Position numbers and translations under genes: made by a program. A model generated the notes under the pieces. It made no database searches and was not told the DNA's origin. It worked only from the letters and a program-made list of their open reading frames with translations. From Parvularculaceae bacterium (GTDB lineage: Bacteria > Pseudomonadota > Alphaproteobacteria > Caulobacterales > Parvularculaceae), in NCBI GenBank assembly GCA_021776435.1, contig JAJFFW010000053.1:1-54311 (forward strand): a stretch of DNA of 54,311 nt. The letters are read 5' to 3'. This document shows, one piece after another, positions 1-54,311 of this stretch. Positions within the stretch are counted from its first letter, which is position 1, and every line of letters begins with the position of its first letter.

Positions 1-55
1 GGCCGGACGCCACTTTGCGGACAATGCGAATGCGTAAATCTTCCGAAATAGCCAT
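1..55 (-). CDS. IS630-type transposase, N-terminal fragment (runs off left edge)
   Basis: Only the first 18 codons are inside the window, read leftward from an ATG at 55-53. The peptide MAISEDLRIRIVRKVASG resembles the start of the helix-turn-helix domain of IS630-family transposases, which typically open with a short basic helix of the form DLR-R-V-V followed by a glycine. A strong Shine-Dalgarno GAGGAGG lies just upstream (about 61-70). No terminal inverted repeat or TA duplication could be identified in the 56-254 spacer. If the call is right, a mobile element borders the cytochrome locus. The visible peptide is short, so the family call is tentative. Confidence 0.55.
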   Translation of the reverse strand, partial: MAISEDLRIRIVRKVASG

Positions 56-254
56 GATCAATCCTCCTCAAAGAATCGAATCACAGTTCGGAAAATTGGA
101 AAACCCTATTTTGATTCACTCAATCTCGGAAACGCTCTAGAACGAAGTGCGATAAAGACGAATTGGTATTTTGCTTCCGTTTAGCATTGTTGCGTCAATT
201 AAAGTGAAAATCTCTGCACACGCCATGCTCATCCCTCTGGATGACGAATCGCAA

Positions 255-866
255 TCATCCATCTTGGAGCGTTTCTTCTCTCTCTCGTTCAGCAAGCCAA
301 TGATCGGCGCGTCGTTCGGCTTCAACAATTTGCTCGACGGTCATCTTCTCCGCAATAACATCTCGAGCCCGCACCGCAAGCGGCCCCCAGTATTGCAGTG
401 CTATATCATACCACATGTACGCGACGACCAGATCGACCTCTACGCCCTGACCATAGGCATAGGCGTCAGCCACAAAAAGCTGTGAGCCAACATCCCCCTC
501 CTCGGCGGCGCGAAGGTGCCACTGAACCATTTTACTGAAATCTTGCTCAACGTGATCGCCTGTGCGGTACATGCGCGCAAGTTCAGTCTGAGCCTGAACA
601 TAGTTTTGCTCCCCTGCCAGAGTGATCCAATATACGGCGCCCCGGTCAACCGATGGCGGGGCGACGATATCATTGAGCAGGATAATGCCGATGATATATT
701 GCGCACGCGGATCACCTTTTCGAGCGTCGGGAAGAAGTTCGTCCACCGCCTTCGAAAACTCACCTCGCTCAAAAAATGCAACACCGCGCCCGACATCAGC
801 AGATGTCACGGGCGCCGAAAGCCATGTCGCCGCAAGAACCGCGGTAACCAGCAGAGCTTTTCTCAT
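255..866 (-). CDS. Secreted Sel1-like repeat (TPR-type) protein
   Basis: This is a 203-residue protein with a Sec signal peptide (MRKALLVTAVLAATWLSAPVTSA). It continues as alpha-helical Sel1-like repeats: an AQYIIGIILLND repeat, A-T-ELARMYRTG and GSQLFVADAYAYGQG, each carrying the G/A-x-A-x-Y-x-x-G pattern of the family. Sel1 proteins usually act as periplasmic protein-protein scaffolds, and no catalytic residues are visible. It is the last gene of the long minus-strand cytochrome operon and overlaps the preceding propeller gene by the ATGA tetranucleotide (863-866), so translational coupling is likely. A role in assembling the cytochrome apparatus is inferred from context only. Confidence 0.8.
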   Translation of the reverse strand: MRKALLVTAVLAATWLSAPVTSADVGRGVAFFERGEFSKAVDELLPDARKGDPRAQYIIGIILLNDIVAPPSVDRGAVYWITLAGEQNYVQAQTELARMYRTGDHVEQDFSKMVQWHLRAAEEGDVGSQLFVADAYAYGQGVEVDLVVAYMWYDIALQYWGPLAVRARDVIAEKMTVEQIVEAERRADHWLAEREREETLQDG

Positions 867-2053
867 CGCGCACTCTCTTTTGCCGCCAAGACCGGCTCTA
901 AGCCATTCGGCAACCAGCTCACGCCGCCATACCCCCCGATCCAGATAACATCCTTATCTGATGCCATTGAAAATACAGTGTTTGATTGAAGCCCTGCATG
1001 GATGTCGAAAGGCCGGAATGCGCCATCTGTAAAAATGGCGGCGCCGCGGTTCGTTCCAATTAGAATTCTGCCATCATCAAGGGTCTCAAGAGCGAAGACA
1101 TGGTTTCCCGGCAAGCCATCCTTTGCCGTCATCGTCGACCACTTGCGACCGTCAAACCGGCTTAAACCGCCGCCCCATGTACCGACCCAAACATCGCCGT
1201 CTTTGCCAACCGTGAGAGCGACAACATAGTTGGGGTTATAGGCGACGGGAATATCCTCAATACCTTGTTCAACCTTCTGACGGGCGTGGTGACTGGAGAC
1301 CTTCCCTGGGTCATTTTGGAAATCTATGGCGTCTTTGACGTCTTCGTAATCAGCGCCAAGACCATCTTCATGTTTCCAGTTGCTCCATTTGCCGGCCTTG
1401 TACCTCGCAAGCCCGCCTTCTGTTGCGAACCAGACCTCGCCGTTGATGCCCTCCGCCATTCCGTAGACCCAGTCATTGGGCAATCCAGCATCCGTATTTG
1501 CGACTGTGAAAAGACGCCATTTCGCAACGTCATCAAGCTCGCCATCTTTGATCAAATTAGCGCCGGACCAAGTTGCGAACCAAACATCTCCAGCCTTTGT
1601 TGTTAAGGCATCATAGATGAAAGCGTCACCCAATCCGTTTTGTATATTATAATGGCGAAACTGATCCGTCTCAGGATCGAGTATGGACAATCCTCCGCCA
1701 TAAGTGCCCACCCATATTTCATCATCGGTTTTCGAAATATGAAAGATACCGTTTGATAAGAGCCCAGATCGATTGTCATAGGTGCGGTGGTTGCCTGTCA
1801 GCATATCATAACGAATAAGGCCGCTAGAGGTGCCTACCCAGACTTCTTTACCGTCGATCAGTATTGCTTTGACGTTGCGCGCGCCCATGTCGAAATTGAT
1901 GACATTCCGCAGACCACCGAGCTCCTGGCTGGCAACCGGGCCGCTGTGAGGATTGGGATCTTGATGAGGCGCCCCGGCCTGTTGGGCTGCAGCAAACGTA
2001 CTTCCCGCCAAAACGGCGAGCCCGGTGAACGCAAATTTAATTCCTGTGTTCAT
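863..2053 (-). CDS. Secreted seven-bladed beta-propeller protein (Reg_prop type)
   Basis: This is a 396-residue protein with a signal peptide (MNTGIKFAFTGLAVLAGSTFAAAQ). The start at 2053 is preferred over an upstream in-frame one because AAGGAGAGCG lies just ahead of it and the signal peptide begins there. Seven repeats centre on a W-V/F/I-G/A-T motif (VWVGT, IWVGT, VWFAT, VWFAT, VWVGT, ILIGT, IWIGG), several followed by DGL. This is the signature of 'two-component regulator propeller' blades, but there is no transmembrane, kinase or DNA-binding part. It is paralogous to the gene immediately upstream. It may be a periplasmic or surface interaction module for the cytochrome system; substrate and partner are unknown. 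Confidence 0.8.
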   Translation of the reverse strand: MNTGIKFAFTGLAVLAGSTFAAAQQAGAPHQDPNPHSGPVASQELGGLRNVINFDMGARNVKAILIDGKEVWVGTSSGLIRYDMLTGNHRTYDNRSGLLSNGIFHISKTDDEIWVGTYGGGLSILDPETDQFRHYNIQNGLGDAFIYDALTTKAGDVWFATWSGANLIKDGELDDVAKWRLFTVANTDAGLPNDWVYGMAEGINGEVWFATEGGLARYKAGKWSNWKHEDGLGADYEDVKDAIDFQNDPGKVSSHHARQKVEQGIEDIPVAYNPNYVVALTVGKDGDVWVGTWGGGLSRFDGRKWSTMTAKDGLPGNHVFALETLDDGRILIGTNRGAAIFTDGAFRPFDIHAGLQSNTVFSMASDKDVIWIGGYGGVSWLPNGLEPVLAAKESAR

Positions 2054-2055
2054 TG

Positions 2056-3153
2056 TTAATCGCTCTCCTTTGAGACGGGCGTGAGCTTGACAACAGCGCC
2101 TTTGGTCCCCGCCCAAACAACACCGTTCTCTTGTACAGCGATGGCGTAGAAGTGGCGACCGGGCAAACCGTCGCGATAGACATGCCAGTTTTCGCCATCG
2201 AACGATGATATGCCGTTATCAGTCCCGAACCACATGGTTTCATCTGGGGCCTGAGCGAGCGAATAGACGAGATTTCCAGATAGCCCGTCATCAACCGTAT
2301 AATTCATCCAATGGCTCTCGCCATCGAAAAGGCTTGCCCCTCCCCCCCATGTTCCAAACCACATGCCACGACCAGTATCATCAACTTTGACCGAAAAAAC
2401 GTAATTTGGATTGTACGTTAGAGATCCGTCAGTGGTCACATTCAAATCGTGACGGCTGCGGGTTCCAAGTCCTGTGTTCGGACTTGACGGTAAACCGGTC
2501 GTATCTGGAGCGCCCAAACCATCTGTGTGATTCCACGACTTCCAGTCACCGTGGTCATATAATGTGACGCCACCTTCCGTTCCAAGCCAAACCGCGCCTT
2601 GTTTGTCGATGTCGACTCCGTAAACCCAGATATTAATCAGCTCGTCACGATAGGTTGTAAATTCCTTGGTGGCGCTATTAAAATAATTCGCACCCTCCCA
2701 AGTTCCGATCCAGACATTTTCATCATCATCAAAATCAAACGCATAAACCCAATAATCGGCAAGGCCATGCATTGGGAAATACGTCTCCCACTCGCCCTTA
2801 TCATAAACGCTGGCGCCGCCAGCGTTGGTGCCGAACCAAACAGCCCCGGATGGAGCAACGCCGATGGCGAAAACATATTCATTCGCCAGACCATCAGCGC
2901 GTGTGAATGTCTGCCTTGGTGAATCATCGCTGATGTCAATTTCGATGACACCGGACGATGTGCCAACCCAAAGAGAATTGGTCGCTTCAGACAAAGCCAA
3001 AGCGCGCACATAAGCGTCCTCGCCCACCTCGAAATGTTCAATTACGTAATCCGATGCAATCGGCTCTTGCGCGCTCACATTCATCCAAGCGAGCGTAAAG
3101 CTGCTGACAAGAATCGCTGTGCATACACGACGCCGCAAAGTTGACACATCCAT
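2056..3153 (-). CDS. Secreted seven-bladed beta-propeller protein (Reg_prop type), paralog
   Basis: This is a 365-residue protein starting at MDVSTLRRRVCTAILVSS, with a signal peptide ending near VSA-QE. The start at 3153 has AAAGGACG upstream. Seven W-x-G-T blades can be counted (LWVGT, VWFGT, VWIGT, VWLGT, MWFGT, MWFGT, VWAGT), with DGL turns between them. It shares blade arrangement and the phrase LTYNPNYVFSV / VAYNPNYVVAL with the next gene, so the two arose by tandem duplication. It lies 58 bases downstream of the TPR-thioredoxin gene and 2 bases upstream of its paralog. No kinase domain is attached, so the usual sensor-kinase annotation of this fold does not apply. Confidence 0.8.
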   Translation of the reverse strand: MDVSTLRRRVCTAILVSSFTLAWMNVSAQEPIASDYVIEHFEVGEDAYVRALALSEATNSLWVGTSSGVIEIDISDDSPRQTFTRADGLANEYVFAIGVAPSGAVWFGTNAGGASVYDKGEWETYFPMHGLADYWVYAFDFDDDENVWIGTWEGANYFNSATKEFTTYRDELINIWVYGVDIDKQGAVWLGTEGGVTLYDHGDWKSWNHTDGLGAPDTTGLPSSPNTGLGTRSRHDLNVTTDGSLTYNPNYVFSVKVDDTGRGMWFGTWGGGASLFDGESHWMNYTVDDGLSGNLVYSLAQAPDETMWFGTDNGISSFDGENWHVYRDGLPGRHFYAIAVQENGVVWAGTKGAVVKLTPVSKESD

Positions 3154-3211
3154 AGTTCGTCCTTTCTGGCCAGGTGTCTGCGATTTCAACGTTCTCATAC
3201 AATTCGTACGC

Positions 3212-4219
3212 TTACTCACGCAAATCATTGATCTTTCTCAAAGTTTCATCATTCGTCCAGTCTCGATAGCCAACGATCATTTCTTTCACGACACCGTCAG
3301 GCCTAATCAAGAATGTTGTGGGGTAAGCTTCAACGTCGAACGCTCCTTCTGCGAGACGGCGCTCTGAATCCCAGAGATTATAAAAATCAACACCCAACTC
3401 TCGCAAATATTCAGCGACAAAGTCAGGACTGGCGTCAACGTTCAATCCAACGACAGCAAATTCTTCCGGATTTAACTCCTCTGCAAGGCGATCAAGACTT
3501 GGTAGCTCCCGCCTACACGGAGGACACCAAGACGCCCAAACGTTCAATACGAGCGCTTTTCCTTCGTAGTTGCGAAAGGATGCAGGCCGTCGCTGCAAGT
3601 CGAGCGCGGAAAGAGAAAAGACTGGCTCACCGGGCTTGAGCTTTATCAACCGCTGATCTTCAGTATCAATGTGCTGCTTTAACCGCCCGACCTCCGCATT
3701 CCATTCCCAAATAGCGGCCTCAGCACGACGGCGGAACGAATCTTCCGGAGGGGTTAAGTTCACAAATGCCTGCATTACACTACTTGCCATGGCCAATTCG
3801 CCCTGCCCCTCAAACGTTTCCGCCAAACCAAAAAATGCATTCGCCTGCTGCGGATTCAACATCAACGCGCGCTCAAATGCCGCTTCCGCCTTCTTCCAAG
3901 CACCGAGTTCGACATAAGCGAATCCTAAATTCGTGAAGGCGTCCGGTGATTGGGAATTGATGGTGACGGCGCGTTCAAATGCTATTGCCGCCGCATGGGC
4001 ATCCCCGAGTTCAAACGCCTTTAAGCCTTTCGAATAAGCCTCGTCGAATACGCCTGCGAGCGCTGCAGGAAATGATTTAACCGGTGCAGGATTTACAACT
4101 TCAACCTCAACTCCGCGCGAAGGCGCCAGTTTGGCGACACCGTAGAAGCCAACAGCTGCAATCATGAGAATGACAATGGCGGCCAGCAGTCTGGCATGGC
4201 GCTTTGAGTTCCGTGTCAT
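3212..4219 (-). CDS. Membrane-anchored TPR plus TlpA/ResA-like thioredoxin
   Basis: This is a 335-residue protein with an N-terminal membrane anchor (residues about 10-30). Two to three TPR repeats span roughly 60-155 (pattern A-F-x-N-L-G-F-A-Y-x-E-L-G, then AFERAL-LNP). A thioredoxin-like domain from about 195 contains the redox pair C232-P-P-C235 in ASWCPPCR and the cis-proline loop YPTTFLI. TlpA/ResA proteins reduce the CXXCH cysteines of apocytochrome c before heme attachment. Its start overlaps the ccsA stop (TGATG), making a resB-ccsA-thioredoxin set, which fits System II maturation. The TPR domain may recruit apocytochromes, as CcmH/NrfG TPRs do in System I; that is inference. Confidence 0.88.
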   Translation of the reverse strand: MTRNSKRHARLLAAIVILMIAAVGFYGVAKLAPSRGVEVEVVNPAPVKSFPAALAGVFDEAYSKGLKAFELGDAHAAAIAFERAVTINSQSPDAFTNLGFAYVELGAWKKAEAAFERALMLNPQQANAFFGLAETFEGQGELAMASSVMQAFVNLTPPEDSFRRRAEAAIWEWNAEVGRLKQHIDTEDQRLIKLKPGEPVFSLSALDLQRRPASFRNYEGKALVLNVWASWCPPCRRELPSLDRLAEELNPEEFAVVGLNVDASPDFVAEYLRELGVDFYNLWDSERRLAEGAFDVEAYPTTFLIRPDGVVKEMIVGYRDWTNDETLRKINDLRE

Positions 4220-5022
4220 CAGATCGCCCCCTTATGAGGTGCTGCAGAGAGAAAAGGAATCCCAAAAAACGTCAAAAAAGCGAGGACAAAAACGCCGATG
4301 ATTGCGATTGCTGAATGTTCAGGACGCGGCTTTCGAACAGACCTCCAGTGAATATAGGCGATAACGCTCATCCATGTGGCAAATGCCCATGTCTCCAGAG
4401 GATCCCAAGCCCAATACCGTCCCCAGGCGTCACGCGCCCAAGCGGCTCCAGCGACCAACATAAGAGATTCGAATAATACGGCGACGAGAATAAGGCGGTA
4501 AGCGGCCTCTTCGACAATGTCCGTATCCGGTAAATATTGAAGTCGCGCTTTCGCGAACCGCCTTAATAACACGGCGATACTCAACCCAACGGCGATAACC
4601 GTTAATCCCAAAAATATCTTACCGAGCGTGATGTGAACGGGCAGCCATGGCGTATTATAGGTGACAGGCAGGGCCGAGTCCGTCACTGGAGTGACAAGAA
4701 GCCACAGGGTTAGAACCTGTAAGACACCGAGAACACTGCCGAGCGCACGACGCAATAATGCGCTTACAGTGGCGCCAACAAACGCAATTGCATTCAGGCT
4801 CCACACATTGCTTGAAAGGATTTCATGAAGATTGACATAGGGCCCATGTTCAAGGCGCCCCCATCGCATTCCGATTGAAATTGCATGAATGAGTAATGCC
4901 GAGCCAAGAATCCAAAGAGCAATATGGGTTAGAGCAGGACGTTTAAAGCCCGCCAACGCCATCAATGCAGCCAGTACATAACCGCCGGCGGCAATCCAGA
5001 GAAGCACCGTTTCCTCAAACAT
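4219..5022 (-). CDS. ccsA: Cytochrome c synthase subunit CcsA/ResC (System II)
   Basis: This is a 267-residue integral membrane protein with about eight predicted helices. It carries the tryptophan-rich WWD signature WGRYWAWDPLETWAF (about 200-214), with flanking histidines near 130 and 225 that in CcsA proteins handle heme. Together with ResB it forms the System II heme lyase that exports heme and joins it to CXXCH motifs. The start at 5022 is chosen because GGGGAG lies a proper distance upstream; an ATG 15 bases earlier is possible. It overlaps resB by 8 bases. Finding System II beside System I genes (24288-25504) is unusual. Confidence 0.92.
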   Translation of the reverse strand: MFEETVLLWIAAGGYVLAALMALAGFKRPALTHIALWILGSALLIHAISIGMRWGRLEHGPYVNLHEILSSNVWSLNAIAFVGATVSALLRRALGSVLGVLQVLTLWLLVTPVTDSALPVTYNTPWLPVHITLGKIFLGLTVIAVGLSIAVLLRRFAKARLQYLPDTDIVEEAAYRLILVAVLFESLMLVAGAAWARDAWGRYWAWDPLETWAFATWMSVIAYIHWRSVRKPRPEHSAIAIIGVFVLAFLTFFGIPFLSAAPHKGAI

Positions 5023-6028
5023 AGCCGCTCTCCCCACGCGATGTCGAAGACGCTTGCGCGCCGAGGGGGGCTAACAATTTTTTTGAAATATGCCAGAGAA
5101 GCGATGCGAGGCTCGCCAGGGCCGTGGCGACAATCAGCGATACATATGGGTTTGCCGTGACCGTATATCCCATCCACGTCTCCAAAGACTCAAAACGCAG
5201 CACGCCCCCCTCTGCGAGCTGAATGCTCTCTCCTGGCCTCAGTTCACGTCTTAACCCTTGTTCTATGACCACGAGGGACGGATTCTCCGGCAGAGAAAAC
5301 CGCCACTCTGCATCCACGTTGTAAAGCGGTTCCTCAAGAGGAAGCCATAACGTAAGTGGTTCGTCACTTCCTGGCGGGATCCACACATTCCCCTGTCGGT
5401 CTTCATTTAAAGGATAGGATGGGAGATGCACTGCCCCCGTATAGGATGCGCCTTGCGCATCAACATAGGTCACAATTGGGGCAAACCCTTTATTGAATGA
5501 TGTATAGAGACGATATGGTGAAAACACCAGCGGTGTATCATCACCAATTTCAATCTCTCGCCAACTATTCCCTTCAGGAATCTCAATCAAACTTCGCGTG
5601 TCCCGCCGCGACATCCCCGGTGCATATTTGATTTCAAAAGACTTTTGTCGAAATCGAATGCGCTCAAGACGAGAATTATGGAACGGTCGTGCAACGCCGA
5701 CAACCATGTTGGGATCAAAAAGAGAATTCTCCGTGACCTCTACATGACCGGTGAACGACGTCAGAGCGTCTACAGCAACAGCAATGGCTAACCCAGCCAA
5801 TCCGACATGGAACGCAAAAAGCGCCGGTTGCGCACTAAGCGTTCGGTTACTCACCAATGCGGCGCAAAGATTGACGACTAAACCACTCAAAGGTGCGACT
5901 ATCCAAATGCCATTCCCGCCGCCGGACTCGGCATTCCAAATCGCAAGGGCGCCCGCCATTAGAGCGAGGGCAATCGTAATTTCGATTCGAGCCAATAATT
6001 TTAAGATGCCCATCAGTCGGTCGATCAT
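5015..6028 (-). CDS. resB: ResB-like cytochrome c biogenesis protein (System II)
   Basis: This is a 337-residue protein with three N-terminal transmembrane segments (about 13-32, 42-60 and 69-90), a large periplasmic domain and a C-terminal membrane helix (about 295-315), the ResB/Ccs1 topology. It starts inside the stop of the 11-heme cytochrome gene (ATGA, 6025-6028) and overlaps ccsA, so the pair is translationally coupled to its probable client. ResB holds reduced apocytochrome and, with CcsA, catalyses thioether formation. It is somewhat shorter than typical 400-500 residue ResB proteins. Sequence conservation in this family is low, so the call rests on topology plus the ccsA neighbour. 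Confidence 0.85.
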   Translation of the reverse strand: MIDRLMGILKLLARIEITIALALMAGALAIWNAESGGGNGIWIVAPLSGLVVNLCAALVSNRTLSAQPALFAFHVGLAGLAIAVAVDALTSFTGHVEVTENSLFDPNMVVGVARPFHNSRLERIRFRQKSFEIKYAPGMSRRDTRSLIEIPEGNSWREIEIGDDTPLVFSPYRLYTSFNKGFAPIVTYVDAQGASYTGAVHLPSYPLNEDRQGNVWIPPGSDEPLTLWLPLEEPLYNVDAEWRFSLPENPSLVVIEQGLRRELRPGESIQLAEGGVLRFESLETWMGYTVTANPYVSLIVATALASLASLLWHISKKLLAPLGAQASSTSRGESGYV

Positions 6029-8412
6029 GGCGGATTTTCACAATTCTCAGACGAATCCCGCATCCAGTCCCGTCCAAATTCTCCGTTACCCGGAGCGCCT
6101 GACGAGCCGCAATCATTCTCACGCCAAGACCCACTGGCGGCAAATGTACGCACTTTCAGCATTGCGTTGAGATAGTATGGACCGTTGGTATAACCCGCGG
6201 TCGTGTTGTTGCGAACCTGAGTGCCGGGCGCTAGTCCCACTTCAGGACCAACATCATTCAAATTGACAAGAAACGCTTTGTTCTTCCAGCCGTGGGGAAT
6301 GGCGGCATGGCACCATGTGCATCGCAGATTACCGATTTTATCTGCGTGCATGCCGTGAAGATTTGCATCGCTGCTATCCGGGCCAGAAAACCCGCTGTCA
6401 AAATCAGTCCCATCTTTGCTCGCATAGCGCGTGAAGGAATGACATTTGAAACAAAGATGATCCTGCGTCCCTCCTCCGCCAGTCTGCTGGTTCCAGGCGC
6501 CTTTCAAAATAAAATCATTATTTGACCCATGCGGTCCCCAAGACCGGCCATTCTCACCACCGATTGGAGTGCTATCACCCGCCGCTGTTTCTGACCCATG
6601 ACAGTCAGAACAATACATCGTCTGCTCGCCTATGTCTGTTCCCACGTTCCACGGAGCGAGCCAGTTTGATGGATCAGTATTGCGCACACCCGGAGAGCGG
6701 CCGGTGCGGTCGATAACCGGGTGCCAGGAGCGGTGATTGCCACCCGTTTCGCCCTGATCACCAACCGGCGCCTGAAATTCCATCGCCTGGTCCGTATACG
6801 CGGTAAGATCGTTCGCGCCGGGCGCAGTGCCGCCTGATGCCCCGCCAAGTTGGGGGGGATTATTATAGCCATAGGTTGAGTGGCATTTCATGCAGACTTG
6901 GTATTCGCGTGTGACATAGCTGTTCGTAACGTCAGTCGCTGCTCCGACTGACGCCATGCCGCGTTTCAAAGTGAAATCGATCGGCTCAAATAAAAACGCC
7001 GGAGAGCCATAAACAGGTTCAACCCCCCACGAGCCTCTTAGAACACCAGAAGCAAGATTTGTATGGATGCCGGGCCCCGAATGATCGTGGGTTCCCGCGA
7101 TATCGGGAGCAGACGGAGAGTCATTGAAAAGGCGGTTTCGTATGACACGATGGGGGTTGTGACAGTCGGTGCATTCAACATGCCGGTTTGATGGATTGCC
7201 ACGGCCAAGTAGCGTCCGCGACTCAAGAAAATCCTTACCAGGTTGCGGCTCACTACTCGCACCGATGTCATGAACTTCTGGCTGCACATCGATCGGCATA
7301 TGCCGGGCGCTCAAAAAGTCCGTCTCAATGTCGGGCGGCTCAAACCCGGCGCCACCCTGCCCCACAAGCGTCGTGTCAAAAGCCGAATGACATTGATAGC
7401 AGGTTTCTTCTATCGCTGACGATCCGCCGGACTTCGGCCCAGCAATGCTGCTCGTTCCCTCACGCAAAAGCCTGTTTGCGCCCTCAACAGTATGGGCGTC
7501 ATGGCAGTTCAGGCACGCACCGCGCCAAACCGGCAACCCGTCCGGAAACTCTCTTAAAACCGCCGCGTTTGTTGCATACAGCTCGTCAGCAACATCGCGA
7601 TGGGAATGGGCGGAGTCCGGCCATCCTTCTTTTTCATGACAGGCCAGACAGATGATATCGATCTGCTCGCGAAAGAGCCCAGTAACCGGGTCGCCATCCT
7701 GAAGACGATTCATGCGGAGAAATTTGAGCTCCTCCCCTGCGTCATCGCGAACGTGTGGATCATGACAAGAAGTACACTGAAGTTCATCATCGGTGAGAGG
7801 CGCAAGCGGGTGCTGGCCTGGCGCCCGGTTATCAATATGTAACGATGCGCTCGGAGCGCGCAGCTCGCCATCCGCCAATGCGAGAGCATCATCATAACGG
7901 AACGATATCGGGTGATCATTCGTGAGGTCTGTTCCGAGACGTCGTGTAAAACCAGTTTGAGCGCCAGCCCCTACCGGCATGCTTCCGTCAGGCGCTGTTC
8001 CGGTCATGGTGATATCCGCCGTCAGCGGATCACCATCCGTCACCGCTCCATTTAAGACGTTGACAGAGCCGATCGCTATCGTTCCGTCGTGACACGAAAG
8101 GCATAGTTTGCTTGACCCTCCGGGTTGACCAAGACCGATCGCATCCATTGAGCTCGAGTCATAGGGAACGTAGGTCGCTGACGATAAGGATCTGTTCCAT
8201 AAAGGCGAAGGTACGGATTCGTTCGCGCCGTGGGGTGTGTGGCAGAAAACGCAAATTTCATCTTCACTCACCGCACGAACTTCACCAGGCCCGTTAACTG
8301 ACAGATTATGCTTGGTGTTACGGATATCGGAAATTGGCGCAGCAAAAGCTATTGTTGCTGCTATAATTGATATAACTGTCAGGAATGAAAAAATTTTAAG
8401 GCGTTTCGGCAT
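6025..8412 (-). CDS. Undecaheme (11 CXXCH) c-type cytochrome with OmcE-like N-terminal module
   Basis: This is a 795-residue secreted protein with signal peptide MPKRLKIFSFLTVISIIAAT. Eleven CXXCH heme sites are present: C54, C104, C213, C255, C300, C338, C414, C507, C601, C654 and C698. Residues about 30-261 carry the same landmarks, in the same order, as the 257-residue tetraheme protein at 15901-16674: KH, CVFCHTPHGAN, PLWN, CLSCHDGT, LGTDLTNDHPI, CTSCHDPH, CLACHEK. The seven further hemes follow this module. The start at 8412 has GGGGAGGG upstream. It is coupled to resB (ATGA overlap) and the NHL propeller gene. It is probably a periplasmic or surface electron carrier, possibly a cap or junction subunit for the tetraheme filament; that role is hypothetical. 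Confidence 0.93.
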   Translation of the reverse strand: MPKRLKIFSFLTVISIIAATIAFAAPISDIRNTKHNLSVNGPGEVRAVSEDEICVFCHTPHGANESVPSPLWNRSLSSATYVPYDSSSMDAIGLGQPGGSSKLCLSCHDGTIAIGSVNVLNGAVTDGDPLTADITMTGTAPDGSMPVGAGAQTGFTRRLGTDLTNDHPISFRYDDALALADGELRAPSASLHIDNRAPGQHPLAPLTDDELQCTSCHDPHVRDDAGEELKFLRMNRLQDGDPVTGLFREQIDIICLACHEKEGWPDSAHSHRDVADELYATNAAVLREFPDGLPVWRGACLNCHDAHTVEGANRLLREGTSSIAGPKSGGSSAIEETCYQCHSAFDTTLVGQGGAGFEPPDIETDFLSARHMPIDVQPEVHDIGASSEPQPGKDFLESRTLLGRGNPSNRHVECTDCHNPHRVIRNRLFNDSPSAPDIAGTHDHSGPGIHTNLASGVLRGSWGVEPVYGSPAFLFEPIDFTLKRGMASVGAATDVTNSYVTREYQVCMKCHSTYGYNNPPQLGGASGGTAPGANDLTAYTDQAMEFQAPVGDQGETGGNHRSWHPVIDRTGRSPGVRNTDPSNWLAPWNVGTDIGEQTMYCSDCHGSETAAGDSTPIGGENGRSWGPHGSNNDFILKGAWNQQTGGGGTQDHLCFKCHSFTRYASKDGTDFDSGFSGPDSSDANLHGMHADKIGNLRCTWCHAAIPHGWKNKAFLVNLNDVGPEVGLAPGTQVRNNTTAGYTNGPYYLNAMLKVRTFAASGSWRENDCGSSGAPGNGEFGRDWMRDSSENCENPP

Positions 8413-9535
8413 AAACGCCCTCCCCATTCAGAGGTGTTAGTTCCTGATAAGCCACAACCCGACCGTTAAACATATCCGCTACGAATACTCGGCCAGATGC
8501 ATCCGTCCAGACACCAGAAGGCAAATAGAATTTCGGCGCGTACTGACCTTCCCCTGTTAGAGTCATCAGCAGATGACCCGCCGGATCAAATACAAGCAAC
8601 CGGCCAAAGAGGGATTCAATCACATAAATGCGGCCATCACCGCCTATAGCAATTCCTTTGGGTCTGGCTAAATCTCCGATCGAAAGTCCATTCTTACCAA
8701 AGACTAAGATCGTTTCTCCTTGGGCAGTCATTTTCTGAATACGAAAATTAAAAGTGTCCGACACGTAGAGACCACCATCATGATAGGTCATGTGAGTTGG
8801 TGTGTTGAAGCGGCCTTCAGCAACACCAGGCCCACCGAATACATCGAGTAAGGTACCCGTCGCGCTAAATTTTTTAACCGTATGATCGCCGGCATCCGCG
8901 ACAAAGATGTCTCCGAAATAAGGTTCGCGCGCCAAGCCTAACGGGCGTTTTAGGGATTCAGAACCAAAACGGCCAATCGGTTGCCCATTCGCCGAAAGAT
9001 GAAAAATTTCCGCTTTTTCTGCGTCGCTGACATAAACCCCTCCCGACCCGTCGGAAACCACAGCCGAAGGCGCTTCAAAAGCCTCTTTGTCAGCAGCCAA
9101 TCGCCAAACAAGAAATTTTGCTTGATCAAGCTTTATTTTTACGACGGCTTTCAGACTCATGTCAGCCACCACGAGCGAGCCATCTGTTTCTGTGAAACCG
9201 TAAACGGGTCGTCGAAGTTCCTGGTATTGCCGTTTCCCGACGACAAGGCCCGCAATGGCTCGTAAAATACTTCTTACGCCGGTGCCCACTTTACTTTGCA
9301 TGGTTTGGAAGTCAGCCTCCCCTATCAACTCTCCAGCATAAGCATACCGCTCGATTTCTGGAGGTTTAGGCCAGGTTTCCGCTTCTGGCGTTGGAGAAAA
9401 ATCAAAAGTTGACTGCCCGGATTCGCTCGCACAGCTGGCTGAAAGGATGCAGCCAACAATAATAGACAGACGAATCCTTTGAGTGACGCGTTGAACACGT
9501 CGGAGCAAGATTGGCAGGCAGTCCCAAACCGGCAT
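8396..9535 (-). CDS. NHL-repeat six-bladed beta-propeller, probable lipoprotein
   Basis: This is about 379 residues with a hydrophobic N-terminus ending in LSASC, a loose lipobox, so outer-membrane anchoring is possible. NHL blades recur from about residue 110 onward (LVVADMS-KAVVKI, VYVSDAEKAEIFHL, IFVADAGDHTVKKF, LYVSDTFNFRIQKM, IYVIESLFGRLLVF, VFVADMFNGRVVAY), separated by RPxG-x-A/G turns. As I recall, NHL-repeat genes accompany outer-surface multiheme cytochromes such as OmcS in Geobacter. It overlaps the 11-heme gene by 17 bases. The start is uncertain: ATG at 9535 or TTG at 9550, neither with a good ribosome binding site. It resembles the NHL lipoprotein at 16847-18046. Confidence 0.85.
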   Translation of the reverse strand: MPVWDCLPILLRRVQRVTQRIRLSIIVGCILSASCASESGQSTFDFSPTPEAETWPKPPEIERYAYAGELIGEADFQTMQSKVGTGVRSILRAIAGLVVGKRQYQELRRPVYGFTETDGSLVVADMSLKAVVKIKLDQAKFLVWRLAADKEAFEAPSAVVSDGSGGVYVSDAEKAEIFHLSANGQPIGRFGSESLKRPLGLAREPYFGDIFVADAGDHTVKKFSATGTLLDVFGGPGVAEGRFNTPTHMTYHDGGLYVSDTFNFRIQKMTAQGETILVFGKNGLSIGDLARPKGIAIGGDGRIYVIESLFGRLLVFDPAGHLLMTLTGEGQYAPKFYLPSGVWTDASGRVFVADMFNGRVVAYQELTPLNGEGVYAETP

Positions 9536-9562
9536 CACACAAACACTCAATTTCTAATTTTG

Positions 9563-10459
9563 TCAGTCCCAAACCATAACGCCGAGAAACCTCAAAGTCT
9601 TGGCCAGATCTCGATTTGCGGATTCAATCGTCCTGATCGCATCAGGGAAATTTTCCGCCTCAATCTTCTCGCGCGCTCGATCTCTCAAAACCTCATTTTG
9701 AGTAAATACTTTCGCGACATGTTTTTGTAACTCCTCCGATGCTGGTAATTCAGACAAAGCAATTGATACGAGCATCTCGTAGCTTCGGTTTTTGTCCACT
9801 TCGTATTTGTATTCCTCAAATGGCGTTTCAAACACGAGCTCATTGACGACAGATTTTCCATCATGCAAATCCCTAACGATGGTCAAGACAGCAGCATACG
9901 CACTTTCCATCACTGTATGCGCTTCTTCATATTTTTTTTTATCCGCGAGGCGTTCAGCTCTTGCAATTTGAACCTCAGCTTCACCGATGCGCATTTTCAG
10001 TTCTGTAGACCATTGGTCCCTGGAGGAGACAGAAAGAGCCCGTAGATAAGCGCCCAGTTGTCTGGCGCCTCTTTCATAACCGGATTTATGCTTTTGTTTA
10101 TCAGTCGCCTTCACTCCAGAAGTCACCATGGCTGCCGTGATCAATCGTAATCCTTCATCAATAGAAGAGCACTGCTCATCAATGCCGCCATTGGTGGCTG
10201 TCATTAAAAGGTTTGCCCAGGCTTTTGCTAGCATCTCACGAGCAGCCTGGCTTCCTTGGCTATCAATTTGCTTTGCTGAAGGTGAATTCAAATATGTTTC
10301 CAGAAGCCGCACTTTTCGAGCACACATGACCTCGGTTTCAGTCATATTAGCGGAGACGCTATCATTTAGCCCCCACGAAGCTACGCCCTTTGACGGCGCC
10401 GCGAACAAAACACTCGCCGCCAAAGAGCCAAGAGCAATATGTTTGCCCCACCCAGTCAT
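9563..10459 (-). CDS. Secreted helical protein of unknown function, paralog A
   Basis: This is a 298-residue protein with a signal peptide (about 1-27). The rest is almost entirely alpha-helical and charged. I recognise no family. It shares the segment LVFETPFEEYKYEVDKN with LVFDTPKDAYEYELGRT in the next gene upstream, and a similar C-terminal helix pair (A-I-x-x-I/L-E-x-A, K-x-(I/L)-R) ending in a hydrophobic tail, so the two are paralogs. Only 3 bases separate them. Placed between the triheme cytochromes and the NHL/11-heme genes, it is presumably a periplasmic part of the same system, perhaps a heterodimer with its paralog. It has no heme motif or catalytic signature. Confidence 0.75.
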   Translation of the reverse strand: MTGWGKHIALGSLAASVLFAAPSKGVASWGLNDSVSANMTETEVMCARKVRLLETYLNSPSAKQIDSQGSQAAREMLAKAWANLLMTATNGGIDEQCSSIDEGLRLITAAMVTSGVKATDKQKHKSGYERGARQLGAYLRALSVSSRDQWSTELKMRIGEAEVQIARAERLADKKKYEEAHTVMESAYAAVLTIVRDLHDGKSVVNELVFETPFEEYKYEVDKNRSYEMLVSIALSELPASEELQKHVAKVFTQNEVLRDRAREKIEAENFPDAIRTIESANRDLAKTLRFLGVMVWD

Positions 10460-10462
10460 AGT

Positions 10463-11335
10463 TTAACCCGGGATAAAAAATCCGCTCATGCGAATGCCCT
10501 TCAGGAGTTCTTCCGTTGCCGCTTCTAGATCTCCGATGGCGGCGACATAATTGCCCTCGGCAGCTTTCTTTTTCGCATTTGCGCGCAGTTCCTTTGCCCC
10601 CCCGCGCTTACTCTCCATGCCTTTCAAGAGTGATGGCGCGGGTCTTTTATTTTCTATCGCAAACTCCAGCAATAAAAAGTGGCTAGCTGTGCGGCCTAAC
10701 TCATATTCATAGGCATCTTTTGGCGTATCAAAGACCAGCGAACGCACAAGAGTTTGCCCTTCTCTCGCCGTTCGAATATCACCACGGGTGATTTCATAGG
10801 CGCGATCAAGCATCGCAAGAGCCTTCTCATAGTGTTTGGCTTTCTTGAGTGCATCGGCTTCCGCCATCAACCGCTTGATAATCTCCGCATGTTGTATTGT
10901 GGTTCCAGCGGGACTGGCGTCACTCACCCGCTCATAAGCAGATAAGAAAACTTCTACTGTATGGCGTCTTTTCTCGAACGCTTCTTCCTCACGCCGCTTT
11001 TTTATATCCTTTACCGAAAGCCTACGGGCTTCAACGTTCACAAGTCCCAAAGCTCTGTCGAGCTTTTGATCAGCTTGGGCGAAGTCTCCGTCTGATAAAA
11101 GCGATTTGGCCTCTTCAACTAGGCGCCGCGAGTCTTCCAACTTTGCGATAGCGCCAAGATCTCCACTTTGTGTAATAGTCCGTGACGAGAAAGAGTCGGT
11201 AACGAGCCGCTCAAGAAAAACGGATTTTTGCGCTACCAGTCCAGCTTCTACGGGGATGCGCTCGCTCGCCGACACGGCTGTCGTTACAATTGCAACCGCC
11301 GCCATCGTCAACAACGCTACAGCTTTAAATCTCAT
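10463..11335 (-). CDS. Secreted helical protein of unknown function, paralog B
   Basis: This is a 290-residue protein with signal peptide MRFKAVALLTMAAVAIVTTA. The start at 11335 is preceded by GGAAGGAT; longer in-frame starts would bury the signal peptide. The mature part is helical with TPR-like repeats of the form (A)LLSDGDFAQADQKLDRAL, KAKHYEKALAMLDRAYE and AAEGNYVAAIGDLEAA, three units with the same G/H-x-Y/F-x-x-A-x-x-x-L pattern. It is paralogous to the following gene through the LVFDTP-Y-YE block. Function is unknown. A periplasmic scaffold for cytochrome assembly is a guess from context. Confidence 0.75.
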   Translation of the reverse strand: MRFKAVALLTMAAVAIVTTAVSASERIPVEAGLVAQKSVFLERLVTDSFSSRTITQSGDLGAIAKLEDSRRLVEEAKSLLSDGDFAQADQKLDRALGLVNVEARRLSVKDIKKRREEEAFEKRRHTVEVFLSAYERVSDASPAGTTIQHAEIIKRLMAEADALKKAKHYEKALAMLDRAYEITRGDIRTAREGQTLVRSLVFDTPKDAYEYELGRTASHFLLLEFAIENKRPAPSLLKGMESKRGGAKELRANAKKKAAEGNYVAAIGDLEAATEELLKGIRMSGFFIPG

Positions 11336-11368
11336 AGCACATCCTTCCATAGGCTGGGGCGCCAAAAC

Positions 11369-12328
11369 CTAACCGCCTTCGCTCGCCCAATTCGACCGAT
11401 CGGCGAGCGATTTCAGTTCTTGCGCCGTTTTCGGTTGTGCGTGGCACCTGCGACAATCGGATACGGGAAATGCGACCTTACCATGACAAACGCCGCATTT
11501 TTGCCCAAGTAAAATACCAGCCATACTGATCTGATTAGCCCCCTTTTGTGGCGTAAATATTTCGTCGTGACAATTAGAACAATCCAGCCATTGCGTGTGC
11601 TGCAAATGCGGATAAACCACATTCGGCATACTGCCTTTTACCTGGCGTATAATCACAAGGTCGAGCAAGAAGGGGTCCGCTTTCGGGTTATCTAGTTCAT
11701 AACGCGGCGCGATTTTCTCATCCTGCAAAGACTTCACCCAATCAATTTTATTACCATCATTCGTTTTCGGCAGGCCTTCGAATGCGACACTTGGCCACTG
11801 TAAGAGCGCTGTTCCTGGATTGGCTGCGTCGTGAATACCATCGCGCGCTGGTGGCGCATTGGGGGAACTGGACGGTCTTTTCAACAATCGATTGAAGCTA
11901 TTTGCACCGCCAGGCTCAGACGCAGCTACGAGAACCGGCGCCGGCTCTACCGGCGCTCTTCTATTCGAGACGGAGGTCGCCTCGACGGGAGCCGGCTCGA
12001 CAAGCGCGGGTGTCGAATTGCTATCCTCCATAGCAATCTTTCCCGCATTGCCCATGGCTGTGTCTGTCTCGACAGCACTTGCACTCGAAACGAGGAGGTC
12101 TTCGGTCAAATTATCTTCAGACGAAGGCTTGAATTGATCTTCATTCAATTTCGCCACAGGAATTTCGGCCACGCTGGAGGTATTAGAAATCGTCGCTTTA
12201 TCTATTCCCCTCCCATTACTGAAGAGAGAACCTCCACCGAAAAGGAACATACCCACCAAAACCGCTACCCCAACGAGCGCAATCGTCGCGAAGCGACTAC
12301 TCAGAAATTTGTCCATTCTATTCGACAT
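11369..12328 (-). CDS. Membrane-anchored triheme c7-type cytochrome, long form
   Basis: This is 319 residues. One transmembrane helix (about 13-33) is followed by a long, poorly conserved Pro/Ala/Ser/Glu-rich linker (about 40-160), then a C-terminal cytochrome domain with three CXXCH sites (CSNCH, CGVCH, CRRCH) preceded by the YPHLQHTQWLDC histidine pair that supplies distal ligands. This is the c(7)-type triheme domain. Related to the 209-residue protein at 19263-19892, sharing G-I/V-HD-AN, N-x-x-DWV-x-L, and Q-x-G-A-N-Q ahead of the second heme. The linker would let the heme domain reach across the periplasm toward the outer-membrane barrel encoded in the same operon. Confidence 0.88.
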   Translation of the reverse strand: MSNRMDKFLSSRFATIALVGVAVLVGMFLFGGGSLFSNGRGIDKATISNTSSVAEIPVAKLNEDQFKPSSEDNLTEDLLVSSASAVETDTAMGNAGKIAMEDSNSTPALVEPAPVEATSVSNRRAPVEPAPVLVAASEPGGANSFNRLLKRPSSSPNAPPARDGIHDAANPGTALLQWPSVAFEGLPKTNDGNKIDWVKSLQDEKIAPRYELDNPKADPFLLDLVIIRQVKGSMPNVVYPHLQHTQWLDCSNCHDEIFTPQKGANQISMAGILLGQKCGVCHGKVAFPVSDCRRCHAQPKTAQELKSLADRSNWASEGG

Positions 12329-12350
12329 CTTCGAAAACCAATCCAGTGAT

Positions 12351-12761
12351 TTACTGCGTGACAGGGGCGACTAACCGATCAGCGGTACTGTTATGCACAC
12401 GTGTTTTCATCCCGGTCCGGCCTGAATGACAAAGAACACAATTTTCAACTCCCCATGCAATTTCGCCGTTATGGCAAGCGCCACAATATTCACCGTCGAA
12501 TATCTTCAACATGTTTATATCATTCCCGCCCGCCTTGAATTTAAACCCCAGGTCAGTGTGGCAAACCTTGCAGCGAAATCGAATACGATGAAACCAGTGT
12601 GGAAAAACAACCGGCCTCATGCCAGCATCATCGGAGTAGTTATTAATTACGACATCGCCATATTCCGCGCGCGCATCGAGTGTTAAGATCGCCGTTATGG
12701 CAAAGATAATTGCAAGCACTAGGATATAAAATCCGCATAAGGCATTTCTTCTGCTTGCCAT
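12351..12761 (-). CDS. Small secreted triheme c7-type cytochrome
   Basis: This is 136 residues. A signal peptide or anchor (about 9-32, ending ARA-EY) is followed by a compact domain with three heme sites (CKVCH, CGACH, CVLCH) and the ligand motif FPHWFHRIRFRC. This is the short triheme c7 type, a periplasmic electron shuttle family best known from Geobacter (PpcA-like). The mature part has exactly six histidines: three in CXXCH, plus PH, FH and VH, enough for bis-His ligation of all three hemes. Related to 19903-20286 (EY-DVV-N, RPV-FPHWFHRIRFRCKVCH shared). It lies 22 bases upstream of the long triheme gene. Confidence 0.9.
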   Translation of the reverse strand: MASRRNALCGFYILVLAIIFAITAILTLDARAEYGDVVINNYSDDAGMRPVVFPHWFHRIRFRCKVCHTDLGFKFKAGGNDINMLKIFDGEYCGACHNGEIAWGVENCVLCHSGRTGMKTRVHNSTADRLVAPVTQ

Positions 12762-12778
12762 TTATCTTCGCTCCTCTC

Positions 12779-14641
12779 TCAATTCTCGCCTAAACTTCGT
12801 TGAATTCGAAGCATAAATAAATTGCCGAGACCTTCGTCTTCATAAAACAACGATGCTTCAGCGATGAATGAGATCTGTCCAACTCTATAATCAAGAGTAT
12901 TTCGCCATTCATGGTGTTGAATATCATCTCCAAGCTCGGGTGTTGGGTCATTCGAAAATAGTTCTTCAAGTTCAAAAATATTCACTGCCAGCTCTGATCG
13001 GTAGCTCAGATTGAGTATATTAAATATCGAGCGATAACCATAGGCCAGTCGGCCGCTGGCAGTGATAAACGTATCATCGGCGCCGTTCAGGCTCCGCCGT
13101 ATCCCATTAAAGGTCATGACGCCTGTTAGGCTTTGACGTTCATCAAATTTCTGGCGTCGGTTAAACTGAAGTTGCGCCGATTGCAGATTATCACCAACCC
13201 CCGTTAATTCACGAAAATCTCGAACTGAAAAGTTAAATGACGAGGAAGCCCAACGCGATGAGCGATTATGATTGACTGTCAGTCCGTGCGCTACAACCGT
13301 CGTAACGCCCGAATTATTTGTCTGATCGCGATCAATTGCCGCGGGGTCAATACCGAACTCCTGCGTCAGCGAAAACCTTACTGGCCCCTCCTCAAATAGG
13401 TTGAATTCCCGTTCAAGGGTTTGGTTGACCGCCGCCGTAGGGTCTTTCAACCCGCCTTCGGCGTTCGTGAACCCGGTTTCGCCTGTGGCGCGGGCGCCCC
13501 ACCGCCATTCATAACCACCAAATTTTCTCGTTTTGGACGTATAATTTCCAGTGGCGTTAACCGTAGCGAACCGTTGCTCAGAGTTTTGCCCACGAGCACG
13601 CACATTGCTGTTGTTGACGACTCCACCACGAAAACCCAGGCGGAAATGTAATCTCTCATGCAATGGAATATTGACATTCACGATACCTAGGAGCCGATCA
13701 TTGCGACGCTCGTTCGTTACACCGCTCGATTCCGTTATAATTTCTTCGGTCCGTGCGCGTAAGTTGCCATCGATATCAAAATTACGGCTTGAAGGAGCCC
13801 AGTGAAAAGTATCGACAGCTTGAATTGATTGACGTTTGGTTCCGGCTATTTTTGAGATATCATCGTCTTGAACAAAGGTAATAATTAAATCATTCCGTAC
13901 GGACTCGCTCGGGGCCATCTGCAAGGCAATATTCGCCGTCAAAGTATCGTCGTTAAACGTCCCGTCAGTTGGGGATACAAATTTGCTTGTCGAATAATCG
14001 GTAGTCGCCGTAATACTTTTGAGCCCGAGAAAATTTTTTCCGAATTCTTTATTGGCGCTTGCAGAAAGTCGTTTGCCATTTCTATCCCCTGTGCCTTCTT
14101 GATCGCTGCGGTCGAAAGAACCGCTGAGCGAGGTGCGAAATTTCGGCGTGATTTTACTTCTGTTAGAAAAAGAAACACGGTCACGTACAAAGTCCGCACT
14201 CGCCAATCTACCCGATACCCGGCTGTCTAGCCTGGAAATGGAAACGGATGTGGGGAAACGGCTTGATGGTAAGATACTCAAGCCAATATCTCCGCTAAGG
14301 CGGATTGCCTGTCCGTTAGACCCAGTACGTCCAGATTGACGTTCATATCCAACAGCACCGCCCCCCTCAATTTGGGCAAACCAAGGCTGCCAAATGTAAC
14401 TTTTAGCGTTAACATCGAGTGTGTTTTGCAAGGTCAGTTCGCCTTCCTGCCCTGGCGCATTACGTGAGATAACGGCAGTGCTAGCGCTGCCGGAAAAAGT
14501 CGCCGGAGCGACTTTAGACGCAGGCATGCTCGCACAGCCGCAAAGAAGCACCGGCACAAACAGATGTGCTGCGCACAACCTGCAATAACCGAAAAGACCA
14601 CGGGCCCCAGCTGCCGCCCCAATTCTTCCCCAACCGGTCAT
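12779..14641 (-). CDS. Outer-membrane beta-barrel protein (candidate porin of an electron conduit)
   Basis: This is a 620-residue protein. The N-terminus ends in LLCGC (C36), a possible lipobox. The rest is dominated by alternating polar/hydrophobic strands with frequent aromatic girdle residues and Asn/Ser/Asp turns (for example YSTSKFVSP, FRLGFRGGV, LQFNRRQKF, LSYRSELAV), and the chain ends in LFMLRIQRSL, a final strand. About 20 or more strands fit the length. It has no TonB box or plug. Its place between a parvulin isomerase and periplasmic triheme cytochromes matches porin-cytochrome conduits (MtrB/OmbB-like in role), in which a barrel sheathes cytochromes through the outer membrane. Homology to those families was not established. 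Confidence 0.75.
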   Translation of the reverse strand: MTGWGRIGAAAGARGLFGYCRLCAAHLFVPVLLCGCASMPASKVAPATFSGSASTAVISRNAPGQEGELTLQNTLDVNAKSYIWQPWFAQIEGGGAVGYERQSGRTGSNGQAIRLSGDIGLSILPSSRFPTSVSISRLDSRVSGRLASADFVRDRVSFSNRSKITPKFRTSLSGSFDRSDQEGTGDRNGKRLSASANKEFGKNFLGLKSITATTDYSTSKFVSPTDGTFNDDTLTANIALQMAPSESVRNDLIITFVQDDDISKIAGTKRQSIQAVDTFHWAPSSRNFDIDGNLRARTEEIITESSGVTNERRNDRLLGIVNVNIPLHERLHFRLGFRGGVVNNSNVRARGQNSEQRFATVNATGNYTSKTRKFGGYEWRWGARATGETGFTNAEGGLKDPTAAVNQTLEREFNLFEEGPVRFSLTQEFGIDPAAIDRDQTNNSGVTTVVAHGLTVNHNRSSRWASSSFNFSVRDFRELTGVGDNLQSAQLQFNRRQKFDERQSLTGVMTFNGIRRSLNGADDTFITASGRLAYGYRSIFNILNLSYRSELAVNIFELEELFSNDPTPELGDDIQHHEWRNTLDYRVGQISFIAEASLFYEDEGLGNLFMLRIQRSLGEN

Positions 14642-14644
14642 TCA

Positions 14645-15682
14645 TTAATTATCTCTCAATACACTGACGGGTGAGATGGCCGTTTTAATCCTCGCATTCC
14701 CGCGTAATTCAATCAAAAATTCCTTCCAACGCCTGTCGCTCTCCTCACGCTCATATAACGCCAGTGCGCGCTCACGAATATCGCTGAACGCCTGAAGGTG
14801 AGCAGGTTCGCGAGCATTAACTTTGAAGATCGATATTCCTTCAAGAATTCTGAATGGCGCAGTATAAGCACCGGGTGAAAGATCTTTTATTGCAGTGACA
14901 ACGACACTGGCGAGCTGTCCGGCATGAACCAACCCAATCCCCCCCCCATCAACGGAAGATACATGGCCTGAATACGTCTTCGCCAATTCTGCGAACGGCT
15001 CCCCTGCCATGAGGCGAGCATGCAGTTCAGAGGCTTGCGATTGCGCCGCTTCCCAATCTTCGGTCAAGCCATGTGGCGGAACCGGAAGGAGGAGGATAGC
15101 AAGGTCAACTGCCGCCGGTGTAGTGAAGAGCTCCGGACGACTTTCGTAAAACCCTATGATGTCTGCGTCTGTCACTTCGCCAAGCGCCATAACATTTTCG
15201 CGCAAAGCATCAATCTTCGTTGCATTGAGTATTTCCTCTTCGATGCCCGCTTTTTTGACAGCAAACAATTCCCTTGTTTTATCGTCACCAGCGTATCTCT
15301 CTTCCAAAGCCGCCAGTTGTTCCGCCGTTTTTTTCGGATCTCCCTCTAAGCCGCGCCGATTTGCTTCTTGCACCAGCAAAGTGTCTGAAATCAGTAACTC
15401 ATAAGCTTCGTTCGCAATCTCTTCACGGCGATTATTATCAACATTGTGAAAATAGGTTTGAGCGACATACACTGCATAGAAATCATGAAATTCTTCAGCA
15501 GTAATAATTTCGTCATTAACGACGGCAATCGCCCCAGCAGGAAGTTCCGTGTCCGCCACTCTTTGCACAAGCTCTTCCTGAACGCTCGCTGCCTCTGCCG
15601 AAAAAGACCCGACACAAATAAAAACGAGCGCAGCCGCAGCAGTACAAACGGATCGATTGAGAAACATGTGCGAGATATCCAT
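14645..15682 (-). CDS. Periplasmic parvulin-type peptidyl-prolyl isomerase (PpiC/SurA-like)
   Basis: This is 345 residues. A signal peptide ends near SAEA-AS. An N-terminal SurA-like helical chaperone domain (about 40-165, with DEIITAEEFHDFY) precedes a parvulin domain (about 175-290) with the family pattern HARLMAGEPFAELAKTYSG, DGGGIGLV and APFRILEGISIFKV. These proteins fold outer-membrane barrels and secreted cytochromes. It directly precedes the beta-barrel gene (3-base gap), its likely client. As I recall, PPIase genes also accompany filament-cytochrome loci in Geobacter. The start is uncertain between 15700, 15682 and 15667; 15682 has GGGTGG upstream. Confidence 0.88.
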   Translation of the reverse strand: MDISHMFLNRSVCTAAAALVFICVGSFSAEAASVQEELVQRVADTELPAGAIAVVNDEIITAEEFHDFYAVYVAQTYFHNVDNNRREEIANEAYELLISDTLLVQEANRRGLEGDPKKTAEQLAALEERYAGDDKTRELFAVKKAGIEEEILNATKIDALRENVMALGEVTDADIIGFYESRPELFTTPAAVDLAILLLPVPPHGLTEDWEAAQSQASELHARLMAGEPFAELAKTYSGHVSSVDGGGIGLVHAGQLASVVVTAIKDLSPGAYTAPFRILEGISIFKVNAREPAHLQAFSDIRERALALYEREESDRRWKEFLIELRGNARIKTAISPVSVLRDN

Positions 15683-15849
15683 TGAATTCACCACCCTCAT
15701 TCGTATTTCAATGATAGCCCAAGTGTATCATCATTTTGATTACTGCTCCGAAAAATAAAGGGCTTAAACTGCTGTAGATTGTCGCAGAGCACGTCATCTT
15801 CATGAAAGATAACTAAGTATTCCGGACTGAGCAGTTCTAACCAAAACAA

Positions 15850-15876
15850 AAAACCGGGCAAATTCTGCCCGGTTTT
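15850..15876 (-). terminator. Rho-independent terminator after the tetraheme cytochrome gene
   Basis: This is a perfect 11-bp stem (AAAACCGGGCA / TGCCCGGTTTT) with a 5-base loop, followed on the minus strand by TTTGTTTTGG. It sits about 24 bases past the stop of the tetraheme cytochrome gene and ahead of the parvulin operon. The run of A/T on both sides makes it usable in either direction. Partial read-through would make the filament subunit the most abundant product of the region. Confidence 0.85.
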
Positions 15877-15900
15877 AAAATTCGCATTTTTACAACCTGC

Positions 15901-16674
15901 CTATTTCACATGACAGGCTAAACAGACAGCACTATCCGAGTTCGATAAACGCATAAAAGCCAGGTTATTCGCCCCTTGGGCAATATGCGGATCATGACAC
16001 GATGCACACTCAACGAAAGGTTGATCCTCCGCACCATTGGGATTAAGGCGCGTGTAGAGAATCATATCTGTCTTATCACGAACGCCCGCCGTGCCAATCG
16101 TGGTGTCGACCCACCAGCGAGGACGCCCTAAAATAGTTGCGCTCGACAAACCATTTGTCGTGTTTTTGAAATCCGGGTCGATCTGCGTAGTCGCAGCTGT
16201 CGGTGTAAAGCCGCCATATTGAATACCGATCGGGTGATCATTGGTCAAATCCGTACCAAGATTAGGAACCGGTGTTCCTGTTAATGCCAGAAGACCTGCA
16301 TCCGTATTGCCGGAACCCATGCCGCGTCCAGGCGCATTGATGACCGCATCACGCGCCTGCGTTCCATCATGGCAGGTGAGGCAGGCAATCGAGACAGACC
16401 CGACTGGCAAGATATCCCCGTCAATGGTGGTATTATCGTAGGTCGAATAGGCCCCTGGGGCCGTTCCGGCCACCTTATTCCATAACGGCGCTTCTACAGC
16501 CGTGTTCGCACCGTGCGGGGTATGGCAATAAACACAGACTTCATTGTTGTCGTTTCCGCCCGACGCCAAGTCATGCTGTGAGCCATTGATCTGAGCAAAA
16601 GCACTACCGGAAGCAGACATCAATAATACGCTGGCCGATACTGCCATGAGTTTAGGTAGATGTAACTGGAGCAT
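15901..16674 (-). CDS. Secreted tetraheme c-type cytochrome, OmcE-like candidate nanowire subunit
   Basis: This is 257 residues with a signal peptide cleaved near AFA-Q (27/28). Four heme sites: CVYCH 47-51, CLTCH 98-102, CASCH 223-227, CLACH 251-255. The mature chain holds exactly eight histidines: four in CXXCH plus H34, H54, H147 and H230, the number needed for bis-His ligation of all four hemes. Landmarks QHD, HTPHGAN, PLWN, CHDGT, NDHPI, CHDPH and a C-terminal CHVK fit, from memory, the OmcE group of extracellular filament cytochromes. It has its own FNR-like site upstream and terminator downstream. RBS AAGGGGGG. Filament formation is inference; a soluble doubled-CXXCH cytochrome is the alternative. 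Confidence 0.9.
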   Translation of the reverse strand: MLQLHLPKLMAVSASVLLMSASGSAFAQINGSQHDLASGGNDNNEVCVYCHTPHGANTAVEAPLWNKVAGTAPGAYSTYDNTTIDGDILPVGSVSIACLTCHDGTQARDAVINAPGRGMGSGNTDAGLLALTGTPVPNLGTDLTNDHPIGIQYGGFTPTAATTQIDPDFKNTTNGLSSATILGRPRWWVDTTIGTAGVRDKTDMILYTRLNPNGAEDQPFVECASCHDPHIAQGANNLAFMRLSNSDSAVCLACHVK

Positions 16675-16776
16675 ATGCCCCCCCTTTTGTCAGTCCCCGT
16701 GGCGAGCCCTCACGCGCATCCACTTGGACAACTTCTGTTTCGATTTTTACGTCATCACAACTCTGCTCTTTGTTCA

Positions 16777-16790
16777 TTGACGAAGGTCAA
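16777..16790 (-). promoter_or_regulatory. FNR/FixK-type operator upstream of the tetraheme cytochrome gene
   Basis: TTGAC-GAAG-GTCAA has perfectly symmetric arms and fits the FNR/FixK consensus TTGA-N6-TCAA. It lies about 110 bases upstream of the tetraheme start, in the 172-base gap before the NHL gene. A TAAAAA that could be a -10 element lies about 30 bases downstream, giving a spacing somewhat longer than the usual -41.5. The FNR-type regulator at 18302-19063 has the ETVSR recognition helix expected to read this sequence. Confidence 0.6.
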
Positions 16791-16846
16791 GTTTTAAAGC
16801 GAAATTTACAACTTCTCCGCGCCAAAGTGTCGCATGAACGAGTGTT

Positions 16847-18046
16847 TTAGTCCTCCCCACCCGGAGCAAGTACGTTCCTGGCCTCAGCTTCATCGATAAG
16901 CTCAAAGCTATACCCTGCAGTCAGATGATAGTCGCGCCCTGCGGGCCAGTCTTCGGGTAGAAAGGCCGGACGAAAAACGTCAATCTTGCTGTAGAACTGG
17001 TCAACGACATAAATTCTGCCATCCAAATCGACACTGACCCCAGCCGGTAGAATAAAATTCCCTGGCCCCGGCGTTTCACTTCTCTCGCCAATTGACAACA
17101 AAACGCTTCCATCACTCGTAAATATTTGCACATTCCCGAACCCCGTATCAGCGACATAGATGCGACTGTCCGCATCCATTGCGATCCCTCTCGCATGAGA
17201 GAAATCACCTGCGTAACGCCCCGGTTTTCCAAATGTGTTATTCACTTTTAATTCTGGAGAGAACGACTGCACACGGAAATTTCCCGTATCGAGAACACGC
17301 AAATTATGATCGGCGCCCATTGCAGCATTCAGTGGAAGATTAAACTCGCCCTCTGCCGAACCACGTTCACCGATATCGCCAAGGTGGCGTCCCTCCTGGT
17401 CAAATATACGCACTCTGTGATTTTGGCTGTCAACACCACCCGTATCGACAACGAATATTCGCGATCCATCGGGATCTACAGCGACGCCGGTAGGGCGCTC
17501 TAACATTTCTTCCCCACCAACCGCACCCAGAAACTTGCCGTCGCGGTTAAAAATCACCACTCGCTTTGCTGAACCGTCACACACATACAATCGCCCCGCA
17601 TCATCGAGGGCCAAGCCGAGAGGTTTGACCAAACGCCCATTGCCATTCACACCGATTTCCACATAGCTTTTTTCATTAAGATCAAGCATGTGAACGCGTC
17701 GGCTGACCGTGTCACTCAAATAAATTCGCCCATGTCTGACTTCAATATCGAAGGGTTTGGAGAAAGCCTTCCCTCGAATTTGCTCTCCAGTGGCAAACCG
17801 TCGAAACCGATCTCCTGAGGTCTCCACCATGACATCGCCACTGCCCGTAAGGGTACGCTCATACACAAAACGGGGAAGCGCCGGCGCCGGCGGATAAACT
17901 GGTATTTTCACCTCTTCCAGCACCGGTACGGTGGCGCATGCCGCAGCCGCAATCGCCAAGAGACCCGCCGAAAGCCACCTGATCAGCCAGCCTGATTCTC
18001 TTCTCGTGATGAAGTCAGATCCATGTTGTGAACGGTCATTTATCAT
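16847..18046 (-). CDS. NHL-repeat beta-propeller lipoprotein
   Basis: This is 399 residues from ATG 18046, which has AGGAGG and AGGGGGG upstream; a longer frame exists but lacks support. An N-terminal hydrophobic segment ends in IAAAAC, a probable lipoprotein site. Six NHL blades follow (IYLSDTVSRRVHML, LYVCDGSAKRVVIF, IFVVDTGGVDSQNHRVRIF, LRVLDTGNFRVQSF, IYVADTGFGNVQIF, IYVVDQFYSKIDVF), each after a K/R/L-P-x-G-V/L-A turn. It is paralogous to the NHL protein at 8396-9535. It is first in the minus-strand order, ahead of the tetraheme cytochrome, and divergent from the FNR gene. A surface or outer-membrane partner of the cytochrome is plausible; ligand unknown. Confidence 0.87.
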   Translation of the reverse strand: MINDRSQHGSDFITRRESGWLIRWLSAGLLAIAAAACATVPVLEEVKIPVYPPAPALPRFVYERTLTGSGDVMVETSGDRFRRFATGEQIRGKAFSKPFDIEVRHGRIYLSDTVSRRVHMLDLNEKSYVEIGVNGNGRLVKPLGLALDDAGRLYVCDGSAKRVVIFNRDGKFLGAVGGEEMLERPTGVAVDPDGSRIFVVDTGGVDSQNHRVRIFDQEGRHLGDIGERGSAEGEFNLPLNAAMGADHNLRVLDTGNFRVQSFSPELKVNNTFGKPGRYAGDFSHARGIAMDADSRIYVADTGFGNVQIFTSDGSVLLSIGERSETPGPGNFILPAGVSVDLDGRIYVVDQFYSKIDVFRPAFLPEDWPAGRDYHLTAGYSFELIDEAEARNVLAPGGED

Positions 18047-18301
18047 TTTCGCCCCCCTTTCCTCCTGAAAATCAGGACTTTCTCGAGCGATACCGCGAAC
18101 AGTTTTGACGACGGAAGCCATTTAATGCGAATATGCTCATATAGCTCTCGCTCGAGAAGCCCTAAATGGGTCAACTGCGGCAAATGGACCGTGCACATGA
18201 CGTCGCAGGTGAATTTTTGGGAACTGTGATAAGTTGCCCTCAATTTCAAAGATCCGATAATATCAAGCCGGGAATTATTCTAAATTCGTGAGGCGTAGCC
18301 G

Positions 18302-19063
18302 ATGATCCGTACACATCTATCCGTCGTTTCTGTTGACGATAGCTGCTTTGAATGCCCGGTAAGCAGCAAAGGTGTCTGCTTGCGGTATGGAGCGAGTTTG
18401 CGCGATGCAGTGTCGAAATACTCGGTCGACGCCATAATCAAGAAGGGGTCTGCCCTTGCCTATGCCGGGGATCGAGCAAATGCTTTGTTCATTATCAAAA
18501 AGGGTGAAATCAAAGCCATTCGATCACTACGCGATGGTCGACAGCAAATTGTTGGATTCGCTCGCCCCGGCGATATTATCGGCAATCCCCAGGGTCAGGA
18601 TTCATTTGACTGCACTTTCGAGGCTTTGACCGACAGCGTTCTATGTAAAACTCGCACCAAAGATCTCCATAAATTGTCCTCAGATCACCCCGAATACAAC
18701 AGCGCATTCATGGATGCCGTATCGAATGAAATTCTACGAAGAGGCGATCAGAATGTATTGCTGGGTCGCAAGAGAGCGGAAGAGCGTCTCGCGAGTTTCA
18801 TCACCGAGCGAGCCATCGATGTGCAACATGATAACAGTTTCGTTAAGCTGGATGTAATCAACCTCCCAATGACACGGTTGGACATCGCTGATTATCTCGG
18901 CTTAACGATCGAAACCGTTAGCCGGGTGCTGACAATTTTTAAAAATCGCAATTTAATAAAGATCGTGAACAAATCACGTATTGAAATTCTCGACCATGAT
19001 TCATTAGCTGCCTTGGCTTGTGAGGAAGAGTCGCGACATTTCAACACGCGGATCTTCCTCTAA
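18302..19063 (+). CDS. FNR-type oxygen-sensing transcription regulator (CRP/FNR family)
   Basis: This is 253 residues. It has an N-terminal cysteine cluster C15-x2-C18-x7-C26 plus C115 in ALTDSVLC, the position of FNR C122, so a [4Fe-4S] sensor is expected. A cyclic-nucleotide-binding-like beta-roll fills about 45-125, then the dimer helix, then a winged helix with recognition sequence GLTIETVSRVL. E, S and R in ETVSR are the FNR residues that read TTGAT/C half-sites. The Cys spacing is like alphaproteobacterial FnrL/FnrN rather than E. coli FNR. It stands divergent from the NHL-cytochrome genes, inside the cytochrome locus, so it probably switches that locus on at low oxygen. Confidence 0.92.
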   Translation: MIRTHLSVVSVDDSCFECPVSSKGVCLRYGASLRDAVSKYSVDAIIKKGSALAYAGDRANALFIIKKGEIKAIRSLRDGRQQIVGFARPGDIIGNPQGQDSFDCTFEALTDSVLCKTRTKDLHKLSSDHPEYNSAFMDAVSNEILRRGDQNVLLGRKRAEERLASFITERAIDVQHDNSFVKLDVINLPMTRLDIADYLGLTIETVSRVLTIFKNRNLIKIVNKSRIEILDHDSLAALACEEESRHFNTRIFL

Positions 19064-19262
19064 GCTGTAAGGAATAGCTGGTGGCTCTGAAATTTGGTGG
19101 GGAGAAATGTTAACGACGTGCATTTAGGAATTGTCTTTCGTGAACCTTATGCATTCAATTGTTGGCTCTGGCTCGACCCATTTCTCAGCTGCGGCTCCAA
19201 AACGCCAAGAATCCTGCGGAAAATCAATGATTCGGCATATGCGCACCGCAAGAATGTAAGTA

Positions 19263-19892
19263 ATGACAGAAAAACGTCATATTGATCGGTTTCCAATTTG
19301 GGGGGTGGCGCTCTGCCTGTTGCTTGTCCAGTGCCAATCTAACAATGGTGACCTGCCGACCAAATCTGTCTTTGAACAAAGTATTGAGCCGGAAAAAACA
19401 GCGGTTTTAACCGAAAATGTCAAAACAACGCCGTGGAAACCCTTAAACCTCGATGGCGTCCACGATCCGGCCAATGCGGTATTATCTTATCTGCAAGAAC
19501 CTGACGAAGCCCTGTCTCTTTTATCGGTTGCGCCAGAACCGGGTGGAAACAATGTGGACTGGGTGGAAGCGTTGGAGAGCGGATTGATTTCCCCACGCTC
19601 TAAGATTCAACCGGACTGGAAAGTCAATAATCTCGATCTCGATATCATAATGCCCAACACGGCTGGTATGCCGCAGGTCGTTTTTCCGCACCGCCAACAC
19701 ACAGAATGGCTCGATTGCTCGAACTGCCATGACAAGATTTTCAAGGCCAAAACCGGAGCCAACCAATTCGGCATGCTTGAGATCCTGCAAGGTGAATATT
19801 GTGGCCGCTGCCACGGGGCCGTCTCTTTTCCTTTAACCCAGTGTTTGAGGTGCCACAGCAGGGACCACGACCAAGCCACACTGGCCAAATAA
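19263..19892 (+). CDS. Triheme c7-type cytochrome, short lipoprotein-like form
   Basis: This is 209 residues. A hydrophobic N-terminus ends in LLLVQC, an imperfect lipobox, suggesting a lipoprotein. The C-terminal domain carries CSNCH, CGRCH and CLRCH with the ligand pair in FPHRQHTEWLDC. It is related along its length to the 319-residue protein at 11369-12328: GVHDPAN, NNVDWVEALE, LDCSNCHDKIF and GANQFGMLEIL. It lacks the long Pro-rich linker of that protein. It lies 10 bases upstream of the small triheme gene, the same two-gene set as at 11369-12761 but in the opposite order. Start RBS is weak. Confidence 0.87.
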   Translation: MTEKRHIDRFPIWGVALCLLLVQCQSNNGDLPTKSVFEQSIEPEKTAVLTENVKTTPWKPLNLDGVHDPANAVLSYLQEPDEALSLLSVAPEPGGNNVDWVEALESGLISPRSKIQPDWKVNNLDLDIIMPNTAGMPQVVFPHRQHTEWLDCSNCHDKIFKAKTGANQFGMLEILQGEYCGRCHGAVSFPLTQCLRCHSRDHDQATLAK

Positions 19893-19902
19893 AGCAACGT
19901 TT

Positions 19903-20286
19903 ATGCAAAGTTTCTTTAAGCTCGCTGCAGTGATATTCACGGCCGGAATCGCCACTACCTTTGGTGCAGCAACTGCGGAATATGCTGACGTCGTTCTCAA
20001 CCATAACGCAGAAGCCTCTGGCGAGCGCCCTGTTATTTTTCCTCACTGGTTTCATCGCATCCGCTTTCGCTGCAAGGTCTGTCACCATGAGCTCGCCTTT
20101 GAAATGCGCGCTGGAGCAAATGAAGTCACAATGAATGACCTGCAAGAAGGTAAATTCTGCGGAATGTGTCACGATGGACAAATCGCGTGGGGACTGGAGA
20201 ATTGCGGGCTTTGCCACTCCGGACGACCAGGCTTGAAGCCCGGCATAATTGGCGATCACAAAACGCTTGGCCCCGGACGGTGGTAA
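19903..20286 (+). CDS. Small secreted triheme c7-type cytochrome, second copy
   Basis: This is 127 residues with a signal peptide ending ATA-EY. Three heme sites (CKVCH, CGMCH, CGLCH) and the motif IFPHWFHRIRFRC match the small triheme protein at 12351-12761; QIAWGLENCGLCHSGR parallels EIAWGVENCVLCHSGR. It is expected to be a periplasmic electron carrier. The mature chain has more histidines than the paralog (CHH, GDH), so surface charge and ligands may differ. It is likely co-transcribed with 19263-19892 and perhaps followed by hemA. Confidence 0.88.
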   Translation: MQSFFKLAAVIFTAGIATTFGAATAEYADVVLNHNAEASGERPVIFPHWFHRIRFRCKVCHHELAFEMRAGANEVTMNDLQEGKFCGMCHDGQIAWGLENCGLCHSGRPGLKPGIIGDHKTLGPGRW

Positions 20287-20298
20287 AGTGTGGGATTC

Positions 20299-20340
20299 TT
20301 GACTTAAATCATACCATTTGAAGCCTGATTCTGATATAAA
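20299..20340 (+). promoter_or_regulatory. FNR-type promoter upstream of hemA
   Basis: TTGAC-TTAA-ATCAT (20299-20312) matches the FNR/FixK site at 9 of 10 arm positions if T/C is allowed at position 5. A TATAAA lies at 20335-20340. If the operator centre is at -41.5, the start would be near 20347 and TATAAA falls exactly at -12 to -7, the class II FNR layout. The leader to hemA would then be about 224 bases. In the rest of 20287-20570 I see no gene. Confidence 0.5.
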
Positions 20341-20570
20341 TCTATGCTTGCAAGGGCGTTCTTTTTCGTTTGAGTACACACTGAATATCGAGGGTCTAAG
20401 ATCCTACGTCCAGTTCTATTTAATTCGCGACAAGGCAGACTATGACGATATGACGCTGTCGTTTCTGTAGACGCTTTATCTCTCTGGGCGTAATCCTTGG
20501 AAGAGAATAGAGAATGGCGTCAGCGCCGTAGCATCTTCAATTGACGAGTTGCGTGTAATGGGAGGGCAGA

Positions 20571-21872
20571 ATGACCATCGAGAATAGCGAAAACAACGGT
20601 GTTTTGCTTTCGATGAATCCAGCGTGGAGAACAAACCGCTACGAAAGTGCATTCACTCAGAAGGTTGATGCAATCAAAGCTGAAGGGCGTTACCGCGTTT
20701 TCGCTGAGTTGGGCAGGCGCGCTGGAGAGTTTCCTTATGCGACCGATTTCAGTGATGATGAACGACGCCGAATTACCGTCTGGTGTTCAAATGACTATCT
20801 TGGAATGGGTCAGCACCCTGCCGTTCTCGAGGCCATGACAGATGCGGTGATTCGCTACGGGGCGGGTGCTGGCGGCACGCGCAACATTTCTGGCACCTCC
20901 CATCCTCTCGTCGAGCTTGAGAATGAACTCGCCGAACTCCATGGTAAAGAACAGGCGCATGTCTTCACGTCAGGCTTTGTCGCGAATGATGCGACATTAT
21001 CCGTAATCAGCTCAGCGCTTGGTGGGTGCATAATCTATTCTGATGAGTTCAATCATGCATCTATGATCGCAGGCATACGGAACGGTCGTGCGACGAAACG
21101 TATTTTTCGACACAACGACACCGCACATCTCGAAGAATTAATTAAGGCTGATGATCCGTCGAAGCCAAAAATAATTGCATTTGAATCCGTTTATTCCATG
21201 GACGGCGACATCGCGCCGATCTCCCATATATGCGATATTGCTGACCGCCACGGCGCATTGACCTATTTGGACGAAGTCCATGCTGTGGGACTTTATGGCG
21301 AACACGGAGGCGGCATTTCCGAGCGCGAAGGAATTGCGCACCGCATAGATGTGATCAATGGCACTCTGGCCAAAGCATTTGGCGTTATCGGAGGTTACAT
21401 TGCGACCTCAGCGGCAATCGCAGACTTCATTCGCTCGGCGGCGCCATGCTTTATTTTTACAACGGCTCTTCCGCCGTCTATTGCGGCTGGCGCGTGCGCT
21501 TCCGTTCGACATCTGAAAAGCGATAATGACGTCAGACGCCGCCATCAGGAGAGAGCTGCTACGGTCAAGCGCCGTTTAAAAGAGGTAGGGCTTCCGGTCA
21601 TGCCCTCTGAAAGCCACATTGTTCCCGTTCTCGTTGGCGATCCTGTCATGTGTAAGGCCGCAACGGATATGCTTTTTGACGAATTCGGTATTTACATACA
21701 GCCGATCAATTTTCCCACCGTTCCCCGGGGAACCGAACGGCTCAGAATTACACCAACGCCATTCCACACCGACGATCACATCGATTATCTTACTACCGCG
21801 CTGGCGGAGGTGTGGAACCGTCTGGATATTCCAAGCCAACAAAAAGATCTACCCAACGCCGCCAGCGCTTAA
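20571..21872 (+). CDS. hemA: 5-aminolevulinate synthase (ALAS)
   Basis: This is a 433-residue PLP enzyme of the alpha-oxoamine synthase family. It condenses glycine with succinyl-CoA to 5-aminolevulinate, the first step of heme synthesis by the Shemin route typical of Alphaproteobacteria. Motifs: [12 protein letters not shown] near the N-terminus, [43 protein letters not shown] (D234, H237) and the PLP lysine K268 in [13 protein letters not shown]. Length is normal. The start has GGGAGGG upstream. It follows the triheme cytochromes on the same strand and has an FNR-like promoter, so it may be the anaerobically induced isozyme that feeds heme to the multiheme cytochromes. Whether another hemA exists elsewhere cannot be seen. 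Confidence 0.95.
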
Positions 21873-21881
21873 GGCGGCGTT
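21855..21881 (+). terminator. Stem-loop at the hemA 3' end, possible terminator
   Basis: A 9-bp perfect stem AACGCCGCC / GGCGGCGTT with a 9-base loop spans the hemA stop codon. The T-rich stretch (CCTTTTTATT) begins about 12 bases after the stem, so it is not a textbook intrinsic terminator. It sits between convergent genes and could serve both. Confidence 0.45.
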
Positions 21882-21897
21882 GCTCACAAATTCCTTT

Positions 21898-22956
21898 TTA
21901 TTGCTCCGAAGCTGAGCTTTGAACGAATGCCCGTTCAACGTAAATTGCGATTTCCTCAACCTCTTCTCGACTGAGAACATTACGAAAGCTCGGCATAGAT
22001 GTCTCAACAGGTGCATTGAGAACCGAGTCAATGAAATGATCCCGCTCAAATTCAATTGCGAATGCTTTCTCCGTCATGTTTACGGGGCTGACTGACAAAA
22101 ACCCGCCAACCCAATTCAGACCAGTTCCGTCAGAGGCATGGCAGGCTGCACAAGCCGTTTGATATAATTCCCGCCCTCGTAGCTGAACTTCTGTCAAACC
22201 CATGATATCAGGAATATCATCGTGTGGGCTCGGGCCATATTCTTCGTTTTCTTCGCCTTCCGTAGCTTCGTCACCGTAAGCACTATTCCCACCATGGCGG
22301 TTTCCCGTGGAATCCAGGTCATCATGGCAACGCGAGCAATCGCCGCCGCGACGTTTGGGTTTGCCGTCTACTTTTTCAGAGACCTCAGCTTCCGAGACCT
22401 CTTCGTCATTCTCAACCGGCTGCTCCTCTTCAACGGCATTTTCGACCGGAATCGCCTCCACACCCGAGTCATCCGCATTGACCAAATCTGAGCGAAATAC
22501 ATCATCAGACGATTTCTCATACGAACCATTATGGCAGGTCGTACAAGCCGATTTAAAAAGATCGCGTCCCTTCTTTTGTTGGTCATTTAAGGTTTCAGGA
22601 AGCGCATCAATCAGAATCTCACCGCGAACAAACGGATAGGCGGCGCCATATCGACCCTCGTGATTAGTCCACCCATTCGCGGACGTGTGATAGGCGGCTC
22701 CTCCGCTCAGGCCCGAAGCCACATAAATAGCGACAGCGCTGATTTCGTCGTTGGTCAGGCGCGATGCAAAAGACTGCATGCCAGTGCCAGCACGCCCATA
22801 TCGAACTGCTTTTTCGACGCGCGCCGGTGTTAAATCATCCGCCCGCCAGAAATTCAGCGGCGGCGGTGATAGGGTCTCGGCCGCCACTGTTTTCGCATCA
22901 CCGCGATACCCATGGCAAAAATAGCAGTTTGCGTCGTAAACTGCCCGTCCCGCCAT
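21898..22956 (-). CDS. Tetraheme cytochrome c segment without signal peptide (probably the 3' part of a frameshifted gene)
   Basis: This is 352 residues with four CXXCH sites (CYFCH, CTTCH, CSRCH, CAACH). It starts directly at AGRAVYDANCYFCHG, the first helix of a class I cytochrome c domain, with no signal peptide or anchor and no ribosome binding site ahead of the ATG. An acidic Glu/Asp-rich insert separates the second and third hemes. The reading frame is open upstream into the A10 tract (22992-23001) at the end of the preceding triheme gene; a -1 shift there would fuse the two into one anchored 7-heme protein of about 727 residues. A c-type cytochrome must be exported, so independent translation from this ATG would be non-functional. 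Confidence 0.8.
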   Translation of the reverse strand: MAGRAVYDANCYFCHGYRGDAKTVAAETLSPPPLNFWRADDLTPARVEKAVRYGRAGTGMQSFASRLTNDEISAVAIYVASGLSGGAAYHTSANGWTNHEGRYGAAYPFVRGEILIDALPETLNDQQKKGRDLFKSACTTCHNGSYEKSSDDVFRSDLVNADDSGVEAIPVENAVEEEQPVENDEEVSEAEVSEKVDGKPKRRGGDCSRCHDDLDSTGNRHGGNSAYGDEATEGEENEEYGPSPHDDIPDIMGLTEVQLRGRELYQTACAACHASDGTGLNWVGGFLSVSPVNMTEKAFAIEFERDHFIDSVLNAPVETSMPSFRNVLSREEVEEIAIYVERAFVQSSASEQ

Positions 22957-22985
22957 CAGTAAAGATTTTTGTCTCAGACTAGGGG

Positions 22986-24080
22986 TTAATCTTTTTTTTT
23001 TGCAGGCGTCGCCTGCCAGCCGACGCCATTATTTGCTGGCGATTCGATGAACGTATCATTCATATAAGCTGCAAGATCTGCAATCTTCTCAGGTGGTAAA
23101 ACAGTATCCCATGCTGGCATCGGAGAGCCAACAACACCTCTCGCGATCGCAGTATAAAGTCGCTCACGGTTCATACGCATACGAAATGCAGCTGTCGTAA
23201 AGTCAGCAGGTTTCTTGACCATGAAATAGGCGCGCCGCCCTTGGCCATCGCCCTTTTCTCCATGACATTGCACACAATTAATTCTATAGAGCGCGCCGCC
23301 TACGAACTTATTGCCTCCGGAAATTATCGCACTTTTTTCTGATGTCGTAGTCGATTTTTGACTTGGCGAAGGCTCAACTTTTCCAACTTCGGGGCTGACT
23401 GCGGCATCGGTTAATTTCGGTTGTTCACTCATAAAAGCGAGGCGAATATAATCAACCGTCGCGGCGATCTCTTCCGGGGTAAATTGCGTTGCAAAAGGCA
23501 TCATTGCAGTGTCCGGTTTTCCGAAAGTTACGGCCGCAATCATATCTTCACGTGTCAACAATTCAGGATCCGCATCGGAAAAAGCCAATGGCGCAGGAAA
23601 CAAGCTGTTCTGCGCCCAAGAGGCGCCATCGCCACGCTCTCCATGGCAAACGCTACACCCTTCCGAATATATTCGCCGACCGGCGCTTGCATCGGCAAAC
23701 GGCGCCGGCAACATCAAGTATTCTCGGATGAAATCTGTGACGCTCTCCACCTGGAGTTTGGACAGATCACCCTCGAGGCGCCCGTTGTGACGCTTTTTCA
23801 GGGCGGTCGTCATCTGTTTACGAGAAAGTGACGCCACAGATGGTGCGGAAGTGAAATCGACACCGCTTTCGCCTCCCTGCCCCCGTTCTCCATGACATGT
23901 GGCGCATTGAGACAAATAAACTTGTCTCATCTCCAAAGCCTGGGCGCCGGTTAGCAATTGCGAATTGGGAGAAGAAGATAAACGGGAGTCGGCAAAAAAT
24001 AAGACACTGGCGGCAACAACCAAGATGCCAGTGACCGCGAGCCCCTCAATGGCATGCTTGTTCATTTTAATCGTCGTCAC
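22986..24080 (-). CDS. Membrane-anchored triheme (class I type) cytochrome c, probable 5' part of a 7-heme protein
   Basis: This is 364 residues from a GTG at 24080 with GGAGG about 10 bases upstream. An N-terminal anchor (about 10-30) is followed by three repeated cytochrome c domains, each with CXXCHGERG/EKGDG (CATCHGERG, CSVCHGERGDG, CVQCHGEKGDG) and a downstream MPxW/F-type methionine loop (AMMPFATQFTPEEI, SPMPAWDTVLPPEKI). Domains of this kind shuttle electrons in the periplasm. The frame ends at PAKKKD immediately after an A10 run. The next gene continues the same domain series in the -1 frame. It is divergent from ccmC. Confidence 0.85.
   Translation of the reverse strand: MTTIKMNKHAIEGLAVTGILVVAASVLFFADSRLSSSPNSQLLTGAQALEMRQVYLSQCATCHGERGQGGESGVDFTSAPSVASLSRKQMTTALKKRHNGRLEGDLSKLQVESVTDFIREYLMLPAPFADASAGRRIYSEGCSVCHGERGDGASWAQNSLFPAPLAFSDADPELLTREDMIAAVTFGKPDTAMMPFATQFTPEEIAATVDYIRLAFMSEQPKLTDAAVSPEVGKVEPSPSQKSTTTSEKSAIISGGNKFVGGALYRINCVQCHGEKGDGQGRRAYFMVKKPADFTTAAFRMRMNRERLYTAIARGVVGSPMPAWDTVLPPEKIADLAAYMNDTFIESPANNGVGWQATPAKKKD
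22992..23001 (-). other. A10 homopolymer, candidate -1 slippage site
   Basis: On the minus strand the end of the triheme frame reads GCA-AAA-AAA-AAA-GAT-TAA. A -1 slip within the ten adenines gives AAA-AGA-TTA-ACC and an open frame that runs through 12 codons into the downstream tetraheme segment. An A11 tract would have the same effect at the DNA level; A9 would instead meet a TAG shortly after. This may be programmed slippage, phase variation or a sequencing error. Confidence 0.6.
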
Positions 24081-24287
24081 TTGATTATTGCCTCCAAGCT
24101 GAGCTGAACCATGGAAATATCGTCCCTGGTCGCTTATTTGGCCTTTATCTTATCTTGCACCGAACGGTGATGCCAGCTTTGCCAAACACCTGCGGCGATT
24201 TGCTACTTGCGCACGATTGCGAGGACAGCTTGGTTATTCTCCTTCCCTCTTGCGGTCGCGCACACTTTGAGGTTCAACAGAGCGTAA

Positions 24288-25049
24288 ATGGAGAATCATG
24301 TGCAGTTTTTCGAATTCGCTAATCCAGAAAAGTTCGATCGGATCGCAAAACCGCTCATTCCGATCGCGGCTGTCATCGCCGGCATTCTTGGCGCGGCCGG
24401 ACTTTATTACGGCCTTTATGATTCTCCTGCAGATTATCAGCAAGGCGACACAGTCCGCATAATGTATGTACACGTGCCTGCCGCATGGATGGCTCTTTTT
24501 TGCTATTCCATAATGGCGGGATCTTCGGCTGTAGGATTTATATGGAAACACCCGCTCGCTGACGTGACCGCCAAGTCGACCGCGCCCATCGGCGCAACAT
24601 TCACATTGCTCGCACTTATGACCGGGTCTTTGTGGGGTAAGCCGATGTGGGGAGCCTGGTGGGCTTGGGACGCGCGCTTAACCTCCGTCCTCGTGCTATT
24701 TTTTCTTTATATCGGTTACATTTCCCTGTGGCGCGCGATTGATGACAAAAATAAAGCTGCGCGTATCGCCGCCATTCTAGCCGTGGTCGGGTTTGTCAAT
24801 ATCCCAATAATCAAATTCTCGGTGGAGTGGTGGAATAGCCTGCATCAATCGGCAAGCGTCATTCGCGCCGATGGTCCGTCAATCGATGGATCCATGCTTC
24901 TTCCATTACTGCTCATGATCTCAGCATATATGACTGCTTATGTGGCGCTCGTCACTCAAGCGATGCGTAATGAATTAATCGAACGCCGCATCGCTCGGCT
25001 GCAACGCGTTCGCGCTGAAACATCATCGTTCGGAGTGAGCTTATCATGA
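24288..25049 (+). CDS. ccmC: Heme exporter protein CcmC (cytochrome c maturation System I)
   Basis: This is 253 residues with six transmembrane helices. The tryptophan-rich loop WGAWWAWDARLTS identifies CcmC, which loads heme onto CcmE in the periplasm. Also typical is MYVHVPAAWMA near the second helix, with a heme-ligand histidine, and HQSASV before the fifth helix. It overlaps ccmE by ATGA with no ccmD between them. There is little of a ribosome binding site. The rest of the System I set (ccmA, B, F, G, H) is not in the window. It is divergent from the multiheme cytochrome at 22986-24080. Confidence 0.93.
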   Translation: MENHVQFFEFANPEKFDRIAKPLIPIAAVIAGILGAAGLYYGLYDSPADYQQGDTVRIMYVHVPAAWMALFCYSIMAGSSAVGFIWKHPLADVTAKSTAPIGATFTLLALMTGSLWGKPMWGAWWAWDARLTSVLVLFFLYIGYISLWRAIDDKNKAARIAAILAVVGFVNIPIIKFSVEWWNSLHQSASVIRADGPSIDGSMLLPLLLMISAYMTAYVALVTQAMRNELIERRIARLQRVRAETSSFGVSLS

Positions 25050-25504
25050 CTAAAAAACAAAGACGCCTAACGCTGATTGGCGGGTGTTTCGCCATTGCCG
25101 CCATTGCCATCGCTCTTGCTTTAACGGCGCTGCAGAGTTCCATAACATTCTTTTACACGCCATCAGACCTCATTGCGCTAGACGAACTGCCGACTCGTAC
25201 TATCCGTTTAGGCGGGCTCGTCGAGAACGGAAGCGTTGAATATTTCAACGCGAGCGACAAGGCGCAGGTAAAATTCATCGTCACCGATACGGAGGCGCGC
25301 ACTGAAGTCGTCTTCGCCGGGATTTTACCAGATCTGTTTCGTGAAGGTCAGGGGGTTGTGGTTCAGGGAAACTTAAATACTGATGGCCGTGTGATCGCTC
25401 AGGAAGTTCTCGCCAAGCATGACGAAACATACATGCCAAAAGAAGTTGCCGACGCGCTCAAGGAGCAAGGGCATTGGCGCCAGGGGAGTGATACGCCACA
25501 GTAA
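25046..25504 (+). CDS. ccmE: Periplasmic heme chaperone CcmE
   Basis: This is 152 residues. An N-terminal membrane anchor (about 8-30) is followed by an OB-fold domain (about 50-125). The heme-binding motif LAKHDETYMPKEV contains the histidine that binds heme covalently and the tyrosine four residues later. CcmE receives heme from CcmC and passes it to CcmF. Start overlaps the ccmC stop. Length is normal for the family. Confidence 0.95.
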   Translation: MTKKQRRLTLIGGCFAIAAIAIALALTALQSSITFFYTPSDLIALDELPTRTIRLGGLVENGSVEYFNASDKAQVKFIVTDTEARTEVVFAGILPDLFREGQGVVVQGNLNTDGRVIAQEVLAKHDETYMPKEVADALKEQGHWRQGSDTPQ

Positions 25505-25596
25505 TTATCCCTTAAAACGACTTCTCACAGAGAAACAAACGCAAAATTCGCTTTCAACTATGATGTTAGCTCATTGAAAAATTTCGGAACCTCGCT

Positions 25597-26196
25597 ATGA
25601 GCATCTATTTTATTAACAAGTTGATAGTGGCCTTTGTCGTCGCCCTTTCGATTTTTACAGCCGTGCGCTTCGTCGGCGAGCAATTTTTTCCAGACAAACC
25701 AATTGGCGAATTCGCCTATGTTGTCGACATATCGACATCAGCAGATATCGTTTCTGACTCAGATATTGAATCGCCTTCCTCTTCGAATGACGTTTCCCCC
25801 ACTAACACCACAACCGTCTCTGCCATCTCCTCCCCCCAGAGCTTTGGCGATCTGATTAGGCAAAGCGACGCCTCAGCCGGCGAGAAGCAAACCGCAATTT
25901 GCAGAGCGTGTCATAGCTTTATCAAAGGGGGGCCAACGATGTTGGGCCCCAATCTCTGGGATATCGTCGGTCGAGATAAAGCCAGCATGGCTGGTTATAC
26001 ATACTCCCCTGCTTTTCAAGCATTATCGGGCGCATGGACATTCGACGATCTTGATACATTTCTCGAAAACCCCGGCCAGTATGCGACTGGAACAAAAATG
26101 TCGTATGCTGGTGTAAAAAATGATGCGGATCGTGCTGCGCTAATTGCTTTTTTGCGCCTTCAAGCCGATGCACCTTCGCCCTTGCCAAACAATTGA
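25597..26196 (+). CDS. Membrane-anchored monoheme cytochrome c (CycM/c552-like)
   Basis: This is 199 residues: an anchor helix (about 7-27), a Ser/Asp/Thr-rich linker (about 45-90), then a class I cytochrome c domain with heme site CRACH (102-106), GPNLWDIVGR and the axial methionine M168 in GTKMSYAGV. It resembles the CycM-type cytochromes that carry electrons between the bc1 complex and an oxidase. Here it could also link the quinol pool to the multiheme system. It lies 92 bases after ccmE, probably a separate or loosely linked unit, and is convergent with nrdG. Confidence 0.9.
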   Translation: MSIYFINKLIVAFVVALSIFTAVRFVGEQFFPDKPIGEFAYVVDISTSADIVSDSDIESPSSSNDVSPTNTTTVSAISSPQSFGDLIRQSDASAGEKQTAICRACHSFIKGGPTMLGPNLWDIVGRDKASMAGYTYSPAFQALSGAWTFDDLDTFLENPGQYATGTKMSYAGVKNDADRAALIAFLRLQADAPSPLPNN

Positions 26197-26222
26197 TTTC
26201 CGACTGTTACTCAACCCGCCCT

Positions 26223-26978
26223 TCAGTGGATAATTGGCGCGGCATTTCCCTCATCTTCAGCGTAATCGCGAACATCAAAAAACGGAAATGTAGCCCGCAG
26301 GCGTTTCATCAAGTGGCGATCTGCCAAAACACCGTCATCTGAATAAAAGCGCTCAGCATCATCTGCATTGTTATTTCTTGCGCGCTGTATAATAAATTTC
26401 TCGACTCCCAATACCGGCAATGTTGCACAAGCCCATTCAACCGCAGCCCGGCCTATCGACGGCCCGTAAAGTGTCATGCGTGTTTCATAATCCACACCCG
26501 AGCGAATGAGCCGCGCGAGAGAATCATGGACGGCCCGCCCTGCACTCGCTGCGCCAACCTCGCCATATCCCCAAAACGGGGCTTTAACATCGAATGCAAC
26601 CCAGTCCAGCAATGGCAGACACGCATCCAAACGTTTTGGAGAAATGCCAGACGTATGCAACGCCGTCTCAAACCCCATCGCCTTTACATCTTGAAGGGCT
26701 TCGGGCAAACGACGCTGCATCAATGGTTCACCGCCGCTAAACACCACCGCATCCAATAATCCTCGGCGTTGGTGTAAAAACGCTTTGATCTCATCCCATG
26801 CCATCAAGGCTTGACCGGTACGGACAGATTGCAAATGCGCATTGTGGCAATAAGGGCATTTCAATGGACAGCCCTGGCTGAAGAGAACTGCGGATAATTT
26901 GCCGGGGAAATCTACGCTGGAAAAGCGCGCCATCCCTCCGAAACGCAGCCGACGCGCATTTGCACTTATTTCATTCAT
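26223..26978 (-). CDS. nrdG: Anaerobic ribonucleotide reductase activating protein (radical SAM)
   Basis: This is 251 residues. The radical-SAM cluster motif C37-x3-C41-x2-C44 (GCPLKCPYCHN) is followed by the GGE motif VVFSGGEPLMQ. The enzyme cleaves S-adenosylmethionine to install the glycyl radical on NrdD. It overlaps nrdD by ATGA (26975-26978), so the two are coupled. It is longer than the E. coli NrdG (about 154 residues) and belongs to the longer group found with ATP-cone NrdD proteins. Confidence 0.93.
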   Translation of the reverse strand: MNEISANARRLRFGGMARFSSVDFPGKLSAVLFSQGCPLKCPYCHNAHLQSVRTGQALMAWDEIKAFLHQRRGLLDAVVFSGGEPLMQRRLPEALQDVKAMGFETALHTSGISPKRLDACLPLLDWVAFDVKAPFWGYGEVGAASAGRAVHDSLARLIRSGVDYETRMTLYGPSIGRAAVEWACATLPVLGVEKFIIQRARNNNADDAERFYSDDGVLADRHLMKRLRATFPFFDVRDYAEDEGNAAPIIH

Positions 26979-29158
26979 CCCTGGGCGCCGACAAGAACCG
27001 ACTCGGTGAAATGCAACCGCTCTTTATGTTCACTTTGCTTGCCCGCATTAAAGGCTATGACCGGGCGATGATAGCCCATAACCCGCGTCCACACTTCACA
27101 AACTTGACGCTGAGTCTCCTTATTATTTTCAACGGATTCTTGGTCGCATTTTGGACAAAATTCCTGCTCTCCGGTTAAATAGCCGTGGGTTGGGCAAATC
27201 GAGAATGTTGGCGTGACAGTAACATAGGGCAGCTTAAAAAGGCTCAAAGAACGCCGCACGAGATTTTTGCACGCTTCAACGCTAGAGAGTTTCTCGCCCA
27301 TATAGAGATGGAGTACTGTGCCGCCAGTATATTTGGTCTGCAACTCATCTTGCAACGCGAGCGCTTCAAATGGGTCATCAGTATACCCCACCGGTAATTG
27401 GGATGAGTTTGTATAATAAGGCGCTTCTGGCGTCCCTGCCTGAATAATGCCGGGGAACCGTTTTTGATCTTCTCTGGCAAAACGGTAAGTCGCACCTTCC
27501 GCAGGAGTGGCCTCAAGATTATACATATGACCAGTCTCTTCTTGAATTTCCCGCATTCGTGTCCTGGCATGATCCAACAAACGCCGCGCCTGCTCCCGAC
27601 CGGATAGAGTCGTAATGTTATCGGCGCCATTCGTGAAGTTACGAATCAGCTCGTTCACTCCATTAACGCCGATCGTCGAAAAATGATTTCGAAATGTTCC
27701 AAGATACCGTTTTGTGAAGGGGTAAAGCCCCTGCTCCATAAAACGCTGTATTTGCTTGCGCTTGAGTTCAAGGCTCGTACTTGCAAGATCGATGAGTTTA
27801 TCGAATGTCTCAAAGAGGGCTTTTTCATTACCCTTAAATTCATAACCCAGGCGCGCGCAGTTAATCGTAACAACACCGATCGAACCGGTTTGTTCTGCTG
27901 ATCCAAAGAGCCCGTTTCCCCGCATTAATAGTTCGCGCAAGTCTAATTGAAGCCTGCAACACATCGATCGCACCTGCCCCGGTTTCATATCCGAGTTGAT
28001 AAAATTCTGAAAATACGGCAGTCCATATTTCGCGGTCATTTCGAAAAGACGTTCCGCATTCTCATCATCCCAACAAAATTCGCGGGTTATATTATAGGTT
28101 GGAATTGGGAAGGTGAAGACACGGCCTTTGGCGTCTCCCGCCATCATGACCTCAATGAATGCACGATTGATGATCGCCATTTCTTCAGTCAGGTCACCAT
28201 ACACGAAATCGCATGCCTCTTCGCCGATTAATGGAGTCTCATTTGATAGGTCTTCCGGACACGTCCAATCGAATGTCAAGTTCGTAAATGGCGTCTGAGT
28301 CCCCCAACGCGACGGGGCGTTCAGGTTAAAAATGAATTCTTGTATCATTTGTCGTACGGCTGAATATTCAAGGCCGTCCCTTCGAACGAAAGGAGCGAGA
28401 TAGGTATCGAACGAACTTAAGGCCTGGGCGCCTGCCCACTCATTTTGCACGGTTCCTAAAAAGTTGACGATTTGCCCCAATGCGCTAGAAAAATGGCGAG
28501 GCGGCGCCGCTTCGATTTTTCCCGGAACGCCATTGAACCCTTCAGCTAATAGGGTTCGTAGCGACCAACCCGCACAATACCCTGCCAGTAAATCGAGGTC
28601 GTGAATGTGTAACGCACCGTCACGATGCGCGTCGCCAACCTCCCGCGGATAAACCTTATCTAACCAATAATTCGCTGCAAGTTTTCCTGACGTATTGAGA
28701 ATCAGCCCGCCCAGAGAATAGCCTTGATTAGCATTAGCCTTCACACGCCAATCTGCACGGTCAATATATTCATCAATAGAAGACTGAACATCGATTAACG
28801 TTCGCCGGTCCTCTCGCGCACTCGTTCTCTTCACGCGATAAGCGATATAACGACGCGCCGATTCTACGAAATCCGCCTCCAGGAGCGCTTTCTCTACACA
28901 GTCTTGAATCTGCTCAATGGTTGGCGTGTCACTTCCACCTGCCCCGATGTTCAATTCAGCAAGTTTGGAAAGTGAGATCGCCGTCGCTTGATCAATTTCA
29001 CCGCTCGCTGCACCAGCTTTCTCGATCGCACGTTCTATGCGTTCCCGATTGTATGGAGCGACGACACCATTCCGCTTAATGACAAATTTCGGGAGAGTCA
29101 TCACTTGCTCTCCCCTAGACTGTAAATACGCTGTGTCGATCACTGCTTTCTGCTCCAT
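26975..29158 (-). CDS. nrdD: Anaerobic (class III) ribonucleoside-triphosphate reductase
   Basis: This is 727 residues from ATG 29158, which has GGAGG six bases upstream; a longer frame is not supported. An N-terminal ATP-cone (KFVIKRNGVVAPYNRERIERAI) gives allosteric control. The catalytic domain holds the RSMCCRLQLDL and GSIGVVTINCARLGY segments with active-site cysteines. The C-terminus has the zinc site CPTHG...CPKC and the glycyl radical loop RVMGYH (G about 695). It makes deoxynucleotides without oxygen. NrdR-type boxes and an FNR-type promoter precede it, so anaerobic growth is real in this organism. Confidence 0.95.
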   Translation of the reverse strand: MEQKAVIDTAYLQSRGEQVMTLPKFVIKRNGVVAPYNRERIERAIEKAGAASGEIDQATAISLSKLAELNIGAGGSDTPTIEQIQDCVEKALLEADFVESARRYIAYRVKRTSAREDRRTLIDVQSSIDEYIDRADWRVKANANQGYSLGGLILNTSGKLAANYWLDKVYPREVGDAHRDGALHIHDLDLLAGYCAGWSLRTLLAEGFNGVPGKIEAAPPRHFSSALGQIVNFLGTVQNEWAGAQALSSFDTYLAPFVRRDGLEYSAVRQMIQEFIFNLNAPSRWGTQTPFTNLTFDWTCPEDLSNETPLIGEEACDFVYGDLTEEMAIINRAFIEVMMAGDAKGRVFTFPIPTYNITREFCWDDENAERLFEMTAKYGLPYFQNFINSDMKPGQVRSMCCRLQLDLRELLMRGNGLFGSAEQTGSIGVVTINCARLGYEFKGNEKALFETFDKLIDLASTSLELKRKQIQRFMEQGLYPFTKRYLGTFRNHFSTIGVNGVNELIRNFTNGADNITTLSGREQARRLLDHARTRMREIQEETGHMYNLEATPAEGATYRFAREDQKRFPGIIQAGTPEAPYYTNSSQLPVGYTDDPFEALALQDELQTKYTGGTVLHLYMGEKLSSVEACKNLVRRSLSLFKLPYVTVTPTFSICPTHGYLTGEQEFCPKCDQESVENNKETQRQVCEVWTRVMGYHRPVIAFNAGKQSEHKERLHFTESVLVGAQG

Positions 29159-29252
29159 GATTTCCTCCAATATTGACTGGTTACCGAACTTGCAACGCAA
29201 TCGCGCCACGTCCTTGTTTTTCTAAATTCATGAGAAAGCAATTTGCACACAC

Positions 29253-29268
29253 ACACAACATATAGTTT
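29253..29268 (-). promoter_or_regulatory. NrdR box 1 upstream of nrdD
   Basis: ACACAACATATAGTTT agrees with the palindromic NrdR consensus (acaCwAtATaTwGtgt) at 14 of 16 positions. It lies about 95 bases upstream of the nrdD start. A second box begins exactly 31 bases away, the three-turn spacing usual for NrdR pairs. Confidence 0.65.
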
Positions 29269-29283
29269 TCACGGCGCTTTGAC

Positions 29284-29299
29284 GCACCATATGTTGGTT
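29284..29299 (-). promoter_or_regulatory. NrdR box 2 upstream of nrdD
   Basis: GCACCATATGTTGGTT matches the NrdR consensus less well (about 11 of 16) but keeps the C-x-ATAT-x-T-x-G core. Its start is 31 bases from that of box 1, so the two would lie on the same face of the helix. Confidence 0.5.
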
Positions 29300-29401
29300 T
29301 ACGGATTGTTTTGAACAAAAGAAGTCCCTGACGGGTTTTGCTTTCCGTCGAGACCAATCATAAATATGGCGCACATTATTCCGTGCACTGGCTTTTTGTC
29401 A

Positions 29402-29421
29402 TCAATTCGCTATCGAATTGA
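29402..29421. repeat. Perfect palindrome in the nrdD leader
   Basis: TCAATTCG-CTAT-CGAATTGA has 8-bp arms and a 4-base spacer. It lies between the predicted FNR-type promoter and the NrdR boxes. It could be an operator or an RNA hairpin in a long leader. No T-run follows. Confidence 0.4.
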
Positions 29422-29462
29422 GATAGACTCATACATCCGCCCCATCGCGGGACGAATTTCGT

Positions 29463-29504
29463 AATGTACATCAATCTAAAAAGATTAACTTTGATCTAGA
29501 TCTA
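29463..29504 (-). promoter_or_regulatory. FNR-type promoter for nrdD-nrdG
   Basis: TTGATCTAGATCTA (29491-29504) matches the FNR site TTGAT-N4-ATCAA at 9 of 10 arm positions. With its centre at -41.5 the start would be near 29456, and TACATT (read on the minus strand, 29468-29463) falls at -12 to -7. The leader would be about 300 bases and would include the NrdR boxes downstream of the start. The rest of the 29159-29551 gap holds no gene. Confidence 0.5.
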
Positions 29505-29551
29505 AAAACCGTCTGAAAATGTCACCAAACGGTTTTCAAGGGATCGGAGAG

Positions 29552-30313
29552 TCACTTCCCCCAACCCCTTTCCAGAAGGCGAGACTCGACGTCAGGAGCC
29601 AGCACGTCGCCATCAATCAAACTATCGATATAGTCCTCAAGGGCGGAATTCGCTCCCGCAGCGGGCGAAAACGAACCGCTGGATAAAATGGGGGAATCAG
29701 CCACGGCTATCTTAACTCTCCAGACCGCCTCTTCACGGCAAGCGACCGCATGGATACCCACCACCTCATTTTTGCCAGAAAATTCACGACAATACGCACC
29801 CTCAACTGAGCGGAAACTCAAAATTGGCGTGACCTGAGTGCGGCCTATCGTCACGGAATCACCACTCACGCCGGAGTCGATAACGGTGAAAAGAGGGTCC
29901 GACGCGTCAATTAGGCCGGCAAACTGCAGCGCATCGCCTCGAGAAAGGTTTGGTACGAGACCGTAGCCAAGCCCGATACCAACGAGCAGCGCGATGGATG
30001 CGGCGAGCGGTGTCGACCAAGCAGGCGCGTGAGGCATCCGAGTGATTTTTTTCAAGAATGGAATCACCGAAGCCGACGGCTTCCCATCGTCTTTATCGCT
30101 CTCATCCCCTAACAAAGCCATGACACTATAAGGCATTGGCGCGCCATCAATAGCACTATAGGCGTTCCTTATGGTTTCATCAGCTTCTTTCAGAGACTCA
30201 AGGTTTTTCTTCAACTTGGGGTCAGAGTCGATGATACGCCCAAATTCGGCCGCTTCCTCAACAGAGAGTTCTCCGTCGAGATAGGTCGATAATTTCTCAT
30301 CAATATTTGTCAC
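29552..30313 (-). CDS. Membrane anti-sigma factor
   Basis: This is 253 residues. The N-terminal cytoplasmic part starts NIDEKLSTYLDGELSVEEAAEF, the usual anti-sigma domain opening, but without the HxxxCxxC zinc motif. One transmembrane helix (about 99-118) leads to a periplasmic domain with two cysteines (YCREF and ACREE) that could form a disulfide. It follows the ECF sigma gene with a 1-base gap. It presumably holds the sigma factor at the membrane until a periplasmic signal releases it. Confidence 0.85.
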   Translation of the reverse strand: MTNIDEKLSTYLDGELSVEEAAEFGRIIDSDPKLKKNLESLKEADETIRNAYSAIDGAPMPYSVMALLGDESDKDDGKPSASVIPFLKKITRMPHAPAWSTPLAASIALLVGIGLGYGLVPNLSRGDALQFAGLIDASDPLFTVIDSGVSGDSVTIGRTQVTPILSFRSVEGAYCREFSGKNEVVGIHAVACREEAVWRVKIAVADSPILSSGSFSPAAGANSALEDYIDSLIDGDVLAPDVESRLLERGWGK

Positions 30314-30314
30314 A

Positions 30315-30836
30315 TCAACCTCCGATCGCCGTCGTACTTGTTTTTGGTTGGCTCACCATGTCAGCAACGGCACGACGTGCGCGTGCTAGCCGACTCATCA
30401 CCGTTCCTATTGGAATTTCAAGGATTTCCGCTGCATCCTTATATGAATACCCCTCCATAGCGATGAGCGAGAGAACCGTCCGTTGATCATCCGGTAACTG
30501 ATCCATCGCTGCGTTCACCTGGTTTAGCGCAATACGGCTCAGCGCTGCTCTTTCCCCGTCAAAACGCGCCACTTTATCGAGCTCTTCAGGGTCGGTCTGA
30601 GGCCCACGAACTCGTTGAGCTCTGATTTCATCTATCCAGATATTTTTGCACACTCGAAACATCCATCTTGTCAGGTCAGCGTCCTCCGGAACGCCTTTGG
30701 ACAGCAAGCGCTCGACCGTAGATTGCATAAGATCGTCCGCGGCATGCGCCGCTCCAGTTAACGCATAGGAGAAGCGGCGCAGCTTGGGCAGACGCACCAC
30801 AATTTCCTCACGCAACTTCAACGCCTGCTTGTCCAT
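30315..30836 (-). CDS. ECF-type RNA polymerase sigma factor
   Basis: This is 173 residues. Region 2 includes FSYALTGAAHAADDLMQSTVERLL and WMFRVCKNIWIDEIRA. Region 4 includes QLPDDQRTVLSLIAMEGYSYKDAAEILEIPIGTVMSRLARAR, with the helix-turn-helix that reads the -35 element. It is divergent from the acidic subtilase (30966-32933). A GGAAT-N16-CGTC motif lies directly upstream; a start there would leave a leader of only about 5 bases, so either translation is nearly leaderless or the ATG at 30836 is not always used. Confidence 0.93.
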   Translation of the reverse strand: MDKQALKLREEIVVRLPKLRRFSYALTGAAHAADDLMQSTVERLLSKGVPEDADLTRWMFRVCKNIWIDEIRAQRVRGPQTDPEELDKVARFDGERAALSRIALNQVNAAMDQLPDDQRTVLSLIAMEGYSYKDAAEILEIPIGTVMSRLARARRAVADMVSQPKTSTTAIGG

Positions 30837-30846
30837 TCTCTTACTT

Positions 30847-30871
30847 GACGTTTCTCTGACAGATTTATTCC
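30847..30871 (-). promoter_or_regulatory. Candidate ECF promoter, sigma-gene direction
   Basis: GGAAT (30871-30867), 16-base spacer, CGTC (30850-30847), read on the minus strand. The layout is that of ECF promoters (GGAAC/T, about 16 bases, CGT). An identical layout faces the other way at 30880-30904, which supports autoregulation by the adjacent sigma factor. Confidence 0.5.
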
Positions 30872-30879
30872 TACAATTT

Positions 30880-30904
30880 GGAATATTTACATCCCATGGA
30901 CGTT
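30880..30904 (+). promoter_or_regulatory. Candidate ECF promoter for the acidic subtilase
   Basis: GGAAT (30880-30884), 16-base spacer, CGTT (30901-30904). Transcription would start near 30910, about 55 bases ahead of the subtilase ATG. It shares motif and spacer length with the divergent site at 30847-30871. Confidence 0.55.
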
Positions 30905-30965
30905 ATATCTGTATAGAATGAGCATCTAGCCGCAAATTCAACCATACGTATCGAATGCAGCTTTT

Positions 30966-32933
30966 ATGGTAAATAAACCCTTAGTTCCCCATCGCTTCAG
31001 GCTTCTCGCTGTGATCTGCGCGGTTCTCCTGTATTTCTGCGCATTCGGTGGGAAACCCTATGATCTCTTTATCTCCGCAGCCTATGCGGCGCCAGGATCT
31101 GGCAGCGAGGGAACTCCGGAAGATGATATCGAGGAAGATATCGAAGACGATATTATCGATGATCTGGAAGACAGAGTTGAAGACACCGTCACCGATGACC
31201 TTGAGGACGAGGTAGAGGCAGCAATCGAAGACCAAGTCGAGGACGCGGTTGAGGACCAAGTCGAGGACGCGGTTGAGGACCAAGTTGAGGCCGAGGTCGA
31301 AGACCAAGTTGAGGCCGAGGTCGAAGACCAAGTTGAGGCCGAGGTCGAGGACCAAGTTGAGGCCGAGGTCGAGGACCAAGTTGAGGCCGAGGTCGAAGAC
31401 CAAGTCGAAGACGAGGTTGCTAACTCCGTTGAGGACGATGTTGAGGACAAAATTCTCGACAAAAGCGGCCCTGGTAACGGCAGAATCGAAGATGATGTTG
31501 ATGAAGACGTTGAGGGTCGATTCGATGAAGATCGCTCCGACACGTATGAACCGGAAGATGAGACCACCGAAGAAGAAAGTGGTCGCAATCGCGGGCGAAA
31601 CCGCGGTTCAAGCAACGCGGAAGATGACAGTGAAGAAGAGTCCGAGTCCAGCAATTCCGGTAGCGGATCATCGTCAAATGACTCTGAAGAACAAGGTGAT
31701 TCTGAGAACGACGAAAACAATGAGGATAACAGTGGCCGCGGCAGCAATAATAGCGGAAAAAATGAAGAAGAAGATGATGATGATGATGAAAACGAGAACG
31801 ACAGCTCTAATGGAACAGCACCATCACCAGAATCTGCCGTCGAAAGATTCGAGCTCGGTTTTGATGATGAAGGTAATCCCGTTCGTCGCAACGAATGGCT
31901 GCTCCTTCTAGAACCGGACTCTCTCGAAGCCCTTTCCACCAAGGGCTATATCGCCAAACACATAGAAGATCTCGGGGGGTTGGGACTTGTTCTGGCGCGC
32001 GTTGAACCCCCTGAGCATCGCAACCTTAAACAGACCGCTCAGGAAATTAAAGCCGTCGCGCCAAACGCCTTTATCGATTATAATCATCTCTACGCGACTG
32101 AATCTGGTGACGTCCACTCGGGCGTTGATGGCGGCTTAGAGCTAAATGCCTTTGAGGAATTCCACCTACCCAATCACGGCGCAGACAAAACCATAGGTCT
32201 GATCGACACTCGTGTAGATATTACACATCCGGCTCTTTCCAACGCATCGATCAAAATGGCTGATTTTGTACCGTACACCAATGCTCAGCCCATCGAGCAC
32301 GGTAGTGCTGTTGCATCCATCCTTGTGGGAAGCGACAGTGACTATCACGGTATTGCCCCCAAGGCGAAAATTCTCGCGGCTTCTGTGTTTTTTGAATCCC
32401 CCGCCGGAACCGCCACCGCGACTACAGCCAGCTTGGTGGCGGCGCTCGATTGGCTGACCAACGCCAACGTTCATATCGTGAATATGAGCCTAGCGGGACC
32501 GCCAAATGATGTTCTTGAGGCGGCGATCCACCGAGCAAAGGAACGTAATGTCACCATCATCGCCGCTGTCGGAAATGACGGCCCCTTTGCTGATCCGCGT
32601 TACCCGGCGGCCTATCCGGATGTGGTGGCGGTGACAGCTGTCAATGCGAAGAAAAAAATCTACCGCCTCGCTAATCGAGGTGATCACATTGACTTCGCGG
32701 CGCCGGGCGTCGACGTCGTTACAGCAGCGCAGAGTGGTCGCTATAGTGTGCGTTCAGGAACTTCATTCGCCTCACCTTTTGTAGCCGCCATGCTGGCTCA
32801 AGCCTGCGATCCTGTCCTCGGGCTTTCAGAGTCAAAACTGGAGCAATTCAAGAAGAATGCGGAGGACCTGGGCGCACCGGGTCATGATCCGGTTTACGGC
32901 GATGGTTATTTCCACATGATTGAGCAAAATTGA
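30966..32933 (+). CDS. Secreted subtilisin-like (S8) serine protease with acidic repeat N-terminus
   Basis: This is 655 residues. A long signal peptide ends near AYA-AP. Residues about 45-300 are extremely acidic and low in complexity: eight tandem EDQVEAEV-like octads (about 87-151), then Glu/Asp/Ser/Asn-rich stretches. The C-terminal half is an S8 peptidase with catalytic D414 (LIDTRVD), H445 (HGSAVASILVG) and S600 (GTSFASPFVAA). The acidic region may act as pro-region, calcium-binding spacer or cell-wall tether. The gene is divergent from an ECF sigma/anti-sigma pair, with a matching promoter motif, so it is probably a regulon member. Start RBS is weak. Confidence 0.92.
   Translation: MVNKPLVPHRFRLLAVICAVLLYFCAFGGKPYDLFISAAYAAPGSGSEGTPEDDIEEDIEDDIIDDLEDRVEDTVTDDLEDEVEAAIEDQVEDAVEDQVEDAVEDQVEAEVEDQVEAEVEDQVEAEVEDQVEAEVEDQVEAEVEDQVEDEVANSVEDDVEDKILDKSGPGNGRIEDDVDEDVEGRFDEDRSDTYEPEDETTEEESGRNRGRNRGSSNAEDDSEEESESSNSGSGSSSNDSEEQGDSENDENNEDNSGRGSNNSGKNEEEDDDDDENENDSSNGTAPSPESAVERFELGFDDEGNPVRRNEWLLLLEPDSLEALSTKGYIAKHIEDLGGLGLVLARVEPPEHRNLKQTAQEIKAVAPNAFIDYNHLYATESGDVHSGVDGGLELNAFEEFHLPNHGADKTIGLIDTRVDITHPALSNASIKMADFVPYTNAQPIEHGSAVASILVGSDSDYHGIAPKAKILAASVFFESPAGTATATTASLVAALDWLTNANVHIVNMSLAGPPNDVLEAAIHRAKERNVTIIAAVGNDGPFADPRYPAAYPDVVAVTAVNAKKKIYRLANRGDHIDFAAPGVDVVTAAQSGRYSVRSGTSFASPFVAAMLAQACDPVLGLSESKLEQFKKNAEDLGAPGHDPVYGDGYFHMIEQN
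31226..31418 (+). repeat. In-frame 24-bp tandem repeats (8 units)
   Basis: Eight 24-base units based on GAGGACCAAGTTGAGGCC plus GAGGTC encode the EDQVEAEV octads of the subtilase. Units 3-7 are nearly identical in DNA, which points to recent expansion; copy number should vary between strains without breaking the frame. Confidence 0.85.
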
Positions 32934-32997
32934 AGCGCCGTGGGATCGCTTTCCTTGCAGAAGTTAAAGTTATCAGACCAATCTTCTGGTTTTATCC

Positions 32998-33014
32998 GTT
33001 GATCAAATATCAAC
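32998..33014 (+). promoter_or_regulatory. FNR-like inverted repeat upstream of the second CRP/FNR regulator
   Basis: GTTGAT-CAAAT-ATCAAC has perfect 6-bp arms but a 5-base spacer, one longer than the canonical FNR site. It lies about 220 bases ahead of the regulator at 33232-33969. The remainder of 32934-33231 is AT-rich with no gene. Confidence 0.35.
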
Positions 33015-33231
33015 AAAAATTATTCTCTCCACGGCATTTTCAAAAATATTTTAATTGCTTTATTTAGATCAGTGCGATTTCATAAACTCTCTTCATTACA
33101 AGACGTAGCCAATTAACCACGTGTACTTATGAACTATATAAGAGAGAAAAAGAGAGTCTGAAACGGGCTAAAAGGGTCGCATCAGATAAGATGTCTGAAA
33201 AGAACAAAGAGGATGGCAAAAAGAGGTCACC

Positions 33232-33969
33232 GTGAAGGATTATAAAGGACAGGACGTCCATAAATTAGGGAAATGCCTCCACAGTAAATGCTCACTATGT
33301 CCTGTGTCTGCATTGACTGAATGGACGAACCTCAATGACGCGTCCAATAATATTTTACAGTCTGCGCGGCAGACGAGCACCTATCAACCTGGCTCAACAA
33401 TTTTTCATCAAAATGACGCCCCGCTTGGAGTCTATTGCCTGATGAACGGTCTTGTCATCCTCAAACAAATGGATGTTCACGGGATTGAAACGGCATTCCG
33501 TCTCCTATTCCCTGGGCAAACTTGCGGGTGGAGAAGCTTATTTGGGGAGCACCCCCATCAAGCCAGCGCGTTGGTTCTTGAAGCCTCAACAGTCTGTTTT
33601 ATTCCCCTCAATGACATTGAAAATATGCTCCTTGAAGATCCAAGCTTGAGCAGGCGGTTCCTTAAAACAATCGCCCGCGACCCAGGCCCGGCGAATGCGG
33701 TTGTCTTACGCAACCCTCCCCTTGCGGTGCGTACCCGCCTTACTCACTTGCTGCTCATTTTAAGTGAGCAATGTATGTCCAAGTCGATCGACGGTGATCT
33801 CTGTTATCATCTGCCAATCCAGAGAAAGCATATTGCCTCTCTGATTGGGACAAGTGTGGAAACAGTGTCGCGAACTATCAAAGAGCTGGAAGACGATTCC
33901 GTGGTTTTTTTCGATCGAAAAAAAGTTTTAATACCGAGCATCGAAAAATTGCGACGCGAAGTCGAATGA
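33232..33969 (+). CDS. CRP/FNR-family transcription regulator (second)
   Basis: This is 245 residues from a GTG start with AAGAGG upstream. Cysteines C15, C20 and C23 near the N-terminus and one in STVCFIP at the FNR C122 position could bind an iron-sulfur cluster, but the spacing (x4, x2, no C near 29) differs from the regulator at 18302. A cyclic-nucleotide-binding-like domain spans about 45-140. The winged helix has LIGTSVETVSRTIKEL, with the same ETVSR reading residues. It is therefore expected to bind similar TTGA-type sites, giving two overlapping regulators. Signal unknown. Confidence 0.88.
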   Translation: MKDYKGQDVHKLGKCLHSKCSLCPVSALTEWTNLNDASNNILQSARQTSTYQPGSTIFHQNDAPLGVYCLMNGLVILKQMDVHGIETAFRLLFPGQTCGWRSLFGEHPHQASALVLEASTVCFIPLNDIENMLLEDPSLSRRFLKTIARDPGPANAVVLRNPPLAVRTRLTHLLLILSEQCMSKSIDGDLCYHLPIQRKHIASLIGTSVETVSRTIKELEDDSVVFFDRKKVLIPSIEKLRREVE

Positions 33970-34097
33970 CCGATAGGCCTTTGATGGATTCAGAAAATGC
34001 GACTATTTCCACTTGGCCGGAAAGTCGTTTACCTATGGAATTCGCGTCATAGTTTCCACTGATCCACAGAGACCTGATAACCCTTAAACAAAATAAC

Positions 34098-34125
34098 GCT
34101 TGCACTGTCTTGTACGATTGCAAGC
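34098..34125 (+). repeat. Inverted repeat upstream of the ThDP enzyme
   Basis: GCTTGCA and TGCAAGC (7 bp, perfect) are separated by 14 bases, about 130 bases ahead of the start at 34254. It could be an operator for the ThDP/FMN operon. Apart from this the 33970-34253 gap shows no gene. Confidence 0.35.
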
Positions 34126-34253
34126 AAGTGTGAAAAATCCATATGATCGTTATTTAACCGGATTGCGCGAACCGACCATCCATATTGGACAAGTTTGGCG
34201 AAACACCACAATCAAGCAAGTCGCAAACACCAGTTGCGGCGCGAGGAGAGGGA

Positions 34254-35801
34254 ATGAACGGAGCTGAATCACTCATTAACACACTCATAGATGCTGGCGT
34301 TGAAGTTTGCTTCGCCAACCCTGGCACATCAGAAATGCAGCTGGTGGCCGCACTTGATGCATATGACGGAATTCGACCAATTCTTGCTCTTTTTGAAGGG
34401 GTCGCAAGTGGCGCCGCTGACGGATATGGACGCATGGCGGGCAAACCTGCTGCGACGCTTCTCCATCTCGGTCCCGGTCTCGCGAATGCCGGGGCCAACC
34501 TACACAACGCCAAGCGCGCACGTACGCCGATCATTAATATCGTCGGCGATCATGCAAGCTACCATCTCGAATATGATGCTCCCTTGACGTCCGATATCGT
34601 CAGCCTGGCTACGCCGGTATCGGACTGGGTCCGCGTCTGCAAAAGCGCTTCCAATCTGCCAGCGGACGGTGCTGACGCTTTTGCAATGGCTATGGAATTT
34701 CCTGGAAAAATTGCGACGCTGATCGTTCCCGCCGAATTCGCATGGAGTGAGTCTAATTCTCCAGTCGCGCCGCCAACCCAGGCATCGGCTCCTGAGGCCG
34801 ATGAAGCCGCGATCGATGCAGCTTGCGCAGCCTTAAAAACGGGTGAGCCGACAACACTGTTTCTGGGCGGCCCAGCATTGCGTGCTGATTGCCTGGAACA
34901 GGCCGGACGCATTTCCGCCGCCACCGGCGCACGGATTATTTGTGAAACTTTCCCGGCGCGGATCGAACGCGGAGCTGGTCGTGTACCAGTCGAACGCCTG
35001 CCCTATTTCGGCGAAATGGCGTCAGAATATTTGAAACCCTTCAAGCATTTGATCATGGTCGGAGCCAAACCGCCAGTTTCGTTCTTCGCGTATCCCGACA
35101 AGCCAGGCTGGCTCAGCCCTGAAGGCGCGGCATGTCCAGTGCTTGCAGGACCGCGTGAGAATGCCTTGCTTGCCTTACGGGCGCTGGCTGATGTGCTGGA
35201 TGCACCCTCCGAACCTGTGATGCGGCAGACAGAGCAAATCCCACCCATTCCGCAGGGGAAACTATCTGCGGAAGGGATTGGCGCTGTCGTTTCAGCTTTT
35301 ATGCCTCAAAATGCAATCGTATCCGACGAAGCCGCGACTGCGGGTTTGGCGCTTTATCCCCTAACGGCCGGCGCACCGCCCCATGATTGGATGACGCTGA
35401 CCGGCGGCGCAATTGGTCAGGGGCTTCCATTAGCAATTGGCGCCTCTGTCGCCTGCCCCGATCGCAAGACAATCTGTCTGCAAGCTGACGGAAGCGCTAT
35501 GTATACAGTGCAAGCATTGTGGACAATGGCGCGCGAAGACCTCAACATTACGACTGTGATCATAAATAACGGCAGTTACGCTATTCTCAATATTGAACTT
35601 ATGAGAGTCGGTGTTGCTGCACCCGGCCCCAAAGCCCTCTCTTTACTGGATCTCAAAAGCCCAGAAATTGACTGGGTCTCCATCTCGAATGGCATGGGTG
35701 TACCTGCGGCGCGCGCAACAACTGTTGAAGAGTTTCAAAAAGAATTCGCCGAAGCGATCGCCCATAAGGGTCCCCGTTTGATCGAAGCCGTAATCGTATG
35801 A
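34254..35801 (+). CDS. ThDP-dependent enzyme, acetolactate synthase large-subunit-like
   Basis: This is 515 residues from ATG 34254 (GAGGAGAGGG upstream). Three ThDP-enzyme domains: N-terminal Pyr domain with FANPGTSEMQL and the catalytic-type glutamate in ALFEGVASGAADGYGRMAG; a central domain; and a C-terminal PP domain with the metal-ThDP motif QADGSAMYT...NNGSYAIL. Commonly annotated as an acetolactate synthase large subunit, but no regulatory subunit gene is adjacent. Its partner is an FMN alpha-hydroxyacid oxidase 37 bases downstream. The pair suggests oxidation of a 2-hydroxyacid to a 2-oxoacid followed by decarboxylation or carboligation, as in mandelate degradation (MdlB/MdlC). Substrate unknown. 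Confidence 0.85.
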   Translation: MNGAESLINTLIDAGVEVCFANPGTSEMQLVAALDAYDGIRPILALFEGVASGAADGYGRMAGKPAATLLHLGPGLANAGANLHNAKRARTPIINIVGDHASYHLEYDAPLTSDIVSLATPVSDWVRVCKSASNLPADGADAFAMAMEFPGKIATLIVPAEFAWSESNSPVAPPTQASAPEADEAAIDAACAALKTGEPTTLFLGGPALRADCLEQAGRISAATGARIICETFPARIERGAGRVPVERLPYFGEMASEYLKPFKHLIMVGAKPPVSFFAYPDKPGWLSPEGAACPVLAGPRENALLALRALADVLDAPSEPVMRQTEQIPPIPQGKLSAEGIGAVVSAFMPQNAIVSDEAATAGLALYPLTAGAPPHDWMTLTGGAIGQGLPLAIGASVACPDRKTICLQADGSAMYTVQALWTMAREDLNITTVIINNGSYAILNIELMRVGVAAPGPKALSLLDLKSPEIDWVSISNGMGVPAARATTVEEFQKEFAEAIAHKGPRLIEAVIV

Positions 35802-35838
35802 ACGGGAATAAAAGAACCTATTTATAGAAAGCGAAACC

Positions 35839-37008
35839 ATGCCCTCCATGCGCCTTGCCCCGGCATCTTCGGAAGATTATCGCCGGCTTGCAGAAAAGCG
35901 CCTCCCACGCATGTTGTTTGATTATATCGATGGCGGTTCCTTCGAGGAGATAACACTTGCGGCGAATGTCGTAGATTTCGATTCAATTCGTCTCAAACAA
36001 TGCGTTATGCGTGATGTTTCAAATGTTGATACGCATACGCATATTCTCGGTGAAAGATATTCAATGCCGCTAGCCCTGGCGCCAATTGGCATGGGTGGAA
36101 TGATGGCGCGCCGTGCGGAAGTTCAGGCCGTCAAAGCAGCAGAAGCGATGGGTGTTCCTTTTTGTCTTTCAACGGTTTCGATCTGTTCTCTAGAAGAAGT
36201 CGCCAAGGGTGCAACAAAGCCTTTCTGGTTTCAACTCTACATGATGAAAGATCGCGGATTTGTCTCGGCCCTATTAGAACGGGCGGCGGCGGCTGGGTGC
36301 GATACGTTGGTTTTCACCGTAGATCTCGCGAGAATAGGAGTCCGTTATCGCGATGTCAGGAATGGCATGGTCGGCGGCGTTTCGGCTTTGGGCAGAGCCC
36401 GAATGGCGTACGAGTTCATCAGCCATCCACAATGGCTCGTTGATGTGGGACTAAAGGGAAAACCTCTCACTTTTGGCAACCTCGGTGAATACGTTCCTGA
36501 CGCCGCTAATGTTTCCCAGTTCAAGGAATGGGTGAATAATCAATTCGACCCAAGCGTAACGTGGAAGGACATTGAATGGTTGCGCAAAATTTGGGGAGGA
36601 AAACTCATTATCAAAGGTGTGCTGGAAACCCAGGACGCCTCGAGCGCCGCTGATGCTGGGGCTGATGCGATTATTGTTTCAAATCATGGGGGCCGTCAGT
36701 TGGACGGAGTCTCGTCTTCGATCAGCCTGCTGCCAGAAATCGCAGCAGCTCTGGAAAACCGCGTTGAAATTTTGATGGATGGCGGAGTGCGGTGCGGTCA
36801 GGACGTCGTCAAGGCGGTCGCATGCGGCGCTAAAGCCGTATTGATTGGTCGTCCCTGGATTTGGGCAGTCGCCGCGCGTGGCGGTTCTGGATTGAAATCT
36901 CTATTGCGCGCGTTCAAGATAGAAATGGACGTTACCATGGCGCTCACAGGCGTCACATCCGTCACCGATCTCAACCGTGATATTCTATCTCTGGTCGATG
37001 TTGCGTAA
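35839..37008 (+). CDS. FMN-dependent alpha-hydroxyacid oxidase/dehydrogenase (LldD-like)
   Basis: This is 389 residues, the TIM-barrel of the lactate/glycolate/mandelate oxidase family. Visible: LPRMLFDYIDGGS at the N-terminus with the active-site tyrosine, PIGMGGMM, the catalytic SNHGGRQLDG (His and Arg), and DGGVRCGQDV...GRPWIW for FMN phosphate. It oxidises a 2-hydroxyacid to the 2-oxoacid. The substrate (L-lactate, glycolate, mandelate or other) cannot be told from the motifs. Co-transcribed with the ThDP enzyme and followed by an intrinsic terminator. Confidence 0.9.
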   Translation: MPSMRLAPASSEDYRRLAEKRLPRMLFDYIDGGSFEEITLAANVVDFDSIRLKQCVMRDVSNVDTHTHILGERYSMPLALAPIGMGGMMARRAEVQAVKAAEAMGVPFCLSTVSICSLEEVAKGATKPFWFQLYMMKDRGFVSALLERAAAAGCDTLVFTVDLARIGVRYRDVRNGMVGGVSALGRARMAYEFISHPQWLVDVGLKGKPLTFGNLGEYVPDAANVSQFKEWVNNQFDPSVTWKDIEWLRKIWGGKLIIKGVLETQDASSAADAGADAIIVSNHGGRQLDGVSSSISLLPEIAAALENRVEILMDGGVRCGQDVVKAVACGAKAVLIGRPWIWAVAARGGSGLKSLLRAFKIEMDVTMALTGVTSVTDLNRDILSLVDVA

Positions 37009-37019
37009 TCTATGTAATT

Positions 37020-37049
37020 CGTCAAATTATTTTGACGGTTTCTTTTTCA
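37020..37049 (+). terminator. Rho-independent terminator after the hydroxyacid oxidase
   Basis: CGTCAAA-TTAT-TTTGACG forms a 7-bp stem with a 4-base loop, followed by GTTTCTTTTT. It lies 12 bases past the stop codon and closes the ThDP/FMN operon. Confidence 0.75.
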
Positions 37050-37134
37050 GATAATGGTCCGCTCGTCGCCTTCATTTCACTCTGTATAACGCATAGCGCG
37101 ATAGGTCTAAATATCATCTGGTGTTGAGAATCCC

Positions 37135-38790
37135 ATGACAATACTCCGCAATCCTGCTTCATCTCAAGCCAAAGAATGGTGGCGCGGCGCCGTCATATAT
37201 CAAATCTATCCCCGAAGTTTCCGGGATTCCAATGGCGACGGAATAGGTGATTTGAGAGGGTGTATAGAGGGGCTCGAATACATCCGTTCTTTGGGCGTTG
37301 ATGCAATCTGGTTGTCTCCTTTCTTCACTTCACCGATGCGCGATTTTGGATATGATATCGCGAACTATACTGATGTTGATCCCATTTTCGGAACCATTGA
37401 TAACCTTGACGAATTGGTCACGAAAGCACACGCATCCAATATCAAAGTGATCATCGATCAAGTCTATTCGCATACGTCTAATCAACACCCGTGGTTCAAC
37501 GAAAGCCGTCAGGATCGAACGAATTCAAAATCTGACTGGTATGTTTGGGCTGATCCGAAAGATGACGGTTCACCACCGACAAACTGGCAATCGGTTTTTG
37601 AAGGAAGCGCGTGGACCTGGGACAGTCGTCGACAGCAATATTATCTTCACAACTTTCTTTCCAGCCAACCAGATTTAAACGGTCACAACCCACAGGTACA
37701 AGACGCACTCCTCAAAGTTGCACGTTTTTGGCTAAACAGAGGCGTCGACGGGTTTCGACTGGACGCTTTAAATTTTACGATGCATGATCAAGAACTGCAT
37801 GATAACCCTCCCGCTCCGAAGGACCAGCGCGACCCAACCCGCCCTTTCGGATATCAGCAACACAAATTCAATCAATCTCATCCCGATATTGTTGATTTCA
37901 TAGAGCGTATCCGTAAAGTGACAGATGCGTATGACGCGTGCTTCACAGTTGGTGAAGTTGTCGGGCCTAAGCCGTTACGCGAGATGAAAGCGTTCATCAA
38001 AGGCTCGGCGCGTTTGAACTCAGCTTATAATTTCGATTTTTTATACGCAGAGCAACTCACAAGCGACCTCGTAAAACAGTCCATCATATCGTGGTCTGGG
38101 GGGCAGACTGAAGGTTGGCCTTCATGGGCGTTTTCAAACCATGATGCTCCGCGCGCGATAAGTCGCTGGCGGAATCAGAATGATTCAAACGCCTACGCCA
38201 GGCTCACGATCATGTTGCTGTTGAGCCTGCGCGGGAATGTTTTTGTGTATCAGGGAGAAGAACTGGGATTAGAACAGGCTCATATACCATTTGAAAAACT
38301 GAAAGATCCGGAAGCGATTGCGAATTGGCCGGCCACTTTAGGACGCGACGGCGCTCGAACGCCCATGCCATGGCGTAAAAAGGCGCCAAATAATGGATTT
38401 TCAGATTGCAAGAACGCACTCTGGCTACCGATTGATTCTCGTCATTCTTCTCTCTCAATCGATCACCAGGAAAAGGACGCGGCATCCACTTTGAATTTCG
38501 TGAAACGGATGATCGCGTTACGACAGAATACACCTGCAATTCGGCACGGTTCAATTGCGATCCTCAACGCCCCTGACCCCCTTGTTTGTTTTACCCGCAG
38601 TGAAGGCGACAAGATCGTACTTTGCGTCTTTAATCTCGGTGATCAATCCGTTGAATGGATGCCACCTAATGTCGAACAATTCAAATTAATGATGTCCACT
38701 GAGTTGAATCTTCAACCGCCCGGCTCTCAAGGCTCACAACCACCTGCCCTTATACCGGCTATTTCTGGCTACCTTGCCGCCAAATATTAA
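37135..38790 (+). CDS. GH13 alpha-glucosidase (oligo-1,6-glucosidase type)
   Basis: This is 551 residues with no signal peptide, so cytoplasmic. GH13 motifs in order: GDGIGDLRG, DQVYSHTS (region I), DGFRLDALNF with the nucleophile Asp, FTVGEVVG with the acid/base Glu, and FSNHDAPRA with the transition-state Asp. This matches the alpha-glucosidases that hydrolyse maltose, isomaltose or malto-oligosaccharides. It is convergent with an SLC45-type sugar transporter, its likely source of substrate. A carbohydrate regulator is not visible. Confidence 0.93.
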   Translation: MTILRNPASSQAKEWWRGAVIYQIYPRSFRDSNGDGIGDLRGCIEGLEYIRSLGVDAIWLSPFFTSPMRDFGYDIANYTDVDPIFGTIDNLDELVTKAHASNIKVIIDQVYSHTSNQHPWFNESRQDRTNSKSDWYVWADPKDDGSPPTNWQSVFEGSAWTWDSRRQQYYLHNFLSSQPDLNGHNPQVQDALLKVARFWLNRGVDGFRLDALNFTMHDQELHDNPPAPKDQRDPTRPFGYQQHKFNQSHPDIVDFIERIRKVTDAYDACFTVGEVVGPKPLREMKAFIKGSARLNSAYNFDFLYAEQLTSDLVKQSIISWSGGQTEGWPSWAFSNHDAPRAISRWRNQNDSNAYARLTIMLLLSLRGNVFVYQGEELGLEQAHIPFEKLKDPEAIANWPATLGRDGARTPMPWRKKAPNNGFSDCKNALWLPIDSRHSSLSIDHQEKDAASTLNFVKRMIALRQNTPAIRHGSIAILNAPDPLVCFTRSEGDKIVLCVFNLGDQSVEWMPPNVEQFKLMMSTELNLQPPGSQGSQPPALIPAISGYLAAKY

Positions 38791-38831
38791 AGCGCCGTGT
38801 GAAAACCGTTTCGTACTTCTCGCTCGGCGCT

Positions 38832-40361
38832 CTAAGAAGCAGCCTGCGGCGAAACATCGTCAACGAATAACGTCACCAGCGCTGCAATAAGAAAACTACC
38901 CCCGCCCAAGGTCAGCGCATAAATCGCCTGCCCATCAAATAGGTTGCCGACAAGCAGACCTAAAATGGTGGCCGAGATCAATTGAGGCAGAATGATAAAA
39001 ATATTGAATATCCCCATATACACACCGGCTTTATTCGAAGGAATCGCTCTCGATAAAATTGCATAGGGCACGGATAACATTGACGCCCAGGCGATACCAA
39101 CGCCGATCATAGACAATATCAACATCGAAGGATCGCGAATAAGTGAAAATGAAATTAAACCGATCCCGCCAATCGAAAGACTGACCATATGGACAGTTTT
39201 ACGGCTTGTTATTGCCGTCAAGCCTGGAATAGCCAACACCGTAATCATCGCAAAGCCATTAAAACCCACGAATAAGGCTCCAACCCATTTTACGCCCTCA
39301 TGGAACACTTCCGATGTCGGATCACTGACTCCAAAATGAAAATTGGTCACAGCGGCGGTTGCGTATATCCACAGAGAAAACATCGCGAACCAAGAGAAGA
39401 ATTTCACGACAGCAAGTTGCTTCATCGTTTTTGGCATCAAAAACAGATCAACTGCAATCTCAGAAAATGCATTTTGCGGTATACGCCATTTAGTCAAAAT
39501 TTCTACAATAATTTTCATAGCGCCGATTAGAGCAACCACGCCACTCAATACAAACAACTCTTTATCGAGAGCGAATTGGATAATAACGCCCGTCAACACT
39601 ACGCCTATGACCACCCACAAGGAGCCTGCTCGCAGACGCCTGGCAGGTTTGATACGCTTGTGTCCTATGGACGAGATCATGTGACGGCCGTGAGCAGTCT
39701 TGTTTCCCGTTGGCTGATCAACCGTATTAAACGTTTTGCGGGCGTATTCTTTGGTTGTAAAAACTGTCCAGAGAATAGAAACGACCAAAATGATCGCTCC
39801 AATGTAAAATGCAAATGGATAGGATCGAGGTATGACGCTAGCGTCAACTCCATTAGCGACATAAACCCAGTTTGCGAACACCAACGGCTGAGCCGATAGG
39901 AGTAAACCGCCTGCTGCGATAAAGAATCCTTGGGCGGCAAATCCTGTAATATGCTGACGGTCCGGCAGCACATCGATGACCAATGCGCGATACGGCGCAA
40001 CCATCATATTGAGTGATGCGCCCAACACCCAGGCCAGAGCAACCATTGACCAAAACGTTGAAATGTTCGGTATAGTGATTAACGCCGTTATGGCGGCCAA
40101 TGCCCCAAACATTAGGAATGGAAGGCGATGACCTAATCTCCCCCCGGTCTTATCACTCATATATCCGACGAGAGGTTGCACAAGGAGGCCAGTCAGCGGA
40201 ACGGCTAACCAGAGCTCGGGTTTAGCGCCAACATCGAATCCGAGGGTGCGGAACATGCTGCTTAAATTCAGAGTTTGAAGGCTGAATCCGACTTGAATGC
40301 CCAAAAACCCGATGGCCATACTCCAAATTCGCCAGTAACTTATAGTGGTCTTGGCCACCAC
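38832..40361 (-). CDS. MFS sugar transporter, SLC45/GPH-like
   Basis: This is 509 residues with 12 predicted transmembrane helices and a large charged central loop (about 205-240). The loop after helix 2 reads VGYMSDKTGGRLGHRLPFLMFGA, the MFS motif in the form seen in SLC45-like sucrose/maltose-proton symporters. It probably imports a di- or oligosaccharide for the convergent GH13 alpha-glucosidase. The 40362-40547 spacer upstream holds no recognisable gene. Confidence 0.85.
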   Translation of the reverse strand: MVAKTTISYWRIWSMAIGFLGIQVGFSLQTLNLSSMFRTLGFDVGAKPELWLAVPLTGLLVQPLVGYMSDKTGGRLGHRLPFLMFGALAAITALITIPNISTFWSMVALAWVLGASLNMMVAPYRALVIDVLPDRQHITGFAAQGFFIAAGGLLLSAQPLVFANWVYVANGVDASVIPRSYPFAFYIGAIILVVSILWTVFTTKEYARKTFNTVDQPTGNKTAHGRHMISSIGHKRIKPARRLRAGSLWVVIGVVLTGVIIQFALDKELFVLSGVVALIGAMKIIVEILTKWRIPQNAFSEIAVDLFLMPKTMKQLAVVKFFSWFAMFSLWIYATAAVTNFHFGVSDPTSEVFHEGVKWVGALFVGFNGFAMITVLAIPGLTAITSRKTVHMVSLSIGGIGLISFSLIRDPSMLILSMIGVGIAWASMLSVPYAILSRAIPSNKAGVYMGIFNIFIILPQLISATILGLLVGNLFDGQAIYALTLGGGSFLIAALVTLFVDDVSPQAAS

Positions 40362-40547
40362 GCGTTCTCCATATTGATTGCAACATCGAATCTATACAAC
40401 TATCGCGGGAATCGAATGTTCTGTCGATGCATAAAGCCTCTCAAAGACGAGATCACATGATCGAAGGAAACGATAAAACCGCAAGGCATTGAGAGATATC
40501 CATCACGCGCATTGCGCGCACCCTGACTCGAAGTGACTGATTTTACG

Positions 40548-41015
40548 TCACTGACTCGCCGCGTCATTACCCCCGTACACATCCGCAGCGCGCGCGATAA
40601 ACGCATCGCTCATGCGCAAGAATGCTTTCTCAAAAACGACTTTAGCCGCTGTTTGCAAAAAGACATTTTTAAATTCGAAATGAATTTCAAAATCGATGAT
40701 CGACCCGCTTTGCGCCTGATCTTCGAACCGCCAAAGGTTTTGTAAATGGCGAAATGGACCGTCCGCATATTCCACTTCTATACGGTAGTCGGATTTGTTG
40801 AGGTTGACATGGCTGCGAAACTTTTCACGAAAAACTTTATAAGCGACAAGCATATCCGCCGTCAGCGCGCCATGTCCGTTTGTAATATCCTTTTTGACTA
40901 CTCTCAGACCGGCACACCAGGGAAGAAACTCCGGATAACGCTCTACATCAGCAACCAGATCGTACATCTGCGATGCGCTGTAAGGGACCTCTGTTCGCGT
41001 ACGCCTGGACGTCAT
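40548..41015 (-). CDS. START-domain protein of the RatA/Coq10 family
   Basis: This is 155 residues. A polyketide-cyclase/START fold is indicated by RTRTEVPYSASQMYDLVADVERYPEFLPWCAG and by the C-terminal helix FEKAFLRMSDAFIARAADVYG. In Alphaproteobacteria these proteins are ubiquinone-binding Coq10 homologs assisting respiration; the RatA toxin name comes from E. coli and is probably misleading. It is the last gene of a lipA-GST-ratA unit. Confidence 0.9.
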   Translation of the reverse strand: MTSRRTRTEVPYSASQMYDLVADVERYPEFLPWCAGLRVVKKDITNGHGALTADMLVAYKVFREKFRSHVNLNKSDYRIEVEYADGPFRHLQNLWRFEDQAQSGSIIDFEIHFEFKNVFLQTAAKVVFEKAFLRMSDAFIARAADVYGGNDAASQ

Positions 41016-41021
41016 TGTTTA

Positions 41022-41717
41022 TTATAGGTCCCCGGCGCACATGGCGCGTCCAGCGACTCCATCATTCACTTCCAGCATACGATCCATCCAGGAGACGACA
41101 GGCGCAGGCGTATCGTAAAACGTTTCCGACGTGACGCATCTCTGCCATTGAAGCGGGCTGAACACGATATAGTCAGAAATATTCGGTACGGCCCCGCCGA
41201 GAAAATCATGAGCGCCCAACGGGGCCATGAGAGTCGCGAGCCCAGCTTCCATTGACTCTTTTCCGGACATGGTTTTTTGGTCGAGGCTTTCGAGGTTCGC
41301 ACCGAAACGCTTTTCGCGCGTGTCGCGAAAATAATCCTGATCTCTTTTGTCAAGGATTGCGTGAACGCGCTTCATCATGAATGGAACAAGCGGTGGGAAA
41401 AGTACGGCGCCAGTCCAAGTGCGAAAAAACTCCGCCGCAGCCCATTCTCCGCTTGAATGCGCAAGTGGGCGTTCCGGATAGGTTGCTTCCAAATAACACA
41501 CAATTGACCAACTGTCGGTCACAACTTTATCGCCATCGACCAGTATGGGCAATTTACCGTAGTCCGGGTCCGGATAGTTTTGTTTTTCCGTGAATCTCAA
41601 CAACGTCGTTTCGTATTTCAGTCCCTTGTGGGCGAGCGCCAATCTCGCAAGCCAACAAAAAGGGCTGAATCGCAACTCAGATTGAGCGCCGCATAAATCA
41701 TAAAATTTGAGTGTCAT
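41022..41717 (-). CDS. Glutathione S-transferase family protein
   Basis: This is 231 residues. The N-terminal thioredoxin-like domain (MTLKFYDLCGAQSELRFSPFCWLARLALAHKGL, GKLPILVDGDKVVTDSWSI) contains the cis-Pro and the Ser/Asp glutathione site, followed by an all-helical domain (about 90-225). It lies 6 bases from both neighbours, between lipA and the ratA-like gene. Substrate unknown. Confidence 0.88.
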   Translation of the reverse strand: MTLKFYDLCGAQSELRFSPFCWLARLALAHKGLKYETTLLRFTEKQNYPDPDYGKLPILVDGDKVVTDSWSIVCYLEATYPERPLAHSSGEWAAAEFFRTWTGAVLFPPLVPFMMKRVHAILDKRDQDYFRDTREKRFGANLESLDQKTMSGKESMEAGLATLMAPLGAHDFLGGAVPNISDYIVFSPLQWQRCVTSETFYDTPAPVVSWMDRMLEVNDGVAGRAMCAGDL

Positions 41718-41722
41718 GATCT

Positions 41723-42694
41723 TTATCCTTTAGCTGCACGAGCGGCGCGAAGCTTGGCAAAGTCTTCGCCAGCATGGTGAGACGACCTGGTTAAAGGACT
41801 CGACGACACCATCAAAAACCCTTTAGCGCGTGCAAGGCTTTCATAGGACTTAAACTCTTCCGGATGGACAAACCGATCAACCGGCACATGCCGTCGCGTG
41901 GGCTGGAGGTATTGTCCGATGGTGATGAAATCAATGTCTGCTGAACGCATGTCATCCATCACTTGCATCACTTCTTCGCGTGTTTCGCCGAGGCCGACCA
42001 TAATGCCGGATTTCGTGAACATTTGCGGATCACGTTCTTTGACTTGCGCAAGCAGGCGAAGGGAATGGAAATAACGCGCACCGGGTCGGATCGAAAGGTA
42101 AAGTCGCGGTACAGTTTCAAGGTTGTGATTAAAGACGTCCGGCTTCGAATCGATCACGATCTCCGCAGCGCCATCTTTACGCAGAAAATCCGGCGTAAGT
42201 ATCTCAATCGTTGTCATCGGGGCGCTTATACGGATAGCATTTACGACTTTGGCAAAATGTTCGCCGCCGCCATCCAGGAGGTCATCACGATCCACTGATG
42301 TTATCACCACGTGGGAAAGCCCCATCTCAACGACCGCAGAGGCGACATTTGCCGGCTCGTCGAGATCAAGTGGAAGAGGCATTCCGGTCTTAACGTTACA
42401 AAACGCACAAGCTCGCGTGCAGGTGTCGCCCATGATCATCATGGTCGCGTGTCTCTTCGTCCAGCACTCTCCGATATTAGGACAAGCAGCCTCTTCACAT
42501 ACAGTATGCAGATTTTTGGCGCGCACGATGGCGCGGGTCTCATCAAAACTTTTTGAGACCGGCGCTTTAACGCGAATCCAATCAGGTTTTCGCTGAACCG
42601 GGCTCTCCGGCCGGTTCTGTTTTTCCGGATGACGAACCTTAACGGACCCGTCGTCTGAAGCGCCAGAAGAATTTCTATCGAATAATGTCACCAT
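41723..42694 (-). CDS. lipA: Lipoyl synthase
   Basis: This is a 323-residue radical-SAM enzyme. The auxiliary cluster cysteines C66, C71 and C77 ([12 protein letters not shown]) and the SAM cluster C92-x3-C96-x2-C99 (CTRACAFC) are all present, as is the C-terminal RSSHHAGED with the serine that ligates the auxiliary cluster. It inserts two sulfurs into octanoyl domains to make lipoate for pyruvate and 2-oxoglutarate dehydrogenases. It is followed 5 bases later by a GST and then the ratA-like gene. Confidence 0.97.
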
Positions 42695-42759
42695 AAAGCG
42701 TCATGTAGCAGCGCTAGCATTCGATTGTAAGGGGGGAGCGCGCTGGCGCAATGGCTATT

Positions 42760-43482
42760 TTAGAGCCGACTCTCAGCCACTTCGACAGCTTCGTCAAAAG
42801 GCAGGTGAATGACTGAGCCGTCAATGGGCTCTCCTAGAGCGAGATTGACCGCCTCCCAAGCATCGATGGACGAAATGGTTCGCATGTGTTCGGTTTGCGG
42901 CAGTTTCGTCCCAACCGAAGAAAACGCCACAACCTCGTGAGACACAGGCAGTCGCACCCATTTCCAGACCCTTCGATCAAGATCACCATTAAGGTAAAAA
43001 GCCCATCGTGGATCTTCACCGGCGCTATCAATGGAGAAAAAAATTGTTCGCCACTCCCCCGCATCAGCAAGAACCAGCAAACCGTTAGCGTGTTCATAGA
43101 ATCGCGGCGCCTGCGAAAGATTCAGATGAGACGATTCCCCAAAACCACAACGCAAGTCTGCGATCGCCTGACGCCGGGCGACAGATTGAATTTGGAATTC
43201 TTCGACAACCGTAGGCCAGGATATACGTGCAACGAGATAAATGCCGGCAAAGGCAATGATGCAAAAAAATAGAGCCAATTTTGAGACCGTCGGCAGATCG
43301 AATGTGTAATAAACCAACGCGAACAATACCGGCGCAACAAGCGCAAACGTCGTGGCAATTGGTCTTTTGAATCCGAGTAGATTGTCACGAGCAAATTGTG
43401 ATAAATCATCGACGAATTCTGCCGCTATTTTCAATCGTGTCGCTATAGGGTCCGGTAGAGTAGTGCGCGACGTCGTCAACAT
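42760..43482 (-). CDS. Membrane protein of unknown function
   Basis: This is 240 residues. Two transmembrane helices (about 40-60 and 66-84) are followed by a soluble domain of about 150 residues with mixed beta structure (GLLVLADAGEWRTIFFSID, WAFYLNGDLDRRVWKWVRL). No family recognised. It stands between the lipA operon and the DUF6702-like gene, each separated by short gaps, and is probably a single transcription unit. Confidence 0.7.
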   Translation of the reverse strand: MLTTSRTTLPDPIATRLKIAAEFVDDLSQFARDNLLGFKRPIATTFALVAPVLFALVYYTFDLPTVSKLALFFCIIAFAGIYLVARISWPTVVEEFQIQSVARRQAIADLRCGFGESSHLNLSQAPRFYEHANGLLVLADAGEWRTIFFSIDSAGEDPRWAFYLNGDLDRRVWKWVRLPVSHEVVAFSSVGTKLPQTEHMRTISSIDAWEAVNLALGEPIDGSVIHLPFDEAVEVAESRL

Positions 43483-43560
43483 GGACTGTCTCCATTTGAG
43501 ATATGTCCTTCGAACACTGTCGAAGAATGTTGAGGAGCGTATTAAATTATTGCGTTCATT

Positions 43561-44187
43561 TTAATTTGGATTATCGCCAACAAGGCTCAACGCCTGTTCG
43601 CCCACGTTACCATGGAAAAGAAGTGACCCACGGAAGCTGCCACGTTCAACGTTAACCAAATTCGCCTGATCGTCCCACACATCACGTAAGATTTGGTTAG
43701 AAATCACGATCTCTTTTAATCCGTCGACAATCGGCGTTTCATGATAAACCCACAAGAAAGCTCCGTCAGCCTCCTGACCAACAGGCGTCAATGAGAGCAA
43801 CCTGCCGTCTGAATCTTTTATTTCGAAGCGCTCGCGAACATAATCTGCAAACCTTTCTTGATCCGCCGCACTGTCGAGCAAATCGGGCCGCTCACCCCAT
43901 ATTTCTTTGGCTGCGTGTTCGGCATCGTGGACAAATAAACGATGCGCCACCTCAATATTTCCAGTTCGTGAATTAAAGAGCACCGAAGTCAGAGCGACGC
44001 GTTGCTGGTGGGCGTGGGCAAAAACCATTCCACCTAACATTGCGCAAATCAAAAATGCAAGACCAGACCAAGCTCGCTTTATATAGATATACGAACTCGG
44101 TCTGGATTTTATCTTTGTAATATTTTCTCTCAGAATTTCCGTACCCGGTTTTCCCGAAAAAACTCTATTGGTCGTCTGATTTCTCAT
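43561..44187 (-). CDS. DUF6702-like membrane or periplasmic protein
   Basis: This is 208 residues. A cytoplasmic N-terminus of about 38 residues precedes one hydrophobic segment (about 40-58), then HAHQQRVALTSVLFNSRTGNIEVAHRLFVHDAEHA, which resembles the opening of the DUF6702 family (H, S-x-T-x-x-x-x-N, LEIAHRIF-DD). Function unknown. It overlaps the end of the M1 peptidase gene by 23 bases, so the two are co-expressed. Confidence 0.72.
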   Translation of the reverse strand: MRNQTTNRVFSGKPGTEILRENITKIKSRPSSYIYIKRAWSGLAFLICAMLGGMVFAHAHQQRVALTSVLFNSRTGNIEVAHRLFVHDAEHAAKEIWGERPDLLDSAADQERFADYVRERFEIKDSDGRLLSLTPVGQEADGAFLWVYHETPIVDGLKEIVISNQILRDVWDDQANLVNVERGSFRGSLLFHGNVGEQALSLVGDNPN

Positions 44188-46594
44188 CCGGCTTTTTCAG
44201 CTCTGTTTTGATATCTTGCATAAGATCACGGCCATTTTGCTCTTGCTTATAAGCTTCAATGCGCGAAGGAATGAAACGACGTGGATAATAATTATTCTCA
44301 ACATCAGCATCCGCCGTTTCCAGATGCGGATCCACGACTATCTCCTTAATCTCCTTCTTCGTAATGAGAAGTTTAGAAACAGCCTTCGGATTACGGCGCC
44401 AGATCTCCGCTGGTATGTAAATCGTTTCCGATGACCTATCCGTGTAGTCGATTTGAAGAATGATAGGCATCACCAACCCACCAAGGTTCGAAAAGTTCAG
44501 CACATAATAATTTTCGTCTTCCTTAACCGCTCGCTCAAGCGCTTCTCGTTCCCAGTCGTCGAGTCCTTCAAGGAAGGAAGCGTATTTATTCCGGTCCTTG
44601 TTGGTGACAGTAAAGCGATCATGTTCGTTGTAGAAATCTTTAATGTGCGGCCTACGCTCAACCCGTGACGGACCCTCAAGTTCGGCGTTCCGGGCGTCGT
44701 TCACATATGACGGGGCTTTAAGCTCAAATTCACGTTCCCGTACAAAATCTATGTCCGGGTCCTCGGTATCAATCCGCAGCTTGTAGACTTGATCAAGTGA
44801 AATATCGACGTGGTCTGTTGAGTAGAACCATCCGCGCCAAAACCAGTCGAGATCAACCCCAGACGCTTCTTCCATGGTGCGGAAGAAGTCGGCAGGCGTT
44901 GGTCGTTTGAATTTCCAACGGTTCGCATATTCTTTGAAAGCGAAGTCGAAAAGCTCTCGGCCAAGAATAGTTTCACGAAGAATCATTAGCGCAATCGCTG
45001 GTTTTCCGTAGGCGTTATTGCCGAATTGCAAAATACTTTCCGAGTTCGTCATGATGGGAACTTGATTGGTCGACTTCATGTAACCGACGATATTTTTAGG
45101 TTCCCCGCGACGGGACGGATATTCTGGATCCCACACCTGCTCAGCTAAAATTTGTACGAACGAATTCAATCCTTCGTCCATCCAGGTCCATTGGCGCTCA
45201 TCCGAATTGACCACCATCGGGAAATATGTGTGGCCAACTTCATGAATCACAACACCGATCAGAAAAGTCTTTTCCGATCTTGAATACGTCCGTGTGCCGT
45301 CGTCTTGTTCTTCGGTGCGGGGGCCATTGAACGTGATCATCGGATATTCCATACCACCGACTGGTCCATTTACGGACTGCGCCTTCGGATATGGATAATC
45401 GAAACTGAAGCGAGAATAGACCTCCATGGTCTGGATAATCGCTTCGGTTGAATACGTGGACCAAAGCGGTTCCCCCTCCTTAGGGTAAAACGACATCGCC
45501 CAAACAAACGGCATCACTTCACCCCCTTGAGCATATCCTTGGGCGTCCCAGATATATTTGCGCGATGACGCCCAGCCGAAATCGCGTACATGGTCAGCTT
45601 TAAAACGCCACGTTTTCAGGCTGTTCGTACCGGCTTTTTCATTTTCCAGCGCCTCTTCAGCGGTGACAATGAAGACAGGCTTGTCGGCGGTGCGCGCTTG
45701 TTCAAGACGATCACGCTGCGTCTGTGTTAATGTGTCATTCGCATTCTCGAGCTCACCCGTTGACGCAACAACGTGATCAGCAGGAACGGTGATCTCAACT
45801 TCATAATTCCCAAACTCAAGGGTGAACTCACCTCGCCCGATAAATTCCTTGTTGTGCCAGCCCTCATAATCCGAATAAGCCGCCAACCGAGGGTACCACT
45901 GAGCGACGAGAAAGATATCATTGCCGTCCTCAAAGGTTTCATATCCGGCGCGTGCAGAGACGGCGTCTTCTTCGGGAATATTATAGGCCCATTCGACTGA
46001 AAAGGTTACGCCCTGTTTGGGACGTAAGGGACGCGGAAGATCAATCCGCATCAAAGTGCCGACGATTGTATAAGGCAAGGATTCGCCATTGAGATCCTTG
46101 ACGGCTTCAATGTCATACCCAAGAGGCGTGTCTTTCATGGATTGGTGACGGCGAAGCGCCCCAAAACTTATTTTCGCAGGCTCACGTCCAGACGCACTCC
46201 TTGAACCCGGCCCGCGCTGTCCTATTCCGCCAAATTCTGCGGTTCGTTCAGCGAGCGAGTCTTTTTTGAAACGGTTCTGGTCGAGCTGCAGCCACAAATA
46301 GCGCAAGCTGTCAGGAGAGTTGTTCTTATATGTAATGGATTCAGACGCGGAAAGACGGCGTTTCTTTTCATCCAGTGCGACCTTGATCTTATAGTCGACT
46401 TGCTGTTGCCAATACGCAAAGCCCGGTTCGCCCGCCGCATTACGGTAGATATTTGGCGTTGGGAGCGATTCATCGAGTTGACGGAATTTGTCCTCGAAAT
46501 CGCCCTTCGTTTGATTGACCGCAACCGCATAAGCGGAACTGAATAAAGCAAATAAACCTGCGGCTACCGCCGCCAGCCGTGCTGGTAAGTGCAT
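44165..46594 (-). CDS. M1-family zinc metallopeptidase (aminopeptidase N-like)
   Basis: This is 809 residues with an N-terminal signal peptide (about 1-25). The zinc site HEVGH (H451, E452, H455) is followed 19 residues later by E474 in WMDEGLNSF, the gluzincin ligand set. The upstream GGMEYPM stands in the position of the family's exopeptidase motif GxMEN, with a substitution (Y-P for N), so specificity may differ from classical aminopeptidases. It is secreted or periplasmic. It is first in a two-gene unit with the DUF6702-like protein. Confidence 0.93.
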   Translation of the reverse strand: MHLPARLAAVAAGLFALFSSAYAVAVNQTKGDFEDKFRQLDESLPTPNIYRNAAGEPGFAYWQQQVDYKIKVALDEKKRRLSASESITYKNNSPDSLRYLWLQLDQNRFKKDSLAERTAEFGGIGQRGPGSRSASGREPAKISFGALRRHQSMKDTPLGYDIEAVKDLNGESLPYTIVGTLMRIDLPRPLRPKQGVTFSVEWAYNIPEEDAVSARAGYETFEDGNDIFLVAQWYPRLAAYSDYEGWHNKEFIGRGEFTLEFGNYEVEITVPADHVVASTGELENANDTLTQTQRDRLEQARTADKPVFIVTAEEALENEKAGTNSLKTWRFKADHVRDFGWASSRKYIWDAQGYAQGGEVMPFVWAMSFYPKEGEPLWSTYSTEAIIQTMEVYSRFSFDYPYPKAQSVNGPVGGMEYPMITFNGPRTEEQDDGTRTYSRSEKTFLIGVVIHEVGHTYFPMVVNSDERQWTWMDEGLNSFVQILAEQVWDPEYPSRRGEPKNIVGYMKSTNQVPIMTNSESILQFGNNAYGKPAIALMILRETILGRELFDFAFKEYANRWKFKRPTPADFFRTMEEASGVDLDWFWRGWFYSTDHVDISLDQVYKLRIDTEDPDIDFVREREFELKAPSYVNDARNAELEGPSRVERRPHIKDFYNEHDRFTVTNKDRNKYASFLEGLDDWEREALERAVKEDENYYVLNFSNLGGLVMPIILQIDYTDRSSETIYIPAEIWRRNPKAVSKLLITKKEIKEIVVDPHLETADADVENNYYPRRFIPSRIEAYKQEQNGRDLMQDIKTELKKPDEKSDDQ

Positions 46595-46775
46595 GAACTC
46601 TCTCGCATGGTTAGTTGTTTTTACTTCCTGCCCTCAGGGCCACTCATTTATAAGGCCCCTACTCTCTTAACGCTGAGTGGAGTGCGCGGGCAAGCGCGTA
46701 CAAGTCGAAAGGCGCTCTCAAAGTGTCGGTATTTCGCCACCTCTGATCACAAAGACACGATTCGTGATCGTGTGG

Positions 46776-47240
46776 TTAGTCGAGATCGAGAGGCGGCGTG
46801 CGGTTCACAACCTCCCGTATCGCGAAGTTGGACTGTATCCGAAGAACACCAGGCAGCGCAGAGAGTGTGCGCTTATGGAGGCGTTCAAAGGATTCAAGCG
46901 ACGGCGCCGCAACACGTAGAACATAGTCAAAAGCGCCCGAGACTAAGTGGCATTGCACAACATTTGCGCATTTCGATACGGCGGTTTCAAACTCCGAAAG
47001 AGCGTCTTCTGTTTGCCTGTCCAGTGTCACGTGAACGATCGATGAAAATCCAACCCCGATCGCACTTTCGTTTATTTCCGCCCTGTATCCCATGATAACG
47101 CTGGATTGTTCGAGCATTCTCAAGCGCCGCAAACAGGCTGAAGCAGAAAGATTCACTCTCGCGGCAATCGCCTGATTAGACAGGCGGCCTTCCTTTCCAA
47201 GGATGGCCAGTATTTTTCGATCGGTATCGTCTAGGGACAT
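46776..47240 (-). CDS. Lrp/AsnC-family transcription regulator
   Basis: This is 154 residues. The N-terminal helix-turn-helix DDTDRKILAILGKEGRLSNQAIAARVNLSASACLRRLRMLE is followed by the RAM (ligand-binding) domain. It is divergent from alanine dehydrogenase (47374) with a 133-base spacer containing a 12-bp palindrome, the classic AlaR/Lrp-ald layout in Alphaproteobacteria; alanine or another amino acid is the likely effector. Confidence 0.93.
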   Translation of the reverse strand: MSLDDTDRKILAILGKEGRLSNQAIAARVNLSASACLRRLRMLEQSSVIMGYRAEINESAIGVGFSSIVHVTLDRQTEDALSEFETAVSKCANVVQCHLVSGAFDYVLRVAAPSLESFERLHKRTLSALPGVLRIQSNFAIREVVNRTPPLDLD

Positions 47241-47280
47241 AACGCAATTTTATGCGAAAAAATTTGGCTATAGTCTATTT

Positions 47281-47292
47281 AAATTCGAATTT
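47281..47292. promoter_or_regulatory. Palindrome between lrp-like gene and ald, candidate operator
   Basis: AAATTCGAATTT is a perfect 12-bp palindrome in an AT-rich stretch of the divergent promoter region. Lrp/AsnC proteins bind degenerate AT-rich palindromes, so it is a reasonable operator candidate. Confidence 0.35.
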
Positions 47293-47373
47293 TGGTAACC
47301 GCGATCTCGAACTTTGCCCGAAACGAGCGGTCAGTCTTTGATACTAAGTTTTTAAACAAAGAGGAGACAGGTT

Positions 47374-48486
47374 ATGCGCATCGGTGTTCCCAAGGAGATC
47401 AAGAGCTCTGAATTTCGCGTCGGACTTACGCCCGGCAGCGTACGTGAATACGTCGCGCATGGTCATTCGGTGTTGGTGGAAACCGGCGCCGGCGAGGGTA
47501 TCAAGGCAAGTGATGCAGATTATGCAGCGGTCGGCGCTAAGGTCGCGCCAAGCGCCGCCGATGTCTTCACCCAATCTGATATGATCGTAAAGGTGAAGGA
47601 ACCTCAGCCTTCCGAATGGGCGCAATTACGCGAGGGCCAGATCCTTTACACTTATCTTCACCTCGCTCCCGATCCTTTACAGGCACGGGGTTTAATGGAA
47701 TCTGGTGTGACGGCAATCGCTTATGAAACGGTGACTGACGACCATGGCGGATTACCGTTGCTTTCACCCATGAGTGAGGTCGCGGGCCGGTTGTCGATCC
47801 AGGCCGCCGCCTATGCGTTGATGGCGCCGTCTGGTGGACGCGGCCTGTTGATGGGTGGGGCGCCAGGTGTATTGCCAGCCAAAGTCTTAGTGATCGGCGG
47901 CGGTGTCGTCGGAACACATGCGGCCCGCATGGCTGTTGGTCTCGGGGCAGATGTTACCATTCTCGACCGTAACCAGCGCCGGCTTTATGAACTGGACGAG
48001 CTGTTCGAAGGACGGGCGAAAACGCGATACTCAACCTTCGAAGCCCTGGAAGAAGAAACACTAAGCGCAGATGTCGTGGTCGGCGCGGTTTTAATACCTG
48101 GCGCTAGCGCTCCCAAGCTGGTCTCCCGCGACATGTTAAAACGCATGAAAAACGGTTCCGTCCTCGTCGATGTTTCAATTGATCAAGGCGGTTGCTTTGA
48201 GACATCCAGAGCCACCACTCACCTGGACCCGATTTACGAAGTCGAAGGCGTTCTTCATTACTGCGTCGCGAACATGCCTGGCGCCGTACCGCTGACATCC
48301 TCACACGCTTTGAATAATGCGACCCTCGCCTGCGGCCTTCAACTCGCAGATCACGGCCTCGTCGCGTTACGCGAAAACCCTCACCTTCTCAATGGGTTAA
48401 ACGTTCACAAAGGGCAAATTACCTATCCCGCAGTCGCGGAAGCCATAGGCGTTGACTACATTGCGCCCCATGAAGCCTTGAAATAG
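47374..48486 (+). CDS. ald: Alanine dehydrogenase
   Basis: This is 370 residues. [20 protein letters not shown], with substrate-binding Arg and Lys, and the NAD-binding [17 protein letters not shown] loop are diagnostic; [10 protein letters not shown] and [14 protein letters not shown] are also conserved. It interconverts L-alanine and pyruvate plus ammonia with NAD. The start has GAGGAGA upstream. Probably regulated by the divergent Lrp/AsnC protein. Confidence 0.97.
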
Positions 48487-48652
48487 GGAAAACCCGTACT
48501 CATCTAGGATCTCTAACATTGAGGCCCACATTTTGAAGATCCGGGATGACGGCTCCGTTACCAAACGGTAAGCCATTATCGAGAGCATGTGATCAGTTTT
48601 TGCTTGCCGGATGTACAAGATCGCGGGCATATATCAGGAAGGGAGAGACCTG

Positions 48653-49018
48653 ATGACATCAAAATTTTATATAGCCTCTGCCGTTTTGTTGGCGATGACA
48701 ACGCAGGCGCAAGCGGGCCCCGTTTATGGTGGGACGGCTTGGCAGGTCAACGCGTCTAAAGCTTCGACTGTCAGCAAAAGTGTTGAGCGTGAATCCGTGC
48801 TTTCTTTTATTAACGAAAGATTCCAACTCGTTATTGGCATAACAACAGGCAGTGTTGGCATGGCCACAAGCAGCGAAGCGGAGCCTTCATCACATACCCA
48901 CGGCGACGCACACCAAAAGTGTACATCAGATGATCATCCAGAAATTGAGGGTGAAAACGCTAAAGGCGCCGCTGATCATTCCTCACTCGGACCTGAGCCC
49001 TTCTATTTCGCTTTTTAA
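48653..49018 (+). CDS. Small secreted protein of unknown function, His-rich C-terminal half
   Basis: This is 121 residues from ATG 48653 (GGGAGAG upstream; a longer frame lacks a signal at its start). Signal peptide MTSKFYIASAVLLAMTTQAQA. The C-terminal half holds SSHTHGDAHQK and further His, one Cys and many acidic residues, and the chain ends GPEPFYFAF. The His-rich stretch could bind metal. It is followed by a strong terminator and is convergent with a PepSY membrane protein. No family recognised. Confidence 0.65.
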   Translation: MTSKFYIASAVLLAMTTQAQAGPVYGGTAWQVNASKASTVSKSVERESVLSFINERFQLVIGITTGSVGMATSSEAEPSSHTHGDAHQKCTSDDHPEIEGENAKGAADHSSLGPEPFYFAF

Positions 49019-49043
49019 CGAGGGCGCAAAATTTATACGATTG

Positions 49044-49070
49044 AAAACCCGCCACGTTCTGGCGGGTTTT
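49044..49070 (+). terminator. Rho-independent terminator
   Basis: This is a perfect 11-bp stem AAAACCCGCCA / TGGCGGGTTTT with a 5-base loop, followed by GTTTTGG. It lies 25 bases after the His-rich secreted protein gene. Adenines before the stem would let it work for the opposing PepSY gene as well. Confidence 0.85.
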
Positions 49071-49111
49071 GTTTTGGCCGCAGCGTGTGTAAATGAACCA
49101 CAACAACGGCA

Positions 49112-49828
49112 CTACTTCTTATGCGACCGTTGAAGGCCAAATCGATATTGGCCCTGCTTGAGACGCCAGATTACCAAAATGATTCCGGAAATTGCAAAAA
49201 TCAATCCGGTCGCAGACGCTGCCCGCAATAGAGGGTTATTGAAATCCTCACGGTCTTCATATTCCATAATGTGCAGCATAAAGAAGAAATCATAAAGTCG
49301 CCACACCCAGTTTCGGCGAGAAACGATTCGGCCTGTAGACGGTGAAATATAAAGACGTGTTGCGAGATCATCACCAATCGTCACACGCCAGACCGGTTTG
49401 GCTCCGCGATACTCATGGGGCGGATTTTCCATCAGCTCCACGTCTCGAATGGATGCAGCGCCTACATAATCACTTTTCGCTATCGCGCGTACATTCTCCT
49501 CTGTCGCCGGAGGGAGTTTTTCACCGCTTCCCGCATCAAACAACACGATGCCATCAGGCGTTCTGGTTTCATAAACGGGGCGTCCGAGCAACGTTGTTAA
49601 TCGTATTTCTGTCACGCCGGAAATTTGCACAAGGATGTCGCTGGGAGAGACATAGCTGCGAGCTTCAAGTTCCGGCAGAGCAATAAATGCAGCACGCGTA
49701 TCGCCGTGCACAATATCGATATGAAACCAGCTCATCACAACGCCGCTGGCCATCCATAAAAGCAACTGCGCGCCCAGCAAAAGCCCCGCCCAGAGATGGA
49801 CGCGATAGATAATCGCACGCAATTTCAT
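49112..49828 (-). CDS. PepSY-domain membrane protein
   Basis: This is 238 residues. An N-terminal helix (RVHLWAGLLLGAQLLLWMASGVVMS, of the PepSY-associated type) and a C-terminal helix (about 200-222) flank a periplasmic domain with PepSY-like beta strands (KPVWRVTIGDDLATRLYISPSTGRIVSRR). Such proteins are often linked to iron-siderophore reduction or peptidase inhibition. It overlaps the DUF885-like gene by ATGA, so the pair is coupled. Confidence 0.8.
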   Translation of the reverse strand: MKLRAIIYRVHLWAGLLLGAQLLLWMASGVVMSWFHIDIVHGDTRAAFIALPELEARSYVSPSDILVQISGVTEIRLTTLLGRPVYETRTPDGIVLFDAGSGEKLPPATEENVRAIAKSDYVGAASIRDVELMENPPHEYRGAKPVWRVTIGDDLATRLYISPSTGRIVSRRNWVWRLYDFFFMLHIMEYEDREDFNNPLLRAASATGLIFAISGIILVIWRLKQGQYRFGLQRSHKK

Positions 49829-51177
49829 TCTGTTAGCGTTAGCGTGAGATCAGAAGCAGACACCGGTATTGTCAGCAGCTTTTCAAACGCCGCCCAGGGA
49901 TCATTTCCTTTTGCGACTTCTCTGCCCACAAAGTCATGCACAAGATCACGACCAAGATTGTAGTTGATGACATATCCCCGATAGGTCTCGATGAATCCTA
50001 CACCCTGCTCAGCACGCTCGCGAGAGGTCAGCCCGTATTTCATCGAGAGCTCGATAGCAGTGTCGCGATCAATGCGGCCATCGAGATATTCACGGGCGAT
50101 GTGATTGCGCGAGTGTGCAAGCTTACGGCGCGCCTTATTCAAACGATCGAGCGTGGCGGCTTGTGCGGGATCAATACCTGCAAGGGGAAATAAAACGTCG
50201 CGTTCAAACGCTGTTTTTTCATCTTCCGGAAAAGCGAGCTCAATTCCGTAATTCGCCGACCCTTCTGCAATCACGGATAGCGGGCCGAACAGCGGATAGA
50301 CTGAATACTCAATCCAGCCATTCTTTTTCACGAATTCGCGCTCTAACAACACATTCCACGTATGATGGCCCGGATACCCCTCATGGCACCCGAGATCGAC
50401 AGCACGATCAATGATGATTGGGAAATCCGTATTCACCTGGATCAGACTCTCAAAATCACCCTGATACCAGTTATACCCGCTCCATGTTTTATCGGTGACA
50501 AATTCCAACCGGAAACGTTCGGCCTCCGGAAGATTGTAATTTCCCAGGGTGCGTTTGCGGCATTCTGCGATCGCCGCATCAAAGACCAACTGAAGTTTAT
50601 CATCGGGAATCGCGAGAGAATTACGAAAAGCATCAACCCGCTCAGCGAGAGTTCCTTCACCCGGCAATAATAAATCAATTTCCGCCAGCGCCGCATCAAA
50701 TTGGTTCAGATCGTATTCGGGCGCGACCGCATCGTATAGAAGACGTGTTTCTTCGTTAAAAGCGAAGGTTTCCCCGCGCGACATTTGTATTCTGGTAAAC
50801 GCCGCAACCACTTGTTTTCTCAAAAGCGCAGTGCGCGGGTCTTGAGCATTATCGAGAGCATTAATCGCCGTCAGAAGCCCGACTGCGTCAATCTCGAGCA
50901 TGTCGAGGGGGCGTTGTTCGGCGACGGCCGCTTCGGCCCATGCCTCAGGACCCTGATAGGCGTCGACGAAGGCCGCATCATGCTGACCGATCGCCAATGC
51001 AAGCTTGACGAAGCTCTCGGCAAGCGCACCGAGGGGCTTCGTCTGTTCGCCAATATTCTCCGGAGCCACAGCCGACGTTCCGACCGTTTGAGTTTCTTCC
51101 ACAGGCGCAGCGGTGTCAGACCCGCCGCATCCCACAAGGGCTAGGTTAGCCAAAAGCGTTGCTGTGATCCGGTTCAT
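49825..51177 (-). CDS. DUF885-like metallopeptidase, lipoprotein
   Basis: This is 450 residues. Lipobox LVGC near residue 17 predicts an outer- or inner-membrane lipoprotein. A zinc-peptidase signature CHEGYPGHHTWN, with a downstream glutamate in IAEGSANYGIELAFP, resembles the HExxxHH-type site of DUF885 proteins. The domain before it is helical. It precedes and overlaps the PepSY gene. Peptidase activity and substrate are inferred. Confidence 0.8.
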   Translation of the reverse strand: MNRITATLLANLALVGCGGSDTAAPVEETQTVGTSAVAPENIGEQTKPLGALAESFVKLALAIGQHDAAFVDAYQGPEAWAEAAVAEQRPLDMLEIDAVGLLTAINALDNAQDPRTALLRKQVVAAFTRIQMSRGETFAFNEETRLLYDAVAPEYDLNQFDAALAEIDLLLPGEGTLAERVDAFRNSLAIPDDKLQLVFDAAIAECRKRTLGNYNLPEAERFRLEFVTDKTWSGYNWYQGDFESLIQVNTDFPIIIDRAVDLGCHEGYPGHHTWNVLLEREFVKKNGWIEYSVYPLFGPLSVIAEGSANYGIELAFPEDEKTAFERDVLFPLAGIDPAQAATLDRLNKARRKLAHSRNHIAREYLDGRIDRDTAIELSMKYGLTSRERAEQGVGFIETYRGYVINYNLGRDLVHDFVGREVAKGNDPWAAFEKLLTIPVSASDLTLTLTE

Positions 51178-51191
51178 ATATTCAAACTCGT

Positions 51192-51488
51192 TTATGCGGC
51201 TGTGCCTGAGAAAGTCGACGAGCCGAAGGCGCCAAGCTTCACGTCACCGCCGAGGTTATCGCCATCAAGTTTGCCGCTGAATTCAAGCGTGATCGGCATT
51301 GGCGAGGTCACTTTCGCATGCCAGCTTAGCAAATCCCCTTCGACTTTGCCGTTTTCAATTGGCGCAGCCCCGGACGCGCCGGTCATATCGCCAGTCAGCG
51401 TATCGCCGTCTTGAACCAGCGTTAATAAACCGGTTTGATCGCCCATTGGGGTTTTGATGACGAGGTTCCATTTGCCGTTTACGGCCAT
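51192..51488 (-). CDS. Small conserved beta-rich protein
   Basis: This is 98 residues from ATG 51488 (GGAGAAAG upstream), with no signal peptide. The sequence reads as paired beta strands with Gly-Asp turns (GKWNLVIKTPMGDQTG, LTLVQDGDTLTGDM, LEFSGKLDGDNLGGDV), the look of a small half-barrel or lipocalin-like fold. Function unknown. It lies 14 bases upstream of the DUF885-like gene. Confidence 0.7.
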   Translation of the reverse strand: MAVNGKWNLVIKTPMGDQTGLLTLVQDGDTLTGDMTGASGAAPIENGKVEGDLLSWHAKVTSPMPITLEFSGKLDGDNLGGDVKLGAFGSSTFSGTAA

Positions 51489-51612
51489 AATCTTTCTCCG
51501 TTGGTAAAGCGCCTGAAGGCGCAGCTTGATGACTGGCGCGGAGATTACCTTTTGGAGCACGCCGCGCAAGGGTGAGCGGCGCCTCCAATACAGTTCAAAC
51601 CCGCCCGCCCCA

Positions 51613-52239
51613 TCACGAAATGTGGAACAGCGCCTGAGCTGAGACCATTGCGAACAACATCGGCACCGACAACAACGTATTCGTCCGCGAGAACAGCATC
51701 GCCGTGCGCCCCGCTGCGGCTTTGTCCTCAGCGCTGAGATCGGGGAATTTATTGCCGATATTCAAAGCCTTGATCTGGTTTGGCCAAATGATGAACCAGA
51801 CATTGAACCACATGATAATACCGAACCACATGCCGATGCCGATCGCCGTGTAACCAGGCACGTCAAAGCCGTTCGAGGCCCCCAGCGTCAATGCTTCGAT
51901 CAGATAGCCATTGAGCATCGCCACGATCAGCCCGGTCACGATGGTGGCCATCGCCGCCCAGCGGAACCAGAACAACGCCGCAGGTGCGATATGCTTGCCG
52001 ATGGCGGGTTTTTGATCGGCGGGAATGGCCGCCATGGTCGGGATCTGAACAAAATTGAAATACCACAACAGCCCGATCCACATCACGCCAGAAAGCACGT
52101 GGAACCAGCGGAACAGGAAGCGCCAGAACTGGCTGTCGAGCGCCCCGCCCCACACCGTCACGTAGAGCACCAACAGCCCCAGCGCGAGAACGCACCCGGC
52201 AATGATTGTGTTTCGAAGATTGCTGAGGATCGCCGCCAT
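51613..52239 (-). CDS. PuuD-N-like integral membrane protein
   Basis: This is 208 residues from ATG 52239, which has AAGGAG upstream. About five to six transmembrane helices are predicted. FRWFHVLSGVMWIGLLWYFNFVQIPTM and MWFNVWFIIWPNQIKAL match the membrane domain of the urate hydroxylase PuuD family, with conserved H and W residues. The cytochrome c domain of full-length PuuD is absent, so urate oxidation is not certain; many alphaproteobacteria carry such membrane-only homologs. Confidence 0.75.
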   Translation of the reverse strand: MAAILSNLRNTIIAGCVLALGLLVLYVTVWGGALDSQFWRFLFRWFHVLSGVMWIGLLWYFNFVQIPTMAAIPADQKPAIGKHIAPAALFWFRWAAMATIVTGLIVAMLNGYLIEALTLGASNGFDVPGYTAIGIGMWFGIIMWFNVWFIIWPNQIKALNIGNKFPDLSAEDKAAAGRTAMLFSRTNTLLSVPMLFAMVSAQALFHIS

Positions 52240-52500
52240 GATATTTCTCCTTATGGACCGTGTCGGCATAGCCGCACGGGGCGCCCCGGCCCCGCCGCCG
52301 GTGCGAATGATTGAAAACCTGCGGCATCTAACCGCGAGTCTGACCGCGACGGCAAGCATAACGCCCGCTCGCCGGTCTCGCGCCAGCGAAGTCCGGCGAT
52401 CCGCCGTCTCTGAATGGGCGAGACCGCACCATCATAAACGCCCTCGCAAGGTGTGGGATAAGTTTTTTTTAAAAACCAGAGTTACGCCTGACGACGACAT

Positions 52501-52575
52501 AGGCCGCTGGGTGTAACGATTATTCTTCCCCCGCCCGCGAGGGAGCAGCCCAAAGGGCCCTCGAAGGATGGGAGC
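52501..52575. repeat. Intergenic repeat, copy 1 of a ~65-bp direct repeat
   Basis: AGGCCGC-x-GGTGTAACG and the following CTTCCCCCGCC and GCAGCCC segments reappear at 53351-53416, with a few mismatches, in the same orientation. The right end runs into a CTCGAAGGATGG half of the palindromic repeat family found at 53428-54197. The 52240-52638 gap otherwise holds only GC-rich non-coding sequence. Confidence 0.7.
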
Positions 52576-52638
52576 GATCCGGAAAAGTTATTTATTGCGC
52601 TATGGCGGCTCAGCCCCGGAGGCGAGCCGGCGCCGCGT

Positions 52639-53025
52639 TCATTCGCTATAGGCTTCGCACAAGGCGCGCACCAGCGCCCGCGCCCGCGATTTCACCGCCG
52701 GCGGCAGCGCAAGATAGTCTCGGACGAACTTAACGTCAGCCTGTGCGGCGGCGTTGAGGGCTGTTTCCATTTTTGACGGCGGGCGGGCGTCAAGCCCGTC
52801 ATAGAAGGAACCGACCGGCGCCTTTAAGGCCTGCGCAATCGCCCAAAGGGTCGAGGCGCCGATCCGGTTGGCGCCCTTTTCATATTTTTGAACCTGCTGA
52901 AAACTGACGCCGATCGCCGCGCCCAACGCGCATTGAGAGATGCTCCGTTCAAGGCGCATCAACCGCATGCGCGCGCCCACATGAATGTCGATCGGGTTGG
53001 TCTTCTTCTTCCCTGTCTTCGCCAT
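52639..53025 (-). CDS. XRE-family helix-turn-helix regulator
   Basis: This is 128 residues from ATG 53025 (GGGAAGGAAG upstream). The Cro/C1-type DNA-binding domain (about 15-72) reads MRLMRLERSISQCALGAAIGVSFQQVQKYEKGANRIGASTLWAIAQAL. The C-terminal helix region is short. It is of the type common in alphaproteobacterial chromosomes near repeats; targets unknown. The longer frame upstream to 53172 lacks a plausible start. Confidence 0.88.
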   Translation of the reverse strand: MAKTGKKKTNPIDIHVGARMRLMRLERSISQCALGAAIGVSFQQVQKYEKGANRIGASTLWAIAQALKAPVGSFYDGLDARPPSKMETALNAAAQADVKFVRDYLALPPAVKSRARALVRALCEAYSE

Positions 53026-53350
53026 TGTCTTCCTTCCCTGGCTGTCAAAGGGGAAGACCGGCGAAGCAGCCGGACGTCGCAAGACCCCGAACCAAGGTAA
53101 GGGAGCGCGGTTTTTAGGCCGAAGCCCTGGACAGATGCCACGCCATCCGGCCACGGCATGACCGGAAGACAATAGCTATCTGTAGCGCGCACGAGGCCGC
53201 TTGGTTCACTATATCAGGGGCTTGCGATTTCCCCTCGCAGGTGCGCCTGCGACAGGACGATCAATAGGAATGTTTGGCTAAAACGGCAAGACGAGAAGAA
53301 AGCACGCGCCCGCGAATGGGATGTTGTGCAACCGATCACGGGGGAGCAAT

Positions 53351-53416
53351 AGGCCGCACGGTATAACGGTTGTTCTTCCCCCGCCTGCGGGGGAAGCAGC
53401 CCGACGGGCCGATGGG
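53351..53416. repeat. Intergenic repeat, copy 2 of a ~65-bp direct repeat
   Basis: This is the second copy of the repeat at 52501-52575. It contains a hairpin CTTCCCCCGCCTGCGGGGGAAG at 53376-53397 in which the two arms are fully complementary. The 53026-53636 gap holds this and three palindromic elements but no gene I can support. Confidence 0.7.
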
Positions 53417-53427
53417 GGCAAAACCCG

Positions 53428-53489
53428 CCATCCTTCGAGGCTCGCTCCGCCGGAATAAATCCGGGGGCGCTCGCACCTCAGGATGAGGG
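53428..53489. repeat. Palindromic intergenic repeat, element 1
   Basis: Begins CCATCCTTCGAGG and ends CCTCAGGATGAGG, with a short internal hairpin (CCGCCGG / CCGGGGG) between. Nearly identical to 53990-54050. Confidence 0.75.
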
Positions 53490-53530
53490 CAGAAATGAGT
53501 TGGCTAACTCTGAAACTGACGCCAACACAA

Positions 53531-53570
53531 CCCTCATCCTGAGGTGGCCGCGCAGCGGCCCTCGAAGGAT
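53531..53570. repeat. Palindromic intergenic repeat, element 2
   Basis: CCCTCATCCTGAGG and CCCTCGAAGGAT flank the inner stem GGCCGC / GCGGCC. Same family as element 1 in the opposite orientation. Confidence 0.75.
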
Positions 53571-53588
53571 AGCTGCTAAATCATATCT

Positions 53589-53624
53589 CTCATCCTGAGG
53601 CGCCCGGACCGCGCGCGAAGGATG
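53589..53624. repeat. Palindromic intergenic repeat, element 3
   Basis: CTCATCCTGAGG at the left and CGCGAAGGATG at the right, with a shorter and less regular centre. Confidence 0.7.
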
Positions 53625-53636
53625 GGCCGCACAGTC

Positions 53637-53957
53637 TTACTCGTCTCCCCTCAACCGACGCCGCGCGCCAGGCCGTTTCGCAAGAGCAACCAGCGCATCG
53701 AAATCACCGCCGATCAGCGCCTCCTTCTTGGCGCGACGCCATCCTTTCACGCGACGTTCAAAGGCGACAGCGTCGTCAAACCGCGAGAACCATTCAGACC
53801 ACACAAGCTGCACCGGGCGCCGTGTAAACGTGTACGCATCCGGATATGTCCCGCACTGATGTTCGCTGACCCGGTGTTCGACAGTATCGCCGCGGTGAGA
53901 CCCGACATAATAGGAACCGTCAGCGCAGCGGAGAATGTAAACAAAAGCAGTCTGCAT
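53637..53957 (-). CDS. GIY-YIG nuclease-domain protein (YhbQ-like)
   Basis: This is 106 residues. FVYILRCADGSYYVGSHRGDTVEHRVSEH gives the GIY-YIG core (Y-I and Y-V-G strands plus the Arg helix), and the catalytic glutamate lies in AVAFERRVKGWRRAKKEALI. Short stand-alone GIY-YIG proteins of this type are common and of uncertain role, probably DNA repair or structure-specific cleavage. It is surrounded by palindromic repeats. Confidence 0.92.
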   Translation of the reverse strand: MQTAFVYILRCADGSYYVGSHRGDTVEHRVSEHQCGTYPDAYTFTRRPVQLVWSEWFSRFDDAVAFERRVKGWRRAKKEALIGGDFDALVALAKRPGARRRLRGDE

Positions 53958-53989
53958 TCATGCATGTTACGCGACGGGTTTTCCTGACG

Positions 53990-54050
53990 CCATCCTTCGA
54001 GGCTCGCCCCCCGGATCAAATCCGGGGGCGCTCGCACCTCAGGATGAGGG
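53990..54050. repeat. Palindromic intergenic repeat, element 4
   Basis: CCATCCTTCGAGG to CCTCAGGATGAGGG with the same CCCGGAT-CAA-ATCCGGG inner hairpin class as element 1. It lies just past the start of the GIY-YIG gene. Confidence 0.75.
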
Positions 54051-54090
54051 CTTTATCGGCTGCGAGCTCTCTCATTTCTATTTCCCCCAC

Positions 54091-54135
54091 CCCTCATCCT
54101 GAGGCGCAATTGCTATGGCAATTGCCTCGAAGGAT
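54091..54135. repeat. Palindromic intergenic repeat, element 5
   Basis: CCCTCATCCTGAGGC and GCCTCGAAGGAT flank CAATTGC-TATG-GCAATTG, a perfect inner stem-loop that differs in sequence from the other members. Confidence 0.75.
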
Positions 54136-54157
54136 CGACACAGCCGCGACACCACAA

Positions 54158-54197
54158 CCCTCATCCTGAGGCGGCCCGACGGGCCCTCGAAGGATGG
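54158..54197. repeat. Palindromic intergenic repeat, element 6
   Basis: CCCTCATCCTGAGG and CCCTCGAAGGATGG flank the short stem GGCCC / GGGCC. The last 114 bases of the window (54198-54311) show no feature I can support. Confidence 0.7.
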
Positions 54198-54311
54198 TGG
54201 TCGCGTCTATTGGGAATCACTCATCATAATAATTGTGCTGTTCACACGCATAGAACAAGATGTGATCTCTGTTTCGGTCGCTCGCCTTGCGAGAATTAGA
54301 TCAGTGACATT

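Follow-up and report, generated by a model that had tools for sequence, protein, structure and literature searches.

The open reading frame at positions 15901..16674 (minus strand, 257 aa) of the window, i.e. the whole analysed stretch of 54,311 nucleotides, is, judging from its sequence and from the neighbouring genes, the uetA gene of a uet (undecaheme electron transfer) cluster. It encodes an OmcE-like tetraheme c-type cytochrome and a candidate filament subunit. The sequence-only reading had already named it a candidate nanowire subunit of the OmcE family, and this candidacy is supported by the homology with OmcE and by the match of the haem ligands. From this homology, the formation of a UetA filament is probable. 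A second protein of the same cluster, the undecaheme cytochrome UetJ, begins with a domain that also resembles OmcE.

The UetA translation presents CXXCH motifs at residues 47, 98, 223 and 251, and histidines at residues 5, 34, 51, 54, 102, 147, 227, 230 and 255. H5 lies within an N-terminus that, by eye, resembles a signal peptide; past this region eight histidines are present, those outside the CXXCH motifs being H34, H54, H147 and H230. The initial description of four haem motifs and only four other mature histidines is thus borne out on the translation. Taken by itself, this count is weak evidence, because exactly eight mature histidines were found in 67 of the 98 UetA sequences that we aligned (nine in 23 and ten in 8). 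None of the 98 sequences lacks H34, H51, H102, H147, H227, H230, H255 or any of the eight haem cysteines, and H54 is conserved in 97 of them, the sole exception being a solitary gene copy (L080). Among these 98 rows, two records contribute a pair each. They leave out two short relatives from genome G155 (L004 and L005, present in alignments A1 and A2), L110 (length filter), L023 (in A1 and A2 only), and relatives that are incomplete or interrupted (L024/L121, L027-L030 and L033, among other places).

Among 177,635 distinct PDB sequences, phmmer retrieved two matches to UetA up to E = 1, namely 9YUQ (1.4e-25) and 7TFS (1.8e-18), the latter being the OmcE filament subunit of Geobacter sulfurreducens as presented in the available part of PMC12954529. 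A profile built from 68 UetA relatives matched the same two entries (5.5e-42 and 8.4e-42, respectively), and its only further match up to 0.01 was OmcS (0.0063), over a short CXXCH stretch. Each of the eight ligand histidines of UetA faces a histidine of OmcE across two aligned stretches, which jointly contain all four haem sites; the C-terminal stretch is weak with one sequence (1.1) and clear with the profile (2.8e-09). The four c-type haem motifs and the four distal histidines come in the same order in both proteins. Unlike the bare histidine count, this one-to-one match is strong evidence for the identity of UetA, and the membership in the OmcE family that had first been proposed is supported by these searches. 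UetA could otherwise be an ordinary periplasmic tetraheme cytochrome (of c3, c554 or NrfB/NrfH type) sharing with OmcE just its common CXXCH motifs, and the only Pfam matches are indeed local ones to short CXXCH families (Paired_CXXCH_1, Cytochrome_C7). This explanation is highly improbable, as the similarity to OmcE extends beyond the haem motifs (PLWN, LGTDL.NDHP) and covers every haem site. Moreover, NCBIfam also gave local CXXCH families only, the c3 and Nrf models being weak and under their cut-offs. A c3 or NrfB/NrfH identity, with models under cut-off and contradicted by the OmcE and 9YUQ matches, was rejected, as was a chance cluster of CXXCH motifs.

In the filaments of OmcE and OmcS, an interfacial haem receives one histidine from each of two subunits, while OmcZ has no such haem shared between subunits, as far as described in the available parts of PMC12954529 and PMC9473688. 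In the mechanism that we propose, UetA would be exported and loaded with four bis-His haems, and would polymerise outside the cell into an OmcE-like filament. One haem per subunit would borrow a histidine from the neighbouring subunit, perhaps H34, which is a guess from its position. UetA might instead be a relative of OmcE that does not polymerise, i.e. a single small tetraheme carrier, at the surface or in the periplasm, operating from the porin complex to UetJ and drawing its eighth histidine from its own chain. The portions of the Uet literature that were accessible hold no filament evidence for any Uet protein, and the accessible text of PMC10734462 terms UetA merely an extracellular tetraheme cytochrome; in addition, an insert of about 25 residues sets UetA apart from OmcE. 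We nevertheless consider such a carrier unlikely, since the family conserves the ligand positions of OmcE, a proven filament subunit, as described above, and since the terminator following uetA (see below) suggests production in excess, as for a polymer subunit.

The insert lies within residues 147-223 and is absent from OmcE, from 9YUQ and from the N-terminal domain of UetJ (UetJ-N); relative to OmcE, it might alter packing. The stretch from H147 to C223 counts 71-97 residues in the 98 UetA sequences and 46-60 in 21 UetJ-N. An AlphaFold2 model of UetA computed from a 68-row alignment reached a mean pLDDT of 60, residues 171-220 being its most confident part, with blocks at pLDDT 85-92. With this low-confidence model, nothing passed E <= 0.001 in Foldseek, where the best E value was 1.7, and no cytochrome was found among the 50 matches listed.

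The uetA gene lies inside a same-strand cluster that extends from position 18121 down to at least 6025, with the order NHL, uetA, PpiC, presumed barrel, two triheme c7 cytochromes, two genes without assigned role, second NHL and a protein with 11 CXXCH motifs. Uet is a porin-cytochrome system published from Tenderiales and Gallionella, and the set given in the part of PMC10734462 at hand comprises the tetraheme extracellular UetA, the isomerase UetB, the porin UetC, the trihemes UetDEG, the NHL proteins UetHI and the undecaheme UetJ. We assign the cluster to Uet because its gene content matches this list: the window encodes a tetraheme UetA (4 CXXCH) and an undecaheme UetJ (11 CXXCH) together with counterparts of the PPIase UetB, the trihemes UetDEG and the NHL proteins UetHI. 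The letters D/E/G and H/I are used here as groups, no single letter being tied to a single gene, and UetF was not identified.

All the genes of the cluster are on the minus strand. Upstream of uetA, 16847..18121 encodes a UetH/I-like NHL-repeat protein (Pfam NHL 6.4e-20) with a lipobox-like AAAC, recognized by a simple pattern. Downstream come the PpiC-type peptidyl-prolyl isomerase UetB (14645..15700; Pfam Rotamase 2.2e-11) and a 620-aa protein (12779..14641) that matched no Pfam or NCBIfam model and that we presume to be the beta-barrel UetC from its position, which tblastn relatives also occupy in 52 of 72 loci. They are followed by two UetD/E/G-like triheme c7-type cytochromes, at 12351..12761 (TIGR04257 9.7e-18) and at 11369..12328 (2.8e-17, with a hydrophobic N-terminus). 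Two further proteins gave matches under the cut-offs, at 10463..11365 (TPR_2, 0.02) and at 9563..10459 (YfdX, 0.00094); tblastn matches to the latter occur in 61 of 80 loci, cross-hits being possible. The second UetH/I-like NHL-repeat protein (8396..9550; Pfam NHL 2.2e-16) precedes uetJ (6025..8427). In the proposed mechanism, the triheme cytochromes would move electrons through the periplasm, UetC and its partners would pass them through the outer membrane, and the PpiC isomerase and the NHL proteins would aid export and assembly.

Several other genes of the window surround this cluster. Beside uetJ, ResB-like and CcsA-like cytochrome c maturation genes are found at 4219..6028 on the minus strand (Pfam ResB 1.7e-06, Cytochrom_C_asm 1.5e-23), and a ResB relative also lies 3' of UetJ in locus L046; these are parts of one cytochrome c maturation system, and parts of a second one (Cytochrom_C_asm and CcmE) are located at 24288-25504. 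On the plus strand, 19263..20286 carries a second pair of triheme c7-type cytochromes (TIGR04257 1.6e-18 and 4.4e-19). Propeller-type proteins stand at the cluster end (863-3228, with Reg_prop in 863-2116), and their relatives in 5 of 80 loci are upstream of uetA instead. The region 21898-24080 encodes two class I cytochrome c proteins with several domains each (Cytochrome_CBB3), with a relative in 44 of 80 loci, mostly upstream of uetA. The protein at 20571-21872 matches Pfam Aminotran_1_2, and we take it to be an ALA synthase. Finally, 30966-32933 encodes a subtilase (Peptidase_S8 1.6e-32) whose protease domain is preceded by a long acidic VEDQVEAEVED-like repeat tract, noticed by eye.

This gene order recurs among the relatives. 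Raw tblastn counts (e.g. UetJ in 80 of 80 loci) contain cross-hits between UetA and UetJ, between the two NHL proteins and among the trihemes, and position-restricted counts were used instead; they concern named loci with enough flank and genes on the same strand, and some triheme and NHL cross-hits may remain in them. Downstream of uetA, relatives were found for PpiC in 72 of 76 loci, for the two trihemes in 69 of 71 and 66 of 68, for the 10463-11365 protein in 58 of 66, for the second NHL protein in 56 of 59 and for UetJ in 49 of 59; the NHL protein upstream of uetA was present in 51 of 72. No UetJ was detected within 10 kb in the other 10 of the 59 loci, and in several UetJ-less loci the second NHL protein is already near the end of the stretch, so the cluster may continue beyond it. 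Two of these ten loci, L080 and L108, show no cluster. They correspond to a solitary uetA-like gene, with no uet neighbours 10 kb either side, in Ramlibacter alkalitolerans and Polaromonas sp. RGN.1, respectively, and both strains also carry a clustered uetA copy (L064 and L073). A contig labelled 'Candidatus Tenderia' (L081) presents uetA, PpiC, triheme and triheme in the order of the window; tblastn detected no barrel in it, and it stops short of UetJ.

The product of uetJ is an 800-aa undecaheme cytochrome whose N-terminal part (about residues 32-266, i.e. 7630..8334 on the minus strand) forms an OmcE-like tetraheme domain according to profile and ligand match. A UetJ profile matched 7TFS at 9.6e-30 across profile positions 8-236, and the eight ligand histidines and eight cysteines are all kept in 21 of 21 UetJ N-terminal domains, the window included. 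The 20 relatives taken as UetJ, for which a minimum of 8 CXXCH motifs was required, all have 11 of them; the interrupted UetJ of L121 was excluded. AlphaFold2 modelling of UetJ with 20 rows gave a mean pLDDT of 33. Because its OmcE-like domain keeps all eight ligand histidines, UetJ could plug into a UetA filament, and it could occupy one end of it, its first 265 residues joining as base or cap. We tentatively suggest, at somewhat less than even odds, that UetJ is a built-in nanowire adaptor, in which an OmcE-like subunit is fused to a seven-haem body, joins the UetA filament by exchange of histidines between subunits and anchors the wire at one of its ends, either on the porin complex or on an external electron partner. 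Loci of this class would in that case bring together the genes for subunit, adaptor, conduit and assembly factors, and how a nanowire plugs into the cell would become testable. Provided that UetA polymerises, UetJ is a concrete candidate for the piece joining the wire to the cell.

Two expression signals border uetA. An exact palindrome TTGAC-N4-GTCAA (TTGACGAAGGTCAA), which we take to be the FNR/FixK consensus, lies upstream of the gene at 16777..16790, and an intrinsic-terminator-like hairpin directly follows it on the minus strand at 15850..15876 (12 pairs, T-rich tail, -17.0 kcal/mol). In the window alone, neither signal stands out clearly. Palindromes with up to one mismatch number 13 vs. 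8.13 expected, 8 of 100 shuffles giving as many, and a single site upstream of uetA could be due to chance. Similarly, 22 terminator-like sites were found in 4000-20600 vs. a shuffled mean of 19.3, and a hairpin taken singly could be fortuitous, the stem after uetA being the longest listed. The gene had been described as standing alone between these two signals; the exact box and the hairpin are present, and the word fits a transcript only, not the gene, which is one member of a same-strand cluster.

The comparison of loci is more informative about the terminator. Defining a strong terminator as a hairpin at or below -12 kcal/mol followed by a T-rich tail, no more than 120 nt past the stop codon, we detected one after uetA in 55 of 97 loci and none in the other 42. 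The other cluster genes were followed by such a terminator in 5 of 90 loci for PpiC, 3 of 57 for the barrel, 5 of 87 and 12 of 87 for the two c7 cytochromes, 10 of 78 for the TPR-like protein, 4 of 73 for the second NHL protein, 9 of 63 for the first and 1 of 18 for UetJ. This count excludes the duplicates L117 (= L038) and L129 (= L037) as well as L133 (without uetA), and the partner genes were restricted by position. A separate count on the 98 UetA rows gave 57 terminators vs. a shuffled mean of 5.0. The recurrence of the terminator fits over-production of a wire subunit: with its own terminator, uetA would be made in excess of the other genes.

The exact FNR-type palindrome was found in 9 of 97 uetA upstream regions (0.2 expected from shuffling), and 20 of 97 contained it with up to one mismatch (2.9 expected), while 54 of 97 have only poor boxes (three or more mismatches). 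The loci do not count as independent cases: the nine with an exact box form about five groups on the tree. Of the two signals taken at first as marks of an abundant subunit, the terminator holds in more than half of the loci, whereas the box is above chance in a minority only. Divergent to the cluster, 18302..19063 (plus strand) encodes an FNR/FnrL-like regulator of the Crp family (FnrL model 2e-36; 125.5 bits, below the cut-off of 300 for this model), with cysteines at residues 15, 18, 26, 104, 115 and 240, five of them within the first 115 residues; an FNR-like gene is also located upstream in L035, L036 and L046. The boxes suggest low-oxygen expression of uetA, which would probably pass through this adjacent regulator.

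As proposed for Tenderiales, electrons could be taken up through the same filament from Fe(II), minerals or cathodes instead of being sent outward, which would be compatible with UetA as filament subunit and which we hold to be nearly as probable as not. In the accessible part of the literature, Uet is described in cathode-oxidising Tenderiales and, as a predicted pathway, in iron-oxidising Gallionella, and Gallionella-type loci (L049, L109) are among our relatives. On the other hand, the genome of the window had no match to the RuBisCO large subunit, the FNR-type boxes point to expression at low oxygen, and a manganese reducer is likewise reported to have undecaheme cytochromes in the part of PMC13264449 at hand. 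The presence of NarG in this genome fits either direction, and no ccoN match was found in it.

Scanning contigs with the profile of alignment A1 gave at least 588 candidate stretches, of which 560 were confirmed and the best 80 kept. These best 80 of 560 belong mostly to Beta- and Gammaproteobacteria, plus two from Magnetococcales, three with the label Alphaproteobacteria or Kiloniellaceae, and single ones labelled Nitrospirae and Caldilineales. The uet carriers include culturable bacteria such as Dechloromonas hankyongensis (L075) and Ramlibacter alkalitolerans (L064). Among sampled whole genomes, UetA was matched at 1e-8 in 23 of 398 genomes of the phylum and in 2 of the 385 that belong to the class (its own genome included in both), and at 0.001 in 0 of 24 other genomes of the family and 0 of 16 genomes of the order. 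In a quick maximum-likelihood tree of the 98 UetA rows (96 different), computed without bootstrap, the window groups with L046, L035, L036 and L043, with an SH-aLRT of 94, under the star threshold of 95, and with L046 on a long branch; L035, L036 and L043 are labelled Alphaproteobacteria or Kiloniellaceae. This grouping and the presumed ALA synthase at 20571-21872 are our grounds for regarding the host as an apparent alphaproteobacterium. The GC content shows no clear break. Horizontal gain is plausible.

Two short OmcE-like proteins, L004 and L005, were also found in genome G155 of the same class (L135 8929-9525 and L136 near 7156-7800, both on the minus strand). They have a methionine at the position of H54 (HTPM for HTPH) and no uet neighbours, and these two stretches gave no further ORF of at least 130 aa with a CXXCH motif. 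One of them is near genes that look, by eye, like type II secretion genes. These proteins are possibly a His/Met-ligated variant of OmcE.

That OmcE homologues are widespread is already known, as they were reported across bacteria and archaea (PMC12307469, available in part), and the Uet cluster is itself published. A partial literature search, with the key OmcE and Uet papers outside it, retrieved no paper tying Uet to OmcE or noting the OmcE-like domain of UetJ. Solved structures of OmcE-type filaments come from Geobacter. Should UetA polymerise, such a wire would be tied to a defined gene set, i.e. a presumed porin, trihemes, an isomerase, NHL proteins and an undecaheme partner, present in records labelled Beta- and Gammaproteobacteria, Magnetococcia and some Alphaproteobacteria, with Gallionella types included.

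Finally, we compared the products of the cluster with known systems. Like OmcE (7TFS), UetA has four CXXCH motifs and eight aligned ligand histidines, and the similarity concerns the first 150 and the last 40 residues. The middle of UetA is longer, with a spacing of 76 between H147 and C223 in the window protein vs. 52 in OmcE, and holds a W-rich segment (85 of 98 UetA and 0 of 21 UetJ-N, with a loose pattern). Among solved proteins, the one nearest to UetA in the phmmer search, 9YUQ (titled 'Putative multiheme cytochrome c', with 16 chains of 218 aa), displays the same ligand pattern and a shorter middle (43 residues vs. 76 between H147 and C223). At the level of the locus, PCC3 combines a porin with extracellular and periplasmic multiheme cytochromes (MHCs), as here, but its MHCs are very large (medians of 34 and 21 haems in the available part of PMC5566968) and it includes a five-helix inner-membrane protein; membership of the window cluster in PCC3 was rejected, as giant MHCs are lacking. 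The Uet system of Tenderiales and Gallionella has corresponding genes in the window, in an order common with the 'Candidatus Tenderia' contig as far as that contig reaches. It differs here in being carried by an alphaproteobacterial-looking genome with no RuBisCO match, where ResB/CcsA-like genes and an FNR-like regulator border the cluster and an extra triheme pair lies on the opposite strand.
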